Below, one piece after another: positions 1-64,000 of a stretch of 64,000 nt of DNA. Source of the DNA: Gammaproteobacteria bacterium (GTDB taxonomy: Bacteria; Pseudomonadota; Gammaproteobacteria; Pseudomonadales; Moraxellaceae); NCBI GenBank assembly GCA_028868515.1, contig JAGWUI010000011.1:1-64000 (forward strand). The letters run 5' to 3'. Position 1 is the first letter of the stretch; every line of letters begins with the position of its first letter. A program made the position numbers and the translations under genes. A model generated the notes under the pieces. It was given only the letters and a program-made list of their open reading frames with translations. It was not told the DNA's origin and ran no database searches.

Positions 1-1206
1 CTCCATATTTTTAAATAAGCGTGTGAGTAATTGATTGATAGAATAGACAAATGGAAGAATTTCTCGTGGAATCTTGAAATCGTCCAGAGGTAACAGCGTT
101 CTTTCGCCTTGTTGATCAATATGAGTGGCAAGCTCGGCAACAGGATGCGTAATATTGATTTCTAAACCATAAATAGTTGAAAAAAATGACGATGAATTAA
201 GTCCAGTGGTTGGTGGTATTGAGGTGAATGTTCCAGCAAAGTGCATTTTTTGTAATTGTGCATGCTCTAAACGATAGTTGATTTCGGTTGCGCGATTTTC
301 TGGGATGAGTATGGTTTGTCGAAATGATCGACTGGTTATGAAGTCTAAATGTTGTTCGAGAGAAACTTGATTCCCATTCACCTCCCTCAGGAGTGGATCA
401 ACAATGGCAGATGGATAGTTACTAATAAACATGGTTGAAGGCTGACTTTCTGCCAAATAAATCATCTTGTTTTGCTTTGAATGTTCAATGAAGTCCTTAA
501 AGTAGCAGGGATAATTACAGTGCTCTAAAAATTCGTGCAATAAGTAATAATCCTGAGCATTCTTCAAAAGCGGTAGAACATCATCGATATTTTTTCGCGT
601 CAGACTATCTTGTGGTGAATTTTCATGTAAAAAATCAATCATGCCACGGGCATAAGACAATCTTTCTTGTGGATTTGCCCGATTGGCGCCACGAAACATC
701 ATCGCATCTCGAATCACTTCACGGTATTTCCAGCCTGGATAGGTGTTGTAACTGATATAGGCTAGACCATTTGGAGATAGATTTTCTCCACAAATACGCA
801 GTATTGCTGTTTGTACTTCAGGAGGAACCCAACTATAAACGCCATGCGAAATAATGTAATCAAATTCACCAAAAGACTTTTTGATGTTGGTTAAGTCATT
901 GTGTTGTAGAGAGATGTTTTTTAAGCCGAGTCGTGTAATAGTTGCTTGGCCTTCGGTGATATGTGCAGAGGATATATCTACTCCAATAATCTGTGCATTT
1001 GGAAAACGTACTGCAACAGGAATGAGATTGCCGCCTGAAGCGCAGCCGAGTTCTAATATTCGCGCATGTTCTATCGGAACACTTTTAATGCCAAATAAAA
1101 CAGCGACGGCATGGAGATGTTCGGGCGTCGATTGTGGAAACGGGTGTGATTGATATGGTGTTTCGTTATAAGAGGCTGATAACCGCTGATTAAGTGTCAC
1201 AGACAT
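1..1206 (-). CDS. Class I SAM-dependent methyltransferase, 3' end beyond window
   Basis: The frame opens with ATG at 1204-1206 on the minus strand and stays open to base 1, so at least 402 residues are present and the C-terminus is missing. The N-terminus carries YNETPYQSHPFPQS (residues 13-26) followed by LELGCASGGN (51-60), a glycine-rich SAM-binding motif I, and GVDIS shortly after. This opening is typical of methyltransferases that also have a methyltransferase-regulatory domain and a long C-terminal part. The substrate cannot be deduced. It lies 43 bp downstream of the dioxygenase-like gene on the same strand, so the two may be co-transcribed. Confident on the fold, not on the role. Confidence 0.8.
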   Translation of the reverse strand, partial: MSVTLNQRLSASYNETPYQSHPFPQSTPEHLHAVAVLFGIKSVPIEHARILELGCASGGNLIPVAVRFPNAQIIGVDISSAHITEGQATITRLGLKNISLQHNDLTNIKKSFGEFDYIISHGVYSWVPPEVQTAILRICGENLSPNGLAYISYNTYPGWKYREVIRDAMMFRGANRANPQERLSYARGMIDFLHENSPQDSLTRKNIDDVLPLLKNAQDYYLLHEFLEHCNYPCYFKDFIEHSKQNKMIYLAESQPSTMFISNYPSAIVDPLLREVNGNQVSLEQHLDFITSRSFRQTILIPENRATEINYRLEHAQLQKMHFAGTFTSIPPTTGLNSSSFFSTIYGLEINITHPVAELATHIDQQGERTLLPLDDFKIPREILPFVYSINQLLTRLFKNME

Positions 1207-1249
1207 GACTACGTCCTTGTTATATATTCATTAAAAATTGTTTTAAAAA

Positions 1250-2137
1250 TCATGATATAGCAGCCATTTTCTGCGCTAGACCAGTTAAGGAATTGGTAAG
1301 ATGATACATGTGTTGGTATTGCAACAGCTGTTTTCCGATCAGATTTAATCGTTGATTAAAGTTTAGAAAGCTATTGGGTGTAATAAAAGGTTGGTTCCAT
1401 GCAGGGATGTCTTGTCTTTGAAATTCAAATGCACAGCTTATACGAGGTTGTTCTGTTGCACGATTGCTGGATCGAGACCCCCAATGCAAGACTGCTTGAT
1501 TCCAAATAAAAAACTCATTTGGGTTGGCAGGCAGTGCGCGAATGCTGGGATAGTCAATTTGCCAATTCATGTCATCAGGTGTGCCATACACGGGATCGCG
1601 ATCAGCGGGTAAAATGTACATGCAGCCATTCAATGGATTTGCTGGAGTGAGAGGAATCCAAGCAGTGAGACTACTTGGTGAGCCATCTGGATATAAGGAT
1701 TGATACCCCTTGTCTCGATGAGGTTTCCATCCTGCTTCAGCATGTGCTGGGTTAATATGCCAAGCCCAGAAATCAGGCAACATCCAAAATTGTTCACCCA
1801 ATAAGCAAGATATGGTAGATGAAAGCTGATATGCCAGTTGCCAGATCTCGTCATATAAAAATATAAAAACGGGTGGGAGATCTAGCGTTCGCAGTTTTTG
1901 GATTGTGGTGATGATGGGTGCTAAAGGTGTGTGCCATGCCCCTATATTACCGTGGAAGTAGCCTTCTACTTTGATGAGCTGATTTAAATATTGATGTTGT
2001 TCTTTAGGAATCAAGGGTGTTGGAACTTGATGGTAGTCTGGACGTTCAATATGAAGAAGCGGCGCAAGCTCTTGCCAGAACTGTGGTGAAAGTAAGCTTT
2101 CTATCTGAAGTTCAATGTTTGATTCTGTAGTGAGCAT
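1250..2137 (-). CDS. Phytanoyl-CoA dioxygenase (PhyH) family protein
   Basis: A 295-residue protein with the layout of Fe(II)/2-oxoglutarate oxygenases of the PhyH family. The iron-binding facial triad is visible as H140-x-D142 in WKPHRDKGYQ and H218 in AVLHWGS; R231 downstream is a plausible 2-oxoglutarate ligand. The segment AWIPLTPANPLNGCMYILP (159-177) matches the PhyH jelly-roll core. Family members hydroxylate fatty acyl, antibiotic or small-molecule substrates in the cytoplasm; the substrate here is unknown. It is followed at 43 bp by a methyltransferase on the same strand, suggesting a two-gene tailoring unit (inference). The ATG lies 115 bp before the divergent rpsO promoter. Confidence 0.8.
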   Translation of the reverse strand: MLTTESNIELQIESLLSPQFWQELAPLLHIERPDYHQVPTPLIPKEQHQYLNQLIKVEGYFHGNIGAWHTPLAPIITTIQKLRTLDLPPVFIFLYDEIWQLAYQLSSTISCLLGEQFWMLPDFWAWHINPAHAEAGWKPHRDKGYQSLYPDGSPSSLTAWIPLTPANPLNGCMYILPADRDPVYGTPDDMNWQIDYPSIRALPANPNEFFIWNQAVLHWGSRSSNRATEQPRISCAFEFQRQDIPAWNQPFITPNSFLNFNQRLNLIGKQLLQYQHMYHLTNSLTGLAQKMAAIS

Positions 2138-2251
2138 ACGCGGTATCTAAAGAAATAAAAAATAGGGTCTTTGCTGACGAGATGAACTGTACCACTCTCT
2201 ACGATGAAAAAATGTGCTTATTGATTGAGAGAAGATATAAAACATTCAAAC

Positions 2252-2280
2252 TAGCAATTCCCTGATCCTTTCGCTATAAT
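2252..2280 (+). promoter_or_regulatory. Sigma70-type promoter for rpsO
   Basis: A perfect -10 hexamer TATAAT sits at 2275-2280, with a weak -35 TAGCAA at 2252-2257 (17-bp spacer). A start near 2287 would give a leader of about 70 nt before the rpsO ATG, whose ribosome binding site is GGAGAAG at 2346. Confidence 0.55.
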
Positions 2281-2355
2281 CCGCCACCTGCTGTAGTGAT
2301 GCACGGCAGATGCTTTTTTTGAGCATTCCAATTTTATGCATCTCGGAGAAGAAAC

Positions 2356-2625
2356 ATGGCGTTAACAAATACTGATCGCGCGGAAATTATCGCAAAATTT
2401 GCACGTGCAGAAAACGATACAGGTTCACCAGAAGTTCAAGTTGCATTGTTGTCTGCAACAATCAATGACTTACAAAGTCACTTCAAAGCACACAAACACG
2501 ACCATCATAGCCGTCGCGGTTTGATTCGCATGGTTAACCAACGTCGTAAATTGCTTGATTACCTCAAAGGTAAAGATAGCAATCGTTATCAAGCACTCAT
2601 CACGACTTTAGGTCTGCGTCGCTAA
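2356..2625 (+). CDS. rpsO: 30S ribosomal protein S15
   Basis: An 89-residue protein, the exact usual length for bacterial S15. The conserved core [17 protein letters not shown] (23-39), [11 protein letters not shown] (46-56) and RRKLLDYLK (63-71) is intact. S15 is a primary binder of the 16S rRNA central domain and nucleates the small-subunit platform; in enterobacteria it also represses its own translation through a leader pseudoknot. A promoter with consensus -10 and a purine-rich ribosome binding site precede it, and a terminator hairpin follows. pnp lies downstream in the order widely conserved in Gammaproteobacteria. Confidence 0.98.
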
Positions 2626-2673
2626 GATCGCGCTTCATCGCATGATGATTGATTTCATAATGTGTTGATCAAG

Positions 2674-2697
2674 AAGGGAGCATATGCTCCCTTTTTT
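2674..2697 (+). terminator. Rho-independent terminator after rpsO
   Basis: A perfect stem GGGAGCAT/ATGCTCCC at 2676-2691 is followed by six T residues. It lies 50 bp after the rpsO stop, so rpsO can be transcribed separately from pnp, with some readthrough as in other Gammaproteobacteria. Confidence 0.85.
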
Positions 2698-3038
2698 GCT
2701 ATTTGAATGAAATGTTCGAAGTTGTGTGAGTCGATTTGCAAAAGATAGTTATTGATTTTTGTATCAGTGAGATGCAAAGAACTGCGGAATAGTTGTTGAG
2801 TTCAGGTTGTTAAGTGTGGTTTCATCGTTCGGCGTATTAGATGCGCATAGAATACTCAGCTAAGGTTTGATTCTTTAGCTAAAAAAGTTGGTGTACGTGT
2901 GGAGAGGCTTCTAACTACGATTGTTTGTTGAAAAATGTATCTAGCATACAAGAAAGAACATACAAGACAGTCGTCGTTAGGGGCTTCCACATGAATATTG
3001 GTGTTTAAAAAACGAAGGTTTAAAAAAGGAATAATTGT
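2698..3038 (+). promoter_or_regulatory. pnp leader with long stem-loop (candidate RNase III-type autoregulatory site)
   Basis: This 341-bp gap has no credible gene. A possible promoter is TTGCAA at 2736 with TTGTAT at 2759 (17-bp spacer). A small hairpin AGCTAA/TTAGCT lies at 2858-2880. A longer stem pairs TGTGGA (2898-2903) and CTAACTACGATTGT (2911-2924) with ACAGTCGTCGTTAG (2967-2980) and TCCACA (2986-2991), with two non-pairing positions in the inner arm. In Escherichia coli, RNase III cuts a comparable leader stem and PNPase then destabilises its own mRNA. The same control here is inferred from position and shape. Confidence 0.5.
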
Positions 3039-5129
3039 ATGTCGATGTTTAATGTAGTCCGTAAAGAAGTTCAATTTGGTCGTCATCAGGTGGTGTTGGA
3101 AACAGGTCGTATTGCGCGTCAAGCTCATTCTGTATTTGTCACCATGGGTGGTGTGAGTGTATTGGTTGCTGTTGTTGCAGCAAAAAAAGCAAAACCAGGT
3201 CAGGACTTTTTTGCACTCACTGTTAATTATCAAGAAAAACAATATGCAGCTGGTCGTATTCCTGGTGGTTACGGCAAGCGTGAAGGTCGTGCAACTGAAA
3301 ATGAAACACTGATCAGTCGCTTGATTGACCGTCCAATTCGTCCGTTGTTCCCAGAAGGTTATTTCAACGAAGTTCAAGTGACTGCAACCGTTGTTTCTTC
3401 TGATAAATCAATGGAAGCAGATATTGCTGCGATGATTGGTACGAGTGCTGCAATGTCAATTGCGGGTGTACCGTTCAATGGCCCAATTGGTGGCGCACGC
3501 GTGGCATTCATTGATGGCGACTACATCTTGAATCCTTCATACGAAGAATTAAGCCGCAGTGATTTGGATTTGGTTGTTGCAGGTACAGATAAAGCAGTTC
3601 TGATGGTTGAATCAGAAGCGAAAGAATTGTCTGAAGATCAAATGTTGGGCGCAGTATTGTTCGGTCATGATGAAATGCAAGTTGTCATTGAGGCAATTAA
3701 ACAATTTGCTGCTGAAGTGAATAATCCAGTCAGCGCTTGGACGCCTGCAGTTCAAAATGATGAACTGAAAGCACGTTTGGCTGCTCGTTTTGCTGAAGAA
3801 ATTAGTGTTGCGTACACTGAGACAGAAAAAGCACTCCGTTATGAAAAGCTGGATGATATCAAACAAGCTGCATTGGCTGAGTTTGCTCCAGAAGGTAGCG
3901 ATGTTGATCCTGCTGAATTACAAAACTATTTCGAAGAACTGAAATATCGTACTGTTCGTGACAATATTTTGTCAGGCAAGCCACGCATTGATGGTCGTGA
4001 TACCAAAACTGTTCGTGCATTGGATATCCAAGTTGGCGTATTGCCACGCGCACACGGTTCATCATTGTTTACGCGTGGTGAAACTCAAGCCTTGGTCACC
4101 GCAACATTGGGTAACACCCGTGACGCTTTGATGGTTGATTCATTGGCAGGAACTAAAAACGATCCATTTATGTTGCATTACAACTTTCCAGCTTACTCAG
4201 TTGGTGAGACAGGTCGTGAATCAGGTCCAAAACGTCGCGAAATTGGTCATGGTCGTTTAGCGCGTCGTGGCGTAGCGCCAGTGTTACCACCGATTGATCG
4301 TTTTCCATATGTGATTCGTGTGGTATCTGATATCACTGAATCCAATGGTTCATCATCAATGGCATCTGTTTGTGGTGCAAGTTTGGCGTTGATGGATGCA
4401 GGTGTTCCGTTAAAAGCACCAGTTGCAGGTATTGCGATGGGCTTGGTCAAAGAAGGTGAGCGTTTTGCTGTTCTTTCAGACATCTTGGGTGACGAAGATC
4501 ATTTGGGTGATATGGACTTTAAAGTAGCTGGTTCTGCAAATGGAATCACAGCACTACAAATGGACATCAAGATCGAAGGGATTACTGAAGAAATCATGGA
4601 GTTGGCGCTGAATCAAGCGTATCAAGGTCGTATCCATATTTTGAACGGTATGAATCAAGTTCTTGCGCGTAGCCGTACTGAAATCAACATGCATGCGCCA
4701 ACGTATGCCGTGATTCAAGTAAATCCAGATAAGATCCGTGACATTATTGGTAAAGGCGGTGCAACGATTCGTGCATTGACCGAAGAAACCAAAGCAACGA
4801 TCGATATCGAAGATAATGGTACAGTCCGTGTGTTTGGTGAAAGCAAAGCCGCAACTCAAGCTGCTATTGCAAAAATTCAAGCAATTACTGCGGAAATTGA
4901 GCCAGGTGCTGTTTATGAAGGTACGGTTGTTCGTATCGTTGAATTCGGTGCATTTGTGAATTTATTACCAGGCACAGATGGTTTATTGCATATTTCACAA
5001 ATTTCAAATGAGCGTATTGCCAATGTTGCAGACGTTTTGCAAGAAGGGCAAAAAGTTCGTGTAATCGTGCAGGATGTGGATCAACGTGGTCGCATCAAAC
5101 TGTCTATGAAAGATCTCGCTGCGGTCTAA
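3039..5129 (+). CDS. pnp: Polyribonucleotide nucleotidyltransferase (PNPase)
   Basis: A 696-residue phosphorolytic 3'-5' exoribonuclease that degrades mRNA and shares the degradosome role in Gammaproteobacteria. Two RNase PH-like core domains are recognisable: the first holds [20 protein letters not shown] (about 85-104, loop RNA contacts), the second [15 protein letters not shown] (344-358) and [19 protein letters not shown] (about 479-497), with the acidic catalytic residues. The C-terminus holds a KH domain with [12 protein letters not shown] and an S1 domain ([18 protein letters not shown]). The length is close to the 700-710 typical of the family. Translation starts at the ATG after AAAAAGGAATAATTGT. 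It follows rpsO, with a structured leader in between. Confidence 0.98.
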
Positions 5130-5194
5130 CAACGCAAAGACGTGAACCATAATATGTTCACGAATTGATAGTTTTTTGGTCAGTAAGTACAAAG

Positions 5195-5224
5195 AAGCCC
5201 ACTCAATAAGAGTTGGGCTTTTTC
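5195..5224 (+). terminator. Terminator after pnp
   Basis: Stem AAGCCCACTC / GAGTTGGGCTT with a five-base loop (5195-5220), running into a T tract, 65 bp after the pnp stop. Confidence 0.8.
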
Positions 5225-5372
5225 CAATCTAAAGCATTTGATTTGTTACTGCATATGTCGATGACATTTGTAATATTGATTTGTTTTCCGATAAACTTGG
5301 CTTTTAACTAGCCAGACTTCGTGTTATCGTCGCGGGGTATAGGGATAGCTCTCGTAAAGGAATGAAAAGAAT

Positions 5373-6479
5373 ATGTTGAATAACACGCAGAATATGCATA
5401 CACAAGCCAGTTTGGCTGTTCGTCCTACTTCATCTTTAAAGTCTAATTTCATGAAAAATATTTTTGCAAAAAGTATGGTTGTTGCGATTGCAGCTGCCGT
5501 GACTCTGACTGGCTGTTCTCAGGTTATTAAAACGGGCGCCAATGTGGGTTTGGTATTTGCTGAGGACCATATCGTTCCACCAATCTTGACGCAAGATGAT
5601 ACCAACATGGTTTGTGTTTCTGGCACGTCATTGTTGCCAGCGATTCTGGCGACCTCTGCGATGGGTGCTGATGCGACCAAAATGTCAGTACTTCTATATG
5701 TAGGCTCCGCAAGTTGTGCAGAAGATACCGCGCTTGAACATGAGTTGGGCTACATGCGTGCATCGCGTGCTGGTCGTATTGAAGAGGCTCAGGATCAACG
5801 TATCGCTCAAAAACGTTGGGCTGCGATCGCTGCGCGCCGTCAATATGCGGCATATCAAGCATTCCAAGAAAAATGGGAGCGTGATTACCACATTAAACTT
5901 GGTGAACAATGTCCTTCGATGAAGACGGATCTTGATAAAACTATCTATTTATTAGGAATGGTTGCAGGTTTGCAGGCTGTGACTAATGACATCGCATCTC
6001 AGGGTGCAGTAAACGTACCAAAAGATATTGCGGCAGTGACCGAGCGTGGCATGAAGTGTTTGGATAATGAACAGTTCTGGGGTGCGCCGCTCGCAATCCG
6101 TGCAGCGGTTTGGGTCTTGTTGCCAGGTGCTGGTGAGGGTAAACCAGATCCATGGCAAACGATGAAAGACTCAACTCGTCTAGGTGAGCGTAAAGGAGTC
6201 CGTTTGGCGCATGCGATTTATGCACTTGCGGCTCAAGCCACTGGTAAAGATGACTTGATTCGTGATGCACTCAGAACATATGGTCATTCTATAGATCAAA
6301 ATATGCCTGTGAATCCAAAGTACAAACTGTTTGATGCGATGGGTGGTCATCAAGTTTGGGGTATTGCAGATCGTTATTGGACTGATAAAACAGGTAAACG
6401 TGCTCCAGAAGATGGTTTGACGAAATTCTGGGATGAGTCAGACGTTGATACTGCTAAAGTTGATGATTTGTTGAATTAA
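5373..6479 (+). CDS. Putative lipoprotein of a TRAP-type transport cluster
   Basis: The product is 368 residues from the first ATG, which has AAAGGA about 12 bp upstream. A second in-frame ATG at 5451 gives a classical lipoprotein signal (MKNIFAKSMVVAIAAAVTLTGC) with lipobox LTGC, so the mature protein is probably lipidated whichever start is used. The mature part is helical and alanine-rich, without catalytic motifs. It precedes a solute-binding protein and a large TRAP permease; some TRAP systems have a helical lipoprotein T component (TatT), and by position this could be its counterpart. That assignment is inference; the sequence itself shows only a secreted, lipid-anchored, helical protein. 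Confidence 0.7.
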   Translation: MLNNTQNMHTQASLAVRPTSSLKSNFMKNIFAKSMVVAIAAAVTLTGCSQVIKTGANVGLVFAEDHIVPPILTQDDTNMVCVSGTSLLPAILATSAMGADATKMSVLLYVGSASCAEDTALEHELGYMRASRAGRIEEAQDQRIAQKRWAAIAARRQYAAYQAFQEKWERDYHIKLGEQCPSMKTDLDKTIYLLGMVAGLQAVTNDIASQGAVNVPKDIAAVTERGMKCLDNEQFWGAPLAIRAAVWVLLPGAGEGKPDPWQTMKDSTRLGERKGVRLAHAIYALAAQATGKDDLIRDALRTYGHSIDQNMPVNPKYKLFDAMGGHQVWGIADRYWTDKTGKRAPEDGLTKFWDESDVDTAKVDDLLN

Positions 6480-6543
6480 AATGTGATCAGTCAAAGAACG
6501 CATTGATCGATTTATGTATAATTCAGTTGATTAGTGAGCAGAC

Positions 6544-6570
6544 AAAACCGCCATCCTAGGCGGTTTTGTT
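6544..6570 (+). terminator. Terminator after the lipoprotein gene
   Basis: Perfect nine-base stem AAAACCGCC / GGCGGTTTT (6544-6566) with a six-base loop and a T-rich tail. It separates the lipoprotein gene from the solute-binding gene, so they may be transcribed as distinct units. Confidence 0.8.
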
Positions 6571-6666
6571 CTATGTTAGAGCAAGATATGTTAGAGCAGA
6601 AAAAAGTTTAGCAATTCATCAGCAAAAGTGTGTATACAACGTTTAGCGTTTCAAGTGGAGTAGAGA

Positions 6667-7794
6667 ATGGGATCGTTCGGTCAAAATCAGATGAGCATCA
6701 AGCATGTCGTTGTGAGAACGCATAGCCAGTATCGTGCTTTACGTATCGCTTTGACGATGTTTCTTGGTGCACTCACTGTATTGGCGAGTGTGACCAGTTT
6801 ATCTGCAAATGCTGCGCGCGCACCAATCGAGCGTCAATCTGCAGATCTGATTAAGCGTCGTTTATGTGTCTGGGATATCATGGGTGAAAATGGTGAAATC
6901 TTTGCCAAGCTCAAAGATTATCAAGTCAAAGCAGCCACAATGGGCGTAGATTTTGAGTTAAAAGGCTATACCGATGAGCGGGTTGCGAGCGAGGATTTTC
7001 GTGTGCGCTACTGTGATGCGGTCGTGATGACAGGATTGCGCGCTCGTCCGTTTAACCCATTTACAGGCAGTATTGAGTCGATAGGTGCGATTCCTACAAT
7101 CGAGCATATGCGGACACTGGTTTCTGTGTTGAGTAGCCCTGCAGCGGCACATTATATGTCTACAACTTTTGATGGGCAGGCGTATGAGGTTGTGGGGATT
7201 ATGCCTTTCGGGGCGGCTTATGGGTTTGTGAATGATCGACGAATTGATAATCCAGAAGCGTTGCCAGGCAAGAAAATTGCGATCTTTGATTATGATAAAG
7301 CAGAGGCAAAATTAGTCCGTAATTTAGGTGCTCAATCTGATCCTTCGGATATGACCAATTTTGCGGGTAAATTCAATAATGGCAAGGTCGATATTGTTCT
7401 CGCGCCAGCAACAGCATATCGCCCATTAGAACTTTATCGTGGTTTGGGCAAAAACGGTGGTATTGTCGATTATGTTCTGGTTCAGGTGAGTCTACAAATT
7501 TTGATTCATTCTGATCGTTTCCCTGCAACTTTTGGACAGACATCTCGTCAATATATCGCAGGCCAATTCGATTCTTATTATAAGACTGTGAAAGGATACG
7601 AGGCTGAAGTTGATCCTAAATATTGGGTTCGGATTACTGAGGCAAGCCGCGCGCGTTATCAAGAAATGTCACGCCTTTCTCGAATAGATCTAGTGCGTGA
7701 TGGTATTTATGATAAAAAAATGATGGCACTGTTAAAGAAAATTCGTTGCCAAAAGAATCCAGAGTTAGCTGAGTGCAGTTTGGGTGACGAGTAA
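6667..7794 (+). CDS. Putative TRAP-associated periplasmic solute-binding protein (DUF6091-like)
   Basis: A 375-residue protein with a long n-region and a secretory signal ending near SLSANA-ARA (about residues 46-54), so it is exported. The mature part (LCVWDIMGENGEIFAKLKDYQVKAA, VVMTGLRARPFNPFTGSIES, AYGFVNDRRIDNPEALPGKKIAIFDYDKAEAKL) has the two-lobed look of a DctP-type binding protein. I recall this group as the putative solute-binding family beside TRAP permeases in Acinetobacter. It overlaps the rhombosortase-like gene by 11 bp and is followed by the fused TRAP permease. The ligand is unknown; a dicarboxylate or other organic anion is the family norm. Confidence 0.75.
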   Translation: MGSFGQNQMSIKHVVVRTHSQYRALRIALTMFLGALTVLASVTSLSANAARAPIERQSADLIKRRLCVWDIMGENGEIFAKLKDYQVKAATMGVDFELKGYTDERVASEDFRVRYCDAVVMTGLRARPFNPFTGSIESIGAIPTIEHMRTLVSVLSSPAAAHYMSTTFDGQAYEVVGIMPFGAAYGFVNDRRIDNPEALPGKKIAIFDYDKAEAKLVRNLGAQSDPSDMTNFAGKFNNGKVDIVLAPATAYRPLELYRGLGKNGGIVDYVLVQVSLQILIHSDRFPATFGQTSRQYIAGQFDSYYKTVKGYEAEVDPKYWVRITEASRARYQEMSRLSRIDLVRDGIYDKKMMALLKKIRCQKNPELAECSLGDE

Positions 7795-8392
7795 GTTTTT
7801 TAATCGAATAGTGACGCGTTTTTCTTTGCGATGGTGGGTTTATCTCGCCATCGCATTGATGTTGTTTTCTCAGTTATTTTTTACACATGCTATTTATAAT
7901 CGTCATATGTTCTTTACTGAACCATGGTGCTGGTGGACTGCACATTGGGTGCATTTAGGTGCATGGCACTGGGTGCTGAATGTGGTGGCATTGTCTTTAT
8001 TGCCAGAAATCTTTTTTCATGCCTCTCGGCGATTTTTTATTTTATTGTGGTTTGCTTTACCTCCATTATTAAGTCTACTGTTATATTTTTTTCAACCCAC
8101 GCTTGTTTTGTATGCGGGGTTGTCTGGTGTTTTACATGGCATTTATCTGGCGATCGCTCTGAGCGCGATACAAAGTCACTACGCCGCAGAACGTCGTATG
8201 GGCTGCGTGGTTGTATTGGGTGTGTGTGTAAAGGTGGGCTGGGAGGCTTATAGTGGGAGCAGCCAAACAGCTGAATTGATTGGGGCGCCAGTAGTGCTTC
8301 ATGCGCATTTATATGGTGCAGGTTTGGGTGGGCTGATTTGGTTAATGTTGCGTTTAATGCCTCTTCGCATAAGAAGTATATTGATAAAATGA
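7784..8392 (+). CDS. Rhombosortase-like intramembrane serine protease
   Basis: A 202-residue multi-spanning protein starting with GTG inside the previous gene (11-bp overlap), so translation is coupled. Rhomboid-fold signatures are present: an N-terminal HWVLN segment, the serine motif GLSGVLHG in a membrane helix, and the histidine motif HAHLYGAGLGG in a later helix. Rhombosortases are small rhomboid relatives that process proteins carrying a C-terminal GlyGly-CTERM anchor. No GlyGly-CTERM protein is obvious in this window, so the substrate lies elsewhere or is a local envelope protein. Its place between a TRAP binding protein and permease is unusual. Confident on the superfamily, moderately on rhombosortase. 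Confidence 0.7.
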   Translation: MTSKFFNRIVTRFSLRWWVYLAIALMLFSQLFFTHAIYNRHMFFTEPWCWWTAHWVHLGAWHWVLNVVALSLLPEIFFHASRRFFILLWFALPPLLSLLLYFFQPTLVLYAGLSGVLHGIYLAIALSAIQSHYAAERRMGCVVVLGVCVKVGWEAYSGSSQTAELIGAPVVLHAHLYGAGLGGLIWLMLRLMPLRIRSILIK

Positions 8393-8802
8393 AAAATAAA
8401 AGAAAATCTGATTTGTTATTGATTAATAAATAAAAATAACTAATTTCTTTATTATAAACTTAATTTTTGGTTTTCGAATTATTGAGAAAACGAATTGAAA
8501 TAAACAACTTGTGAGGAATAATAATTCGAATTGTGTTCATAAATAATGCATAAAGAGATATAAATGCGCTAAATATTCAGGCATTATAGCGGATTATGGA
8601 AATAGCCAGTCTTAACGAATTACGGTCGGTGATTTGCTGGGAGTTTTGGGCTTCATAGAGGCGTAGCGTAGATTAAGTCGCAGTCTTTGTGTTGACCTTT
8701 TTAAATATGATCATTCAGCTTGATCGTATTTGTTTGGTTTACATGTTGGGGATGCGTTTCAACGTTATTAGGTCAAAAATCAAAAAAGACAAGTAGGGTA
8801 CT
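8393..8802. other. Intergenic region upstream of the TRAP permease
   Basis: An AT-rich 410-bp gap without a convincing gene. It contains an 11-bp inverted repeat TTCGAATTATT (8473-8483) / AATAATTCGAA (8520-8530) separated by 36 bp, which could be a regulatory site. No clear terminator was seen after the rhombosortase gene. A weak promoter candidate is TTGACC near 8692, so the permease may have its own promoter. Confidence 0.35.
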
Positions 8803-11004
8803 ATGGAACATACTAATGCTGACGGGCGTATGGGCCCATTAGGTCGGACATGGTTGGAGTGGTTAACCACGCTGCCAGTCTTCTGTTTACTCATATTGAC
8901 GTTACTGATTGGTACTGGCGAAATGATTCATGGCCAGTTATTGCGTATGGGCGAACAATTATTCGGCGACCCTGCTGCTGGTGTTCAGTATTCGTTCTTG
9001 CGTGGCGATCCTGCATTACCGACATGCGATAAGAATGCCAACATTGATGATTTAGTAAAAAAAGAAATGGCTGCTCCAGCCGAGGATGATGGACTTGGCG
9101 GTTTGTTTAATGATGCTAAGAATCCAGAAGCTATTCGCCAATCCATGGTTGCAGCACAAAATTTATGTAAGGAAAAATACGCTTTCCACGACAAAGTCAT
9201 GGCGCATATTACTCCTGCAGTTCGTGCGTATCGTACTTTTGAAGAAGCATTCTTCTATATTTTCCATTTTGGTACTCAGTATCGTTCATTGATTTTGATT
9301 GTGATGATCGCATTTGCTGCGTTATCAACCACAATTAATCGTCACCATTTGACCCTGCGTCCACCGCAAAGTGTGATGGATTATCGTGTTTATTTTGCAG
9401 CGACAATCGTGGGTAATGCGATTGGTATGGTTGCTGCGGTTTTCTTCTTGTTGGGTGAGCGTGCATCTGGTATCGCGATGGATCCAGTGACACTTGCGAT
9501 TAGCGTCGTTTGGTTATTCTTGTTTACTGCATTAACCCTTATCAGTATTTATCAAGCATTTAATTCACCTAAAGATGCGACACCAGGTGGAAATCTTTTT
9601 GCAGCATATCTGTCAATTCCATTGTATGCGGTGATGGCTGTGGTTGCTGGTACTGTGTTCTTCTTGCAAAACTATTTTGGTGGTTTGCTGATTTACATGG
9701 GTCAGTTGTCTGATTATTCTGCTTTGTTCCTGAGTTTGACCTTATTCATCTGGATCGGGATGCTGATGAAGCAAACCCGTTTGGTCGATTTGTTCTTGGA
9801 CATTTTCCGTCCTTGGGGATTGTCACCAGAAGTGTTGACTTGGGTCATCATGATTTTTGCTGCGGTTGCAACGGCATATACCGGTGCTTCAGGTATTTTC
9901 ATTCTGGCTGCTGGTTCGATTATTTATTATGAGGTTGCTGGGGCTGGTGCGCGTAAGCAGTATGCATTGGCAGCAACAGCAATGTCAGGTTCTCTGGGTG
10001 TGGTCTTGCGTCCATGTTTGTTGATCATTTTGATCACAGCCATGAATAAAGAAGTGACCTCAGATCAGCTATATGGTCATGGTAAGTGGTTATTCCTCAT
10101 GACTTCGACGATTTTCTTGGTTGTTTCTCTAATGGTTAGAGAGAAGAACGGGCCGAAATATCGTCTTGCACCTGCAGGTGTTGCGATTCCAGCAATGGCA
10201 CGTGCTTTAGTTCCAGTTGCGCCATATGTGATCATCATGATTATCGTGATTGCATTCTACCAATATGTTCTTGATACAAAACTGGATGAATACACTGCAG
10301 CGATGATTCTGCCGTATGTGATGTTGGCGATTGTCTTCTTTGACAAGGTCCGTCGCACACCTTTGCCAGAAACTGCTGGAATTGGTGTTCATACTGCGGG
10401 CGGTCAAATCCCTCCAGCACCAGTTGAGCGTCGTGCAGCAGAAGCTACTCATGGTCAAGATCGCCGTAGTGGTCAAGATCGTCGTGTGACTTTTGAACAG
10501 GCGATTCGTACTGCAACTAACGAAACCATCAGTCATATTGGTGCGTTGCTCTTGCTCATGTCTTTGTCGATGAGTTTGGCTGGTGTTGTGGATCGTACTG
10601 GCGTGATGCATATGTTCCCGCACACATTCCCGAATATTTGGATCGCAATGACTGTTTTGGTCTTGGTCAAAGTATTTATTGGTATGGTGATGGAGCCGAT
10701 GGGTGCGATGTTACTCGTTTCGACGACATTGGCACCGATTGCGTATGCAAATGGCATTGATCCTGTGCACTTCTGGATGATGGTGTTGACTGCTCTGGAA
10801 TTGGGTTATTTGTTACCACCAGTTGCATTGAACCAGCTTCTAACACGTCAGGTGGTTGGTGAGGATGTGATGCATTCCGCAGACCATGAAGTGAAACATA
10901 AGAGCTTCTACTATCGTTATGAGCGCTGGTTATTGCCAGTCATCGTGATTTCAGTGAGCTTGTTGATTGTTGCTTATGTGCCATTGATGTTGTACGGCAA
11001 ATAA
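8803..11004 (+). CDS. TRAP transporter permease, fused small and large subunits (DctQM-type)
   Basis: A 733-residue integral membrane protein. The first part (about 1-230) holds several hydrophobic segments separated by a charged loop and resembles a DctQ-like small subunit. The rest carries the DctM-like core with many helices, for example TAYTGASGIFILAAGSIIYYEVAGAGARKQYALAATAMSGSLGVVLRP read in pieces, and EPMGAMLLVSTTLAPIAYANGIDPVHFWMMV. A hydrophilic insert rich in R and D (about 524-566, RRAAEATHGQDRRSGQDRR) lies between membrane segments and is probably cytoplasmic. With the upstream binding protein it would form a Na+- or H+-driven uptake system for organic acids. Substrate unknown. 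A strong terminator follows. Confidence 0.85.
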   Translation: MEHTNADGRMGPLGRTWLEWLTTLPVFCLLILTLLIGTGEMIHGQLLRMGEQLFGDPAAGVQYSFLRGDPALPTCDKNANIDDLVKKEMAAPAEDDGLGGLFNDAKNPEAIRQSMVAAQNLCKEKYAFHDKVMAHITPAVRAYRTFEEAFFYIFHFGTQYRSLILIVMIAFAALSTTINRHHLTLRPPQSVMDYRVYFAATIVGNAIGMVAAVFFLLGERASGIAMDPVTLAISVVWLFLFTALTLISIYQAFNSPKDATPGGNLFAAYLSIPLYAVMAVVAGTVFFLQNYFGGLLIYMGQLSDYSALFLSLTLFIWIGMLMKQTRLVDLFLDIFRPWGLSPEVLTWVIMIFAAVATAYTGASGIFILAAGSIIYYEVAGAGARKQYALAATAMSGSLGVVLRPCLLIILITAMNKEVTSDQLYGHGKWLFLMTSTIFLVVSLMVREKNGPKYRLAPAGVAIPAMARALVPVAPYVIIMIIVIAFYQYVLDTKLDEYTAAMILPYVMLAIVFFDKVRRTPLPETAGIGVHTAGGQIPPAPVERRAAEATHGQDRRSGQDRRVTFEQAIRTATNETISHIGALLLLMSLSMSLAGVVDRTGVMHMFPHTFPNIWIAMTVLVLVKVFIGMVMEPMGAMLLVSTTLAPIAYANGIDPVHFWMMVLTALELGYLLPPVALNQLLTRQVVGEDVMHSADHEVKHKSFYYRYERWLLPVIVISVSLLIVAYVPLMLYGK

Positions 11005-11028
11005 GCCTTAATCAGTCAATCATGTGTT

Positions 11029-11058
11029 AAAAAAGCATCGCCTCGGCGGTGCTTTTTT
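11029..11058 (+). terminator. Terminator after the TRAP permease
   Basis: Stem AAAAGCATCGCC / GGCGGTGCTTTT with a TC loop and flanking A and T tracts, 25 bp after the stop. The following 250 bp to the DMT gene show nothing further. Confidence 0.85.
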
Positions 11059-11310
11059 ATGGCTAATTGTTGTGAGATTCTAGTTTGGCTGTTGGTTGAT
11101 TAGGCTAGTGAGATGGAGTTTTTTTAGAGTCTTTTTGCTCGCTCGGGATAATCATTATAGCGATGAGCTTACTTTGAGCTTTTCACTTTTCAAGATGTAT
11201 TTATTAGATGAAAAAGGTTTTGATTGATTCCAAAATTATCTCCATTTCGACTTTCCCTTGATGGGACTTTGATACTTTTCTAATTTCAGTTATTAACGCA
11301 TGTAGTCTTT

Positions 11311-11330
11311 AAAAAGCCATTTTAAATGGC
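11311..11330 (-). terminator. Terminator overlapping the end of the DMT transporter gene
   Basis: Read on the minus strand, GCCATTT/AAAATGGC is followed by five T residues. The hairpin includes the stop codon of the transporter gene. Confidence 0.6.
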
Positions 11331-12230
11331 ATCAGTTTGCTTTGGTCCGTCAGCGGAGTCTAAACGGCTTGGTTTCGGTATGCATAAGACAAGTGCTACT
11401 AAAATGAGTGCCATGCCGATAATACTAATCATATCTGGATATTCTTGCCAAAGTAGCGCGGCAAAAATACCTGCAAAGATAATCGCAAGATAATTTGCTG
11501 GACCAATTTTGCCGGCGGGGGCGTAACTGTAGGCTTTGGAAAGGCTGAGTTGACTGAGTGTTGCGAGGAGCCCTGCACCTGCTAAGAGTAAGAGCTCGTG
11601 GGTAGAGTAGGAACGCCAATGCCAAAACATTGGAATACTGGAGAGTAGACTCCCAATCAAGCAAAAATAGAACACAATCCGCGTAACGGGTTCTGTTGTG
11701 GTGAGCGCTCGAACCGTGACAAAGGCCATCGCAGCAAAGAAACTGGAAGTAATTCCGATGAGTGATAAGAGATTGAAGAAGCCTTCAGATGGTTTCGCTA
11801 CTAGAACAACACCAATAAGTCCAATGAACGCTGCTAACCACATCGTTGCAGTCATGCGTTCTTTGAGAAATAACCATGCAACGAGAGGAATAAAAATGGG
11901 TGACGAGTAGGTAAAGACCATGGCATTACTGAGCTTTAAATGCGCAATCGCGTAGAAAAAACCGTACATTGCCGCCAAACCAATAATTGCTCTCCAACTA
12001 TGCATCCAGAGCTTATCTGTTTTGATGTAGTTCGGACCTTTGATTAGCATCAAAGGTAATAAAATGGTCAGACCTGTTAGATTTCGAAAGAATACAATAG
12101 CAGCGTTATCGACAGAATGAGATGCTAATCGAATTAAGACGCCCATCAGTGCAAATAGACATGCGGAGAGTGATAGTAGCGCTAAGCCTCGACCGATTTG
12201 ATGGGAAGGTTTGGAGAGATGGATACTCAA
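11322..12230 (-). CDS. DMT-superfamily transporter (EamA family)
   Basis: A 302-residue protein with ten predicted membrane helices in two repeated EamA halves. Each half has the typical LxxP / PxxxxxLLxF helices, e.g. MVFTYSSPIFIPLVAWLF in the first and KIGPANYLAIIFAGIFAAL in the second. EamA proteins are metabolite or drug exporters of the inner membrane, and substrates cannot be read from sequence. The open frame begins with TTG at 12230 without a strong ribosome binding site; the next ATG is 28 codons in and would cut into the first helix, so the TTG is preferred. It is a single gene ended by its own terminator. Confidence 0.85.
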   Translation of the reverse strand: MSIHLSKPSHQIGRGLALLSLSACLFALMGVLIRLASHSVDNAAIVFFRNLTGLTILLPLMLIKGPNYIKTDKLWMHSWRAIIGLAAMYGFFYAIAHLKLSNAMVFTYSSPIFIPLVAWLFLKERMTATMWLAAFIGLIGVVLVAKPSEGFFNLLSLIGITSSFFAAMAFVTVRALTTTEPVTRIVFYFCLIGSLLSSIPMFWHWRSYSTHELLLLAGAGLLATLSQLSLSKAYSYAPAGKIGPANYLAIIFAGIFAALLWQEYPDMISIIGMALILVALVLCIPKPSRLDSADGPKQTDAI

Positions 12231-12342
12231 ATGTTGATCGACCTAATATAACTAGCATAAAAGAAAAGGTCGTTAGTCTAACAGAGCTTTGGCTGAGAAT
12301 GGTTACGCGCCAAAGCTCAAGTTAATCAATTTGAGTGTTCTT

Positions 12343-12840
12343 TTAAGGATTGGTTTGACCAAGGTCTTTTAATTGTTGGTCTTTTAGGGCAATCAGTTTA
12401 TTCGAGGTCGCTAATTGTTTTGCGAGCTCTTTCTTCCGTTCTTTTAATCGACTTTGTTCGTCTTTTAAGCGATCTAATTCTTCTGCTGCGGTTACAGGGT
12501 CTTTAGGTAGTGCAGCATTCACTGGTGTTGTTGGTGCTGTTGCAGTAGATGTGGTTGTGGGTGCGGAAGCAGGAGCTACATTGGTTTTATTGTCGGCGCT
12601 GTCGGTGTTAGTTGCTGTGGATGCTGGTGCTGAAGCTTCTGATGGCTTCGCAGGCGTCGTAATTTTCTGGTTGGTGATAATACTTGGCTTGGGTTGTGGA
12701 GCGGTATTGTCTTTAGGACTTGGGCTGAGTGCCCACCAGAGTAGATATAGGAAAGCAATGACCGCAATAACGATTCCAATGAAATATGAAGGGCGTGCTT
12801 TGGCGCGTTCTAATAACGACTTCATGGTGGGTGTATCCAT
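12343..12840 (-). CDS. Bitopic membrane protein with periplasmic linker and coiled coil
   Basis: A 165-residue protein with three visible parts: a short cytoplasmic N-terminus, one transmembrane helix (about residues 19-39, YFIGIVIAVIAFLYLLWWAL), then a long Pro/Ala/Thr/Ser linker, and a C-terminal heptad-rich helix (about 115-155, EELDRLKDEQSRLKERKKELAKQLAT) likely to form a coiled coil. No enzymatic motif. Such a layout fits a cell-envelope scaffold or spacer, but the function is unknown. An alternative start is Met6. The linker may be bounded by low-complexity expansion, so its length probably varies between strains. Confidence 0.65.
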   Translation of the reverse strand: MDTPTMKSLLERAKARPSYFIGIVIAVIAFLYLLWWALSPSPKDNTAPQPKPSIITNQKITTPAKPSEASAPASTATNTDSADNKTNVAPASAPTTTSTATAPTTPVNAALPKDPVTAAEELDRLKDEQSRLKERKKELAKQLATSNKLIALKDQQLKDLGQTNP

Positions 12841-12866
12841 ACGAAAAATAAATAATATTGATTATC

Positions 12867-13068
12867 GGGCGTGTTGAGGTTTGATCCCACGCCAGTTTTA
12901 GTCATCTAAATTAAGGGGCGTTTCGTTGTTTTTGCATGAAAAATGGCTAAATTGACCTTATCCTGCGTTAATCCGTTTGCCAATATATTGATATTGTCTG
13001 CACGGCTTGCCTTGTCTAAGCTCAATTTAGCTCATTTTTCATTACAAAGATCAAACCTCAATACGCCC
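12867..13068. repeat. MITE-like element with 20-bp terminal inverted repeats
   Basis: The ends GGGCGTGTTGAGGTTTGATC (12867-12886) and the reverse complement of 13049-13068 match at 19 of 20 positions. A second, internal inverted pair exists: ATGAAAAATGGCTAAATTGA near 12937 and its near-complement near 13020-13043. The element is 202 bp, has no coding capacity and sits in the gap between two minus-strand genes. The size and terminal repeats are those of a miniature inverted-repeat transposable element. A target-site duplication is not clear. Confidence 0.65.
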
Positions 13069-13082
13069 TAATTACACTGATT

Positions 13083-13325
13083 CTAGCGCATTGGTTTGAA
13101 CTGTACCACACTCACTTGGTCAGCGTCAGGTTGAGTAGACGAGGTGTTGTCGAAAGATCCTTTTGAAACCACAGTTGTGGGGCGTCGTTCAGTGTGACCA
13201 CATTCGACGCATTCAATCCACTCGTCATCAGGTGTGATGAAAATCATGACTTTGTCTTGAGCTTGGCAGGCACTACAGCGAGCACCTGCGATAAAGCGTT
13301 TTTTGATGGGGGTGGTTGCACTCAT
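13083..13325 (-). CDS. yheV: YheV-like putative zinc-ribbon protein
   Basis: An 80-residue protein with two Cys pairs, CSAC (18-21) and CVEC (39-42), followed by GHTERRPT, which match the small YheV family of presumed metal-binding proteins. The function is not established. The ATG overlaps the stop of prlC by four bases (ATGA), so it is the second gene of a prlC-yheV operon. Confidence 0.85.
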   Translation of the reverse strand: MSATTPIKKRFIAGARCSACQAQDKVMIFITPDDEWIECVECGHTERRPTTVVSKGSFDNTSSTQPDADQVSVVQFKPMR

Positions 13326-15412
13326 GATTTATTAGCCTGAATGTTATTCCAGCCATTATGACGTAATAATGCGTTGACGGAAGGGTCGCGACCACGGAAA
13401 TCGCGGAATGTTTCTAACGCAATCTTACTGCCACCGATCGCGAGGACACTTTGTCTAAAAGATTGTCCTGTTTCTGTGTTAAAAATCCCTTCCTGCTCGA
13501 AACGGTCAAATGCATCAGATGCGAGTACTTCCGCCCATTTGTAAGAGTAATAACCCGCAGCATATCCGCCAGCAAAAATATGACTAAATCCATGCTGAAA
13601 GCGGTTGTATGTAGGTGGACGTAAGACAGCGTATTGCTCACGGATTTGATCTAGGATGCTTTGCACTTGACTAAGATCTGGTGCAGGTTGAGCATGATGA
13701 ATATCGATATCAAACAAAGCAAACTCAATTTGTCGCAGCGCTTGCATCCCGCTTTGGAAATAACGTGCGGCAAGTAAGGCATTTAATAGATCAGCGGGTA
13801 AGCGTTCACCTGTTTCATCGTGTTTGCTGATGAGAGCAAGTGCTTCAGGCTCCCATGTCCAAAACTCCATGAATTGACTCGGTAATTCAACCGCATCCCA
13901 TGCGACCCCATTGACCCCCGCAACAGACAATACATCAACCTCAGTCAGCATATGATGTAAACCGTGGCCGAATTCGTGAAATAGGGTCACAAGTTCATCG
14001 TGACTGAGTAGCGCCGGTTTGCCATCAACTGGTGGCGTGAAATTGCCGACCATAAATGCGACAGGGAGTTGTAACCCTTGTTCTGTGCGCATGCGTGGTC
14101 GAAAGCCGCTCATCCATGCGCCACCGCGCTTGCCTGTGCGTGCATATAAATCGAGATAGAAACCTGCAACGAGTTTACCTTGTTCGGTAATTTCGTAATA
14201 TTCAACGCCATCAGCCCAAACGGGCGTTGCGCGTTGTTCAATGTCGATCCCATACAAGCGCTTTGCGACCTGAAAGAGTCCATTGATGACCACGGGTGCT
14301 GGGAAATAAGGCTTCAGTGTTTCTTGAGATAGATTGTATTGGCGTTGTTTTACTTTTTCTGCCAGATAAGCGGTATCCCATGGCTGTAGGTCATGAATTT
14401 CGAATTTGACCGCTTCAACTTTGAGTTCAGCAAGGTCTCGAGCCGCAGGTTCTAGTGCTTGATTCGCGATATCGACGAGAAATTCGCGGGCTGTCGCGAC
14501 ATTTGGAGCCATTTTGCTTGCCAGTGATAATTCAGCATAGTTGGCAAATCCGAGTAGTCGTGCCATTTCTGAGCGGAGTGCCAGAATCTCGACGATGATT
14601 GCACCGTTATCTTGAACTTCTGCGTTGGGTACAGTGGCAAGTTCAGACGAGCGCGTGACGAAGGCGCGATAGAGTTCTTCACGGAGTGAGCGATTGTCGG
14701 CATAGGTGAGTAGTGCAATATAAACAGGTGCATCGAGCGTTGCGACGGCATCAATAGCGCTGCTTTGTTCTGGAAGGTCTTTTGCGCGGAGTGTTGCCAT
14801 TTGCTTGACCAATGCCACCGCCGATTCAGGCAAGCCTGCCAGCTCATTTTCGCTTAATGGACGCACGAAGGCTTGTGTAGCATCTAATAAATGGTCAGAA
14901 AACTGTGATGAAAGTTGTGATAAACGTTCAGTAATCGCCGCATAGCGCTCTTTTTCTGCACCTTCGAGTGCTACGCCAGATAATTTGAAATCACGCAAGG
15001 CGAGGCGAATGGATTCTTGTCGTGCGATTGAAAGTTGAGAGAAATCATCACGTTCATGAATAGTTAGGTAGGCTTGATAGAGTTGTTTATTTTGTCCAAG
15101 CTCTGTGTAGTAACGTGAAAGCTCTGGTAATAACGAATTATAGGTTTCGCGTAATTCAGGTGTGTTGCAGGTCGCATTCAGATTGGAAAAGACGCTCCAC
15201 ATCTGATGAATGCGGTTCTCAAATGCATCGAGTTGCAGTACAAAATCAATTTCTGCACCTGATTGAATATGACTGGTTTGATTGAGCAATGAAAAACCTT
15301 CTGCGAGCAACGCTTCAATATCTGCTTTCATGCCAGCATTGGTCAGTGCTGGAAAGTCAGGCAGGGGCAGGCGAGCTGGATGGAGCAGTGAGGTTGGGGT
15401 AATTGCGTTCAT
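13322..15412 (-). CDS. prlC: Oligopeptidase A (M3 family zinc metallopeptidase)
   Basis: A 696-residue cytoplasmic metallopeptidase that cleaves oligopeptides, including released signal peptides, and degrades peptides coming from ATP-dependent proteases. The zinc-binding HEFGH is at residues 479-483 in LFHEFGHGLHHML, and the third ligand is expected near 510 in AWDAVELPSQFMEFW. The length agrees with family members of about 680. The last codons overlap yheV. The gene is divergent from nothing nearby; rnr lies upstream on the same strand with a 256-bp gap. Confidence 0.95.
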   Translation of the reverse strand: MNAITPTSLLHPARLPLPDFPALTNAGMKADIEALLAEGFSLLNQTSHIQSGAEIDFVLQLDAFENRIHQMWSVFSNLNATCNTPELRETYNSLLPELSRYYTELGQNKQLYQAYLTIHERDDFSQLSIARQESIRLALRDFKLSGVALEGAEKERYAAITERLSQLSSQFSDHLLDATQAFVRPLSENELAGLPESAVALVKQMATLRAKDLPEQSSAIDAVATLDAPVYIALLTYADNRSLREELYRAFVTRSSELATVPNAEVQDNGAIIVEILALRSEMARLLGFANYAELSLASKMAPNVATAREFLVDIANQALEPAARDLAELKVEAVKFEIHDLQPWDTAYLAEKVKQRQYNLSQETLKPYFPAPVVINGLFQVAKRLYGIDIEQRATPVWADGVEYYEITEQGKLVAGFYLDLYARTGKRGGAWMSGFRPRMRTEQGLQLPVAFMVGNFTPPVDGKPALLSHDELVTLFHEFGHGLHHMLTEVDVLSVAGVNGVAWDAVELPSQFMEFWTWEPEALALISKHDETGERLPADLLNALLAARYFQSGMQALRQIEFALFDIDIHHAQPAPDLSQVQSILDQIREQYAVLRPPTYNRFQHGFSHIFAGGYAAGYYSYKWAEVLASDAFDRFEQEGIFNTETGQSFRQSVLAIGGSKIALETFRDFRGRDPSVNALLRHNGWNNIQANKS

Positions 15413-15443
15413 AGCTTAGTCTTTTTCACAGTCAGGTGTCGGG

Positions 15444-15617
15444 TCAGATGGTGTAAATCAAAATGCCTACAATCAAAATGATCGAAAATAGATTGCGTAT
15501 AGCGTCGTTGATTTTGCGGGTTACTTTCAAGGGGAATTTGTCGGCATTATTGGTGCAGTTTCGTTTCGGTGTCTTGTTGTCAGCGTCTTTTTGGGAAAAA
15601 ATATTAAGGCGCATCAT
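15444..15617 (-). CDS. Possible 57-residue small membrane protein
   Basis: The gap between rnr and prlC contains a minus-strand frame whose internal start MMRLNIFSQK is preceded by AAGGTG four to seven bases upstream. The product is lysine/asparagine-rich in the first 40 residues (KFPLKVTRKINDAIRNL) and ends with a hydrophobic stretch FSIILIVGILIYTI at the extreme C-terminus, as in tail-anchored proteins. An upstream ATG at 15632 is in frame. An overlapping plus-strand frame of 60 residues looks less natural. Without homologues this remains tentative. Confidence 0.4.
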   Translation of the reverse strand: MMRLNIFSQKDADNKTPKRNCTNNADKFPLKVTRKINDAIRNLFSIILIVGILIYTI

Positions 15618-15668
15618 TGAGCACCTTAACATCTCATTCTTTTAAAAGCTGATTTTAAGAGTGGGTCT

Positions 15669-18119
15669 TTAAGACGTTGTCTTTTTTCGAGGCTTTTTCG
15701 GAGTGCTTTTCTTGGCAGATTTATTCGCTGATTTATCCTCAGACGATTTTTTGCCAGAATTTTTCTTTGATTTAGCCTTACCTGTTGTATGTGCGGAGGC
15801 TTTATCAGTCGATTTTTTGGCTGATTTCGCTTTATCTACTTTAGGTTTTGAGCGGCTATTTGCTGTTTGGGTGGCTGCATTTTTTGCACCAGAAGTTGCC
15901 ATACGTGGTGCTTTTTCTCGAACGGGTTTGCCGCCACTTGATAATTGCTTGACCAATTGGAAGTCGATTTTGCGCTCTTCCAAATTCGCACCTGCGACTT
16001 GAATTTCCACTTTGTCACCGAGTGCAAATTTTTGACCGTGCATTTTGCCTTGCAAAGATTGGCTGCCGACGTGATATTCATAGAAGTCATTGCCAAGATT
16101 GCGCACATGCACCAAACCTTCGACATAGAGATCGCTGAGTGTGACGAAGAACCCAAATTCAGTCACAGCAGTGATCACACCTGTAAAACGATCACCTATA
16201 TGCTGCTGCATATAATGTGTTTTAAGCCAGCTCATGACACTGCGCGAAGCATCGTCAGCGCGACGCTCTGTTTGAGAGAATTGCTCACCCGCAGCGACGA
16301 GTTGGTTGCCTTCAAGATTGGTTTGTTTGCCATTCAAATGATTGCGGATCGCTCGGTGTAAGAGCAAGTCTGGGTAACGTCGAATTGGCGATGTGAAATG
16401 CGTATACGCTTCATAGGCTAGACCGAAATGCCCTAGATTTTCTGGTGCATAAACGGCTTGCATCATAGAGCGGAGTAACACGGTATGAATGCTGGGTGCA
16501 TCAATCCGATCACGCGTGGCTTCAATAATCGCCTGATAATCAGACTGCATTGGTTTTTCTGGAAAACTTAAGCCAAGCAATTTTACATAATCACGTACCT
16601 TCTGAACGCGATTTGCTTCAGGGGGTTCATGGTTGCGATACAGCACAGGAATTTCGTTTTTTAGCGCAAAGTCTGCAGCGCAAGTATTTGCCAATAGCAT
16701 GCATTCTTCAATGAGGCGATGAGCATCATTGCGTGAGCGCGGTTTGATGGCTGAAATCGCACCTTTATCATCAAAGGTCATATAAGTTTCAGTGGTTTCA
16801 AATTCCATCGCCCCACGTTTTACGCGAACATCCAGCATAACGTGGAATAATTGATTCAAGGTATTAATGGATTTGTGTACCGCAGGGATGTTTGGGATGG
16901 CGTCCGTTTTTCCGCCTAAATAATCCGCAACTTGATTGTAGGTGAGACGAGCCTGAGAGTGCATCACGGCTTCATAAAACTCAAAGCCCATGACTTTACC
17001 TGCGCGTGATAGATTGATATCACACACCATACATAAGCGGTCAACATTTGGTTTCAGTGAGCATAAGCCATTCGATAAATCTTCAGGCAGCATCGGCACA
17101 ACGTGATTTGGGAAATACACAGAAGTCCCACGCGCTTGCGCTTCATCATCAAGCGCCATGTCAGGTTTAACGTAATAACTGACGTCAGCAATCGCAACGA
17201 TCAGACGGAAACCACCCCCTGCACGTTTCTCAGCATAAACCGCGTCATCAAAATCGCGCGCATCTTCACCATCGATGGTGACCAAAGGTAATTCGCGTAA
17301 ATCAATGCGTCCTTTGCGATCTTTTGCCGCAGGCTCTTTATATTTTGCGGTTTCGGCTAAAACTTTTTTATTGAAAATATGCGGTAAATCAAAGTCAATT
17401 AATGTCGTTGGGATAATCAGCTGAGTATCGACTTTATTTGAAAAAGCTTCGACGACATGACCATTGGCGTATTCTTCACGTGTTGGCCAGTCATCAATTT
17501 CAATTTTGGCAGCATCGCCAACAACGAGCTGTGCCGCTTCAACTTGATCAGGTTCAAGCGCAATTGGTTGATGCGCATTTGGATGTGAGGGCTGAATATA
17601 AAATTGCCCATCCAATATTTGTAAATGACCAATCACTTGGTGCTGTTGACGTTCTTTTACTTCAACGATGCGCCCTAATGGACGTCCACGACGATCTGTT
17701 CCTGTCGCGCGTGCGCTGACCGTATCGCCATTGAACACGAGGCGCATTTCGCGCTCAGTCAAAAATAAATCCGGATGATCGGTCAAAGTAACAAAACCAA
17801 AACCATTGGTGTTGGACTGAACCTTGCCAATAAATAAATCATCTTCACTGATCGGTCGATAACGCTGTGGGTTATGTCCAACGGCTGTAAGTTGACTGTC
17901 ACGAACCATCGCAGATAAACGGCGGCTGAGCGCTTCGATTGCTGCTGGATCGTGTAAATTAAATAAAGTCACAAATTCTGCATGGCTCAGTGGCTGCGGA
18001 TTTTGTTCTAAGATATTTAAAATCAGGGTGCGACTTGGGATTGGAGAGTCATAACGCTGAGCTTCACTGAGCGCTTCTGGATCATTCCATGGTGTAGCGG
18101 GAGTGTTTGTATTTTTCAT
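15669..18119 (-). CDS. rnr: Ribonuclease R
   Basis: An 816-residue 3'-5' hydrolytic exoribonuclease of the RNB family that digests structured RNA and takes part in rRNA quality control. Order: N-terminal winged-helix segment (LILNILEQNPQPLSHAEFVTLF), two cold-shock domains, the RNB catalytic core with the acidic cluster TIDGEDARDFDDAVYAEK (279-296), an S1 domain near 640-725, and a tail of about 85 residues made almost wholly of Lys, Ser, Ala and Thr. The basic tail is known in RNase R for substrate and ribosome contact. Length is normal for the family. tRNA-Leu lies upstream in the opposite orientation. Confidence 0.96.
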   Translation of the reverse strand: MKNTNTPATPWNDPEALSEAQRYDSPIPSRTLILNILEQNPQPLSHAEFVTLFNLHDPAAIEALSRRLSAMVRDSQLTAVGHNPQRYRPISEDDLFIGKVQSNTNGFGFVTLTDHPDLFLTEREMRLVFNGDTVSARATGTDRRGRPLGRIVEVKERQQHQVIGHLQILDGQFYIQPSHPNAHQPIALEPDQVEAAQLVVGDAAKIEIDDWPTREEYANGHVVEAFSNKVDTQLIIPTTLIDFDLPHIFNKKVLAETAKYKEPAAKDRKGRIDLRELPLVTIDGEDARDFDDAVYAEKRAGGGFRLIVAIADVSYYVKPDMALDDEAQARGTSVYFPNHVVPMLPEDLSNGLCSLKPNVDRLCMVCDINLSRAGKVMGFEFYEAVMHSQARLTYNQVADYLGGKTDAIPNIPAVHKSINTLNQLFHVMLDVRVKRGAMEFETTETYMTFDDKGAISAIKPRSRNDAHRLIEECMLLANTCAADFALKNEIPVLYRNHEPPEANRVQKVRDYVKLLGLSFPEKPMQSDYQAIIEATRDRIDAPSIHTVLLRSMMQAVYAPENLGHFGLAYEAYTHFTSPIRRYPDLLLHRAIRNHLNGKQTNLEGNQLVAAGEQFSQTERRADDASRSVMSWLKTHYMQQHIGDRFTGVITAVTEFGFFVTLSDLYVEGLVHVRNLGNDFYEYHVGSQSLQGKMHGQKFALGDKVEIQVAGANLEERKIDFQLVKQLSSGGKPVREKAPRMATSGAKNAATQTANSRSKPKVDKAKSAKKSTDKASAHTTGKAKSKKNSGKKSSEDKSANKSAKKSTPKKPRKKTTS

Positions 18120-18298
18120 GTCGGCAGTTTACCACAGCTTTTGTGACAATACGGTATCCACAATCAGAATGAATCATATTGCATCACTTTCGTTTAATAA
18201 AAATATCAGTGTTACCAACAAATGAGTCGTAATTCTGAGAGGCTGCTATCTTTTTTATGACATAGGATAAATAGTCGACGCTAAATGCAGGCAGGTAC

Positions 18299-18325
18299 TT
18301 GACGATATTTCATGAAATCTATAGC
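18299..18325 (+). promoter_or_regulatory. Promoter of tRNA-Leu
   Basis: TTGACG (18299-18304) and TATAGC (18320-18325), separated by 15 bp, lie 13 bp before the mature 5' end of the tRNA. The spacer is short, but no better candidate is visible. Confidence 0.5.
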
Positions 18326-18338
18326 ATTGCCGACCTAC

Positions 18339-18423
18339 GCGGATGTGGCGGAATTGGTAGACGCACCAGTTTCAGGTACTGGCGAGTAAAATCGTGGAGG
18401 TTCAAGTCCTCTCATCCGCACCA
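18339..18423 (+). tRNA. tRNA-Leu (anticodon CAG), CCA encoded
   Basis: The acceptor stem GCGGATG pairs with CATCCGC, with discriminator A at 18420 and encoded CCA at 18421-18423. The anticodon stem CCAGT/ACTGG encloses TTCAGGT (anticodon CAG). A long variable arm (class II) and the T-loop GGTTCAAGTCC are present. The 3' end is the integration site of the accessory block, and the gene is restored intact by the left element. Confidence 0.97.
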
Positions 18424-18426
18424 AAT
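18404..18426 (+). repeat. attL: 3' end of tRNA-Leu, left copy
   Basis: The 23 bp from AAGTCCTCTCATCCGC onward through the CCA and AAAT are repeated exactly at 53734-53756 and imperfectly at 29671-29695. This is the crossover segment used by tRNA-specific tyrosine recombinases. Confidence 0.93.
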
Positions 18427-18430
18427 TTAA

Positions 18431-18461
18431 AAAACGCATATATTCCTATATGCGTTTTTTT
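18431..18461 (+). terminator. Terminator carried by element 1 behind tRNA-Leu
   Basis: A perfect stem ACGCATATA/TATATGCGT with a TTCC loop and a T tract. The original chromosomal terminator of the tRNA probably is the hairpin at 53777, now 35 kb away; the element therefore brings its own replacement. Confidence 0.85.
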
Positions 18462-18607
18462 ATGCCTATATGAAAAACAAATCAATAATTTATGATGAAT
18501 TTCGTCAGAAAAATGTACCCATATGCACACATAAAAATCCATATAGTTGCTATTTTTAAGGACATGGGAGAGGATAGGAAAAGTTTGGTAAATTACAAGT
18601 CCTCATT

Positions 18608-20056
18608 ATGCCTAAAACCGTTACCCCTTTGACCGATACGAAATGCGACGCCGCGAAGCCCGCCACAAAAGACTACTACCTGTTTGACGGAGGCGGATTG
18701 GTCTTGCTGGTACGTTCATCAGGTACGCGGGTGTGGCAATACAAATTCAAGCGCCCCAATGGCAAAGATGGTCGAATGACTTTAGGTCGCTATCCAGCCC
18801 TGCGCCTGAAGGCAGCACGGATAAAACGACTTGAACTAGAAACCTTGTTGGCAGAGGGCATAGACCCTATAGACCAACAAAAGGCTGTACGACAAAAAGC
18901 GGAAGCTATCAAACCAGAGAACTTACTGACCCTTGAAAAGGTGGCGCGTGAATGGCACGCGGCTTATGCTGCATCAAGCCGAGGCTGGAAAGATGGACAG
19001 GCAGAGCTACGCCGTCTGGAAAATCATTTGTTTCTTAAGAAACTATCGTTTCCTGCAACAAATGATGCACCTGCTCAAGAAATAGCCAATCCACTATGTA
19101 CGATGTCAATCAGTGACATCAAAACCAGAGATTTGCTACCAGCCTTTAATGCAATGGATAAGCAGGGGATCAGCACCACATTGGAACGTGTACGGGGGAT
19201 GACAGTCAAGATCTTTGATTACGCCATCCTAAAGAATTACATTGACAACAATAATCCTGCTTATACCCTACGTAATGCTGTGTTGAATGCGCCAGATGAA
19301 AACAATCACCGTCCAGCATTACCACTTCGGCGCATCCCTGAGCTTTTACAGCGCATTGATCAGTACAGGGGGCAACGCATCACCAAACTTTGCACTTTAA
19401 TTCTGTTGAATACTTTTTTGCGCTCATCCGAAGGTCGCTTTGCGCATTGGACTGAAATTCATTTTGATGAAAAACTGTGGATTGTTCCCGCCGTGCGTGA
19501 AGCGGTGCTGGGTGCCAAGCACTCTGAGCGCGGCACAAAGATGGGTAGAACTGGCTATGTGCATTTGGTACCGTTGTCGCCGCAAGTGATCGGATATTTA
19601 AAGGAGCTGCAAGAACTGTCAGGAGATACCAAGTACCTTTTTCCTAAACTTGGCAGTGACCATGGCTTTATTTCTGAAGGCACTGTGAACCAAGCATTGC
19701 AGCGTATGGGCTATCTAACCCATACAGGAAAAAACGCAGAAGGAGTCACTGGTGATGTATGCCTGCATGGCTTTAGAACAATGGCACGTTCAGCAATTGA
19801 AGATGCTCGATTGTTTACCCGTGATGCAATCAGGGCACAAATGAGCCATAAATATGAAACTAATAAAGATGAGTTAGATGTCATCTATGGACGGATGGCA
19901 CAGCACCTTGATGAACGCTTTAAGTTGATGCGCTGGTGGAGTGATTGGCTTGATGCAAACCGTCATGAATACATCCGACCCTTCAAGTTTTCACATCCAG
20001 ATGAAGCAGAGCCAGATGCGGACTTGCGTGAGTTGCTGGGAGATGTTGATATTTAG
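18608..20056 (+). CDS. int: P4-type tyrosine recombinase (integrase) of element 1
   Basis: A 482-residue integrase. The N-terminal DUF4102 arm-binding domain covers about residues 1-90 (TDTKCDAAKPATKDYYLFDGGGL... GRMTLGRYPALRLKAARI). The core-binding domain follows, then the catalytic domain with Arg in NTFLRSSEGRFAHW, the HGFR box in CLHGFRTMARSAIED, and the nucleophile Tyr in DVIYGRMAQHLDERFKLMRWW. It sits 184 bp from the tRNA and points away from it, the usual layout. Its C-terminus is about 70 residues longer than the second integrase. It catalyses integration and excision at the tRNA-Leu 3' end. Confidence 0.93.
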   Translation: MPKTVTPLTDTKCDAAKPATKDYYLFDGGGLVLLVRSSGTRVWQYKFKRPNGKDGRMTLGRYPALRLKAARIKRLELETLLAEGIDPIDQQKAVRQKAEAIKPENLLTLEKVAREWHAAYAASSRGWKDGQAELRRLENHLFLKKLSFPATNDAPAQEIANPLCTMSISDIKTRDLLPAFNAMDKQGISTTLERVRGMTVKIFDYAILKNYIDNNNPAYTLRNAVLNAPDENNHRPALPLRRIPELLQRIDQYRGQRITKLCTLILLNTFLRSSEGRFAHWTEIHFDEKLWIVPAVREAVLGAKHSERGTKMGRTGYVHLVPLSPQVIGYLKELQELSGDTKYLFPKLGSDHGFISEGTVNQALQRMGYLTHTGKNAEGVTGDVCLHGFRTMARSAIEDARLFTRDAIRAQMSHKYETNKDELDVIYGRMAQHLDERFKLMRWWSDWLDANRHEYIRPFKFSHPDEAEPDADLRELLGDVDI

Positions 20057-20121
20057 GCTGGACAATCTGCCTGCTGGTGTACTTCGGTGTACGGAATCTC
20101 TGCATCTTTTCTAGGAGAATT

Positions 20122-20229
20122 ATGCAGTATCGTCAAATCATCAACTTACCTATATTGGGTGTAAAAAATGACATTCATATCAGAATCAGAAATAGAAAGT
20201 TTTGCCCGTGCACTTCTTACAAGGGCTGA
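20122..20229 (+). CDS. Possible 35-residue leader ORF overlapping the next gene
   Basis: ATG at 20122 is preceded by TAGGAGAATT, a better ribosome binding site than that of the 251-residue gene at 20168, which it overlaps in another frame. The product (MQYRQIINLPILGVKND...) has no recognised features. It could serve translational coupling or be accidental. Confidence 0.25.
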   Translation: MQYRQIINLPILGVKNDIHIRIRNRKFCPCTSYKG

Positions 20230-20923
20230 AAACGACCTGAAGGATATTGGTATTGGGTTCGGTTTTCGCGCTCAAGATATGAATTCAGAGTTCTTTAAAG
20301 ATTGCGCTTTTCCCCTTGCCGAGTTGATCGAAGGGGGTGAGGCATTAGATGAGCTTGTCTTATCAGACAATCTTTTCGAAAAAATTAGAAATATCTCACT
20401 AACGACAGGCTTTAAGGTGGATCACCTCAAAACAATAGATGAAAAATTTACATTTATAACGGCAATTGTATTTATTCATTTCACTTATACTCACATTAGC
20501 TTTATGAATAGATTCTTGGACAATGGTGAATATTTTTTTGCACTGAACATGCACGCTGCCGCTGAAAGATGTATGGGAACCCTTGATTTCATTAGGCAAC
20601 ACTCAGATGGGGCAAATTTTCATAAAGAAATTGTAAATCTACAACGCAAAAGTGCTCGCCAGAGCAGAGCCATTAAAGAGCAACCGAAAAAAGAAAAGAC
20701 ACAAGAATTGCACCAGACAATTTTTGCGCTATGGGTTGCTGTGCGTGATCAGTACCATATAGCAGGGCAACTCAGCTACAAACAGGGTGCCAAAGCAATT
20801 CAGAAACAGGTGTTAGAACTTATCGAAGGAGAGGACATTGATAAAGCATATGACCTTGCGTTCAAGGTCATAAGCAAGCTTCAGAATATACAGAATAAAG
20901 CAACAAGAACGAATAAAAAATAA
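20168..20923 (+). CDS. Hypothetical protein, mostly helical
   Basis: A 251-residue cytoplasmic protein with no signal peptide and no recognised motif. The sequence is predicted helical throughout, with a hydrophobic middle (TAIVFIHFTYTHISFMNRF, about 98-116), then a basic, glutamine-rich linker (RKSARQSRAIKEQPKKEKTQE) and a C-terminal helical segment. The start has only a weak ribosome binding site; the short ORF at 20122 may couple its translation. It is the first cargo gene after the integrase, is followed by a strong terminator and so is likely a single unit. I do not recognise the family. Confidence 0.6.
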   Translation: MTFISESEIESFARALLTRAENDLKDIGIGFGFRAQDMNSEFFKDCAFPLAELIEGGEALDELVLSDNLFEKIRNISLTTGFKVDHLKTIDEKFTFITAIVFIHFTYTHISFMNRFLDNGEYFFALNMHAAAERCMGTLDFIRQHSDGANFHKEIVNLQRKSARQSRAIKEQPKKEKTQELHQTIFALWVAVRDQYHIAGQLSYKQGAKAIQKQVLELIEGEDIDKAYDLAFKVISKLQNIQNKATRTNKK

Positions 20924-20928
20924 TCTTT

Positions 20929-20959
20929 AAAAATTTAGCTACGCGTAGCTAAATTTTTT
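20929..20959. terminator. Terminator, perfect palindrome
   Basis: AAAAATTTAGCTACG and its exact complement meet without a loop base, flanked by A and T runs, directly after the stop at 20923. A near loop-free palindrome can act in both directions; a cruciform or protein site is an alternative. Confidence 0.7.
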
Positions 20960-21031
20960 AGCTCCCATGCACCGAATTTAATTGCGCATACTATCTATGT
21001 CGCCCATTCGGGTATACACGGAGCAACAGTC

Positions 21032-21283
21032 ATGCCTTTAATCACGCAAGCAAATGCTTGTAAATTAGTTAATTACAGTATCAGCGGACTCAGAAAACTA
21101 GCCGCAAGGGATGCGTCCTTTCCTATCCCCATCAAGTTCGGTAACTCTCGCCAATCCCCTGTGTTTTACGATGAAGAAGAAATCATCAACTGGATTGATG
21201 CCAAGAAAGCCGCCCGCTTTTCATCGGCATCAGTAGACAGTTTTGCCGTGAATAACATCGAAACCATCAGCCCTAAGACTTAA
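21032..21283 (+). CDS. AlpA-like HTH regulator of element 1
   Basis: An 83-residue DNA-binding protein of the AlpA/excisionase-like winged-helix type: KLVNYSISGLRKLAARDASFPIPIKFGNSRQSPVFYDEEEIINWIDAKK, read in pieces, has the helix-turn-helix, the basic wing and the terminal ExxxWI helix. AlpA proteins act as excisionase or as activators of integrase and replication genes in P4-like elements. GGAG lies eight bases before the ATG. It heads a plus-strand set with the CHC2 and DUF3631 genes (18-bp gap to the former). Confidence 0.85.
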   Translation: MPLITQANACKLVNYSISGLRKLAARDASFPIPIKFGNSRQSPVFYDEEEIINWIDAKKAARFSSASVDSFAVNNIETISPKT

Positions 21284-21301
21284 GAAACTAGAGGTCTAAC
21301 T

Positions 21302-21607
21302 ATGAAGACTTTTAAATTGCCCCAGCACTTTAACCGCTCTGCCTTACCATCACCAGAAGCTTATTATATGAGCATTGCGCAATTGACATTAATTGGTTCT
21401 GGTGAGTGGAGAAATGCTATCTGTCCATTCCATGACGACACCAACCCTAGCTTACGCATCAATGTGGCGATAGGTTGTTTTCGTTGCATGGCTTGTGATG
21501 CCAAGGGTGGTGATGTTATTGCCTTCCACATGAAAAAACATAATATGACTTTTATTAACGCTGCAAAGGCATTAAATGCATGGGAGTCGCATGGGAGTAA
21601 CCAATGA
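21302..21607 (+). CDS. CHC2 zinc-finger (primase-type) protein
   Basis: A 101-residue protein with the zinc finger of DNA primases: CPFHDDTNPSLRI (about 41-53) and CFRCMACDAKGGDVIAFHM (about 59-77), giving the ligands CxxH and CxxC. In DnaG the finger recognises template DNA; here it is a separate polypeptide. Its stop overlaps the start of the next gene by four bases (ATGA), so it is coupled to the toprim/DUF3631 protein, and the two together probably reconstitute a split primase-helicase for the element's replication. Confidence 0.88.
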   Translation: MKTFKLPQHFNRSALPSPEAYYMSIAQLTLIGSGEWRNAICPFHDDTNPSLRINVAIGCFRCMACDAKGGDVIAFHMKKHNMTFINAAKALNAWESHGSNQ

Positions 21608-23610
21608 ACGCTGTTATTGATAATTTCGAGAAAGAGGCTCAAGCCTACGCAGATAAAACTTTTCAAAAATTTATTTCTGGGGGGTTAAAAATAACTGCAC
21701 TGCACACTTACACAAATCAATCAGGCAAGCCTATCTACTGGAAGGCTCGCTTTAAACATCCTGGAACAGGAAAAAAAGAAATCAGGGCTTTTAGCTCCTC
21801 TGATACAGGTTTTCAAGCCAAAGAACCAAAATTTAAAGAAGTCTATCCAGAGGGCAACGGCAAGAAGCCTCTGTATCTTCTCCATGCGTTAGTTACTGCG
21901 GCACCCGATCAGGTGGTGTTTGTTTGTGAGGGCGAACAGAAAGCGGATAGTTTGGCAAAGCTGGGACTAATCGCCACTACGTCTGGCGGTAGTTCATCTG
22001 CCGACTCGGTAGATTGGACGCCCCTTACTCAGCGTATAGTGCGAATCTGGCGTGATTTTGATAATGTCGGTCAGAAGTATCAAGATCACGTTATTGAGGC
22101 GTTAGAACCGTTATCCTGTACTATCCAAACGATTGATGTTGATGCACTGAACCTACCACCCAAAGGCGATGTAATAGACTGGCTAAAGTTGCGTGAAGCT
22201 CAAGGGCTGGATACCTGCGCTACTGATGTACTTGCGCTACCTGTAGTCACAGGAAATGACTACGAAAACCTTAAAAAACATCAAACCAATCATGATGATT
22301 TAAAATCAGATGGTCGATCAATCAAAAAAACTAGTTCCACCAAAAAAGCATCTCAAGGCTCAGAGATGTTCCCGCAGATTGAACCTTGGGCTATCGAAGT
22401 AAATGGTGAGATTTTATTGGATGAAATAGCGAGTCTAGTTGAACGTCATATTGTCTGTGAACCATCCACCGTTACAGCTACTACATTATGGATTGCATTT
22501 TCATGGTGTATTGAAGCTTTACAAATTGCACCGATAGCTTGTATTACAGCACCAGAAAAAAGGTGTGGAAAAACGCAATTACTTAATCTGATTGGATTGC
22601 TTTGCCGAAAACCATTACCAGCGAGCAATATTACGGCTGCTGCGATTTTCCGATCAATTGAAGCATTCGAACCGACCTTATTAATTGATGAAGCTGACTC
22701 TTTCCTCAAAAACAGCGAAGAAATGCGTGGCGTTATCAACAGCGGACACAGCAGAAGCGGTGCTTTTGTTATTCGAACTGTAGGTGATAACTTTGAACCC
22801 CGTAAATTTAGCACATGGGGAGCTAAAGCCATTTCAGGGATTGGACACTTACCAGATACGCTACGGGATCGCTCTATTTTACTTGAGTTACGCCGTAAAC
22901 AACCGCATGAAACACGTGAACGATTACGTCACGCTGATCTCACGCAATTTGAGCGCCTTAAAAGGCAATTAGCACGATGGTCACAAGATAATCTTGATGA
23001 ATTAAAAAAGTCTCGCCCAGAACTACCACAATCATTAAATGATCGCGCCCAAGATAACTGGGAATCTTTACTGATTATTGCCGATCAAGCTGGTGGACAC
23101 TGGTCTGAAAAAGCTCGACTTGCTGCTATAGCTATTTCTGGCAAAGAAGATACTGCTCCTAGCATAAATGAAGAGCTTCTTACGGACATCAAGCATATAT
23201 TTGAGCAGCACAGAGAACAGCGCATTTCCACTGCCGAACTACTAATTGAATTGTGCAGTGATCATGAAGCCGCTTGGTGTACATGGTCATACGGAAAACC
23301 CATGACTGCTCGCCAGCTATCTAAACGTCTTAACGAATTTGGCATCAAACCTCGTCAGCAATGGATTCATGGCAGAAACCAAAATGGCTACTCACAAGAT
23401 CAATTCGAAGATGCCTTTAAGCGTTATCTGTCAAATCCTGCCGTTTCATCCTCTAGTCCCCTAGAAGCCAATGAAATCAAGGAATCCAGCGATTTCTCAT
23501 CCTCTAGTAGGTCTGACTGTCTAGAGTATGAAAATCACTTAAAACCTAATGTTTTCAATAGCTCTAGGGGACTAGAGGATATAAAACGCAGGGTGTCACT
23601 TAAGGTTTAG
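21604..23610 (+). CDS. Toprim-like plus DUF3631 replication protein
   Basis: A 668-residue protein. The N-terminal 200 residues resemble a toprim domain: CEGEQKADSLAKLGL (108-122) with the conserved Glu, and WRDFDNVGQKY (149-159) with the DxD-like acidic pair. A low-complexity Lys/Ser linker (about 225-255) leads to a DUF3631 ATPase-like domain with Walker A APEKRCGKTQ (316-325) and Walker B LLIDEAD (359-365). The C-terminal tail is Ser-rich. Together with the CHC2 protein it forms an alpha-like replication module. A shorter paralogue occurs at 31937. Confidence 0.87.
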   Translation: MNAVIDNFEKEAQAYADKTFQKFISGGLKITALHTYTNQSGKPIYWKARFKHPGTGKKEIRAFSSSDTGFQAKEPKFKEVYPEGNGKKPLYLLHALVTAAPDQVVFVCEGEQKADSLAKLGLIATTSGGSSSADSVDWTPLTQRIVRIWRDFDNVGQKYQDHVIEALEPLSCTIQTIDVDALNLPPKGDVIDWLKLREAQGLDTCATDVLALPVVTGNDYENLKKHQTNHDDLKSDGRSIKKTSSTKKASQGSEMFPQIEPWAIEVNGEILLDEIASLVERHIVCEPSTVTATTLWIAFSWCIEALQIAPIACITAPEKRCGKTQLLNLIGLLCRKPLPASNITAAAIFRSIEAFEPTLLIDEADSFLKNSEEMRGVINSGHSRSGAFVIRTVGDNFEPRKFSTWGAKAISGIGHLPDTLRDRSILLELRRKQPHETRERLRHADLTQFERLKRQLARWSQDNLDELKKSRPELPQSLNDRAQDNWESLLIIADQAGGHWSEKARLAAIAISGKEDTAPSINEELLTDIKHIFEQHREQRISTAELLIELCSDHEAAWCTWSYGKPMTARQLSKRLNEFGIKPRQQWIHGRNQNGYSQDQFEDAFKRYLSNPAVSSSSPLEANEIKESSDFSSSSRSDCLEYENHLKPNVFNSSRGLEDIKRRVSLKV

Positions 23611-23649
23611 TATGTTATAGATTGTTGACTGTTATGGTTTGTAATAGTC

Positions 23650-24258
23650 CTAATGTATAAACGACTCAAGATCGTTTATATATTTGTCAAGTTTCACAAC
23701 TTGATTGATTACGTTATCAATAAATTCAATTCGGTGGTGCCCACCAAGGACTGTGGTTAAAACCGAATTGCCAAACAATCCTGCATCAATTTGACTTTGT
23801 TGGTCAACAATCTCGTCCCCTAATTCGATGTAGACATATTCAGTAGATTTACCCGAAGCTAAATCAATTTTTGAAGTGGGGGGAAGTTTGTACTCACGGA
23901 CAGGAATTTTGTCTTTAAGCGTGTCCCACGGCATCATGCTTGGATTGACCAATAATGCTGGAAAAAACTGGTTAACTGACAGTACACGCGCCCAATACCC
24001 TCCAAGAGAATGACCTACAATAATTGGTGTCGGGTATCCTAAAAATTTTGCAATAACTTGACTAAATTTGTATTCAATATCCCGTCTAGTCGCTAAGGCA
24101 TAATCAGCTTCAACAATATCAACAACAAAGTATTTTTGATCTAATCGCTCTTTAAGTGCAATAAATTTTGAAGATTCTTTATCGGAACCAAACCCGTGAA
24201 TATAAATCACGGGTCTGCGGTCATTCTCATCTATGAGCATATCAATGTCACTTAGCAA
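23650..24258 (-). CDS. YqiA/YcfP-type alpha/beta-hydrolase
   Basis: A 202-residue cytoplasmic hydrolase with an intact triad: nucleophile S84 in VGHSLGGYW (the GxSxGG elbow), D148 in IELGDEIVD and H174 or H175 in LGGHHRIEF; the oxyanion region is IHGFGS (20-25). This is the compact esterase fold of YqiA/YcfP and RBBP9-like proteins. The substrate is unknown. It is the last gene of a minus-strand run (27900 to 23650) of membrane and secreted proteins, 29 bp after the DUF1566-type gene. Confidence 0.82.
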   Translation of the reverse strand: MLSDIDMLIDENDRRPVIYIHGFGSDKESSKFIALKERLDQKYFVVDIVEADYALATRRDIEYKFSQVIAKFLGYPTPIIVGHSLGGYWARVLSVNQFFPALLVNPSMMPWDTLKDKIPVREYKLPPTSKIDLASGKSTEYVYIELGDEIVDQQSQIDAGLFGNSVLTTVLGGHHRIEFIDNVINQVVKLDKYINDLESFIH

Positions 24259-24287
24259 TTAAATATGAAAAATAAAATAAGTTGTAT

Positions 24288-25430
24288 TTATAAACTCGGA
24301 TTGGATATTGCTAAATTGCAGTTGGTATTTGATACAATATTCCATGAGTGGTAGTCTGTTTCATCTCCATGATTCAAAAAGATATTTTTAACAATATTTG
24401 ACTGAACGCATAACTCAGCTAGCGATGCTCCGTTTCGTTTCATAATGCCGTATTTTCTTATTTGTCCATTTGCATCCAAGAATGATGATTGGATTGAAGG
24501 AATATCTGCGGCAAGACCTCCAGCAACTTTCCCCTTTACATCATTTAATTGGCTGGCAACAACCTGCGCGGCAGCAGTAGTTTTTCGCATTTCTTCTTGA
24601 TCAGATAGTTCGAAACCTTTAGTGTTCACTGCTTGAAGTGAACGACTGAATATACCTGTATCATTGCCACCCCTTACAATTCTATAGGAGTAATATTCTT
24701 TACAAGTCTGGCTCTGAATACGCATATCCCGCTCACTCCCAGAGTGGGGAAAAGGAAGTATTTCCCCATATTGCCATGAAGCAAGACTTACTACAGCGCA
24801 ATTTTTAAGACTAGGGTTATATGAATTAGAAGTCGGAGGATTTGCTGCCCAGTATGTATCAGGATTGGTTGCGGCATGAGAATTAGTACGATCTACAAGG
24901 TAAACATAATTATCTTGCAATAGATGCAAATACTTTTTATTAATGGGATGGTTTACACTTAGTTCGCCAAAGTCATTATTTTGCTGTTGTCTTAAGGCAT
25001 GTCCTAAAGATTGCAACTCCTGCTGAGTTGCCATTCTCCAATCACTATATCCTAGAAACGATGTTTCATTTAAATGCTGGACTGTCTTCATACTATTAGT
25101 CCATGTGTTGCTATGTCCTCCACTACATTGACCTGTCCATGAAGAATCATTAGGACATCGGAACCACATGAGATTTGTAGCACCATCTCGCCAAATACCA
25201 TTTCTCATTAGATTCATATCATCTTCTGAGTAATTAGGCATTGTAGGCTGATGAACAGGATTTGGATTATTAATATGTTTATAACAATCTTCAACAGCTG
25301 CCCTAATCTTCATATTTTCAGCAAAACTTTTAGTTGAGGACATACCTGTAACTTGAGTAGGACAACCAGTATCATAGGCATGAGCATATGAATAAAATAA
25401 TATAAAAATAATAGGTATTGATTTATACAT
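24288..25430 (-). CDS. Secreted DUF1566-type protein with C-terminal domain shared with its neighbour
   Basis: A 380-residue exported protein (signal MYKSIPIIFILFYSYAHAYD). The middle, from GIWRDGATNLMWFRCP through FLGYSDWRMATQQELQSLGHAL to the end of the Cys-rich part, has the tryptophan pattern of DUF1566 (Lcl) domains found in surface and adhesin proteins. The last 100 residues are a module also present at the end of the next upstream gene: VVASQLNDVKGK..., IMKRNGASLAELCVQ and a final TNCNL. The shared tail suggests that the two proteins bind one partner or each other. Function unknown. Confidence 0.72.
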   Translation of the reverse strand: MYKSIPIIFILFYSYAHAYDTGCPTQVTGMSSTKSFAENMKIRAAVEDCYKHINNPNPVHQPTMPNYSEDDMNLMRNGIWRDGATNLMWFRCPNDSSWTGQCSGGHSNTWTNSMKTVQHLNETSFLGYSDWRMATQQELQSLGHALRQQQNNDFGELSVNHPINKKYLHLLQDNYVYLVDRTNSHAATNPDTYWAANPPTSNSYNPSLKNCAVVSLASWQYGEILPFPHSGSERDMRIQSQTCKEYYSYRIVRGGNDTGIFSRSLQAVNTKGFELSDQEEMRKTTAAAQVVASQLNDVKGKVAGGLAADIPSIQSSFLDANGQIRKYGIMKRNGASLAELCVQSNIVKNIFLNHGDETDYHSWNIVSNTNCNLAISNPSL

Positions 25431-25451
25431 AACAAAATCCTTTTTTAATAT

Positions 25452-26408
25452 CTACATTCCTGGGTTAGTGTCTGCTAGATTACAATTGGTAGCTGCCGCT
25501 TTATTCCATGCATGATAACCAGACTCATCGCCTAGATTAAGTAAGATATTTTTAATAGTACTTGCCTGTATACATAATTCAGCTAAGGATGCACCATTAC
25601 GTTTCATAATATTGTATTTATTAACTTCACTATTTACCTCAGTATTTGTTGATTGAATATCTGGAGCAGCAGATGCTATTTCATCAGCTGCTTGACTTTT
25701 AATATCATTTAACTTACTTGCTACGTCTTGAGCTGCATCAGTCATTTTATTAGTCTCAGATTCCTGCTTAGTATCATTTTGATTTTCAGAATTGGATGCT
25801 GTAAGCTGTTTTGAATCGGATACTGAATTATCAATAACTGGCTGACTTTCAGTTGCAGAAGATGATGAGCCAAGATGACCATAACGCATTAAGCTAATGG
25901 CAATCAGTGCAATAACTCCCCCATAAATTTTCCAATTGCTCCATACTTTATTCCACAATTCATTTTTTGCCGTACTATCTATATCTATTTTTTGAGTACT
26001 AATACTGGTTCCAAACTCTTCTGAATAACCAAGTTTAAAACACATATATAAAGCAGGAAGATTCAAAATAAGAACAAACAAAGACATAAGAACCATGGCA
26101 GCATTAAGCGAATCAGCACTTACTACTACAGTTGATGAATTTGACGTATTGGATGATAGCTCTAAATAAACATAATACAATTCAACAAAAGTACTTAAGA
26201 TCAACAACACAGGCATAGCTTTAAATATTGCAAGATATTTATCCGAACGATTCTTGTCGATATATGCTTTAACACATATTGCTGATGCGATACCTATAAT
26301 AAAATTAAAAAAAGTAAATAATATAGGTTGACCTGCTGCTGGACTAAAAACATCTAAAAAAACCATGACAACATAAAACACAAGATAAATAAGCGCTAAT
26401 TTACGCAT
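25452..26408 (-). CDS. Polytopic membrane protein with tail module shared with downstream gene
   Basis: A 318-residue protein with about four N-terminal transmembrane helices (within 1-135) and a fifth at 160-175 (WKIYGGVIALIAISLM), followed by a Ser/Gln-rich linker and a C-terminal soluble module beginning near residue 228. This module (ASKLNDIKSQAADEIAS, IMKRNGASLAELCIQ, TNCNLADTNPGM) is clearly homologous to the tail of the 24288-25430 product. The topology would put the tail on one face of the inner membrane, whereas the homologous tail downstream is exported, so the periplasm is the likely common place. Family unknown. Confidence 0.68.
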   Translation of the reverse strand: MRKLALIYLVFYVVMVFLDVFSPAAGQPILFTFFNFIIGIASAICVKAYIDKNRSDKYLAIFKAMPVLLILSTFVELYYVYLELSSNTSNSSTVVVSADSLNAAMVLMSLFVLILNLPALYMCFKLGYSEEFGTSISTQKIDIDSTAKNELWNKVWSNWKIYGGVIALIAISLMRYGHLGSSSSATESQPVIDNSVSDSKQLTASNSENQNDTKQESETNKMTDAAQDVASKLNDIKSQAADEIASAAPDIQSTNTEVNSEVNKYNIMKRNGASLAELCIQASTIKNILLNLGDESGYHAWNKAAATNCNLADTNPGM

Positions 26409-26461
26409 TTTTAATTCACCGAAACTAAAATAGATTATTAATCATCAAAAATGAAAGATAT

Positions 26462-26854
26462 TTATTTTTTATGGATCTCAATCAATCTGTACATATTTTG
26501 GGTAGGGTCATCAAATGACTCATGTTTCTCTGGAGTTGCTTTGGCTTTACAGTTTGTTAATCGTGTGACTTCAATTTTTTTACCATTTACAACGGCATTT
26601 CTGGGCCAGCATTCACCACCATGCACACAATAAACATCAATTGTCTTGTTAGTCCAATATTGTGTTACAGGTGCATCTGTTTGACCTTTTTTCAGTTTTA
26701 CACTAAAACCATCATTTGACGAGCCGTCCATTTGCACACTAGATACGCTTGTAAGAGCGATAAGTGTACAATTTCCATTATCTTCTGCATTTACATTTGC
26801 AAACGGCATCATTGCCATTAATGTTAAAACCACTGCTTTAGCTTTCATAAACAA
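26462..26854 (-). CDS. Small exported protein
   Basis: A 130-residue protein with a clear Sec signal (KAKAVVLTLMAMMPFANVNA, cleavage after NVNA). The mature chain has five cysteines (CTLIAL, VYCVHGGECWP, LTNCKA), which suggests disulphides in the periplasm. The N-terminal Met may be residue 1 or 3. It lies in the minus-strand envelope cluster between the membrane protein and the zinc-ribbon gene; no known domain recognised. Confidence 0.65.
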   Translation of the reverse strand: MFMKAKAVVLTLMAMMPFANVNAEDNGNCTLIALTSVSSVQMDGSSNDGFSVKLKKGQTDAPVTQYWTNKTIDVYCVHGGECWPRNAVVNGKKIEVTRLTNCKAKATPEKHESFDDPTQNMYRLIEIHKK

Positions 26855-26875
26855 ACTCCTTATTAAAAATAAAAA

Positions 26876-27358
26876 CTATTGAGAATCGACAGGTGTAGCA
26901 GAAATCAAATAAGTCGCATCCTCACCACCAGAAGGGTTTTTAGTAACATCAAATAAATAAGTCATTGTCTGCTGATTGTTCAAAGTGAGCTTGGTTTGGC
27001 ATGTTACAAGTGAAGTGTCACTACTTTTTGGCGCGTCTTGACTTTCAGCTAATATCGCTTTTAAGTTGTTCGATAGTGCATATTGACTACCATTAAAAGT
27101 AGACTTCATTTGGTCATTAAGATTGGCACTTGAACAATTTAGATCAGATTCTGAGATACCATCAAAATGAATATATGGCTTAATGATTGGTGCACATGCT
27201 TTTAAAATATAAATAGTAGCTATTATTCCAAGCAAAACCTGAAAAATTTTTAACCAATAAGATAAATCATCTTCTGGCGTGGGAGCACCACAATTAACAC
27301 ATTTTTCTGATTGAGAGCTATACTCTTTACCACATTCATCACATTTTATTAGTGCCAT
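26876..27358 (-). CDS. Zinc-ribbon membrane protein
   Basis: A 160-residue protein. The N-terminus is a treble-clef zinc ribbon, CDECGKEY (6-13) and CVNCGAP (20-26), followed by one membrane helix (about 37-58, IFQVLLGIIATIYILKACAPII) and a C-terminal periplasmic domain of about 100 residues ending SATPVDSQ. Zinc ribbon plus one helix is a common layout for bacterial envelope sensors and anchors. No enzymatic motif. It is 21 bp upstream of the secreted-protein gene and co-oriented with the next zinc protein. Confidence 0.68.
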   Translation of the reverse strand: MALIKCDECGKEYSSQSEKCVNCGAPTPEDDLSYWLKIFQVLLGIIATIYILKACAPIIKPYIHFDGISESDLNCSSANLNDQMKSTFNGSQYALSNNLKAILAESQDAPKSSDTSLVTCQTKLTLNNQQTMTYLFDVTKNPSGGEDATYLISATPVDSQ

Positions 27359-27396
27359 TTAGCTACAACTCCTATTAAACTTAATTTGAATTAATT

Positions 27397-27900
27397 TCAA
27401 TCATAATATTCATCAGAAGTTTTATTTGTTTCTCTCGTTTTATTACTCTTCTTTATGTAGCTATTACTACAGCATATACAAGTATATGTTTTTAAAACTT
27501 CATACTTTTCCTCAATCCAGCTTTCATGAATGACGCGATTTAAGCCTTCATTACTTCCAGAAATTGATTTTCCTACAACTCTACTTCTTTGACGAGGAAC
27601 GCTGCATATCAAGCTTTCATCAACATCTTGTAATGCAATGCTGAATGGAGAGTTACAATTTTTACAATATACGCCATGAAACTCTGCTGTTTTAATAACC
27701 ATAAAAACCACAGGAAACAGTATAAGAAAAGAGAGAATAGACAGTACATAACAAATAATTGGATACTCATTTTTAAAGTAAAAATAAACAAAAATTGAAA
27801 TAACAAAAACAATTAATCCACTCCAAATAGAGGATTTAAGATAAATATTATTTCTTATTTTTGTTTGCTCATCTGATAGATTTTCCATATCAATCTTCAT
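27397..27900 (-). CDS. Two-helix membrane protein with split CxxC zinc motif
   Basis: A 167-residue protein with two adjacent membrane helices (about 23-45 and 50-71) and a cytoplasmic C-terminal domain that holds CKNCNSPF (79-86) and, about 57 residues later, CICCSNSY, a split four-cysteine metal site. Between them is a basic segment with CSVPRQRSRVVGKSISGSNEG. It is the first gene of the minus-strand envelope cluster; the preceding 208 bp to the Cro-like gene hold no gene but must carry the promoter. Function unknown. Confidence 0.65.
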   Translation of the reverse strand: MKIDMENLSDEQTKIRNNIYLKSSIWSGLIVFVISIFVYFYFKNEYPIICYVLSILSFLILFPVVFMVIKTAEFHGVYCKNCNSPFSIALQDVDESLICSVPRQRSRVVGKSISGSNEGLNRVIHESWIEEKYEVLKTYTCICCSNSYIKKSNKTRETNKTSDEYYD

Positions 27901-28108
27901 CTCATAATCCTATATAACTTAAACAATGATATTAAAATTTTGAATCTATGAAATTAATAATAATTTTAATCATCGGTATTCTCCCACCACCTCCAAGAAC
28001 AACAATGAACCTAATGGGAGACCAAACATATCTCATTAAATTAAGCATACAACCCTCATCGCTTTCAATTTTCAATTAAATAAGATGCGCTAAATCAATA
28101 CTTTATTA

Positions 28109-28375
28109 TCAATTTATATGTCGTAACTCTATCCATATTTCTTGATATGAATCAGGAAATAGCTCTTTCCTCGTCGTAATTCCTCGATCTTCTGCAATAA
28201 CAGCAAGCCTAATTCTCTTATCGATTGGAATTGTTCCTCGTCTTTTCCACTCTGACACTGAAGGTGGCTTAATCTTTAATAGTCTTGCTACAGCAGAGCA
28301 GTTGCCTAAGCTATTGATTAAATCGACATCATTCAATTTACTACCCTCGCTAATGATGAAAATATTATTAGGCAT
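28109..28375 (-). CDS. Cro-like HTH protein
   Basis: An 88-residue protein with the HTH of Cro/YdaS-type phage regulators (CSAVARLLKIKPPSVSEWKRRGTIPIDKRI, about 25-54). It is divergent from the CI-like repressor, with 54 bp between the start codons, and its start codon lies inside an operator-like sequence. It is expected to antagonise the repressor and favour the excised or active state of element 1. Confidence 0.8.
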   Translation of the reverse strand: MPNNIFIISEGSKLNDVDLINSLGNCSAVARLLKIKPPSVSEWKRRGTIPIDKRIRLAVIAEDRGITTRKELFPDSYQEIWIELRHIN

Positions 28376-28430
28376 ACCTTACTCTTAGTCAATAGGTATG
28401 CCTAACTTTCATCATGTTAGGATTGCCTAA
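28368..28430. promoter_or_regulatory. Three-operator switch region between cro-like and CI-like genes
   Basis: Three related sites are visible: TTAGGCATACCT (28368-28379), AGGTATGCCTAA (28394-28405, the exact inverse of the first) and the dyad TTAGGATTGCCTAA (28417-28430). The first covers the Cro-like start codon and the third covers the A of the CI-like ATG. Number, spacing and position resemble a lambda-type OR region. Confidence 0.75.
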
Positions 28431-29149
28431 TGACAATCTTACATCCGCATAGTTCTTTATCCGAAAGACTTAGATTTGCAATGAATGCCGCTACTCCAAA
28501 GATCAATGCGGCAGAATTGGCTCGCGCTGCTGGAGTTAAACCACCATCTGTAAGTGATTGGTTGTCTGGTAGAACTAAAAAAATTGATGCTGATCATCTA
28601 ATCAGCATATGCAAATGCCTCAAGGTGAGAGGTGAATGGCTTATTAAAGGTATTGGTCCCATCCGCCCATATAGTCCAAAAGGTGAATTAGAATGGGAAG
28701 GAATAAGTATTGCAAGTGCGATAGCAGAGGAACTGGTGCCTATCCCGTACATTCAATTGGGCAATGGCTCTTATAGTCCTGTGAGTGATGAACTCGTGTG
28801 GTTGCCTAAAGCAGAGCTTCATAAATGTGGCGTAAACATAGAATCTGCACGGATTGTCAGAGCAACTGAGCATGATATGTACCCTGACTTCTGTGATGGT
28901 GAGATCGTATCAATTGATATTTCTGCCAATAAAATTTTTGATGGCGAAATCTACGCCATTGAGCATAATGGCAAAATCAAGATCAGGGTTTTATATGTCA
29001 ATGATGGTGGACTAAAGCTCGTAGCAAAGAGTACAGATAAGATTATGTTTCCTGACGAGTTCTTGTCGTTGCAAGATTCACATTCAGAAACGATCAGTGT
29101 GATCGGGCAGGTGTGGTGGCAAGCTATGAGCAGAGCTGTTAGGCGATAG
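28430..29149 (+). CDS. CI-like repressor, XRE HTH plus S24 peptidase domain
   Basis: A 239-residue repressor. The N-terminal XRE domain (about 10-70) contains NAAELARAAGVKPPSVSDWLSGRTKKI. The C-terminal half (from about 105) has the S24/LexA-like fold with DMYPDFCDGEIVSIDIS and the Lys-containing strand DGEIYAIEHNGKIKIRVLYV. In this family the Ser-Lys dyad cuts the linker on RecA activation; here the position expected for Ser (DMYPDFCDGE) lacks an obvious Ser, and the linker lacks a clear Ala-Gly pair, so self-cleavage is uncertain. It lies at the right end of element 1 and probably keeps it quiescent. Confidence 0.87.
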   Translation: MTILHPHSSLSERLRFAMNAATPKINAAELARAAGVKPPSVSDWLSGRTKKIDADHLISICKCLKVRGEWLIKGIGPIRPYSPKGELEWEGISIASAIAEELVPIPYIQLGNGSYSPVSDELVWLPKAELHKCGVNIESARIVRATEHDMYPDFCDGEIVSIDISANKIFDGEIYAIEHNGKIKIRVLYVNDGGLKLVAKSTDKIMFPDEFLSLQDSHSETISVIGQVWWQAMSRAVRR

Positions 29150-29311
29150 TCTGCATATATTTATTGATCTGCTCAGATTCATCTTGACTACAGCACGCAC
29201 TTTGAAAGTTTGTGCAAAGAATATTGAGAATCAGTTACAAACCACATAATTAAGTCTAGCTATGATATTTTCGCTGTGGATGTAAATTCCCACTAGCAAA
29301 GGACAACCGCT

Positions 29312-29505
29312 ATGAAAGTAGAAAATGTATTAGAAACTTACACCATTACCAGTTGATTCAAGCTATAACTACTCAGGAAATTGGGGTAATGAACTAAATC
29401 AACTGTGCAACCAATGCTCTACAAGGAGTCTACTAAAGGTAGTTACCAGCCAATACATTTGTCAGTTATACAAATGGAGATTTAATTGCATTTACTGTAG
29501 CATAG
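29312..29505 (+). pseudogene. Decayed small gene at the end of element 1
   Basis: ATG at 29312 gives MKVENVLETYTITS, then stop. Reading on with frame changes gives QAITTQEIGVMN, INCATNALQGVY and LPANTFVSYTNGDLIAFTVA separated by stops, coherent enough to be fossil coding sequence. The rest of the 722-bp gap between 29149 and 29872 has no gene apart from the att remnant and the integrase promoter region. Confidence 0.35.
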
Positions 29506-29670
29506 AAAACTTACCAAGCTAACTTGTCGCAAACAATGAAAAAAGCCCGTTAGCCCTGATCCGAAAATTGTGTGTTTTTTCAGACACATTTGGTTTTGAG
29601 GATATAATAAAGGATATATTAATTTGTGTTATTTGACTTAATTAATAAATACAATGGGTTATTGAGTCAT

Positions 29671-29695
29671 TCAAGTCATCTCATCGCACCAATTT
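29671..29695 (+). repeat. Degenerate internal att copy between the two elements
   Basis: TCAAGTCATCTCATCGCACC and the next bases AATTT match the tRNA-Leu 3' end with one substitution and two single-base deletions. It is placed between the CI-like gene and the second integrase, just where the junction of two tandem elements is expected. Confidence 0.75.
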
Positions 29696-29804
29696 GTATT
29701 TTCTGGCATGTCACGGCATGCTATAAGCCCCAGTGTTTACAAGCACTTGGGGCTTTTTGTTGTCTCTAGCATACCCCCTCAATTCATGGCAGACTACGTC
29801 AAAA

Positions 29805-29822
29805 TCGGGATTTAATCGGGAT
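29805..29822 (+). repeat. Paired integrase arm-site candidates, left end of element 2
   Basis: TCGGGAT occurs at 29805-29811 and 29816-29822, 11 bp apart. The same pair with the same spacing is at 53659 and 53670 at the other end. Confidence 0.7.
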
Positions 29823-29871
29823 ATTTTTATAGATATACTGAATTCATGATTCAGCAAATGAGGCATCCACG

Positions 29872-31062
29872 ATGCTTACCGACGCACAGATTAGAAAACT
29901 GAGATGCCCTCCCAACGAATCTGTTGTTCGACATAACTTCGGCAACGGTCTGCGCTTATATGTGAGACCTAGCGGCCTTAAGACATGGTTTCTTGAGTAC
30001 AAACATGAAGGTAAAGATAAGATTTGGAAAATCGGGATATATGGAATGTATCCTGATTTATCGCTTGCGGACGCCAGCAGAATTAGGGATGACTCGAAGT
30101 CTTTGCGATTAAAAGGGATAGATCCCAAAGCTCATTATGAAGCCCAAAAAGAAGCAGCGAGCGTTGTACTCAAAGGCAAACCAACTCTTAGATTGGTTAT
30201 CGAAACATATCTATCGAAAGAATCTATAAACCATAAGGGTCACAAGTGGAACTTTAATAGGCTAGAAAAATTCAAACGTGAATATCCTGATATTTGTGAT
30301 ACGGCAGTCGATGAAGTTACCCCGCTACAGTTAATCGAGTGGCGCGACGATAGATTAGAGTTTGTTAAGTCTGCGTCTGTTAGTCGTGAGCATAACTTGC
30401 TGTCTAGTGTGTTTACTTACGCAATTAAGGAAATGCAGCTTCTTCCAGAGAATCCTTTTAGCAAAGTTAAAAAGCCAAAAACGAGTATTCCGAGGCAACG
30501 TCGCGTCAGTCGTGAAGAAGTGGAGATTATTTGCAATGCTTGCGGGTACGTGCAAGGCACTGCTCCGCAGAATAAGAAGCAGCAAGTAGCGTGGTGCTTC
30601 ATTTTCGCCATACTAACAGCAATGCGCGCAAGTGAAATTTCTGGAATTACATGGAATAACGTTAATTTCATTAAACGTTTTATACACCTGCCTGATACCA
30701 AAAACGGTTCGTCACGGAATGTTCCCTTACTTGATGAAGCGGTGAAGCACATAAAATTGATGCAAGGGTTTGATGATTTACGCATGGTGACGATTGATGC
30801 TGATTCTTTAAGTACCATGTTTAGGAAAGTACGCGATAGCACCCAATTAAAAGAAGCAGATTTGCGATTTCACGATTCACGGCACGAAGCATGCACACAG
30901 CTGGCTAAAATTTTGCAAATTCAAGATCTGGCTAAGGTGTCTGGACATAAAGACCTGAAAATTTTGCTGAACGTTTACTACAACATCACGGCCGAAGAGC
31001 TTGCCGATAAAATGAATGGAGGATCGCTGAACAATGTTGTTCAGTTTGCAAAAATTGCCTAA
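29872..31062 (+). CDS. int: P4-type tyrosine recombinase (integrase) of element 2
   Basis: A 396-residue integrase, standard length for the P4 family. DUF4102 arm-binding domain at about 1-85 (MLTDAQIRKLRCP, FGNGLRLYVRPSGLKTWFLEYKH, LSLADASRIRDDSK). The catalytic domain has Arg in ILTAMRASEISGITW, the HDSRHEA box (HxxR) and nucleophile Tyr in ILLNVYYNITAEELADKM. GAGG lies eight bases before the ATG. It is oriented away from its att, like integrase 1, but the two differ strongly in sequence, so the elements have separate histories while using the same target. A truncated relative is seen at 56127. Confidence 0.94.
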   Translation: MLTDAQIRKLRCPPNESVVRHNFGNGLRLYVRPSGLKTWFLEYKHEGKDKIWKIGIYGMYPDLSLADASRIRDDSKSLRLKGIDPKAHYEAQKEAASVVLKGKPTLRLVIETYLSKESINHKGHKWNFNRLEKFKREYPDICDTAVDEVTPLQLIEWRDDRLEFVKSASVSREHNLLSSVFTYAIKEMQLLPENPFSKVKKPKTSIPRQRRVSREEVEIICNACGYVQGTAPQNKKQQVAWCFIFAILTAMRASEISGITWNNVNFIKRFIHLPDTKNGSSRNVPLLDEAVKHIKLMQGFDDLRMVTIDADSLSTMFRKVRDSTQLKEADLRFHDSRHEACTQLAKILQIQDLAKVSGHKDLKILLNVYYNITAEELADKMNGGSLNNVVQFAKIA

Positions 31063-31613
31063 GCTTCTGTTTTATTACAAACAAAAACAATTTAATTTTC
31101 CAAAAATAAAAATGTTTGGATACTCCACATAACGAACTGATATTTATTGAGTTACATCTAATGAGATGATTTCTATTTTCCGTAGAGTATGTGCTATACA
31201 AAAAATAATTCTTATAGTCACATATGCCTATAAGAATTCAAAAATATTGGGGTGTGGTGAATCAGAAAACACTGTCATAGAATCCGTTTATCTAGTGTGT
31301 TGTATCGTTCTTAGACACTAGATATAGAAAACCCACTTGAGGACGGCAATCCCAAAGTGGGCGAATTTTCCAAAAACCAGTTCCTAGTGGGGACAATCTA
31401 AAGCGAGATAGCAGTACGCTAGAGATAAAACAGGTTTTTCCAGCATGAGTGAACTCTTGCTGGATAGATATTACCGAATTTTTGGCTTATTGAATACACC
31501 TATTGTATACACTTTTATCAGTGGTTCATGGGTATATTTTGATTGCAAAAAATGACACTCTAGACTCTAGCTTCTTCTCTTTTGTTGTCCTTTTAACTGA
31601 ATTAAAAGGATAT
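31063..31613. ncRNA. Structured noncoding stretch upstream of the AlpA/DUF3631 genes
   Basis: No gene is seen in this 550-bp gap, but stems are dense: AATTCTTATAG/CTATAAGAATT (31208-31239, 11 bp), TCTAGTGT/ACACTAGA (31291-31322), CCCACTT/AAGTGGG (about 31331-31358), and CCAGCATGAGT/ACTCTTGCTGG (31440-31463). In satellite phage P4 a structured immunity RNA sits upstream of the alpha replication gene; this could be an analogue, but it might equally be a set of terminators and operators. Confidence 0.35.
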
Positions 31614-31937
31614 ATGACAATGATTGATACAGACAGCTCCAACACCTCCTCCCCAATTTATTATCGGCTCTCTGAACTTGCAACGGCACCTGCGAGCCCT
31701 GCACGTGTATATGTCGAGCGTAACGGTTATATCCGAAAGATTAATGCTAAACCTGCACACAAGGGCATTGTCCCGCTTGGTGCTTCGACAATTCTCAAGT
31801 GGACAAAACTTGGAAAGTTTCCAAAACCTGTTAAGCCATTCCCTGGCGTTACACTTTGGCGGGATGTAGACATCCAAGCGTGGCTAGTCAGCCTAAATAA
31901 GGCCTCGAATGACGAGAATGAGAATGGAGGTGTTTAA
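31614..31937 (+). CDS. AlpA-like HTH regulator of element 2
   Basis: From the ATG at 31614 or 31620 (AAAAGGA upstream) the product is about 107 residues: YYRLSELATAPASP, a stretch with GIVPLGASTILKWTKLGKFPKPVKPFPGVTLWRDVDIQAWL read in pieces, matching the AlpA-like winged helix with the terminal DIxxWL helix. The frame extends upstream to 31503, but the added residues look unnatural. Its stop overlaps the next start (TAATG), so it is coupled to the DUF3631 gene, the same order as in element 1. Confidence 0.82.
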   Translation: MTMIDTDSSNTSSPIYYRLSELATAPASPARVYVERNGYIRKINAKPAHKGIVPLGASTILKWTKLGKFPKPVKPFPGVTLWRDVDIQAWLVSLNKASNDENENGGV

Positions 31938-33268
31938 TGAATGCCATTCTCGCTCACGAAATCAAGGATGGTGCTTTGGCTTTGCCATGTGGGATTGAAT
32001 CAAAGGATACGTTCAATCTAGATTTAGATCGAGAATTTGACCGTCTTGCCAAGCTACCGATACTTGAATACGAACGTTGTCGCAAAGATGAAGCCAAGCG
32101 GCTAGGAATACGCTCTTCAACGCTTGATGAAATCGTCAAGACCTGCCAACTGAAGAATGAGCCTGTAGCAGCGGGGATGTTTGCTGAGGTTGAACCGTGG
32201 GATGAGTCTGTAGACGGGGCAGAGTTATTGGATGAGATTGCGGCTATTGTCGATCGCTATATAGTCTGTGAAAAGTCTACCATTCATGCGGTCACGCTCT
32301 GGATTATGTTTTCGTGGTGCATTGACACGATGCACATCTCTCCGATTGCGTGCATCACAGCCCCAGAGAAACGATGCGGAAAAACTCAATTGCTGAATCT
32401 CATTGGTATGTTGTGCATAAAGCCACTACCAGCCTCAAACATCACTTCATCAGCGTTATTTCGATCCATAGAAGCCTTCAATCCGACTTTGCTGATTGAT
32501 GAGGCAGATTCTTTTTTAGGTCAGAGTGACGAATTACGAGGCATTCTCAACAGTGGTCACACAAGACAAAGTGCTTTCGTGATCCGTACTGTGGGTGATA
32601 ACTTCGAGCCAAAGAGGTTCAGCACATGGGGAGCAAAGGCGATCAGCGGTATAGGGCATTTGTCCGACACACTTAAAGACCGCTCTATCCTCTTAGTGCT
32701 GCGGCGCAAGCTACCCAGTGAACAGCGTGACCGTTTGCGCCATGCCGACATATACCACTTTGAGCAAGTAAAGCGCAAACTTGCACGATGGGCAGAGGAC
32801 AACAATGAAGCGCTTAGACTCGCTCGCCCACGATTACCCGAAGCTCTTAATGATCGAGCACAAGATAATTGGGAGCCATTGTTAGCAATAGCCGATTGTG
32901 TTGGCGATCACTGGTGCAACACAGCACGTCTTGCCGCACTCGCAATATCGGGTATTGAGGATGAGGCGCCGAGTATTAACGAAGAATTGCTAGCAGATAT
33001 TAAACAGGCTTTTGAGTCAATGCGCGTTACCCGAATTTCATCAATAGACCTGCTGGAAAGATTGTGCAGTGATGATGAAGCTCCATGGGCTACATGGTTA
33101 CATGGGAAGCCAATGACCCCAAGAAAGCTAGCACAAAGATTATGCGAGTTTGGCATTAAATCTAAGACGCTTCGCGGCGGTGCGGGAACGTTCAAAGGTT
33201 ATGAGTTATCAGACTTCAAAGACGTTTTTAATCATTATATAAAAGTAACCCATGCTATTGTCCCTTAA
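31937..33268 (+). CDS. DUF3631 domain protein (replication ATPase) of element 2
   Basis: A 443-residue protein closely related to the C-terminal two thirds of the element 1 protein: the region from EPWD through Walker A APEKRCGKTQ (142-151), Walker B LLIDEAD (about 185) and GRQ-like downstream motifs is nearly collinear. The N-terminus is different and has no toprim domain, and there is no CHC2 gene beside it. Thus element 2 retains the helicase-like ATPase but lacks the visible primase part, and may depend on host primase. Confidence 0.87.
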   Translation: MNAILAHEIKDGALALPCGIESKDTFNLDLDREFDRLAKLPILEYERCRKDEAKRLGIRSSTLDEIVKTCQLKNEPVAAGMFAEVEPWDESVDGAELLDEIAAIVDRYIVCEKSTIHAVTLWIMFSWCIDTMHISPIACITAPEKRCGKTQLLNLIGMLCIKPLPASNITSSALFRSIEAFNPTLLIDEADSFLGQSDELRGILNSGHTRQSAFVIRTVGDNFEPKRFSTWGAKAISGIGHLSDTLKDRSILLVLRRKLPSEQRDRLRHADIYHFEQVKRKLARWAEDNNEALRLARPRLPEALNDRAQDNWEPLLAIADCVGDHWCNTARLAALAISGIEDEAPSINEELLADIKQAFESMRVTRISSIDLLERLCSDDEAPWATWLHGKPMTPRKLAQRLCEFGIKSKTLRGGAGTFKGYELSDFKDVFNHYIKVTHAIVP

Positions 33269-33413
33269 TAATTCAGTCACACGGTAACAATGTAATAACT
33301 ACATGGCTTTTAGTTGAATATAATCGGTAACTCTACTTTTAAATGTTACTGATAAATAGTCATCTGAACCATTGTAAATAAAGACTTGTTACCGTGTTAC
33401 TGATAAAATTGCT

Positions 33414-33797
33414 TTAGTTATATAGAAAATTTTCATTTGAAAAATAAACATGACATTTCTTTTTAAGGTTATTCTTCACATGCTCTAAAAATACAGCGTC
33501 TTCATCTTTCCAAATCGAAACCTCTTCAAGAGCAGAGTTGGTTTTTAATATATCTTCAATTTTTTTTAAATTCTTAATGGTTAATTTGAAATATTTATGA
33601 TCTTTGGTATTCATTTTTGAAAAAATCTTATTCAGAAAACCATGATCCAACCAATAGTGAATAAGCGTTAATTTATCTAATGATGTTTCAGTGGAATAAA
33701 GATACATTTCCATTTTATTTACGTCCATAGTTAACTCAAAATCAAAAACATGGTCAAATTTAAATCTTAAGGTACATCTTGAACTGTTTGAAGTCAT
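33414..33797 (-). CDS. Hypothetical protein next to the relaxase region
   Basis: A 127-residue soluble protein, Lys/Asn-rich, no motif recognised (MTSNSSRCTLRFKFDHVFDFELTMDV...). It overlaps the upstream minus-strand gene by 38 bp, so translation of the two is probably coupled. The position opposite a relaxase and oriT raises the possibility of a mobilisation accessory function, but nothing in the sequence proves it. Confidence 0.55.
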   Translation of the reverse strand: MTSNSSRCTLRFKFDHVFDFELTMDVNKMEMYLYSTETSLDKLTLIHYWLDHGFLNKIFSKMNTKDHKYFKLTIKNLKKIEDILKTNSALEEVSIWKDEDAVFLEHVKNNLKKKCHVYFSNENFLYN

Positions 33798-34131
33798 TTT
33801 CGCTTAAGTAAACACCAGCACTTTCAAAAAATTTCTCACGTATACCATCATTCTTTTTAATTAAGTCAAGAATAACTGTACCTGCTAAAACTTTAAAATG
33901 AGTTGCTGCTTTGCGCTTATCTTCATCAGATTTTTGTGAGTTATCTAAATTGAACTTAGCGTTTTCTGCACGAATAGTCGCTCGTTCATATTTAAGTGCT
34001 GCTTTGTAGGATTTATCTTGTTGAGCTGTTCTATTATTATTTTCGTGAAGCTGAATAAATATCTTTTGTTCTGCCGTAGGTGATTTCAAAGCCTTCAAGA
34101 AATAATATCGATCAATGGCAAAGTTACTCAT
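33760..34131 (-). CDS. Hypothetical protein divergent from the relaxase (possible relaxosome accessory)
   Basis: A 123-residue, charged, largely helical protein (MSNFAIDRYYFLKALKSPTAEQ ... FESAGVYLSENDFKQF). GATGGAAAC precedes the ATG. It is divergently placed 168 bp from the relaxase, with the oriT between, which is where MobQ systems often keep their accessory DNA-binding protein. The middle is Lys/Asn/Asp-rich helix. No ribbon-helix-helix or HTH is evident, so the role is inference from position. Confidence 0.55.
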   Translation of the reverse strand: MSNFAIDRYYFLKALKSPTAEQKIFIQLHENNNRTAQQDKSYKAALKYERATIRAENAKFNLDNSQKSDEDKRKAATHFKVLAGTVILDLIKKNDGIREKFFESAGVYLSENDFKQFKMYLKI

Positions 34132-34197
34132 GTTTCCATCTCTAATAATGGTTGATTATTATGCAAGTTTAGGTTAATTATTAATATGTCGCAAGTC

Positions 34198-34256
34198 GTT
34201 CAATTAATTGAACGCGCACTTCATGGTTTCTTCGTACCTCTGAAACCGTGCGCCCT
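34198..34256 (+). other. oriT: Origin of transfer (oriT), MobQ type
   Basis: A perfect palindrome GTTCAATTAATTGAAC (34198-34213) is followed by an inverted repeat, GCGCAC (34214-34219) and GGTTTC (34225-34230) pairing with GAAACCGTGCGC (34242-34253), and then CCCT. The GTGCGCCCT at 34248-34256 matches the conserved nick region of MobQ plasmids such as RSF1010. It lies directly upstream of the MobA/MobL relaxase. Confidence 0.8.
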
Positions 34257-34298
34257 ATCGGGAATATAAAAAGCGAAACAAATTCAAGAGTAAAGCAT

Positions 34299-35804
34299 AT
34301 GGCTTCATTCCATTTCCATACGAAACGCGGTGTAAAAAGCTCTAAGCGAGGTACTGGTAAAACCATTACCAAAGCACGTGCACATGCTTCTTATATTGCC
34401 CGTGAAGGGCAGTATAAAAATTTTCGCGGTGAAGAGGAATTGGCGCATAAAGAATATGGAAATATGCCGAAATGGGCTACAAGAAATCCATCAATATTTT
34501 GGCGGATGTCGGATCTGCATGAGCGCCAGAATGGCACGACATTCCGTGAGTACGAAGTTGCACTTCCGCGAGAATTAACACCAGCGCAGCGCGTTGAGTT
34601 GGTACGCGAATTTGTACATCAAGAATTTGGTGAAAGACATGCCTATCTGTGGGCGATTCATGTACCAAATGCCGCTATTGACGGTGAAGAGCAGCCACAT
34701 GCACATATTATGTTCTCAGAACGGATCACTGATGGCATCGAACGAGATCCAGAGCAATATTTCAGCCGCAGTAATTCTAAAAATCCAGCATTAGGCGGTT
34801 GTAAAAAAGCCAATACAGAAACCAGATTCAAAGCTGCTGCAGGAGAAGAGCTTGTTGCCTTACGCAAGCGTTGGGCAGACATTCAAAACCGACATTTGGA
34901 ACAATATGGCCATGAGGATCGAGTAGATCATCGGACGCTTCGGGCACAGGGCATCGACCGCACCCCAGAATCTCATCTCGGCCCTGAACTAGCGCGTAAC
35001 TCAGAAATTAAGCTTGGTCTTTTAACACGGCGTGCAGCCAACCTTAAGTTTGAATTAGGTATTATTTTCAAGTCCCACGCGCCAGTCAAAACAGACAGTG
35101 GCAATGATGTGGATGAGCCCATGTACGTGTCACCAGTTCGCCCTTCTGTGCAACTCGATCACTCGTTACACAAGCAAATGTCTGCTAAGACTAAACACAC
35201 ACCTGCTCAAGTGGAGCAGTGGTGCCGCGATGAACTACTCAAAAAAGCCATGGAGAAAGAGGCTCTAGAGAAAACAACTATACCAGCGAAAATGCCATCC
35301 TCAGAATCCAAAAAAACTGATGTGCCTGAAGCTTTAGGGCAACCTGTAATCAGAGGAAGTCGTAAGACATTGAAGGGTGACACTGTCTTGGTTTTTGAGC
35401 TCTGTATGACCGAGAATCCGAGCATTCTAAAGGGATTCTTTATACCAAAGGATAATCTTGTCCAACGCAAGCAAGAGCTGATTGGTCAAATCACAACCCG
35501 TGAAAATGGCTCTATTTATATAAAACTGAGTACACAGAATAAAGACAGCACGCTCACTGTTATTGGGCACGGGAATGCCATAAATAAACATCGTGATGGC
35601 AGACCTGTTTATTTCGATGAGTACGCGTTCAACATCGAGGGCAGCACTATCTCCTGCCGTGTAAACAGTAAAATATCTGAGGGTTTGCGGGATAAATTGG
35701 GCTTTGAGTCGTCGCGAATCGAGCGCCACACATCTCCAATAGAACCTTTAGTGCCAGAACTTGCCGTCAACCCTATTCCAACAAAACGGTCAAGACCACA
35801 CTAA
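34299..35804 (+). CDS. MobA/MobL-type relaxase (MobQ)
   Basis: About 501 residues from the ATG at 34299; the GTG at 34248 would start inside the oriT and is less likely. The opening MASFHFHTKRG, the first motif ARAHASYIAREGQY and the histidine triad in HVPNAAIDGEEQPHAHIMFSER (HxHxxF-like) identify the N-terminal MobA/MobL domain; catalytic Tyr is expected near Y-I-A-R. The C-terminal part is unassigned. It nicks oriT and leads the strand into a helper's type IV pore. Downstream genes are unrelated. Confidence 0.9.
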   Translation: MASFHFHTKRGVKSSKRGTGKTITKARAHASYIAREGQYKNFRGEEELAHKEYGNMPKWATRNPSIFWRMSDLHERQNGTTFREYEVALPRELTPAQRVELVREFVHQEFGERHAYLWAIHVPNAAIDGEEQPHAHIMFSERITDGIERDPEQYFSRSNSKNPALGGCKKANTETRFKAAAGEELVALRKRWADIQNRHLEQYGHEDRVDHRTLRAQGIDRTPESHLGPELARNSEIKLGLLTRRAANLKFELGIIFKSHAPVKTDSGNDVDEPMYVSPVRPSVQLDHSLHKQMSAKTKHTPAQVEQWCRDELLKKAMEKEALEKTTIPAKMPSSESKKTDVPEALGQPVIRGSRKTLKGDTVLVFELCMTENPSILKGFFIPKDNLVQRKQELIGQITTRENGSIYIKLSTQNKDSTLTVIGHGNAINKHRDGRPVYFDEYAFNIEGSTISCRVNSKISEGLRDKLGFESSRIERHTSPIEPLVPELAVNPIPTKRSRPH

Positions 35805-35859
35805 GGATCACTGGTTTGTTTGATCGAAGTAAATTGTTTTTATTAAATTTCTTCTGTAG

Positions 35860-36084
35860 CTATTGCTGCTGGATAAGCAACTCGTGACATGGTATGTTCA
35901 AGTGATCTGCAATTCGGCAAAGTGTATGTAACGAAGGATTCCCTATTTTTCGTTCAATTTGCGATACAAAAGTTCTATTCACATCTGCGTTTAGGGCAAG
36001 TCTCTCTTGCGACAGTCCGCGTATTTTTCGCTCTCGCTTTATATTAGTTGCCAATGTACTTCGTATCATTTCATATGAGTCCAT
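35860..36084 (-). CDS. XRE-family transcriptional regulator
   Basis: A 74-residue single-domain HTH protein; MIRSTLATNIKRERKIRGLSQERLALNADVNRTFVSQIERKIGNPSLHTLCRIADHLNI, read in pieces, contains the full five-helix XRE fold. Convergent with the relaxase gene. Its 5' end faces the lipoprotein gene at 36250, and a palindrome TGATATATCA at 36121 lies between, a plausible self-operator. Confidence 0.85.
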   Translation of the reverse strand: MDSYEMIRSTLATNIKRERKIRGLSQERLALNADVNRTFVSQIERKIGNPSLHTLCRIADHLNIPCHELLIQQQ

Positions 36085-36101
36085 TCCTCATTTTTTGATA
36101 A

Positions 36102-36130
36102 TTGACACTATTAATCCACATGATATATCA
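36102..36130 (+). promoter_or_regulatory. Promoter and operator candidate for the lipoprotein gene
   Basis: TTGACA (36102-36107) and TATATC (36124-36129) with a 16-bp spacer. The palindrome TGATATATCA (36121-36130) overlaps the -10, as expected for a repressor site of the divergent XRE protein. Confidence 0.45.
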
Positions 36131-36249
36131 TTCAATTTGAGGTTTGGTTCAGTTATAAAAGCATTGTTCGCAAAGAAGTCTCTATTGAATGTTTTTCAAT
36201 TGCTATTTGACACTACTTTATAAAATTCCAAAAAATGAGGTTACTTAAG

Positions 36250-36711
36250 ATGCTCCTAAAAAAAACCTCCATTATTGGTTCATTGACCATCGTGATCCTG
36301 TTGTCTGGCTGCCAATCGCTGAGCCAGGTTGGTCAATCCTATGGTCAATTTGCGGATAATATGAATGAAAAATTTAATAAAATGCAGACAGATTTGATTA
36401 ATGGATCCCAAACCTTAGAAAGAGCACCAAATTTGCCAGCAGGTCTGATTGTTCATTTGAGATATGGTGTTTATGCGGGTGCTAATAAATTAATAGGTGA
36501 TTTAACTTATTCGAGATATTGCAAGACTCTTATTTTAGATGCCGAACTATATAATGCAGATAGCGCTCAAATCAGTTCAGCACCGTTAGTACTACATGAT
36601 GTTAAACCTAACATCAAAGTTCTCATCGAGCAATTCGCTCCATCCGATCCACAACGCCAAAGTAACTCTGTTAGAAAAATTTTATTGTCGAATTTACAAT
36701 GTATGCGATAG
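36250..36711 (+). CDS. Small lipoprotein in element 2
   Basis: About 153 residues starting at the ATG at 36250, which has GAGG ten bases upstream (the frame opens at 36235 without a site). Signal MLLKKTSIIGSLTIVILLSGC ends in lipobox LSGC. The mature part is soluble, with three further cysteines; no domain recognised. Lipoproteins of mobile elements are often entry-exclusion factors, but that is only a possibility. Confidence 0.6.
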   Translation: MLLKKTSIIGSLTIVILLSGCQSLSQVGQSYGQFADNMNEKFNKMQTDLINGSQTLERAPNLPAGLIVHLRYGVYAGANKLIGDLTYSRYCKTLILDAELYNADSAQISSAPLVLHDVKPNIKVLIEQFAPSDPQRQSNSVRKILLSNLQCMR

Positions 36712-36773
36712 GTCTGCAGCTTTTTAAGAAAACTAAAATGGATTGATATCAAGACAGTAAATTTGGGGTAGCC

Positions 36774-37019
36774 ATGACTGAATCTGAGTATTTGATATTG
36801 TTAGAAAAAATTGAAAGGTTTCGGGTAAGTTTACAGGATAATCCATACACGCTATCGAAGTCAGCGCAATCAACCCTTGCTTTGCTTGCAGTTGATAATA
36901 TCCAGCCAACTCCTTCAGGACTCTTGCGCTTTATGGCGAGCGACAGTGGCGTGATTTCAAAGACAGAAGCGATAGAAATGCTCAAGTGGGAAGCCAAGAT
37001 AAAGGCTAAAATTAAATAA
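36774..37019 (+). CDS. Hypothetical small protein
   Basis: An 81-residue soluble protein, MTESEYLILLEKIERFRVSLQDN..., mostly helical, Lys-rich at the end (KWEAKIKAKIK). GGGGTA lies shortly before the ATG. It is 22 bp upstream of another small gene on the same strand. No family recognised. Confidence 0.55.
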   Translation: MTESEYLILLEKIERFRVSLQDNPYTLSKSAQSTLALLAVDNIQPTPSGLLRFMASDSGVISKTEAIEMLKWEAKIKAKIK

Positions 37020-37041
37020 TAGCTATTGGAGACTTAGAAAA

Positions 37042-37311
37042 ATGGATGAACTTCAACTAGAAAAAACGATTAAATTGGCTTGTAAGATCATATTAGATCA
37101 AACATTGCCACGTTGCTGGAAGATACGCATAGTTAAGCAAGGTCAATCGGCGCTTGAACGCGAGTTGCTGCCCGTTCACTTCAAGTCGTTGAAAGGTGCA
37201 GTCAAATTTGTTTCTCAATATCGGAATGATTGGCAGGTTAATGAACTATCCGATAGTTATACCATGAGTGCATCAGACGCTCGTTCTATCGTGGCTGATG
37301 CTCAACCGTGA
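37042..37311 (+). CDS. Hypothetical small protein
   Basis: An 89-residue protein, MDELQLEKTIKLACKIILDQ..., with a basic core (CWKIRIVKQGQSALERELL) and a C-terminal SDARSIVADAQP. TTGGAGAC precedes the ATG at good spacing. It is probably co-transcribed with the preceding gene. Function unknown. Confidence 0.55.
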   Translation: MDELQLEKTIKLACKIILDQTLPRCWKIRIVKQGQSALERELLPVHFKSLKGAVKFVSQYRNDWQVNELSDSYTMSASDARSIVADAQP

Positions 37312-37649
37312 GTTTCCTCGTCTGGGTGTTTCATCATCCTCTACGAGTGATAGTTAGCATTACTTTCTTCGAGCTTGGCTGGTTCGCAGCTTTCTATTTG
37401 TTCGGAGATCCATATCATTCGTACACTCTGCACGATTGGCTGTGGGGTTATCATCACTCTTGATACTTCCGATTATTAACATTAATCCAATCTTCTTTTC
37501 AAAATCTTTGAAATTTCGTTGTACCAGCCCCCACATGAGAATTTCACCATAGCTTGTACTACCTGTTGATCAGAGCGGTTGCCAAACTATGCTATTTCGC
37601 TTTATTAGTCGTTATTTTTACCATACCTGCCTTTATGTATGGAACTGTC
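37312..37649. other. Gap at the left edge of the serine-recombinase cassette
   Basis: A 338-bp stretch without a convincing gene. A minus-strand frame of 58 codons (37361-37537, MWGLVQRNFKDFEKK...) exists but has no support. This segment should contain the left boundary of the nested recombinase/ParB cassette; I see no terminal repeat. Confidence 0.3.
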
Positions 37650-38087
37650 ATGCTGAACAAGCACTGTAAAGTCTGTAATGCATTGTTTAAACCTTGTCCA
37701 CAAGTTGAAAATCAAACTTATTGCTCAAAACCAGAATGTCAGAAAGCTCGTAAACGGATGTGGCAAAAAAACAAACGTGAGACCGATTTGTCCTATCGTG
37801 AGAATCAATACGCAGCGCACCGAGCTTGGCTCAATCGCAATCCAGAATATGTTCGTCCGAGCCGTAAGCCTAAGAAAAAACCAGACAATGTCATACAGGG
37901 CACAGTTTTACAACCTGAACTCAATACAACTATCCCATGTGAAGGCTGTGGCAAGATGGACTTGTTAATTAAGGAAAACTTATTTAGAACAGGTCTTTAT
38001 CATCTAAAATTCTTAAATGATGAAACAAAAAAGATGGATGCGTGGATTGTTGAAATAACTGTTATATCAAAGTGTTGTAATAGATGA
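37650..38087 (+). CDS. Small zinc-finger-like protein of the recombinase/ParB cassette
   Basis: From the ATG at 37650 (GGAAC seven bases upstream) the product has 145 residues. Two pairs of metal-ligand cysteines, CKVC (6-9) and YCSKPECQKARKRMWQKNKR, are followed by a basic linker (RPSRKPKKKP) and a third CEGCGK. This is a DNA-binding type of zinc protein. The frame continues upstream to 37554 with a hydrophobic stretch, but that extension probably is not translated. I recall such a protein beside serine recombinase/ParB sets; the role is unproven. Confidence 0.6.
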   Translation: MLNKHCKVCNALFKPCPQVENQTYCSKPECQKARKRMWQKNKRETDLSYRENQYAAHRAWLNRNPEYVRPSRKPKKKPDNVIQGTVLQPELNTTIPCEGCGKMDLLIKENLFRTGLYHLKFLNDETKKMDAWIVEITVISKCCNR

Positions 38088-38254
38088 AAAATATAAAGAG
38101 ATGACCAGATAGTTTTTTTATCAAGCAACTGCTAGCGTATTCCGTATGTATTTTAACCACATGCAATGATTTAGCTTACGCCGAGCTGTGACGTGGTCTT
38201 GATTAATGCATAGATGTTCCGTTGTTTTACATCATAATCGGACAACTAGAGCTC

Positions 38255-39820
38255 ATGGAATCAAATAGCATAACAGAGGTGGATCAGAATAAACCGAAGC
38301 GGTTTAGGGCCGCCGAATATGTACGCATGTCCACCGAACATCAGCAATACTCTACACTTAATCAGGCTGATAAAATCCGCGAATATGCAGCGCGTCGCGA
38401 TATAGAAATCGTTCGAACCTACACTGATGAGGGTAAAAGTGGTTTGAATATCGTAGGACGACAAGGATTGCAGGAGTTGATTCGCGATGTACAAGCAGGT
38501 GCGACTGATTTTGAGATCATCTTAGTCTATGATGTAAGCCGCTGGGGACGATTTCAGGATGCTGATGAAAGTGCCTATTACGAATATATCTGCCGTCAAG
38601 CAGGTATACAAGTTGCTTACTGCGCTGAGCAATTTGAAAACGATGGCTCAATATCGTCTACTATTGTTAAAAGCCTCAAACGCTCCATGGCTGGTGAATA
38701 TAGCCGAGAACTATCTGCTAAAGTTTTTGCAGGACAATGTCGGTTGATTCAGCTGGGTTTTCGTCAAGGTGGACCTGCTGGTTATGGACTGCGCCGTGTT
38801 CTTGTAGATCAACATGGTGCCATCAAAGCTGAACTTTCCAGAGGTGAGCATAAAAGTTTACAAACTGACCGAGTAGTTCTTATTCCTGGGCCAGACAATG
38901 AGGTGCGTACGGTTAACACCATGTATCGTTGGTTTATTGATGATGGTCTAGTTGAGTCAGAGATTGCTAGCCGACTTAACAGTATGGCTGTTCGTACTGA
39001 TCTTAATCGTGATTGGACACGGGCTACTGTGCATGAGGTTCTGACCAATGAAAAATACATTGGCAATAACGTCTACAACCGAAGGTCGTTTAAGCTTAAA
39101 AAAAAGCGAGTCGCGAATACTCCCGAAAAGTGGATCAAAAAAGTCGGTGCTTTTGAACCTGTAGTTCCTCCAGATATTTTCTATACCGCGCAAGGTATTA
39201 TTCGTGCTAGATCGTATCGCTATAGCAATGATGAATTAATCGAACGACTACGCAATTTATATCAAAAGCGGGGCTTCCTTTCAGGGTTAATCATCAATGA
39301 AACAGATGATATGCCGTCAACTTCAATTTATGCCCATCGCTTTGGTAGCTTAATTCGCGCTTATCAAATCGTCGGATTTACACCTGATCGCGATTATCAG
39401 TATCTCGAAACCAATAAATTTTTGCGACGTTTCCACCCTGAAATCATTCATGAAACTGAAAATCAAATGATTGCGCTGGGTGGAATAGTTCAGCGTGACC
39501 CTGCGACAGATCTTTTATGGGTCAATGACGAGTTTAGCATTTCCCTCGTGATTTCTCGTTGTCAAACTTCTGAGACAGGCCGTCGGAGTTGGAAAGTACG
39601 CTTCGATACCAGTCTCTCTCCCGACATTACCGTGGCTGTTCGCCTGAATCAGACAAATGATGCGGCGCTAGATTATTACCTGCTGCCAAGATTGGATTTC
39701 GGGCAAGAAAGAATCCGTTTAGCCGATCATAATTCAATTGAGTTTGAAAGCTATCGTTTTAGTAGTCTCGATTATTTATATGGTATGGCAGAGCGTACTC
39801 GTCTAAGGAGGTTTGCATGA
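38255..39820 (+). CDS. Large serine recombinase
   Basis: About 521 residues from the ATG at 38255; an earlier TTG at 38222 is less likely. The resolvase domain opens with RAAEYVRMSTEHQQYST, where the Ser of MST is the nucleophile, and contains YDVSRWGRF and the arginines typical of the active site. A recombinase domain follows (RQGGPAGYGLRRVL, WTRATVHEVLTNEKYIGNNVYNRR), then a C-terminal region of about 180 residues without a coiled coil that I can see. It excises or inserts DNA at specific sites. The stop overlaps the first ParB gene (ATGA). Confidence 0.9.
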   Translation: MESNSITEVDQNKPKRFRAAEYVRMSTEHQQYSTLNQADKIREYAARRDIEIVRTYTDEGKSGLNIVGRQGLQELIRDVQAGATDFEIILVYDVSRWGRFQDADESAYYEYICRQAGIQVAYCAEQFENDGSISSTIVKSLKRSMAGEYSRELSAKVFAGQCRLIQLGFRQGGPAGYGLRRVLVDQHGAIKAELSRGEHKSLQTDRVVLIPGPDNEVRTVNTMYRWFIDDGLVESEIASRLNSMAVRTDLNRDWTRATVHEVLTNEKYIGNNVYNRRSFKLKKKRVANTPEKWIKKVGAFEPVVPPDIFYTAQGIIRARSYRYSNDELIERLRNLYQKRGFLSGLIINETDDMPSTSIYAHRFGSLIRAYQIVGFTPDRDYQYLETNKFLRRFHPEIIHETENQMIALGGIVQRDPATDLLWVNDEFSISLVISRCQTSETGRRSWKVRFDTSLSPDITVAVRLNQTNDAALDYYLLPRLDFGQERIRLADHNSIEFESYRFSSLDYLYGMAERTRLRRFA

Positions 39821-40722
39821 GCGATTGTCCAGATGCAGGTATCGTGCGCATGATTCCTATCGATTGTATTGATGTGTTGAATCCACGTGATAGAAATAAC
39901 AGCGTATTTAATGAAATTATAAAAAATATTGAAACAGTCGGTTTGAAAAAGCCAATTACAGTCACGTCACGCTTTAAAACGGGTGGCTCAGAGCATTATC
40001 TTTTAATTTGTGGCGAGGGACGATTAAAGGCATTTCGAGCGCTAGGTGAAAGTCATATTCCTGCTTTAGTCATTGATGTTAGCGAGGAAAATGCATTCAT
40101 CATGAGTTTGGCTGAGAATATTGCACGCCGCCACCATCGCCCTTTAGAGTTACTTGTAGGTATAGAGCAGTTACTTGATCGAGGGTATGGGAAGAATGAA
40201 ATTGCAAAGAAAACTGGGTTATCGCCAGAGTATGTGCAGGGAGTATTAACATTACTCAAGCACGGTGAAGAACGATTATTAGTTGCTGTAGAGAAAGGTG
40301 GAATCCCATTGAATGTTGCATTAGCAATTGTTGGTGCAGGTAATGATGATGTCGCTATTCAATCTGCGTTGCAAGATGCTTATGAGTCTGGAGCACTTCG
40401 TGGCAACCGTTTGAATCATGCACGCAGAATTATTGCGCACAGGAGCATATCTGGGCGAAAAGTTTCGCGCAATCCTGAAGTAAGAAGAACTCAGGAGCTA
40501 ACATCTTCAGGCATTATACGAACTTATCAAAAGGAAGCTGAACGACAGAAACTATTGATAAAGAAATCCAATATAACTCAGCAGCGGTTGTTGATTATTG
40601 TTAGTGCGTTACGAAAATTATTTGCTGATGAGAATTTTGTGACGTTATTACGAGCGGAAGATTTAGATTCATTACCTACGTACCTTGATGAGCGTATAAA
40701 GGTTGGAGCACATTCATTATGA
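39817..40722 (+). CDS. ParB/RepB-family protein (first copy)
   Basis: A 301-residue protein with the ParB N-terminal domain: IPIDCIDVLNPRDR, GLKKPITVT, the box LLICGEGRLKAFRALGESHIPALV (GEGR is the ParB nucleotide-binding signature GERR/GEGR) and AENIARRHHRPLELL, followed by an HTH (YGKNEIAKKTGLSPEYVQGVL). In plasmids ParB marks the centromere; here, beside a recombinase, it more likely controls recombination or recognises the element. Overlaps both neighbours by four bases. Confidence 0.85.
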   Translation: MSDCPDAGIVRMIPIDCIDVLNPRDRNNSVFNEIIKNIETVGLKKPITVTSRFKTGGSEHYLLICGEGRLKAFRALGESHIPALVIDVSEENAFIMSLAENIARRHHRPLELLVGIEQLLDRGYGKNEIAKKTGLSPEYVQGVLTLLKHGEERLLVAVEKGGIPLNVALAIVGAGNDDVAIQSALQDAYESGALRGNRLNHARRIIAHRSISGRKVSRNPEVRRTQELTSSGIIRTYQKEAERQKLLIKKSNITQQRLLIIVSALRKLFADENFVTLLRAEDLDSLPTYLDERIKVGAHSL

Positions 40723-41597
40723 GTAAAGTTCCTGTGGGTTTCGATCTTGAAACATTGATGATTCCGATTAAACAGATTTTACCATCAAGACGAATGCCCA
40801 GTTCAGTCATGACTACGCGTAAATATCAGCAAATTAAAGCCTCAATTCAAGAGGTTGGGCTTATCGAGCCCTTATCTATAGCCGTATCTGATGCTAAAAC
40901 TGGACATTATATTTTACTGGATGGGCATGTACGGCGACTGGTTTTACAAGAGTTGGGACACGAGCAAGCAGTTTGCCTGATCTCAACCGATGATGAGAGT
41001 TATACCTACAATAGCAGAGTAAACCGTTTGTCACCCATCCAAGAACATCGGATGATTAAGCGGGCGGTGGATCGAGGGGTTGATCCTGAACGATTGGCTA
41101 GAGCACTGAATTTAGATACAAATTCTATCGTAAAAAAATTAACCATGTTGCACGGTATATGCCCAGAAGCGATAGAGCTACTAAAAAGTCGCCAGTTTTC
41201 CTCTCAAGTTTTCTCAGCACTTAGAAAAATGAAGCCAACTCGCCAGTTAGAGTGCATTGATTTAATGATTTCAGCTAATAACATTACTGCCAAATATGCG
41301 GAGTCAATATTAGTTGCTACGCCTGAATCGATGTTGGTACAAGGAAATCGAAAAGCAAATCAGCGTAAAGGATTAAGTTCAGAGCAGATGGCAAAAATGG
41401 AAATGGAGATGAGTAATCTTGAAGTGCAGTTTAAGATTGCTGAGCAAAGTTATGGTGATGACAGTTTGGATTTTGTTGTAGCAAAAGGTTATTTGACACG
41501 TTTACTAAGCAATTCATCAGTAACTCGCTATCTCAAGCAACATCAACAGGAAATCTTGACTGAACTTGAGAATATTGTTCAGGTCACTTCCTACTAA
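40719..41597 (+). CDS. ParB/RepB-family protein (second copy)
   Basis: A 292-residue protein with a ParB-like N-terminus (IPIKQILPSRRMPSS, VGLIEPLSIAV, HYILLDGHVRRLVLQELGHEQAVCLI) and a plasmid-partition RepB-like C-terminal half (QFSSQVFSALRKMKPTRQLECIDLM). It is distantly related to the preceding gene, so a duplication with divergence is likely. It is the last gene of the cassette; a nested stem-loop follows. Confidence 0.83.
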   Translation: MSKVPVGFDLETLMIPIKQILPSRRMPSSVMTTRKYQQIKASIQEVGLIEPLSIAVSDAKTGHYILLDGHVRRLVLQELGHEQAVCLISTDDESYTYNSRVNRLSPIQEHRMIKRAVDRGVDPERLARALNLDTNSIVKKLTMLHGICPEAIELLKSRQFSSQVFSALRKMKPTRQLECIDLMISANNITAKYAESILVATPESMLVQGNRKANQRKGLSSEQMAKMEMEMSNLEVQFKIAEQSYGDDSLDFVVAKGYLTRLLSNSSVTRYLKQHQQEILTELENIVQVTSY

Positions 41598-41686
41598 AGT
41601 TTTATAGCAGTAATTAGTTGTATTACATACTATTATTGCCTTGAGCTTCACAATTATAGCCATTCCTCCTGCTTTTTTGAAAGTAG

Positions 41687-41760
41687 CTTTTTTAGGGGGC
41701 TGATGATTAGTTTTTTTGAGATCGGCTATAATCTCAAGTACTAAAAAAGCCCCTAAAAAG
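41687..41760. terminator. Nested stem-loops between convergent genes
   Basis: Inner hairpin TTGAGAT/ATCTCAA (41716-41737) sits within a longer pairing of CTTTTTTAGGGGGC (41687-41700) with GCCCCTAAAAAG (41749-41760). A and T runs flank both. It lies between the ParB gene and the oppositely oriented protease gene, so a bidirectional terminator is the simplest reading; an end of the nested cassette is the alternative. Confidence 0.55.
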
Positions 41761-41805
41761 GAGCTTAATTTTTTACCATGTTAGAAGTAAGTATGATTTG
41801 AACTA

Positions 41806-42789
41806 TTATTTTGATTGCGGCGAAGAGCGTCTTGGCGAACTTTTTCTAGGCTTTTCGCTGTGTTGCTCTGCTCTTGAAGATGCTTCATCATTGCTTCCTG
41901 CAGCTGTTTTGGCTGTTGGTAAGTCATTGGCTGCTGCATCAATATTGGCTTGATCATTTGAATTTTCCTGTTCGGTTACTTTATCTGGTTCCCACTTACT
42001 GCAAAATACTTCTGAACTATCAAGTAATGAGCGCATAAATAGGTCAATTTTGTTTAAAAGCGAAACCTCGTCAGGTTCAGGACCCCTCACAGTTTTGAAT
42101 ATATCACGAGCTTCCTTTCTGTCAATAACAAATGCGTGTGAAGGATAACCTACGATAAGTCTTTCCACCCCATCTTGCTTAATATTTTTGAATTTTCTTT
42201 CAAGCATATTCCCATAAGATAACGCAATACTTGAAGCCCGATTGATTTCTCCTATTCGAATAGGATCAATCTGAGCAAAGACTGGCTGAAATAGACCTGT
42301 TGTTAGATTTGTCGCAATTTCACTTGCAAGCTTAGTAGAGACTCTTGCGCTTACTTTTGTATCAATCATAAAGTCTTTAAACATCTGTTGTGCTTGAGAT
42401 TTTAGTGCAGTTATTCCTTGGATAATATCCATACCAGACGACCGCTCAAACATCTCATTCAAATTTGCAAGTTGAACATCCAAAGGGCCTAGCTCACCCA
42501 TGTCAGAAATGATTAGCTCTGATGCGCCAATAGCGATCAATGTTCCAGCCGACTTACAGTAATGTGGGACAAAAAGCCTAATACCATCAACATAATGATG
42601 TTGGAGCGCACGAGCAATACGAAATGCTGCATGAGGATCTCCACCATATGTGTATAGGACTAGATTAACCTTTTTTGAGTTAGATGAACTTGCAGCCTCA
42701 TCACAGACCTTGGTTATCTTTTCATAGCCATTTCGGCTAATTTCACCAGAGTAAACAATAGTGTCTACTCCATTTTCATGTACACTCAT
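41806..42789 (-). CDS. SDH-type (SDH_sah) serine protease, ClpP/crotonase fold
   Basis: A 327-residue protein with the ClpP-like core: NLVLYTYGGDPHAAFRIARAL (43-62, oxyanion-loop GGDPHAA) and nucleophile S80 in HYCKSAGTLIAIGA, followed by ELGPLDVQL. This pattern is that of the serine dehydrogenase proteinase group. From about residue 262 a Glu/Asp/Ser-rich tail ends in a basic KPRKSSPRRSSPQSK, probably disordered. Such proteases appear in defence and mobile regions; the target is unknown. The gene is alone on its strand except for the small genes upstream. Confidence 0.78.
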   Translation of the reverse strand: MSVHENGVDTIVYSGEISRNGYEKITKVCDEAASSSNSKKVNLVLYTYGGDPHAAFRIARALQHHYVDGIRLFVPHYCKSAGTLIAIGASELIISDMGELGPLDVQLANLNEMFERSSGMDIIQGITALKSQAQQMFKDFMIDTKVSARVSTKLASEIATNLTTGLFQPVFAQIDPIRIGEINRASSIALSYGNMLERKFKNIKQDGVERLIVGYPSHAFVIDRKEARDIFKTVRGPEPDEVSLLNKIDLFMRSLLDSSEVFCSKWEPDKVTEQENSNDQANIDAAANDLPTAKTAAGSNDEASSRAEQHSEKPRKSSPRRSSPQSK

Positions 42790-42855
42790 TTTGCATCCTT
42801 ATTTTTTTAAATTATTAATCTATACAAAAAAAATGGAAGTGCCTACTAACAATAA

Positions 42856-43086
42856 TTAAGTGGCAACGTCAAAAAAATCTTCACTTATCTCCACTATAAC
42901 CTCAATGAACCCCTCATTAAAGTTATGTCTTAAGCGTAGTACACGATAACATGGGAAGTCATCGTCAGGGCATATATGTTCCCCAACTCTGGGCATCGTT
43001 GGATACTTAAAATCCCCTACTAGCTCTACCTTGTGCAGATCATGATTAATCTTGAAAAGTCTAACTTTGAATGTACTCATTCTCAA
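42856..43086 (-). CDS. Hypothetical small protein
   Basis: A 76-residue acidic protein (MRMSTFKVRLFKINHDLHKVELVGDF..., ending ISEDFFDVAT) with beta-strand-like hydrophobic alternation, no motif. It is 66 bp upstream of the protease gene on the same strand; may start at Met3. Confidence 0.5.
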   Translation of the reverse strand: MRMSTFKVRLFKINHDLHKVELVGDFKYPTMPRVGEHICPDDDFPCYRVLRLRHNFNEGFIEVIVEISEDFFDVAT

Positions 43087-43137
43087 CTCCGCAATAACTT
43101 CTTGGAAAAGCGAAAAATAATTGATTTCGACGAAGTG

Positions 43138-43166
43138 AAAAAGAAGGGCAGACTAGCTACCCTTCA
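43138..43166 (-). terminator. Terminator for the 47-residue gene
   Basis: Minus-strand stem GAAGGGTAG / CTGCCCTTC followed by five T residues. Confidence 0.65.
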
Positions 43167-43172
43167 GTTCAA

Positions 43173-43316
43173 TTAACAACGTACTAAGAATGCCCATGCT
43201 TCGTATCCATATTCATGCGCATCTAATATTTTTTCAGATTTGCCTCGTACTTTGCGATAACGGCAGAATATCCATCGAAAGCCTTCTGGCGCGGGGTAGT
43301 TACCCAGTTTCGTCAT
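43173..43316 (-). CDS. Small 47-residue protein
   Basis: The minus-strand frame gives MTKLGNYPAPEGFRWIFCRY, then a basic KVRGKSEKI, and ends EAWAFLVRC. It is preceded by a very strong ribosome binding site AAGGAGGTG (about ten bases before the ATG) and followed by a terminator, which together make it a credible gene despite its size. Aromatic and basic residues dominate, with no membrane segment. Short proteins of this kind often accompany element regulators, but no family is recognised. Confidence 0.6.
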   Translation of the reverse strand: MTKLGNYPAPEGFRWIFCRYRKVRGKSEKILDAHEYGYEAWAFLVRC

Positions 43317-43433
43317 AATGCATACACACCTCCTTACTCAAGATAATTTGATTTTCAGTATCAAATGCACTAAAGTAAGGTTTCGACGCTTTACTTTGGT
43401 TGCTTTGAGACTGCTATACAGGTCTGAAGTTTC

Positions 43434-44003
43434 CTATATAGAACCGACATTTGCTAATGCTTTTGTCGGTTTTTCACTTTCTAATTTCATTAGTCTATAA
43501 GCTGATGCCTCATAGCTTGTTTGATACATAATTTGGACTTGAATAGCACTATTTATTGTTTTACATATATTGAATGGCATTAAAAGCTCAGATGCAAAGG
43601 TGTTCGCTTGCCATTCAGAATCCTCAAAAATTTTATGGCCACCATTATTGGCACGAGCCAAGGCAATATTTTCATGAAGTGTTAAATGTCCAATCTCATG
43701 ACAAATTGTAAATCTCGCACGTCCATCATTATTATGCAAAGCATCGTATACATCTTCACGGATAAGTAATTCTAATGTGTCTGGGCTTGCTGCTGCTTCG
43801 CAGTTTCCCATTTCTTCCATGGTCTTAATTATTAAAACTACACCCAGCTTACCTAGAATAATTTCCAAGCTCTTAACCACATTAAGACTTTTATTATCTT
43901 CGCATTTGAAAAGCAGTCTTCTATACATGAGGGCTAGGCCTCTAATATTGTTTACGCTTCGAGGTTTAACCTTTACACCATGTGGCTTAAAGTCTGGGTG
44001 CAT
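43434..44003 (-). CDS. ImmA/IrrE-family metallopeptidase
   Basis: A 189-residue protein with the zinc motif HEIGH at 102-106 in FTICHEIGHLTLHE and downstream acidic/Asn residues in EWQANTFASELLMPF, diagnostic of ImmA/IrrE. The partner gene upstream is an XRE regulator, 17 bp away. In ICEBs1 ImmA cleaves ImmR to release the element; in other cases the pair acts as an XRE/COG2856 toxin-antitoxin-like module. Which applies here is open, but the association with element 2 makes regulator cleavage plausible. Confidence 0.87.
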   Translation of the reverse strand: MHPDFKPHGVKVKPRSVNNIRGLALMYRRLLFKCEDNKSLNVVKSLEIILGKLGVVLIIKTMEEMGNCEAAASPDTLELLIREDVYDALHNNDGRARFTICHEIGHLTLHENIALARANNGGHKIFEDSEWQANTFASELLMPFNICKTINSAIQVQIMYQTSYEASAYRLMKLESEKPTKALANVGSI

Positions 44004-44020
44004 TTAGTTTTTCTCCCTGA

Positions 44021-44374
44021 TTAAAGTTCTTCTTTCAAAGCTTGATGGATTCGTTCCGCAAAGGTCGAAGATCCTTCTAATCGTCTAGCAAACATAAGCG
44101 CAACTTCAGATTCGAAATCACTTTTGGGTCGAAGAGTAACATCAGGTCTAGACTTACTTGCAGCGAGAGTCAATGAATGAGCCTCGCCTGTAGATAAAGA
44201 CATGTGTTGTGTAATGTTGTTAATAAGTTGCGCATTAACAGGCTTGCGCCCAGTCTCAACTGCAGACAAGTAAGCTGGAGTTACTTCCAACCTATCTGAC
44301 AAATCCTTCAAAGTCATATCTTTATCGATTCGCATCTTCCTGAGCGCTTTTCCAAAATCTGATAATGTTGACAT
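44021..44374 (-). CDS. XRE-family regulator paired with ImmA
   Basis: About 117 residues from the ATG at 44374, which has AAGGAGAAGG upstream; the frame is open to 44419 but lacks a site there. The HTH (DFGKALRKMRIDKDMTLKDLSDRLEVTPAYLSAVETGRKPVNAQLINNI in pieces) fills the N-terminal half, and a helical tail of about 50 residues follows, ending RIHQALKEEL. It is expected to repress its own operon and to be the substrate of the adjacent ImmA-like protease. Confidence 0.85.
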   Translation of the reverse strand: MSTLSDFGKALRKMRIDKDMTLKDLSDRLEVTPAYLSAVETGRKPVNAQLINNITQHMSLSTGEAHSLTLAASKSRPDVTLRPKSDFESEVALMFARRLEGSSTFAERIHQALKEEL

Positions 44375-44556
44375 AGCTACCTTCTCCTTAAGCCTGACAA
44401 CTAGTTGTCTTGTAGGCATGAGATTAACTCATAAATCAATTCTATAACTGTTTTTAAGATAAATCAACCAGTAGGTTAATTTTTTAAATAAATGATTATT
44501 TTATATCTTGGATTGAGTTAATTCGATTCTTACAGTTTAGTTAGCAATTGGGTGCA

Positions 44557-44786
44557 TTAGAGTAAGCCCAGCACTTGACCACGATTCATGGCTTCGCGGA
44601 ATTATTTTGCCATATCAACCAGTTCTTGCATGACCTGCGCGGTTTCGATACTGCGGTTTTGGTAGCGCTTGACCACGTTTGACAATAATTCAGAAAATTT
44701 CTTTTGCTGGACAACGTTGCTAGACATCTTCGATTTGATTTCACCTTCAAGCAGGCGTTCAAGTAATTCAACAGCAAGATTTCTCT
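44557..44786 (-). pseudogene. Remnant of a type I restriction endonuclease (hsdR) 3' end
   Basis: In the minus-strand frame of this interval the translation is NLAVELLERLLEGEIKSK, then MSSNVVQQKKFSELLSNVVK, RYQNRSIETAQVMQELVDMAK, stop (TAA where CAA is expected), then FREAMNRGQVLGLL and a normal stop. This is the end of HsdR of the EcoR124 type. Everything upstream has been lost: the preceding sequence belongs to the MltR-like gene, 14 bp away. It is a dead relic that marks an earlier type I system at this site. Confidence 0.7.
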
Positions 44787-44799
44787 CTGGGAGATTACT

Positions 44800-45447
44800 T
44801 TAGGGATTTTGGGCTTGTCGGCGAGATTGTTCGGCCATAATGATTCTTTTGCGCTCCTCAATTGGTAAATCAAAAATACTTATATATTTTTCAGGTAATC
44901 GCTTTCCAAGATTCTCGGCGTAAGATTGCCTTGCCAAAAGATCCGAAATCACCTTGCTACTGATATAGAAAAACCATCCCTTATTGGAACCCTCAATTTC
45001 ACCACGATACATTTTTTTTAATTCTTCAGCATAAGATAAAGTCAAAAGCTTCTTGATTGCTTTCTTAAAATTATCTGTTAGTTCAGAATTGGACCATGCT
45101 GTACCCCAGTTATGGGCAAATTCATTCCTGATCATGGCCATGATTTTTATGGCTTCATATTCGTTATCAGTGATCAGATATAAAACATTGGCGATCTTTG
45201 CTCGGTACATGAGAGTGGACAGTGGACTACCATCAAGCTGTTCAATTAGAGCTTTTGTTTTAAGCTTGTTTGGGAAGAAGCCATTCAGCAGCGCTATCAA
45301 ACGTTCATCAATAAAAGACACAATGTTCAAAACCGCTCCGCGTTCGGTCTCAGTTTCGACAGCGCTAGCAAAATCTGAAAGCATCTTGTTGTATTCTTCA
45401 CTTTCCAAAGAAGCAATAAAACTTAAACTCTCACCTAATTTAGCCAT
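44800..45447 (-). CDS. MltR-like (mannitol repressor fold) protein
   Basis: A 215-residue protein resembling the MltR fold: RGAVLNIVSFIDERLIALLNGFF (about 37-59) and LSTLMYRAKIANVLYLITDNEYEAIKIMAMIRNEFAHNW (about 76-114). MltR proteins have no DNA-binding motif and form helical bundles; the same fold recurs in defence islands, where it is often called DUF4145-like. It lies just downstream of the GIY-YIG gene (67-bp gap) on the same strand, so it might be the last gene of the restriction-like cassette. Confidence 0.7.
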   Translation of the reverse strand: MAKLGESLSFIASLESEEYNKMLSDFASAVETETERGAVLNIVSFIDERLIALLNGFFPNKLKTKALIEQLDGSPLSTLMYRAKIANVLYLITDNEYEAIKIMAMIRNEFAHNWGTAWSNSELTDNFKKAIKKLLTLSYAEELKKMYRGEIEGSNKGWFFYISSKVISDLLARQSYAENLGKRLPEKYISIFDLPIEERKRIIMAEQSRRQAQNP

Positions 45448-45514
45448 AAATTTCCCCTGCTATTTACGAGTTACCATACATCCGTTATGCCCTTAATATC
45501 TGGTCTTCAATCTT

Positions 45515-46702
45515 TTAGTCAGCATCAACAGCCAAACTAGCAGTTTTCGGGTCGTATACAACATCTGTGATCGAACCATCATGGATACGGCCCACGACTT
45601 CATCAATCACGTGAAGGGGGACTAGAAACCACTCCCGTGGATGCACAGGATTCCCAAACCTATCCTGAATAGAGAGATTGAGCTGTACAGGTGAAAAAAT
45701 CCGATGAAACAAGTTTTCCAATTTTGTTTTATTAATGCTGGCAAGTTTGTATGTCGCAACAATCTCAACATCCGCCATCAAGAATGTCGGATCAAGGGCA
45801 GCATTAGTAATTCGTGCTTCAACCTTGCCTCCAGTTACGCCGATTTTGTGGATCAAATCTCGATGTTGAGCAATGTACGGATGATCTGACAAACTTCTCA
45901 GCACATAAATCGTGCCACTCTCGATATCTCCTTCTTCCCACTCTTCACCAAACAGTGGCCCATTATTAGGATCAGTGACTCTACGACCTGCTTCATCCTT
46001 ATGCAGCGCGCGTTGCAAAGATCGGCGTAACAGGTTGCTCTCAGTTCCATTGGAAAAAATCACTCTCAAACGCGCATCATTGCTTCCATTTGGGGCTTTG
46101 ATTGTTTCGCCAACTTCAGCAATATAGGCAACTTGACCAGACAGGATAAAAAAGTTCCCTGCCTCAACACTCGCATCTCTAACAAATCGCTTTGTCACTC
46201 GTAAACCAGTCTGAATGTCCTTTTCGACCTGTTCAAACAGCGGCTTATATTCTGCAAAATTAATACAGGGAGTGCGGTTTGCAACTTCTTCTGCTGCACG
46301 TCGCTCTTCAAAAGTACCGACATGCTTTAGCTGAGTAATATCATTGTCGGCATCACCTGATATTCCTAACTCAGCAAGTAATTCTTCATCATCTAAATCA
46401 TCTATCTGTGTGCCCATTGATAGAGCATCAGCAGAAAGCAGCCCTTGATGATCTAAAGGGGTGAGCAACTCAAAAGCATCGGGTAATGATCGTAATTGAT
46501 CAAGCCGCACAGCATACAGGCGCTCAAATATGTCACGATCTTCGCCATGGAGCGGTAAACGGCCATGTTGTTCGTAAAATCGCTGAATGTCTTCAAATCC
46601 CGCAATCAGTCGCTCTTCGCGTTGGCTGCGACCGCCGACTTTAATGGGCGCCACACTGACGCCAAGGGCATCAAGCAAATCATCATCGGATAAATCAGAC
46701 AT
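45515..46702 (-). CDS. GIY-YIG nuclease protein of a restriction-like cassette
   Basis: A 395-residue protein from the ATG at 46702, which overlaps the helicase stop by eight bases; the longer frame to 46846 would overlap the helicase by 150 bp. Two related acidic motifs, DLSDDDLLDALGV (3-15) and DLDDEELLAELGI (102-114), suggest duplicated docking segments. The GIY-YIG domain occupies about 263-365: GTIYVLRS, KIGVTGG (286-292), RI, and Glu330 in LENLFHRIF. This is the T5orf172-like type. It is a strong candidate for the cleaving subunit, coupled to the helicase. Confidence 0.83.
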   Translation of the reverse strand: MSDLSDDDLLDALGVSVAPIKVGGRSQREERLIAGFEDIQRFYEQHGRLPLHGEDRDIFERLYAVRLDQLRSLPDAFELLTPLDHQGLLSADALSMGTQIDDLDDEELLAELGISGDADNDITQLKHVGTFEERRAAEEVANRTPCINFAEYKPLFEQVEKDIQTGLRVTKRFVRDASVEAGNFFILSGQVAYIAEVGETIKAPNGSNDARLRVIFSNGTESNLLRRSLQRALHKDEAGRRVTDPNNGPLFGEEWEEGDIESGTIYVLRSLSDHPYIAQHRDLIHKIGVTGGKVEARITNAALDPTFLMADVEIVATYKLASINKTKLENLFHRIFSPVQLNLSIQDRFGNPVHPREWFLVPLHVIDEVVGRIHDGSITDVVYDPKTASLAVDAD

Positions 46703-48827
46703 CTGTCGCTCCACGCTGTTCTGCGGCTTTCTGTTGAGCACGATGTCGTGCAAGTGCTGCAATACCTTCAGCCATACGCTTTTCCCAAGGGTCTTGCGCA
46801 TTAATATCAGGTAAACGACCGCGTTCTGTTTTAAATTGTAAGGCACGCTTTGCTAGATCGCGCGCTTCATCATACGAAATATTGAGTTTTTTGGCGGCGA
46901 TACTCGCTTGTACCTGTTTAAGCGTTTTCTCATCCATCGTCTTACCGAGAATGGAATATGCGGCATCAAATGGATTAATTCGATCAATCAAATCAATATC
47001 CAAATCACGCACATTCACAAACTTACGCACCCCTTGGATCAAGGACAGATTGCCTTTTTCTAATCCCGCATTGTCGCCATTAAAACTTTCATCACTTTGG
47101 GTTTCGTACTTGGCCTGTTGAGTCATGACGAGTGCAGCAACGGCATGTTGTCGCACGGCTTCGTGATCAGCTTCACTAAGCTGTGGATAGCGATCACGAA
47201 CTATTTTGCCCATACGAACTTGATTCAATTCTTCTGGAATCGTATTGTCATGATCAAAAAGCCCTCGTTCAAGTGATGGCTTATCCTGCACAAATGCAGT
47301 GATTACCTCATTCAGATCCTCGCTACAAATACGTGCAGCCTCTGGGCTTTTCGGCATGGACAGGCCGTTAATTTCTACATGCACTTGACCAGTTTTGTCA
47401 TTAACACCAACATTTGATTTGTTTTCTTGATAGCCATCAGGGCCATAATCAAAGCCTTCTTGAGGCCCTGTATTCTTTGGCGTGAATTCAAATTTCGGTG
47501 CAAGCACTTGCTCCATTAGCAAGCTGGCTGCAATGGCTTTTAACGTGTCATTGATTGCTTCAACGACTGTAGATTCATCAGCAGTGGGTTCAGCGATTAA
47601 ATTGGTAAAACGTGCTCGAACCTTACCTTTGGCATCGCGTGTTGCACGGCCAATGATTTGAATAATCTCGGTCAAACTGCTGCGGTAGCCAATGGTCAAT
47701 GCATGCTCACACCAAATCCAGTCAAAGCCTTCCTTTGCCATGCCCAGCGCAATAATGATGTCAACATGATCGCGATTGTTTCGTTGAGTTGAATCTTTGA
47801 GAGCATTCAGCACATTCGAGCGTTTTGACGTATCCGCATCGTCAACCAGATCAGCCACTTTGATAATTCGGCCGCCATGTTCAGCAGATAACTCAATCAG
47901 ATGAAATCCTGTTTTAGGATCAACTCCTTTCCAAGTCCCCAGTGAATCAATGATTTCCTCAACTTCTTTGTGTTTGTCTTTTAGACTTTCCCGTGAGTTC
48001 ACATTGGGGATATGCACAATCGTTTTTAGCGCAGGATCAAGCACCTTCATAATGGCATCAAGGTAGCGACCTGTATAAAAGAAATAGCCGATGTCTAGCG
48101 ATTTTAGGTATTCGTAGCCATTGAGCTGTTCATAATAAGTGTACGTGATTGTCTCGAAACGGGATTCATCTTCTGGCGATAGTACTGCCTCGGCATCGCC
48201 ACGGAAATACGAACCCGTCATTGCGACGATATGGGCTTTGTCACGCACGATGAACTGACCCAATTGAGCGCCTAGTCGATTATCAGGATTAGAGCTAACA
48301 TGATGAAACTCATCGACCGCAATCAACCGATTATCAAATGCGGCGATACCTAGTTCATCTACTGCAAACCGAAATGTCGCATGGGTGCAGACCAGCACAT
48401 GATCTTCACTGGCGAGGAATTCTCCAACAGCCTTGACCTTCGATTTAGCAATGCGCGGTTCATCAATGCCTGGCGCATTACACAAGTTCCATTGAGGTTT
48501 GACGACCCAATCCGCCCAAAATCCAAATTTACTCAATGGCTCATCAGAAAAACTGCCCCCGATAGAACGCTCAGGAACAACGATAATCGCCTGCTTCAAA
48601 CCTTGGTTATGCAGTTTGTCCAATGCGACAAACATCAATGCGCGAGATTTACCTGATGCAGGAGGTGACTTGATCAGTAGGTATTGTTCACCACGTTTAG
48701 CATAGGCGCGCTCCTGCATAGCACGCATTCCCATGCTATTTGGCTTTTGCGATGCGCCTGTATGAGCCGTCGTAATAGACACAGCAGGTATCGTTTGCTT
48801 GTTCGTTGGATTCTGAGAGTCCATCAT
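46695..48827 (-). CDS. SF2 DEAD/DEAH-type helicase of the cassette
   Basis: A 710-residue protein. Motifs: Walker A SPPASGKSRA (54-63), Walker B AVDEFHHV (170-177, DEFH in place of DEAD/H), motif III-like AMTGSYFRG (202-210), and motif VI QIIGRATRDAKGK (390-402). The GAT/SAT motif is replaced by TGSYF. The two RecA-like domains are followed by about 300 residues of unassigned C-terminal sequence. Such SF2 enzymes translocate on DNA in type I, III and ISP-type restriction. Coupled by eight-base overlap to the GIY-YIG gene. Confidence 0.88.
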   Translation of the reverse strand: MMDSQNPTNKQTIPAVSITTAHTGASQKPNSMGMRAMQERAYAKRGEQYLLIKSPPASGKSRALMFVALDKLHNQGLKQAIIVVPERSIGGSFSDEPLSKFGFWADWVVKPQWNLCNAPGIDEPRIAKSKVKAVGEFLASEDHVLVCTHATFRFAVDELGIAAFDNRLIAVDEFHHVSSNPDNRLGAQLGQFIVRDKAHIVAMTGSYFRGDAEAVLSPEDESRFETITYTYYEQLNGYEYLKSLDIGYFFYTGRYLDAIMKVLDPALKTIVHIPNVNSRESLKDKHKEVEEIIDSLGTWKGVDPKTGFHLIELSAEHGGRIIKVADLVDDADTSKRSNVLNALKDSTQRNNRDHVDIIIALGMAKEGFDWIWCEHALTIGYRSSLTEIIQIIGRATRDAKGKVRARFTNLIAEPTADESTVVEAINDTLKAIAASLLMEQVLAPKFEFTPKNTGPQEGFDYGPDGYQENKSNVGVNDKTGQVHVEINGLSMPKSPEAARICSEDLNEVITAFVQDKPSLERGLFDHDNTIPEELNQVRMGKIVRDRYPQLSEADHEAVRQHAVAALVMTQQAKYETQSDESFNGDNAGLEKGNLSLIQGVRKFVNVRDLDIDLIDRINPFDAAYSILGKTMDEKTLKQVQASIAAKKLNISYDEARDLAKRALQFKTERGRLPDINAQDPWEKRMAEGIAALARHRAQQKAAEQRGATDV

Positions 48828-48958
48828 TATATTTTTTCCTTTTACGCTTACTGCCTCAAGGCATCTTATTCATTTAGGTAGAGATTGCGTTTCTAGGCAT
48901 TTAAATTGGCCGCGTATATCGCGCGTATAACCGCGTATAACCGCGTATAAGTTCATCA
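48828..48958. repeat. Ten-bp tandem repeat between the helicase and AlbA_2 genes
   Basis: Four decamers related to CCGCGTATAA run head to tail from 48910 to 48950, the last two identical. The period equals one helical turn, so the copies face the same side of the DNA. The array sits directly upstream of the helicase gene (transcribed minus) and just after the AlbA_2 stop at 48959. A fifth similar block (CCGCGTATAG) occurs inside the AlbA_2 gene near 49170. A regulatory binding array is likely. Confidence 0.6.
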
Positions 48959-50629
48959 TTACGAATCGCTATTTACAGTGTAAAAAGAGCCGCGCAGTTT
49001 GCCATGCTGTATGAGCTTGTCTTCATTTTTCAAACGCGTGAGCAGTCGAGTTGCTTGATCCTCGCTCAAATGACACAACTCAATGACATCGTTACGCTGA
49101 ATGCGACTATGTTGTTGAACAAAGTTCAAAACCATTTGTTCATGTTGCAATGAACTAAAACCAGCTTGCCGCGTATAGGCCACTTGCTCGCCATGAGCAC
49201 GATACATTTGCGCTGATAGGGTATAACTGCGACTGCGGGTATTACCATGTGCCTGCAACAATCCAGCCTCGACTAACTGTTCCAAGGTACGTCTTGTCTG
49301 TGTTGCATTGCGGTGTATATGTTGAGACAACTCATCCGCATCCATTCTCTTGTGTTCACGCAATGCTGCCAACACAATCAGACTATCAATCGGCAATGGG
49401 GTGTCATTGTGACTTTTCTCTTGCTCTACCACCAGTTTTAAAAACGGCTCGTCAGCATCTACTGTTGCCAACTGCAATACCACATTATTATGATCAGTAC
49501 GGCTGTAATCTGGTTCAGGACGTCCAAAGCGCAACATACCCCGATATATTTTGTCTACACCACGACCAGAACGCTCAACAATACCAATTCGCTTCATGGC
49601 ATCAGCCAGAGCTGGATTGCGTGGGCGCGGCTCAGTCGTTAGCAGGTTTTGCAAGGTTACACCTTCTACCAATCCACCGGGATTACTCACAGTCAACCCA
49701 TGGTCATCTAACCGCACATGAACCGTTCCTAGACGGTGGTAATCACGATGTACCAGCGCATTTGCTACTGCCTCTCGAAATGCCCCCATGTCTACTTTTG
49801 GTACGGGCACACGAAACAAACCTATTTGAATTTCACTTTCTGGATTATAAGGACGAAAATTTGTCTCCAGCCAATCCAATGCCTTCAATAAAGGGAAACG
49901 TCTAAATTCATTAAATGAAACAGCCTCTCGCGCCAACACCTGAAACGCCAGTTCATACGTGGGGACTCGCTCACGCAATGCTGGCTCTCGCCCTATGACT
50001 AATAGACCAGTCAGCGTTGGAACACGCACACCCTGATCATTGCGAGTGGTGAAACCTAGTGCGCCATCCAGTGCTTCATCGTCTAATTCCAGTAGCACGC
50101 GGTCGCCGCCATATTGGCGAACGGTTTGACGCAATCGCTCACGTTCTAGCGGATCCAAATCATTCAGTGTTGCGCCAGCCACAGCTTGTGCAGAAACGTC
50201 ATACAAGCCAAAGCGTCCAGCACGGCTGCTTCGTTCATGCGGTAACATCGGTACACATTCAGGTGTACCATCCTGTTTGAGACGACGACGTAAATACATG
50301 CCACTCGTGGTCGCAACTTCAGTACTGGATTGGGGCACGAGTATTTGAGCCACATGCACGCCAGCTACCTCTATTGGATTCACGGTAACAGCTAGGGAAG
50401 GGGATGTTCTGGACGCGATCATCCCCGACAACCCCGTCAAATTCTGATGTTCTTTATGCAAGCCAGTGGGAGTTCCATCATCTTCTACGCCCAACCAGAG
50501 TTCACCGCCTTCAGCGTTGGCTAGACATGTCAAAGCCGCAACCAAATCATCATCAGACAATCGCTTACGGTCACTCTTAAATTCAACTTTTAGGCTTTCC
50601 GAAGTAGGTAAGATGCGTGGCTCAGTCAT
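48959..50629 (-). CDS. AlbA_2 (Schlafen-type) ATP-binding protein with winged helix
   Basis: A 556-residue protein. The AlbA_2 domain covers about 8-130 (ESLKVEFKSDRKRLSDDDLVAALTCLANAEGGELWLGVEDDG). A GHKL-like ATP-binding C-terminal part follows at about 280-390: AFREAVANALVHRDYH, SNPGGLVEGVTLQNLL, RSGRGVDKIYRGMLRFG. The end holds two winged-helix-like segments (ADELSQHIHRNATQTRRTLEQLVEAGLL and IQRNDVIELCHLSEDQATRLLTRL). It starts in the last bases of the methyltransferase (ATGA overlap). A regulatory or sensor role fits, but the activity is unproven. Confidence 0.82.
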   Translation of the reverse strand: MTEPRILPTSESLKVEFKSDRKRLSDDDLVAALTCLANAEGGELWLGVEDDGTPTGLHKEHQNLTGLSGMIASRTSPSLAVTVNPIEVAGVHVAQILVPQSSTEVATTSGMYLRRRLKQDGTPECVPMLPHERSSRAGRFGLYDVSAQAVAGATLNDLDPLERERLRQTVRQYGGDRVLLELDDEALDGALGFTTRNDQGVRVPTLTGLLVIGREPALRERVPTYELAFQVLAREAVSFNEFRRFPLLKALDWLETNFRPYNPESEIQIGLFRVPVPKVDMGAFREAVANALVHRDYHRLGTVHVRLDDHGLTVSNPGGLVEGVTLQNLLTTEPRPRNPALADAMKRIGIVERSGRGVDKIYRGMLRFGRPEPDYSRTDHNNVVLQLATVDADEPFLKLVVEQEKSHNDTPLPIDSLIVLAALREHKRMDADELSQHIHRNATQTRRTLEQLVEAGLLQAHGNTRSRSYTLSAQMYRAHGEQVAYTRQAGFSSLQHEQMVLNFVQQHSRIQRNDVIELCHLSEDQATRLLTRLKNEDKLIQHGKLRGSFYTVNSDS

Positions 50630-53403
50630 GCTTTCTTTCCTCTCACAGTTGCTTTCTTAGCGGTTTCAGTAGTCATTTTTGTATAAAGATCAAAGAGTTT
50701 TTCCTGTCGCTCTGTATCGTTTTTAAAACGCCGACCAATATAAATCCGCTCAAGTAACTCATCGTTTTGCTCATGAGCACGACGTAAGTTTTCAGGCATT
50801 GTTTCTGGATCATAGAGATCAGTTATGGTTGCTGGGAAATGTATTTCACGAGCTAACAGAATATTTTCTGCACAGTGGGTCAGATCAGCTTTATTCTGTT
50901 CTGTTAAAGCTGGAACTGGGAAAGTGTTCCAGCCCATTGTATTAGAGTACCTATAGTGAATTCTCATTTTACCGCAGACTGTTGCAATCCATACACGATG
51001 CAGACTAGATGCAATAATCGCCATATTCCAAAGAGGTGCATCGAAAATTGCAAATGCCTCACTTGTTACCGTACATTGGTTATCAATTAATCCACATGGT
51101 AAAAATTTACGATTTTCAGTTGTTGTCCTAGCGATGATTATTGTCCATTTATCACCAATATTCATTTCTCTCATCTGATGGGATCGTGTTGCCATATCAT
51201 TAGCACCACTATCTTTACTTGCCAGACGTATAGCTCTGACTTTTTCAATGCGCTCCGAGATACCATTAACTTCAATAGCTTCTGTAAGATTGCAATCATT
51301 TATCCACAAACAATAACGATCAATACCTCGTGTGAATTCAGCCGAACCATAAATGCGACGAATAAAGTGATTATTTTGAGTATCCGTTAAACAAAGATGG
51401 TCAACCTCAGTTCGACTCAAAAGTAAAAAACCTCCATCAACTGGCTTATTCCCAAACTTCATTGGAGCTAAACCAGAAATAGAGTATGAGGACTTTTCTA
51501 CAATGATATTTGCAGCAGGAACCAAATAGGCGTTGATATTATCTGATCGCTTCTCAATCGTGTCACCGTTTTCACCAATCGAAAACAGCTGTTTTAACTG
51601 CCCGATTTTATTTGAAATGCCGACTATTGCTACAGTAACCCCAGCATTGTTACTGGCGAGATTTGCCCATTGAAAGCTAGTGTATGCAAAAGTAATCTCA
51701 TTCCCAGTTCCGAAAATCAGAGGCCACAAAATCGGCACTTGCTGTCCTTGGCAGATGGAATTTGTCGTTACAAAAGCTGCTGCTGAATTTGTATGTTTGC
51801 CATAGTCAGCGGCTTTCATGAACCAGCCAGCCACATAGTCGAGCGATTTCCAGCTGGTTGTACGACCATTAAAGATATTTTCTAAATCGGCTTTCTGACC
51901 TGCATCTTGCCATGTCGAACCTAAATATGGCGGATTTCCACAAATATAAGTCTCACCACCCTCATTCTCGAATTCTATTTCTGCTTGCTCTAATGGGGTC
52001 TCAAACAGGTCATTAGCAACGAGTTTGACACTACTGCCTGTAGGCGGACAAATACTAAGCCAATCAACCCGCAGCGAATTGCCACAAGTTATCCAGTTCT
52101 CAGCACTCAGCGGCAAAAATTCAGCCAATGCCTGCTGCTGACCCAAATACAACTCATCGCACTGGTACTCTGCAATAATCAACGCTAATCGTGCAATTTC
52201 CGCAGGAAAATCACGTAATTCAATCCCGCGAAAATTGGTTAATGGAATTTCGGAGCGTAAATGTGTTTCTTGTCTTTTTTGATTGATTTTGGATTCAATG
52301 GCGCGCAATTGTTTGTAAGCAATCACCAAGAAATTTCCAGAACCACAGGCTGGATCAAACACACGAATTCTCGCCATGCGTTTTCGCAGGTTCAAGAGCA
52401 TCCGATGATTATCACCTGCTGCCTCAAGTTGTGCATTCAGATCATCCAAAAATAGCGGATTGAGCACTTTTAGAATGTTGGGCACACTGGTGTAGTGCAT
52501 TCCCAATGAACCCCGCTCTTCATCATCAGCCACTGCCTGAATCATCGAACCAAAAATATCAGGATTGATCTTTTTCCAGTCAAGCTCACCCGCCCGAATT
52601 AAATAAGATCGAGCAATTTTTGAAAATTTGGGAACTTCGGTACTGCCTGAAAAAAGTCCACCATTCACATAAGGAAAAGGATCAGCCCAGTTTGGCACTT
52701 TTTCAGTTTTACGCTTTGATTCGTGGACGTTCATTGACCTAAAAAGTTCACTGACAACCTCATGCGTATTGGATGAGTCACGCTCAGTCATTTGATCAAT
52801 AGTACGGGTAAACAACCCTGAGCCATCGAAAATACCCGTATCTTCAGCAAAGAAGCAAAAAATCAACCGCGCCATGAAATGATTCATATCATGGCGACGT
52901 GCTTCAGTTGCCCATTCAGGATTGTCCTTGAGTAACTCAACATAAAGCCTATTTAGACGGCTCGTAGCTCGGACATCAATAGGATTTTCTTTGATTTCCT
53001 TGATCGTTGAGATGCCAGCAAGAGGCAAGAAAAAACCAAAATGCTGTTCAAGATCTACGAAGCTAGATGTGAAGTGCTCACCGCTACTGAGCTCTTCCGT
53101 TTCCAACATCTCGCCATCAGTCGCAAGGATAAATTTTGCTTTAGCCGTTGCCGTTTTTGGACTTTCACGCAGCGCATTTAAGGTGGCACTAACTTGGCCT
53201 AAATCACAAACGGCGATATGAATATTATTACGTTGAAGCACGCCATTGGGTACATCTGACGCATTGGTATCACCGCTCTTCAGCCGCTTGATCGTGGTCT
53301 CTTTGTTGCCAAAGGCAGCAAGAAACGCATAAGGGAATTGCTCCCTATCAAATGGTTGACTCGACAGATCAGATACGGCGACTTCAATTTCAACTGCATT
53401 CAT
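50626..53403 (-). CDS. MmeI-like DNA adenine methyltransferase of the cassette
   Basis: About 925 residues from MNAVEIEV at 53403 (an upstream start at 53448 is also open). The N-terminal 300 residues resemble the MmeI N-terminal and helical spacer parts (GRLN-like RLNRLYVELLKDN, HDMNHFMARLIFCFFAEDT). The catalytic part has SAM motif DPACGSGNFL (350-359) and NPPY (490-493), i.e. N6-adenine or N4-cytosine type. The target-recognition region follows. No D..ExK nuclease is visible at the N-terminus, unlike MmeI, so it probably modifies only. Its last bases overlap the AlbA_2 gene. Confidence 0.87.
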   Translation of the reverse strand: MNAVEIEVAVSDLSSQPFDREQFPYAFLAAFGNKETTIKRLKSGDTNASDVPNGVLQRNNIHIAVCDLGQVSATLNALRESPKTATAKAKFILATDGEMLETEELSSGEHFTSSFVDLEQHFGFFLPLAGISTIKEIKENPIDVRATSRLNRLYVELLKDNPEWATEARRHDMNHFMARLIFCFFAEDTGIFDGSGLFTRTIDQMTERDSSNTHEVVSELFRSMNVHESKRKTEKVPNWADPFPYVNGGLFSGSTEVPKFSKIARSYLIRAGELDWKKINPDIFGSMIQAVADDEERGSLGMHYTSVPNILKVLNPLFLDDLNAQLEAAGDNHRMLLNLRKRMARIRVFDPACGSGNFLVIAYKQLRAIESKINQKRQETHLRSEIPLTNFRGIELRDFPAEIARLALIIAEYQCDELYLGQQQALAEFLPLSAENWITCGNSLRVDWLSICPPTGSSVKLVANDLFETPLEQAEIEFENEGGETYICGNPPYLGSTWQDAGQKADLENIFNGRTTSWKSLDYVAGWFMKAADYGKHTNSAAAFVTTNSICQGQQVPILWPLIFGTGNEITFAYTSFQWANLASNNAGVTVAIVGISNKIGQLKQLFSIGENGDTIEKRSDNINAYLVPAANIIVEKSSYSISGLAPMKFGNKPVDGGFLLLSRTEVDHLCLTDTQNNHFIRRIYGSAEFTRGIDRYCLWINDCNLTEAIEVNGISERIEKVRAIRLASKDSGANDMATRSHQMREMNIGDKWTIIIARTTTENRKFLPCGLIDNQCTVTSEAFAIFDAPLWNMAIIASSLHRVWIATVCGKMRIHYRYSNTMGWNTFPVPALTEQNKADLTHCAENILLAREIHFPATITDLYDPETMPENLRRAHEQNDELLERIYIGRRFKNDTERQEKLFDLYTKMTTETAKKATVRGKKA

Positions 53404-53733
53404 ATTTTTACTTTTGCCAAAAAATTCATTTATTCCATTAACTAACATTCAAGAGAGTAAATTTTATCAACCTAAAATTTACACGATATCTCGAACCTCT
53501 TACTCCGATGTTGTCATAACTACTTTTGAGAAGGACCTCTACAGAGGTCGAAGGTTTAAATCTCAATAAGTGTAACGTCCAAAGTGATGGCGGACAAATG
53601 AAAGTTATCGCTTAGACATAGGTCAAATATGACTTACGCTTTCAATTTATTTTCAAGATCGGGATATTTTCGGGATATTACTAAACGTAAAATATAATAT
53701 ATCAATAAATACAGCATTTTATGTTTTATATTT
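53404..53733. other. Right-end segment of element 2
   Basis: A 330-bp gap with no gene. It should hold the promoter of the methyltransferase operon. At its right it contains the arm-type repeats and the AT-rich block ACAGCATTTTATGTTTTA (53711-53728) immediately before the att. Confidence 0.5.
53659..53676 (+). repeat. Paired integrase arm-site candidates, right end of element 2
   Basis: TCGGGAT at 53659-53665 and 53670-53676, 11 bp apart, same sequence and spacing as the pair at 29805, same orientation. Confidence 0.7.
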
Positions 53734-53756
53734 AAGTCCTCTCATCCGCACCAAAT
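53734..53756 (+). repeat. attR: 3' end of tRNA-Leu, right copy
   Basis: An exact 23-bp copy of 18404-18426 (AAGTCCTCTCATCCGC... through CCAAAT). The rest of the tRNA is absent here, so this is the displaced end of the original target and marks the outer boundary of the accessory block. Confidence 0.93.
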
Positions 53757-53776
53757 ATGATTGCGTTTAGCGCAAT

Positions 53777-53811
53777 TAAAAAAGCCCAGAAATTAAATCT
53801 GGGCTTTTTTT
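53777..53811. terminator. Bidirectional terminator, probably the original tRNA-Leu terminator
   Basis: AAGCCCAGA/TCTGGGCTT stem with flanking A and T runs. It follows attR by 21 bp and precedes the 3' end of the AI-2E gene on the other strand, serving both directions. Confidence 0.8.
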
Positions 53812-53839
53812 ATGCAAAATTTTTATGAAAAGTGGTTGA

Positions 53840-54958
53840 TTAAACTGGTGGTTGTGTCGTGTTGGACGTGTCCATCGTTTCGATTAAGGCTTTATCCAGA
53901 GTCGGATCATAGGTTAGCCATTCGCGCCAGACCGCAAGTAGCATGGCCAAAATGACAGGACCGATAAATAGCCCAATCATTCCAAAAGCAGTTAACCCAC
54001 CTAAGACACCAAATAAAACCACAAGAAATGGGATTTCGGTTGCGCTGGAAATCACTATAGGACGGAAAATATTATCAATCGTGAAGATTACGATGCCTGC
54101 CCACACGGCTAAGCAAGTCGCTTCAAGCGGAAAACCTGTTAAAGCGAGCCATGCAACTGCTAAACCCCAAGCAATTGGGGATGCAAAAGGAATCATTGCT
54201 AATAGTGATGTGATAATTGCAAATACAAAAGCACCAGGTAATCCTGCGAGACTATATCCTATAAATGCAAGTGCGCCTTGAGCAACAGCGGTAAGTACAT
54301 TGCCATAAACAACGGCACGTGTCGTTGCGGCAATAGCAGATAAATAGTGGTCAGCCTGTTTGCCAATAATGCGCTCTAATGCTGATTTGATCTGCACCAT
54401 AATCCGAGCGCCATCTTTATAAAAAAAGAACATCGTGAGTAGGCAAAATGCTAGAGACGCGAGGTGTTCGGCGATATTACCCACAAAGCGAGCGCCTTTA
54501 CCAACTTGCTGGTGAAGTACTCCGCGTAATTGAGCTTCAAGTGCGTGAGGGTCGTCATTGAGTTGTGCGACCACATCTTGTAAATAACCACCAACCCATG
54601 GCATGTTTTGTAATGATATGGGCAATATTAACTGCCCAGCTTTTAATTGATCGTGTAGTTGGTGGTACCAATATACCACTTGATGTTCGAGGATAATTAA
54701 ACCGAAACCGATGGGTACGCCAATAATAATAACCAATCCAATTGTCACAACGCCTGCCGCAGCGTGTTCTCTACCTGAGAGTCTGCTTAATGCCCATTGA
54801 TATAAAGGCCATGTGACATAAACCAAAACCGCTGCCCATGCGACAGGAGTGAGAAAAATCTTGAAAATTTCAAAGCTAAAGTAAGCGAGAGAGCCTAATA
54901 AAAGAGGCAATAACATGCGTTGAATAGCGAGTGTTGATATTGTGGATGGCCTAGACAT
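53840..54958 (-). CDS. AI-2E family (PerM-like) membrane transporter
   Basis: A 372-residue polytopic inner-membrane protein of the AI-2E/PerM family. It has seven or eight helices, e.g. AAAGVVTIGLVIIIGVPIGFGLIIL and NIFRPIVISSATEIPFLVVLFGVLGGL, the conserved last segment of the family, with PIxxP-like prolines. Members export autoinducer-2 or act as Na+/H+ antiporters; the substrate cannot be decided here. It is the first chromosomal gene after the island. Confidence 0.9.
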   Translation of the reverse strand: MSRPSTISTLAIQRMLLPLLLGSLAYFSFEIFKIFLTPVAWAAVLVYVTWPLYQWALSRLSGREHAAAGVVTIGLVIIIGVPIGFGLIILEHQVVYWYHQLHDQLKAGQLILPISLQNMPWVGGYLQDVVAQLNDDPHALEAQLRGVLHQQVGKGARFVGNIAEHLASLAFCLLTMFFFYKDGARIMVQIKSALERIIGKQADHYLSAIAATTRAVVYGNVLTAVAQGALAFIGYSLAGLPGAFVFAIITSLLAMIPFASPIAWGLAVAWLALTGFPLEATCLAVWAGIVIFTIDNIFRPIVISSATEIPFLVVLFGVLGGLTAFGMIGLFIGPVILAMLLAVWREWLTYDPTLDKALIETMDTSNTTQPPV

Positions 54959-55174
54959 AGGTTGAGCGCCGAATATGGGTAAGTTGTAGTTTACGAAGAT
55001 CGTGAGTTTAACAATGTTATCGCAATGTTATTCTGTTGGAAAAAATAAATGAAGTGATGCTATATTATCTGATCACCTGTATAAAAATGGGTGAAATTTA
55101 AACTTAATTTTTTTAATATCCCTGAAAATCAGTTAAATCGTTCTCGTGAGAATAGATTGCAAGGAGTGCGAAAG

Positions 55175-55441
55175 ATGAAGCAAAGTCAAAACCGCCAATG
55201 GCAAGTTTGTTTTTTGGCGTTCGTGGTGCTTTCTGGTGCAACAGCATGCAGTAAACACAAAACCCCACCAAAACCAGAAGTAGCTACTGAGAGCAAGACT
55301 TTGACTCCTGCAGAGCAAGCGCTTAAACAGCAAGAAACAGATAAACATGGTGATGATTATTATAAAGCTGATAATAAACAACGTGTTAGCGAAGAAAATA
55401 GTATTATCGATGATGTCAATGCGAGTACTGCGAAAAAATAA
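55175..55441 (+). CDS. Small lipoprotein
   Basis: An 88-residue product from the ATG at 55175, which has AAGGAG (55161-55166) eight bases upstream; the open frame extends back to 55091 but lacks a site there. The signal peptide CFLAFVVLSGATAC ends with Cys in a lipobox-like context (ATAC). The mature 60 residues are charged, Lys/Glu/Asp-rich and probably disordered. Alone between AI-2E and tRNA-Ser; function unknown. Confidence 0.65.
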   Translation: MKQSQNRQWQVCFLAFVVLSGATACSKHKTPPKPEVATESKTLTPAEQALKQQETDKHGDDYYKADNKQRVSEENSIIDDVNASTAKK

Positions 55442-55565
55442 GCCTTAAGCTTCACGATGAGTGTGGTTCGGGCTTTGTAGAGGCGTCGGAGAATATATTT
55501 TCGGTCTTTATTTAGCCTTAGTTGGTGAATTCCTGAGCTATCATTGATATTTATGATAATTCAGC

Positions 55566-55594
55566 TTGTGATTCTGTATTTGTTTTTGTAATAT
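55566..55594 (+). promoter_or_regulatory. Promoter of tRNA-Ser
   Basis: TTGTGA (55566-55571) and TAATAT (55589-55594) with a 17-bp spacer, 12 bp before the tRNA. Confidence 0.5.
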
Positions 55595-55605
55595 GACCGC
55601 CTCGT

Positions 55606-55695
55606 GGTGAGATGGCCGAGTGGCTTAAGGTACTCCCCTGCTAAGGGAGAGTAGGTTAACCCCTACCGAGGGTTCGAATCCCTCTCTCACCGCCA
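55606..55695 (+). tRNA. tRNA-Ser (anticodon GCU), CCA encoded
   Basis: Acceptor stem GGTGAGA pairs with TCTCACC; discriminator G, then CCA at 55693-55695. The anticodon stem CTCCC/GGGAG encloses CTGCTAA (anticodon GCT). The long variable arm AGTAGGTTAACCCCTACC confirms class II tRNA-Ser. Confidence 0.97.
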
Positions 55696-55781
55696 TTTTT
55701 TTGCTGTATGTTTCAATGTTTCTAGATTTGATTTTTAAATTAAAGATAGAAAATAAATTGAACAAAAAAGTAAAAAAAGAG

Positions 55782-55809
55782 TTGACGTAAGTTGTAGAAG
55801 TTCTATAGA
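55782..55809 (+). promoter_or_regulatory. Promoter of tRNA-Arg
   Basis: TTGACG (55782-55787) and TATAGA (55804-55809) with a 16-bp spacer, followed by a GC-rich discriminator ATACGCC as usual for stable RNA promoters. Confidence 0.7.
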
Positions 55810-55878
55810 ATACGCCACCTCGATGCAGTGAAGTTTGAAGATATCATATTGATTTCAAACAGCATTGTGTTGTAAATT

Positions 55879-55955
55879 GCGCTGGTAGCTCAGCTGGATA
55901 GAGCATCAGGCTACGAACTTGAGGGTCGGGGGTTCGACTCCCTCCCAGCGCACCA
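55879..55955 (+). tRNA. tRNA-Arg (anticodon ACG), CCA encoded
   Basis: Acceptor GCGCTGG/CCAGCGC, anticodon stem TCAGG/CTTGA around CTACGAA (anticodon ACG, A normally edited to inosine), T arm GGGGGTTCGACTCCCTC, CCA at 55953-55955. Its 3' end is partially repeated at 57139, marking an old integration. Confidence 0.97.
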
Positions 55956-55988
55956 GATATAGTTTCGCCGTTGTTCGTAGAACATCGT

Positions 55989-56022
55989 AAAGCCCTTTAG
56001 CCACAAGCTTTAGGGCTTTTTT
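55989..56022 (+). terminator. Terminator after tRNA-Arg inside the remnant
   Basis: Stem AAAGCCCT...AGGGCTTT with an extended inner pairing (TTAGC / GCTTT) and a T run. Confidence 0.75.
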
Positions 56023-56126
56023 GTTGCTCGTCGTTGTACGCCGCGAACCATTGTGAATCGCGCTAAAAGCTGGTAAATATGCTGGTAAGTTATTTTTACC
56101 AGCATTAACCATAGCGTAAGGCTTTC

Positions 56127-56300
56127 ATGATGCTAACAGATGCGAATATTAGAAAGTTAAAATTACCAGCAGCAAGCCAAAAAGCAGCCGACAAATATAG
56201 CTTTGGACATGGCTTGCGCTTATACGTTTATGCCAATGGCAAAAAGATATGGTTTATTGAATACCGACACCAGAGCAAGCAAATCTCATGGCGTATCTTT
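56127..56300 (+). pseudogene. Integrase 5' fragment (P4 family)
   Basis: MLTDANIRKLKLPAASQKAAD, then YSFGHGLRLYVYANGKKIW and FIEYRHQSKQISWRI match the first 55 residues of a DUF4102 integrase, closest in this window to integrase 2 (about half of positions, shared MLTDAxIRKL start and GLRLYV). After WRI the expected GxYGxYPxLSL is missing and unrelated sequence follows. The catalytic domain is deleted, so it is inactive. Confidence 0.8.
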
Positions 56301-56943
56301 AACAATCTCAGTGTTTGCATTTGCCGAAGAGCAATATATTTATCCTGATGAACTGAAAGGCAAACTTTCATTAGAGTTGGGACAAGCAGTTTTATTATTG
56401 ATGCCACCAGTTGGTCAACGAAATATTGATTGGGGTTATTTAGCTAATTCTGAAAATATATCTTGGATCGATAATCCTTATATAGAAAGAAATGGCGATG
56501 ATGGGGCGCAACAAGGTACATCTCGAACAGGTTGGCTACGAGTAAATGTGTTAGGAGTAAACTCAACAATTTTAAAGAAAAATTTATTTGAACTAGGATG
56601 GACGGTGGAATACGAAAATGATTCAGATGGTCGATATGATGTTGATACTATAACTTTAGAACCAGGAACAGATGATGGGGAGAATAATTGTTTTGGAAGA
56701 ACGACAACAGGTTGCTCTTTTGACCCAAGACCTTCCTTGCTGAAAGCAGGAATTCATTTTTCTTTAGTTTGTGATAAAAAAGATGGTAACTCCGAGGATA
56801 AAATATTGTTACTGAGTGCGAAAGGCAAGAAGAACACATATGCGGATTGGAATCAGGGCTTTGGGTCAGGAGGAAAAACAGCATTACTTACTCTAAACTT
56901 AAAAGGTAGTAATAGGACAATGTGTAAGGCAGATACTAATTAA
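56203..56943 (+). CDS. Hypothetical cargo ORF fused to integrase remnant
   Basis: The open frame runs for 246 codons, but its first 30 or so codons overlap the integrase fragment in another frame and are not natural. The coherent part begins near VSLTISVFAFAEEQYIYPDEL and continues through NIDWGYLANSENISWIDNPYIERNGDDG, with a Cys pair in CFGRTTTGCSFDPR and an ending GSNRTMCKADTN. It resembles the distal part of a secreted protein whose 5' end was deleted. Possibly still translated, more likely a truncated gene. Confidence 0.45.
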   Translation: MDMACAYTFMPMAKRYGLLNTDTRASKSHGVSLTISVFAFAEEQYIYPDELKGKLSLELGQAVLLLMPPVGQRNIDWGYLANSENISWIDNPYIERNGDDGAQQGTSRTGWLRVNVLGVNSTILKKNLFELGWTVEYENDSDGRYDVDTITLEPGTDDGENNCFGRTTTGCSFDPRPSLLKAGIHFSLVCDKKDGNSEDKILLLSAKGKKNTYADWNQGFGSGGKTALLTLNLKGSNRTMCKADTN

Positions 56944-57180
56944 TATATTTCATCCTCCGAACTAATTTAAATAGAAAAAATTTACATAAATTATTGATGA
57001 GTTGATTTGGTAGAAGCTCAGTCTAAAAGTAGATTGGATTTCATTATTATTTTAAAAGCTGGTAAATTTGCTGGTAAATATTAAATGTATTTAAATATAT
57101 ATTTATTTAAAACAGTATTTTATGTTTTAGGTTTGAAGCCCTCCCAGGCACCATATTATGTTTCACTGCTATCTCAGCAG

Positions 57181-57215
57181 AAAAAACCCTTAAACTTTCG
57201 GTTTAAGGGTTTTTT
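57181..57215. terminator. Bidirectional terminator
   Basis: AAAACCCTTAAAC / GTTTAAGGGTTTT with loop TTTCG and A/T flanks. It stands between the right att-like repeat of the tRNA-Arg remnant and the convergent cyclase gene, and is probably the original tRNA-Arg terminator. Confidence 0.85.
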
Positions 57216-57256
57216 ATTGCCTGAATTTTAATTTCTGTTTTTCACGTCGTTTGAGA

Positions 57257-58372
57257 TTATTGAGAATAGGGAGTAGTTGCTGTCATGATGCAATTTCGCC
57301 CAGCAACTTTTGCTTGATACATTGCTGCATCTGCTTGTTCAAGAATCCATTTTTCAGAAGTGTTACCTTCAGGTTGTTCTGCAACTCCTATGCTGACCGT
57401 GAAATAGATTTCTGCGGATCCAAACGTTGTGATGGGTGTTTTTTCTGCGGCAGCTCGAATACGCTCAGCGATGGAGCATGCTTCTTCTAAGTTTGCTTCT
57501 AATAACAGTATGGCAAACTCATCACCCCCTAGACGCACAACGGTATCGATTTGTCGTGCCATTTGTCGACATATTTTTGCTAATGCACAAATTGCAGCGT
57601 CACCTGAGGAGTGACCATAAACATCATTAATTTTCTTGAAATGATCAATATCCAAGATGATGAGTGAAACGGGATGGTTAAGGCGTTGGCTACGCATGAT
57701 TTCATCGCGTATTGTGGGGATAAAGTGCCGTCGATTGCTGACGCCAGTGAGCGGGTCAGTGTTAGACATTTGCGCGAGAGTCATTTCTGATTCGTACCGT
57801 AAGCGATAGTTTAGGGCAAATGCAAAGTGCGCTAGCATCATTGCGATTGCTGTCGGCCAAATCAGAACTGCATATTGCGCATTTTGGAAATGATGAGCGA
57901 TGCCGATGATGCCAAGGAATTGTGGAAATAGCGCAAAAAGAAATGTGCTTAAAAGGTTGACGCGAACTGAGAAACCTTGAAACATGAGGAGTGGAATGAA
58001 TAAAAAAAATGTAAATCCGCCGATACCATAAGTCATTCCATTGTGAATGCGATCAAGAATGAGGATGTAAACAAATAATCCAGTCATTCCTAGGGCAATT
58101 GATGCGAATTCCAGCAAACGCCGATTTTTAATGTATTTGAAGGCAAATGGAAACACTAGGCTAGATAGAAATAGTAGTCTCAGCCCAATGGTATGACGAG
58201 CTCCGATAGGATCCGTCACATAATCCCACACCCAATGAGAGACTCCCACGGCTGCTGGCATGACAAACATGATTGAGCAAAACGCACGAAGATCACTCCA
58301 TTTTTTGATCAAAACGGGTTCTGGTTCGGTGAAGAATCTGAGGACGTTGAGTCGGTCTTTGAGAGTCCACAT
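57257..58372 (-). CDS. Membrane-bound diguanylate cyclase (GGDEF)
   Basis: A 371-residue protein from the ATG at 58372, which has AGAAGGGA upstream; the frame continues to a TTG at 58402. Six hydrophobic helices (about 30-185) form an N-terminal membrane sensor of unknown ligand. The cytoplasmic GGDEF domain begins near 205 (NTDPLTGVSNRRHF) with DIDHFKKIND (241-250) and GGDEF (282-286). RQID at 273-276, five residues before GGDEF, is a proper RxxD inhibitory site. It makes cyclic-di-GMP from two GTP and controls motility/biofilm. No EAL domain. Convergent with the tRNA-Arg remnant. Confidence 0.94.
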   Translation of the reverse strand: MWTLKDRLNVLRFFTEPEPVLIKKWSDLRAFCSIMFVMPAAVGVSHWVWDYVTDPIGARHTIGLRLLFLSSLVFPFAFKYIKNRRLLEFASIALGMTGLFVYILILDRIHNGMTYGIGGFTFFLFIPLLMFQGFSVRVNLLSTFLFALFPQFLGIIGIAHHFQNAQYAVLIWPTAIAMMLAHFAFALNYRLRYESEMTLAQMSNTDPLTGVSNRRHFIPTIRDEIMRSQRLNHPVSLIILDIDHFKKINDVYGHSSGDAAICALAKICRQMARQIDTVVRLGGDEFAILLLEANLEEACSIAERIRAAAEKTPITTFGSAEIYFTVSIGVAEQPEGNTSEKWILEQADAAMYQAKVAGRNCIMTATTPYSQ

Positions 58373-58698
58373 GTAATCCCTTCTCTCCTGAAGTGAGCAC
58401 AATATGAGGAAGCCGTCTATTTAATCTGGTTTTGGGTCTTTGATAGATTTTTATACGGCGAACATCAACATCCTGTTGTCTAATCTCCTGAGTCTACAAG
58501 CCTTCTGAGTGGGCGACAAGATGTGATAACTACGTCACGAAAAAATATGTCGTTATTGAAAGAAAAAAGGGCTTGAGTAAGGGTTTTAGGTTCGATTTTT
58601 TCATAGTCTCCTGCGTAATGAGCTATTTTTTATTTTCATATGTCATCAGATCAATCAAAAGAGCCCTACATTTGTAGGGCTCTTGAGAGGCTTTTTCT
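58373..58698. other. Intergenic region between RND operon and cyclase
   Basis: A 326-bp gap that contains the promoter region of the cyclase gene and the RND terminator; nothing else is seen. Confidence 0.4.
58659..58684 (-). terminator. Terminator of the RND operon
   Basis: Perfect AAGAGCCCTACA / TGTAGGGCTCTT stem, followed on the minus strand by TTTTGATTG; 15 bp after the permease stop. Confidence 0.75.
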
Positions 58699-61600
58699 TT
58701 AGCTCACCTTTTTGACTCTAAACCATGCGGCATAGAGTGCAGGCAGGAATAATAACGTCAGTACAGTGGCCACAATGAGTCCTCCCATAATCGCAACAGC
58801 CATTGGACCGAAGAACACACTGCGTGAGAGTGGAATCATGGCAAGCACCGCCGCCAGAGCAGTAAGTACGATAGGGCGTAATCGTCGCACAGTTGCTTCA
58901 ATGATCGCATCCCATGCCGTCCGTCCAGTTTGAATGTCTTGCTCAATTTGATCAATCAAGATCAAGGAGTTACGCATAATCATGCCTGATAGCGCAATTG
59001 TACCAAGCATGGCGACAAAGCCGAATGGTTGCTGAAAAACGAGCAGGAAAATTGAAATGCCAATTAAGCCTAATGGCGCAGTGAGAAAGACGATCACAGT
59101 GCGTGATGCGCTACGGAGTTGTAGCATCAGCAGTGTAATGACAACGACTAAAAATAGAGGAATGCCAGCATTCACTGAAGTTTGTCCACGTGCCGAATCT
59201 TCGATTGTTCCACCAACTGCCAATTGATAACCATAGGGAAGTTTGGCGCGAATGCCATCTAAGGTTGGCAAAATCTGATTAATCAGTGTGATAGGTTGGC
59301 TATTATCATAAATATCAGCACGAACCGTGACAGTAGGTAAGCGGTCTCTGCGCCAAATAATGCCTTCTTCAAATCCATATTCCAATGTGGCGATTTGTGA
59401 AAGTGGAATTGTGCCGCCATTTGTTGTGGGCACGGCAAGGCTAGACAGTGAACTGACCGCACTGCGATCCAATGCTGTACCGCGCACTTGAATGTCAATC
59501 AAGGAGATGTTTTCTCGGTATTCACTGACGGTGACGCCTGTAAGAGCACTTTGTAGGAAGTTCGCAAGATCTTGGCTGTTGACACCTAGTGCGCGCGCGC
59601 GATCTTGATCAACGTTGAGGAAAATGGTCTTGCTCGGTTCTTCCCAATCTAGATGTACATTCACCACATGTGGGTTTTCTTGTACTTTGGCAGCCACTTC
59701 TCGGGCAATTTTTCGGACATCTTGGATGTTTTCGCCAGAGACGCGAAGTTGTACAGGGTAGCCAACAGGTGGGCCATTTTCGAGACGTGCAACGCGAGTG
59801 CGGATGTCTGGAAACGATTGGTTGAGGGTTTTAATGAGCCAAGTTCTGATTTCCTCGCGATCTTTTAATGTTTTTGCCAAAATGACAAATTGAGCAAAGC
59901 TGGCTTGTGGCAATTGTTGATCAAGCGGAAGATAAAAACGCGGTGAACCAGAGCCAATATAGGCAACGTAATTATCGATACCTGGGTGGTTTTTTAGTAA
60001 TACTTCGAGTTTTTTGGCTTGCGCCTCGGTTGCGGTCAAAGAAGCACCTTCCGCCAGTTTCATGTCCACCATGAGTTCTAGGCGGCTGGAATCTGGGAAA
60101 AACTGTTGTTGCACAAAACCAAATAGAACAATCGAGCCGATAAAGGCTGAAACAGTAATCGCAATCACGGTTTTTCGGTAGCTGATGCACCATTCTACGA
60201 TACGACGAAAACGTTGGTAAAACTGGGTCGCGTAAGGATCATGTACTTCTGAGTGACTGTGATGTGTTGATGATGACGTTGATGTGGCTTTATTGGCTTC
60301 AATCGCCTGATCTGGATTACTGCTATCGCCTTTCCTTTGTGTAAATTTAGGAAGTAATAAATCCCCTAAATATGGAACGAAAATTACGGCGGCTAACCAT
60401 GATAATAATAAAGCAATGGTGACAACTTCAAAAATAGAGCGAGTATATTCACCTGTGCTGGACTGTGCTGTCGCAATGGGTAGAAAGCCAGCAGCAGTGA
60501 TGAGCGTTCCTGTCAGCATGGGAAATGCGGTTGAACTCCAAGCAAAACTTGCTGCTTGTAAACGACTGAAGCCTTGTTCGAGTTTAATCAGCATCATCTC
60601 TACGGCAATAATGGCATCGTCGACCAATAAGCCAAGTGCAAGAACCAATGCTCCGAGTGAAATTTTATGTAGACCAATATCAAAGAAATGCATGGCAGCA
60701 AAAGTCATGGCGAGAACCAGCGGGATTGCTAGTGCAACGACCATTCCCGTGCGAAAGCCTAATGAGAAAAAACTCACCAACAATACGATGATAATGGCTT
60801 CGCCAAGCGCGTCTAAAAATTCACGAACACCAGTTTTAACTGCAGCAGGTTGGTCTGAAACTTTGCGCAGTTGCATGCCGACGGGAAGGTTTTTTTGGAT
60901 TTCGGCAAAGTTATTTTCTAGATTCTTGCCTAAACCCAAAATGTCACCGCCAGATTTCATGGACACTTCGATACCAATCGCATCTTCACCCAAAAATCGC
61001 ATACGAGGTTGGGCGGGATCACTAAACCCACGATAGACATCAGCAATATCACTGAGGATGAAACTACGTCCTGCAACTTGAATCGGAAACTTTTTAATCT
61101 CATCAACCGATTTAAAGCGTCCACTGACGCGCAGTTGAATCCGATCTGTTGGCGTCTCGAAGAATCCTGCGGGGGTAATTGAGTTCTGAGCTTGTAAGGC
61201 ATCTTGTACGGTTTGTAAGGGCAGACCTAGACTGGCAATTTTTGTATTTGAGAGTTCGATCCAGATTTTTTCATCTTGTAGACCAACGAGGTCGACTTTA
61301 CCGACATCTGGGACGTTTTCGAGTTGAAGCTGGATGCGATCGGCATAATCTTTAAGAACGGCATAGTCAAAGCCTTTGCCCGTCAATGCATAGATATTGC
61401 CATAATTGTCGCCAAATTCGTCATTGAAGTAAGGTCCTTGTACACCTTGAGGTAGGGTTTGTTTAATGTCGCCGACTTTTTTACGGACTTGATACCACAA
61501 GTTAGGAATTTCACTAGAATGCATCGAGTCTCGAGCCATAAAGCTAATCATTGACTCGCCAGGGCGAGAGTAGGAAATGACTTTGTCGTAATTTCCTGTT

Positions 61601-61824
61601 TCCATGACTTTCTTTTCGATAGGGTCAGTCACCAGTTTGGCGACTTCTTCCGCATTTGCTCCAGGCCAATAGGTCTGAATCACCATCACTTTAAAAGTAA
61701 ACGGCGGGTCTTCACTTTGTCCAAGTTTGGTATAGGATATTGCCCCTGTAATTCCCAGCAAAATCATGAAATAAAGGACAAGTTGACGATTTTTAAGTGC
61801 CCAAGCAGAGAGATTAAAATTCAT
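58699..61824 (-). CDS. RND efflux permease (AcrB-like)
   Basis: A 1041-residue inner-membrane pump subunit of the HAE1-like RND family with normal length (1,020-1,050). Twelve helices and two large periplasmic loops are laid out as in AcrB. The proton-relay helix is visible as ALVLALGLLVDDAIIAVE, where the DD pair is the conserved Asp couple. A hydrophilic insert rich in Ser/Thr/His (about 507-530, TSTSSSTHHSHSEVH) lies in the cytoplasmic loop between halves. It exports lipophilic drugs or metabolites together with the adaptor and an outer membrane channel not encoded here. Only 3 bp separate it from the adaptor gene. Confidence 0.94.
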   Translation of the reverse strand: MNFNLSAWALKNRQLVLYFMILLGITGAISYTKLGQSEDPPFTFKVMVIQTYWPGANAEEVAKLVTDPIEKKVMETGNYDKVISYSRPGESMISFMARDSMHSSEIPNLWYQVRKKVGDIKQTLPQGVQGPYFNDEFGDNYGNIYALTGKGFDYAVLKDYADRIQLQLENVPDVGKVDLVGLQDEKIWIELSNTKIASLGLPLQTVQDALQAQNSITPAGFFETPTDRIQLRVSGRFKSVDEIKKFPIQVAGRSFILSDIADVYRGFSDPAQPRMRFLGEDAIGIEVSMKSGGDILGLGKNLENNFAEIQKNLPVGMQLRKVSDQPAAVKTGVREFLDALGEAIIIVLLVSFFSLGFRTGMVVALAIPLVLAMTFAAMHFFDIGLHKISLGALVLALGLLVDDAIIAVEMMLIKLEQGFSRLQAASFAWSSTAFPMLTGTLITAAGFLPIATAQSSTGEYTRSIFEVVTIALLLSWLAAVIFVPYLGDLLLPKFTQRKGDSSNPDQAIEANKATSTSSSTHHSHSEVHDPYATQFYQRFRRIVEWCISYRKTVIAITVSAFIGSIVLFGFVQQQFFPDSSRLELMVDMKLAEGASLTATEAQAKKLEVLLKNHPGIDNYVAYIGSGSPRFYLPLDQQLPQASFAQFVILAKTLKDREEIRTWLIKTLNQSFPDIRTRVARLENGPPVGYPVQLRVSGENIQDVRKIAREVAAKVQENPHVVNVHLDWEEPSKTIFLNVDQDRARALGVNSQDLANFLQSALTGVTVSEYRENISLIDIQVRGTALDRSAVSSLSSLAVPTTNGGTIPLSQIATLEYGFEEGIIWRRDRLPTVTVRADIYDNSQPITLINQILPTLDGIRAKLPYGYQLAVGGTIEDSARGQTSVNAGIPLFLVVVITLLMLQLRSASRTVIVFLTAPLGLIGISIFLLVFQQPFGFVAMLGTIALSGMIMRNSLILIDQIEQDIQTGRTAWDAIIEATVRRLRPIVLTALAAVLAMIPLSRSVFFGPMAVAIMGGLIVATVLTLLFLPALYAAWFRVKKVS

Positions 61825-61827
61825 GAT

Positions 61828-62982
61828 TTAACCCTGCTTTGGCGAGTGAGATGCTGTGCCTGAATCTTTGCTTGGATTCTTGCTTGGCGAGATCACATCA
61901 ATCGCACGATTCTGACGGTCTACAGGAAGGATTTGTTGATCATCGTGGAGTAGTTGCACGCCAGCCGTGACGACCCAGTCTGTTGGTTGAAGACCTGAGA
62001 TAATTGTTGCAGTATTTCGTCCGTAGACGCCGACTTGAATGGGCATTTTTTTAATCCGTGAGGTTTCTAGATTAACGACCCAAACGTATGCGACACCTTG
62101 TTCCGCAGTGATTGCCGATAGAGGAAGTGAAATCAGTGGTTTAGATGCAGCGTCGTTGGTAAAAACTCGTGCACTTTGTCCAATATCAACGTTAGGTTCA
62201 GATTGATCAAAGGCAATTCGAGTGGCGAAGGTACGAGAAGTATCTGCTGCTGGTGAAATTTCTCGAACATGTGCAGGAAAATGTGCATCAGGCTGCGACC
62301 ACACTGTGACCGTGACAGCTTGCCCAACATGAAAATGCGTTGCATCCTGTTCAGGAATCCCGATCAAGACTTCGCGATCACCTTGGGTTGCTAGTGTGTA
62401 TGCGGTTTGTCCTGCGGTGACGACTTGCCCTGCTTCAATTTGACGTTGTACGATTTTGCCATTTTGTGGCGCACGCAGGAATGTGTATTCGATTTGGTTG
62501 TTTGCCAGACTCAGTTGAGATTTTGCTTGGGTGAGTGCTGATTCTGCGGCTTTAAATTGATTATCTACTTGGTCGTATTGTGAACGACTGATTGCATTAG
62601 GTGCTAATAGTAGCTTGTAGCGCGCTAATTCTGCGCTGGCGATGCGTTCGGCAGATTCTGCGCTCGCAAGCTGTGCTTTTGCAGCATTTAATTGAAGTTC
62701 TGCGTCTTGTGGATCGAGTTGCGCAAGAATTTGACCTTGCTTGACTGTATCGCCGACATCAACCAATCGTTTAATCACTTTTCCAGACACTCGAAATGAC
62801 AATTGCGGTTGGAATCGTGCAGTGACCTCACCTGAATAGCTGTTCAGCAGAGTATCTGCTGGGATAGGTTGTGCAACAATTGCTGGACGTGGTGCAGGTT
62901 TTTCGGGCTCGGCGTGGTGACAAGCACTGATCAAGACGACTGTTGTCATGAGTGCTGTGCGAATTGGCAACTGCATAGACAT
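61828..62982 (-). CDS. RND periplasmic adaptor (membrane fusion protein)
   Basis: About 384 residues from the ATG at 62982, which has AGGA eight bases upstream; the long frame to 63096 is not needed. Lipoprotein signal with lipobox ISAC (MQLPIRTALMTTVVLISAC). Two biotinyl-lipoyl halves flank the helical hairpin: RLVDVGDTVKQGQILAQLDPQDAEL and the return RAPQNGKIVQRQIEAGQVVTAGQ. The beta-barrel and membrane-proximal parts follow. The tail is Pro/Ser/Lys-rich. First gene of the operon with the permease; the divergent TetR gene probably controls both. Confidence 0.9.
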   Translation of the reverse strand: MSMQLPIRTALMTTVVLISACHHAEPEKPAPRPAIVAQPIPADTLLNSYSGEVTARFQPQLSFRVSGKVIKRLVDVGDTVKQGQILAQLDPQDAELQLNAAKAQLASAESAERIASAELARYKLLLAPNAISRSQYDQVDNQFKAAESALTQAKSQLSLANNQIEYTFLRAPQNGKIVQRQIEAGQVVTAGQTAYTLATQGDREVLIGIPEQDATHFHVGQAVTVTVWSQPDAHFPAHVREISPAADTSRTFATRIAFDQSEPNVDIGQSARVFTNDAASKPLISLPLSAITAEQGVAYVWVVNLETSRIKKMPIQVGVYGRNTATIISGLQPTDWVVTAGVQLLHDDQQILPVDRQNRAIDVISPSKNPSKDSGTASHSPKQG

Positions 62983-63136
62983 GATATTTTTCCTAGAATT
63001 AGCGGTATAAGTTGTGTTGAATCGGTGGATAGTTGTCGTGCACGCGCGCTGCCATGCGGTTATCTGGTCGCAAAATAGTCGACCGTGACTGTTCATTGTT
63101 ATACTATGCAGTCTGGTGGACTTAGTAAACCCTTCG

Positions 63137-63154
63137 GTTCAATATTTATTGAAC
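63137..63154. promoter_or_regulatory. TetR operator candidate
   Basis: Perfect palindrome GTTCAATA-TT-TATTGAAC in the 224-bp gap between the adaptor start at 62982 and the tetR start at 63206. Size and symmetry match TetR-family operators. Confidence 0.7.
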
Positions 63155-63205
63155 TAATTAGTTTTGTATCTGCTGTAAATTTTGGAAAAATTGATAGAGT
63201 AGCTT

Positions 63206-63856
63206 ATGACCACATCATTATCCTCTGCACCGAACGCTGTGATTGGTGGCTTGGGACGACCAAAAGACTTGGCCAAGCGAGCCGCAATTTTGTTAGCGGC
63301 AAAGGACTTGTTTTTGCGATTGGGCTATGATGGAAGTAGTATGGATGCGATTGCGGCTGAAGCAAAAGTATCTAAATTAACGGTATATAGCCATTTTAAC
63401 GACAAGGAAACCTTGTTTGCAGCGGCAATTGAAGCGCATTGTATTAATCATTTACCACCATCACTTTTTGATTTGGCAGAACATGCGTCTATTTCAGATG
63501 TGCTGTATGGCCTTGCTTCTCGGTTCCAGCAGTTAATTAATAATCAAGAGTCAACAGAACTACACCGATTGCTTGTGACACTTGCAGTGCAAAACCCTGA
63601 AAAAACGCGATTATTTTACAATGCGGGTCCACAGAGAACGCTGAATGAGGTTGTGCGATTATTTGAACAGGCTCATCGACAAGGCAAACTCAATATTCCT
63701 GATTGTGAAATGGCTGCGGAATATTTTCTGGCTTCGTTTACGGGATGTACCCAACTTCGTCTGATTTTAGCGATTGATGAAGCAGAAGATCGAGCTGCGG
63801 GTGAGCGCTATGTGCGCGAAGTCGTGCAGCGGTTCGTTCGCGCTTATAGTGTTTAA
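63206..63856 (+). CDS. TetR/AcrR-family repressor
   Basis: A 216-residue regulator. The N-terminal HTH is typical: DLAKRAAILLAAKDLFLRLGYDGSSMDAIAAEAKVSKLTVYSHFNDKETLF (about 20-70, read in pieces). A helical ligand-binding C-terminal domain follows and resembles the AcrR type (TetR_C). Divergent from the RND operon, with a perfect palindrome between, so it is probably a local repressor relieved by pump substrates. Confidence 0.92.
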   Translation: MTTSLSSAPNAVIGGLGRPKDLAKRAAILLAAKDLFLRLGYDGSSMDAIAAEAKVSKLTVYSHFNDKETLFAAAIEAHCINHLPPSLFDLAEHASISDVLYGLASRFQQLINNQESTELHRLLVTLAVQNPEKTRLFYNAGPQRTLNEVVRLFEQAHRQGKLNIPDCEMAAEYFLASFTGCTQLRLILAIDEAEDRAAGERYVREVVQRFVRAYSV

Positions 63857-63884
63857 AGCGTTTTTAACTCGTTGTAACCGTGTA

Positions 63885-64000
63885 CTAATTCTGCCATAAC
63901 GCCTTCCACATTCGAGTCAGCAGCCCTCGTGCAGCCGCTTGTGTTTGTGAACTTGCTGACACACCATAATATTTCACTTGATCATTGCGCCCTTCATTTG
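63885..64000 (-). CDS. 3' end of an unidentified gene
   Basis: The minus-strand frame entering at base 64000 reads NEGRNDQVKYYGVSASSQTQ, then AAARGLLTRMWKALWQN, and stops at TAG (63885-63887). It is open and convergent with tetR, so it is likely the C-terminus of a larger protein, of which only 38 residues are visible. No family assigned. Confidence 0.5.
   Translation of the reverse strand, partial: NEGRNDQVKYYGVSASSQTQAAARGLLTRMWKALWQN

What the first reader, a model, noticed from the sequence alone, without database searches (positions are those of the whole stretch)
45515..53403. Four-gene methyltransferase / AlbA_2 / helicase / GIY-YIG cassette: candidate under-described restriction-type defence
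The order on the minus strand is MmeI-like methyltransferase, AlbA_2 ATP-binding protein, DEFH-box SF2 helicase, GIY-YIG nuclease. The first two share an ATGA overlap and the last two an eight-base overlap, so each pair is made together. The methyltransferase shows SAM and NPPY motifs but no visible ExK nuclease, so cleavage is likely given to the helicase plus GIY-YIG pair. I cannot map this exact composition onto BREX, DISARM or type I/III restriction. I do recall similar methyltransferase families next to AlbA_2 and helicase genes, so it may exist widely but unnamed.
Basis: partly seen in the sequence, partly recalled or inferred. Interest (0 to 1): 0.85.

Follow-up and report, generated by a model that had tools for sequence, protein, structure and literature searches.

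The report
Restriction operon with plug-in toxin slot
This is a known but little-studied bacterial restriction (anti-virus) operon of three core genes, carrying in a swappable slot a fourth gene that looks like a bacterial relative of the human antiviral Schlafen RNases, probably a self-sacrifice backup if the first defence fails.

Summary
The four genes are real, with the stated coordinates and overlaps. Three form a described cluster: MmeI-like methyltransferase, helicase and T5orf172/GIY-YIG nuclease are DnmA(YeeA)-YeeB-YeeC, proposed in print as type I-like R-M (PMC7261158, PMC9973331). The methyltransferase keeps MmeI's domains and SAM/NPPY motifs but lost the nuclease residues (0 of 108 aligned rows keep D..ExK); GIY-YIG residues persist in 120 of 122 rows. 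AlbA_2 is not core: of 120 distinct helicase-centred loci with a methyltransferase, 63 carry at least 300 bp between methyltransferase and helicase, against 1 of 121 at the helicase/GIY-YIG junction. The slot holds AlbA_2 (12 loci), RhuM, DUF1016/YhcG, Fic, GmrSD, PIN, YafQ, PD-(D/E)XK, AAA_13 or unknown proteins, overlapping the cargo reported for other R-M and BREX loci. The window's AlbA_2 has the Schlafen triad (E11/E16/D50 = SLFN13 E205/E210/D248) plus ATPase and winged-helix parts; relatives of at least 50% identity sit in one hsd and several BREX loci. Best reading: type I-like restriction with a swappable backup RNase, working like PrrC beside PrrI. Tandem repeats (10-11 bp) after all 8 close AlbA_2 genes remain unexplained.

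The parts
50626..53403 (-). MmeI-like DNA methyltransferase (DnmA/YeeA type; N6-adenine by homology), nuclease site lost; ORF open from 53448
   Evidence: PADLOC PDLC03598 E=2.2e-286; five MmeI Pfam domains; FDPACGSGNF in 106/108 and NPPY/NPPF in 107/108 rows, D..ExK in 0/108
50626..50629 (-). ATGA overlap of MTase stop and AlbA_2 start
   Evidence: cargo has this 4-base overlap with the MTase in 36 of 63 distinct filled slots; MTase and helicase have it in 33 of 55 empty ones
48959..50629 (-). Slot cargo: Schlafen/AlbA_2 + HATPase_c_4 + winged-helix protein, predicted RNase; triad E11, E16, D50
   Evidence: Pfam; Schlafens top the PDB profile search, 5yd0 E=1e-7; AlphaFold2 mean pLDDT 88.1; SAMD9 tRNase domain Z 9.9 on residues 1-142
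48910..48951 (-). 10-bp tandem repeat (TTATACGCGG; three copies and an imperfect fourth) directly after the AlbA_2 stop
   Evidence: score 19, 0 of 200 shuffles as high; TTATRMGCGG in tandem occurs once in the 3.34-Mb genome
46695..48827 (-). SF2 helicase, YeeB type
   Evidence: DEAD Pfam; PASGKS, DEFHH and QIIGRxTR invariant in 12 members; 68% identical plasmid gene annotated YeeB (H23)
45515..46702 (-). GIY-YIG (T5orf172/MUG113) nuclease, YeeC type
   Evidence: Pfam; G, Y, K-x-G, R, E each kept in 120 of 122 rows, gaps in the other two

Best explanation
A type I-like restriction-modification operon of the DnmA-YeeB-YeeC kind with a backup suicide effector plugged into its cargo slot. Shown from sequence: core gene order, loss of the MmeI nuclease site, intact methyltransferase, helicase and GIY-YIG motifs, slot turnover, intact Schlafen triad in AlbA_2. 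Inferred: the methyltransferase marks a short asymmetric site with m6A; on unmodified phage DNA it recruits the YeeB translocase and the YeeC GIY-YIG nuclease, which cut; if a phage blocks or overwhelms this complex, AlbA_2 (sensing through its ATPase and winged-helix parts) is released and cleaves tRNA or other RNA to stop translation, as PrrC does beside the PrrI hsd system.
For: Order and domains; MTase upstream in 120 and GIY-YIG downstream in 121 of 126 distinct loci; nuclease motif gone in 108/108 MTase rows, GIY-YIG residues kept in 120/122. In print: DnmA makes m6A at GACGAG; MmeI homologues without endonuclease motif are flanked by yeeB/yeeC and were suggested to be type I-like; V. 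crassostreae dnmA and yeeB deletions raised sensitivity to some phages, as told in PMC9973331. Slot: 63/120 interrupted versus 1/121 at the helicase/GIY-YIG junction; in the unnamed draws alone 20/41; on a helicase tree the 8 close AlbA_2 rows need 8 changes, at least 5 forced by starred branches. Cargo with a Pfam match is nuclease- or toxin-like. AlbA_2: the profile alignment to SLFN13 puts E11/E16/D50 on E205/E210/D248, whose mutation diminished SLFN13 cleavage; E11 and E16 invariant, D50 at least 90% in 20 sequences; SAMD9 tRNase domain Z 9.9, rmsd 3.6 over 136 residues. Relatives: 74% in an hsd locus (L192), 43-47% in another (L222), 51% beside a PLD-helicase and Eco57I-type MTase (L193), 52-55% in seven BREX loci. 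Schlafen + minimal histidine kinase + wHTH is named as a BREX backup RNase in PMC12839542.
Against: No activity is shown for this locus. In B. subtilis the single deletions tested changed neither phage sensitivity nor (for dnmA) plasmid uptake, and the authors call the cluster a relic. The best whole-length structural match of AlbA_2 is DIP2311 (3lmm), named there an uncharacterized protein, and its C-terminus resembles transcription regulators, so a regulator role is open. 55 of 120 distinct loci have an empty slot, so the core does without cargo there. Slot content is not wholly free of the core's history: all labels together need 42 changes against a shuffled mean of 54.1, and RhuM clusters (3 changes for 7 rows). 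Four of the 12 slot AlbA_2 genes are a distant type (two measured at 23% identity).
Confidence: 0.58

Rival explanations
1. AlbA_2 is a transcription regulator that times restriction against methylation, like C proteins of type II R-M (recalled): it is co-translated with the MTase, binds the 10-bp repeats just upstream of helicase/GIY-YIG, and delays or limits the nuclease half.
For: Winged-helix-like segments at 394-481 and 491-556; tandem repeats between AlbA_2 stop and helicase score 10 or more in 8/8 close loci (16 or more in 7/8) and in 0/55 empty loci; by eye the unit type goes with the AlbA_2 clade (GGAT-core units in L106, L110, L112 and hsd-linked L192, one clade at 96/98).
Against: Most loci do without AlbA_2; the Schlafen triad is conserved, which a pure regulator would not need; no promoter excess in the region (14 found, 15.8 expected).
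Confidence: 0.17
2. The cassette is a relic: the MTase acts as an orphan epigenetic enzyme and the nuclease half is dead, as claimed for B. subtilis dnmA-yeeB-yeeC.
For: Published negative tests in B. subtilis.
Against: All four ORFs intact; helicase and GIY-YIG motifs intact; the B. subtilis proteins are said to lack C-terminal stretches that the V. crassostreae ones have.
Confidence: 0.12
3. AlbA_2 is an independent passenger (a self-contained anti-phage Schlafen or a toxin-like gene) that settles in R-M operons for expression, with no functional tie to the core.
For: Related proteins in hsd, BREX and Yee loci; AlbA_2 is scattered on the helicase tree (8 changes for 8 rows).
Against: One junction is used (63/120 versus 1/121), mostly on the same strand (92 of 99 slot ORFs of 100 aa or more), often with the 4-base MTase overlap (36/63).
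Confidence: 0.13

Closest known systems
DnmA-YeeB-YeeC (YeeABC) cluster, B. subtilis and V. crassostreae
   Same: Same three protein kinds in the same order; MmeI-like MTase without endonuclease motif, YeeB helicase, T5orf172/GIY-YIG YeeC
   Different: A Schlafen/AlbA_2 gene sits between MTase and helicase; such a slot is not mentioned in the passages I read
MmeI (type IIL/IIG) enzymes
   Same: All five MmeI Pfam domains; sequence aligned with 5hr4 over nearly its whole length
   Different: D70/E80/K82 lost; helicase and nuclease are separate proteins
Type I R-M with embedded PrrC-like genes (PrrI-PrrC; PMC3710099)
   Same: Interposed gene with an RNase signature inside an R-M operon; AlbA_2 relatives after hsdS (L192) or between hsdM and hsdS (L222)
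   Different: Core is MmeI-like MTase + YeeB + YeeC, not HsdM/S/R; PrrC is an ABC-ATPase/HEPN protein, AlbA_2 a Schlafen/HATPase protein
BREX with Schlafen-mHK-wHTH backup RNase (PMC12839542)
   Same: Same cargo architecture; 52-53% identical proteins between brxC and pglX, in some loci with one or two further genes
   Different: No PglZ or BrxC match and only weak PglX matches here
Human Schlafens (SLFN13, SLFN5, SLFN11) and SAMD9 tRNase domain
   Same: E-x4-E...D triad (Schlafens) and fold of the N-domain
   Different: Bacterial, fused to HATPase_c_4 and winged-helix segments

Membership tests
DnmA-YeeB-YeeC cluster | MmeI-homologous MTase lacking the N-terminal PD-ExK motif | tested here: met
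   domains; 0 of 108 rows keep D..ExK
DnmA-YeeB-YeeC cluster | SF2 helicase then T5orf172/GIY-YIG gene downstream, same strand | tested here: met
   here with one gene interposed before the helicase
DnmA-YeeB-YeeC cluster | Direct sequence homology to the B. subtilis or V. crassostreae proteins | not tested
   those sequences were not fetched; assignment rests on domains, order and a 68% identical gene annotated YeeB (H23)
DnmA-YeeB-YeeC cluster | Asymmetric m6A motif and anti-phage activity | not testable with these tools
   needs methylome and plaque assays
MmeI type IIL restriction enzyme | Own PD-ExK nuclease site | tested here: not met
Type I R-M | HsdM, separate HsdS, HsdR | tested here: not met
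   no HsdM_N, Methylase_S or HSDR_N hit at E<=0.001 in the four proteins; the TRD is fused (MmeI_TRD)
BREX | PglZ and BrxC with PglX | tested here: not met
   ten proteins at 39.8-53.4 kb scanned: no PglZ or BrxC hit; PADLOC PglX models at most 30.7 bits on the MTase; NCBIfam BREX MTase models 23.9-25.8 bits against cut-offs of 400-900
DISARM | DrmA helicase and DrmB | tested here: not met
   only DrmMI methylase models hit, at most 94 bits; no DrmA/DrmB hit in ten proteins
Schlafen/AlbA_2 RNase | E-E-D carboxylate triad in an AlbA_2 domain | tested here: met
Schlafen/AlbA_2 RNase | RNA cleavage | not testable with these tools
   needs biochemistry
PrrC-like guard of an R-M system | Held inactive by the R-M complex and released on its inhibition | not testable with these tools
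   only the operon position is shown

The most novel reading that the evidence does not exclude
The MTase/helicase junction of DnmA-YeeB-YeeC operons is a dedicated cargo port: unrelated toxins and nucleases are swapped in and out there, each becoming a guard that fires when this restriction complex is disabled, and the 10-11-bp repeats behind AlbA_2 are its operator or the seam along which cargo is exchanged. The PrrC principle would then hold across at least three unrelated R-M architectures (hsd, BREX, Yee).
Probability: 0.35. Interest if true: 0.75.

Novelty: new variant of a known kind. Interest (0 to 1): 0.55.

Why it matters
The DnmA-YeeB-YeeC core is widespread: the helicase was matched in 26 of 390 genomes of the order (own genome and one weak 63-residue match included), in 24 of 398 of the phylum (own included; four genomes are in both draws) and over at least 80% of its length in 151 of 72,556 plasmid records. 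Yet its helicase and GIY-YIG proteins have no convincing model in PADLOC-DB 2.0.0. A swappable toxin slot could explain why deletion tests of one strain's core look inert, gives a defined place to look for new anti-phage effectors (several recurrent occupants have no Pfam or PADLOC match for the member tested), and makes the guard hypothesis testable with one catalytic mutant.

Tried and rejected
Rejected: BREX, DISARM, type I and self-cutting MmeI membership (see the membership table). E. coli holds helicase/GIY-YIG DNA in 99 of 5,426 genomes (the one locus opened, L003, has no AlbA_2 gene); no E. coli record matched the AlbA_2 DNA at blastn sensitivity. Plasmids (103 records) and phages (20 records) gave no AlbA_2 relative of 60% identity or more. 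The promoter scan was uninformative (14 found, 15.8 expected); terminator-like sites were 13 against 7.3, sd 3.0, not followed up. A shared repeat of helicase C-terminus and GIY-YIG N-terminus is only weakly backed (hhalign probability 40%, E 3e-4). The 61-residue downstream fragment found nothing in Pfam and no credible PDB match; plasmid HsdR proteins then matched at up to 85%. Element ends: only one 26-nt pair at 85% (26679 and 52690, the second inside the MTase gene), not accepted.

Caveats on counts. Rows dropped: G107 (weak match) and a second contig of G137 were not fetched. Six loci lack a methyltransferase upstream: L097, L098, L139 and L150 have under 400 bp before the helicase, L077 is a helicase fragment, L159 has 3.7 kb without a match. 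Five lack GIY-YIG: four end within 70 bp of the helicase, the fifth is L077. Close-type AlbA_2 occurs in 1 of the 44 unnamed loci (L066). Some slot ORFs counted are probably spurious (opposite-strand ORFs in L085, L133, L148, L161). L162 and L178 are 98% alike. The helicase tree is FastTree and the tool warned of long branches joining among distant rows.

Papers: PMC9973331, PMC7261158, PMC12707154, PMC5862951: passages; PMC12839542: passages and part 1 of 2 of section 35; PMC3710099: passages and section 10; all other papers: search listings only. Morgan 2009 (gkp534) and the V. crassostreae paper (name Piel 2022 recalled) are not held; I know them through the two DnmA papers. Taboada 2025 was seen only as a citation. 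Novelty searches: in this open-licence library; no title or abstract start listed there points to cargo between dnmA and yeeB, but most listed papers were not opened.
Full report
1. The observation. Pfam gives MmeI_N, MmeI_hel, MmeI_Mtase, MmeI_TRD and MmeI_C for the first protein, SLFN_AlbA_2 plus HATPase_c_4 for the second, DEAD for the third and T5orf172/MUG113 (GIY-YIG class) for the fourth. PADLOC knows the first as a type IIG enzyme (PDLC03598, 950.5 bits), gives cross-hits of at most 46.8 bits for the second and 22.9 for the third, and none for the fourth.

2. What the core is. A 68% identical plasmid helicase is annotated 'YeeB', which led to the B. subtilis dnmA(yeeA)-yeeB-yeeC papers. 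The passages I read say that DnmA methylates GACGAG, is 38% identical to MmeI, belongs to MmeI homologues that lack the endonuclease motif and are flanked by yeeB/yeeC, and that a type I-like system had been suggested; the B. subtilis cluster did not restrict in the tests made, while in V. crassostreae deletion of dnmA or yeeB raised sensitivity to some phages. The window fits: in alignment with MmeI (5hr4) D70, E80 and K82 fall on G69, A79 and C81, and none of 108 aligned rows has D-x8-11-ExK there, while FDPACGSGNF is kept in 106 and NPPY or NPPF in 107 of 108 (one row is a duplicate). That D70/E80/K82 are MmeI's catalytic residues is recalled; the alignment shows D, E and K at those positions. 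GIY-YIG residues G, Y, K-x-G, R and E are each kept in 120 of 122 rows, the other two being gaps.

3. How common. The helicase is found in 26 of 390 genomes of the order, 24 of 398 of the phylum (four genomes in both, own included) and 264 of 72,556 plasmid records, 151 of them over at least 80% of its length. In 126 distinct helicase-centred loci the MTase lies upstream in 120 and the GIY-YIG gene downstream in 121.

4. The slot. In the 120 distinct loci with an MTase upstream, the MTase-helicase gap is under 100 bp in 55, 100-299 bp in 2 and 300 bp or more in 63; the helicase-GIY-YIG gap reaches 300 bp in 1 of 121 (L075, 328 bp). In the unnamed draws alone 20 of 41 slots are filled, in the named set 42 of 76. 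Empty slots have a 4-base (ATGA-type) overlap of MTase and helicase in 33 of 55; in 36 of 63 filled slots the cargo has that overlap with the MTase. Of 20 slot proteins put to Pfam, 10 pass a cut-off: Virulence_RhuM, DUF1016/YhcG PDDEXK, PDDEXK_4, YafQ toxin, GmrSD_N, Fic-like_C, AAA_13, Fic, PIN, DUF559; one is under its cut-off and 9 have no match. Of ten put to PADLOC, six match candidate or named defence families and four do not. By BLAST clusters AlbA_2 occupies 12 loci (8 close, 4 distant), RhuM-like 8 and DUF1016-like 8; a slot can hold two genes. On a helicase tree of 122 rows the 8 close AlbA_2 loci need 8 changes (no clustering beyond shuffles; 5 forced by starred branches) and DUF1016 7 for 7; but RhuM needs 3 for 7, empty 28 for 54 (shuffled mean 39.0), and all labels together 42 against 54.1 in shuffles, so slot content is partly inherited. 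One locus keeps a fossil: L108 has other cargo but retains about the last 27 codons of an AlbA_2 gene (79% identical) and its repeats before the helicase. L066 and L067 are sisters on the tree with different cargo; the spacer just before their helicases is 85% alike over 60 bp and both carry repeats of one family.

5. The window's cargo. The AlbA_2 N-domain profile finds Schlafens first in the PDB (5yd0, E=1e-7); the alignment sets window E11, E16 and D50 on chain positions 218, 223 and 261, which with a constant offset of 13 are E205, E210 and D248 of SLFN13 (the offset is my inference), residues whose mutation diminished RNase activity. E11, E16, F17 and K18 are invariant and D50 kept in at least 90% of 20 sequences. 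The AlphaFold2 model (mean pLDDT 88.1, pTM 0.64) matches DIP2311 over its length (3lmm, Z 29.8, rmsd 16.3 over 431 residues, so domain by domain) and SAMD9's tRNase domain on residues 1-142 (Z 9.9, rmsd 3.6), with many winged-helix proteins of like Z at 394-556; Foldseek ranks Schlafen N-domains at E 2e-4 to 8e-4. Relatives sit in other R-M loci: 74% identical after hsdM-hsdS with a weak HsdR match beyond (L192), 43-47% between hsdM and hsdS (L222), 51% between a PLD-helicase and an Eco57I-type MTase (L193), 52-53% after brxC and before pglX in six BREX loci (L220, L224-L228; named by PADLOC on L227, by likeness of the first residues on the others), 55% beside BrxC and PglXI (L219). L218, L221, L223 and L229 are 50-56% relatives whose context I could not assign to one of these (L229 has another MmeI-family MTase nearby on the other strand). 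On an AlbA_2 tree the hsd-linked L192 groups with the Yee-linked L106, L110 and L112 at 96/98, so the gene has moved between system types. L192's copy is broken near its C-terminus. PMC12839542 calls Schlafen + minimal histidine kinase + wHTH a backup RNase of BREX in at least 1017 taxa; PMC3710099 sets out the PrrC-PrrI model of a guard released when the R-M system is disabled, with RhuM and Fic/Doc companions.

6. Repeats. Directly after the AlbA_2 stop lies a 10-bp tandem repeat (window 48910-48951). Of 35 AlbA_2 genes examined, 16 have a downstream array that no shuffle of 200 equals: all 8 close Yee loci, L142, L160, L192, L218, L219, L228, L229 and L202 (mostly period 10 or 11; 14 in L229; at +155 in L219); L226 and L227 follow at 0.01 and 0.005; L194, L196 and L199 lie at 0.02-0.04; the other 14 (L162, L178, L193, L195, L197, L198, L200, L201, L220-L225) are not convincing (mononucleotide shuffles). 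L117's array is imperfect. Of 52 slots with other cargo (one a duplicate) 4 score 16 or more, two of them (L067, L108) with the units of their AlbA_2-bearing kin, two (L058, L114) of another kind; of 55 empty loci none reaches 10. I cannot tell operator from recombination seam.

7. Surroundings. The cassette lies on what looks like a mobilizable island: tyrosine integrase 29872-31062, MobA/MobL relaxase 34248-35804, large serine recombinase 38222-39820 and two RepB/ParB proteins. Just downstream is a remnant of a type I hsdR gene (44601-44783; up to 85% identical to Acidovorax HsdR), whose intact relative has an 'ATP-binding protein' gene between hsdS and hsdR (not compared with AlbA_2). The genome has two HsdM_N loci elsewhere and this one MmeI-type MTase.

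8. Verdict. Core: known kind. Four-gene composition: a variant in which a Schlafen-type RNase candidate occupies a swappable slot. I put 0.58 on type I-like restriction with a backup RNase. Shown: gene content, motif loss and retention, slot turnover, cross-system exchange of the AlbA_2 gene. Inferred: recruitment, cleavage, sensing and tRNA attack. Interest is 0.55: the core is in print, and the searches listed showed me no description of the slot.

Noticed in passing
window 48910-48951; L066, L106, L110, L112, L117, L156, L158, L192, L067: 10-11-bp tandem arrays directly after AlbA_2 stop codons (about 30 nt after the broken C-terminus in L192; after other cargo in L067); copy number varies (about 3-4 in the window, about 13 in L067). 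Function unknown.
   Followed up: partly
window 44601-44783 (-): Remnant of a type I hsdR C-terminus just downstream of the cassette, up to 85% identical to plasmid HsdR of Acidovorax.
   Followed up: yes
window 29872-41597: Tyrosine integrase, MobA/MobL relaxase, large serine recombinase and two RepB/ParB genes: the cassette rides on a probable integrative mobilizable element; ends not found.
   Followed up: partly
window 43434-44419 (-): XRE regulator plus ImmA/IrrE-like peptidase pair with weak capH/capP matches.
   Followed up: no
window 44800-45447 (-): 215-aa protein directly downstream of the cassette, no Pfam or PADLOC family.
   Followed up: no
L108 slot, upstream of the helicase: Fossil AlbA_2 C-terminus (about 27 codons) and repeats left behind after cargo replacement.
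   Followed up: yes
L003 (E. coli EBJ003): Core cassette without AlbA_2 lies beside IS26 and antibiotic-resistance genes; described only.
   Followed up: no
L001/L204 (own genome, contig C75): A second AlbA_2-domain gene in the same genome; no Yee-type neighbour was found by BLAST, other R-M genes were not looked for.
   Followed up: no
slot protein clusters of L146, L172, L178, L067: Recurrent slot occupants (5, 4, 3 and 3 members) whose tested member has no Pfam or PADLOC match: candidate new effectors.
   Followed up: no
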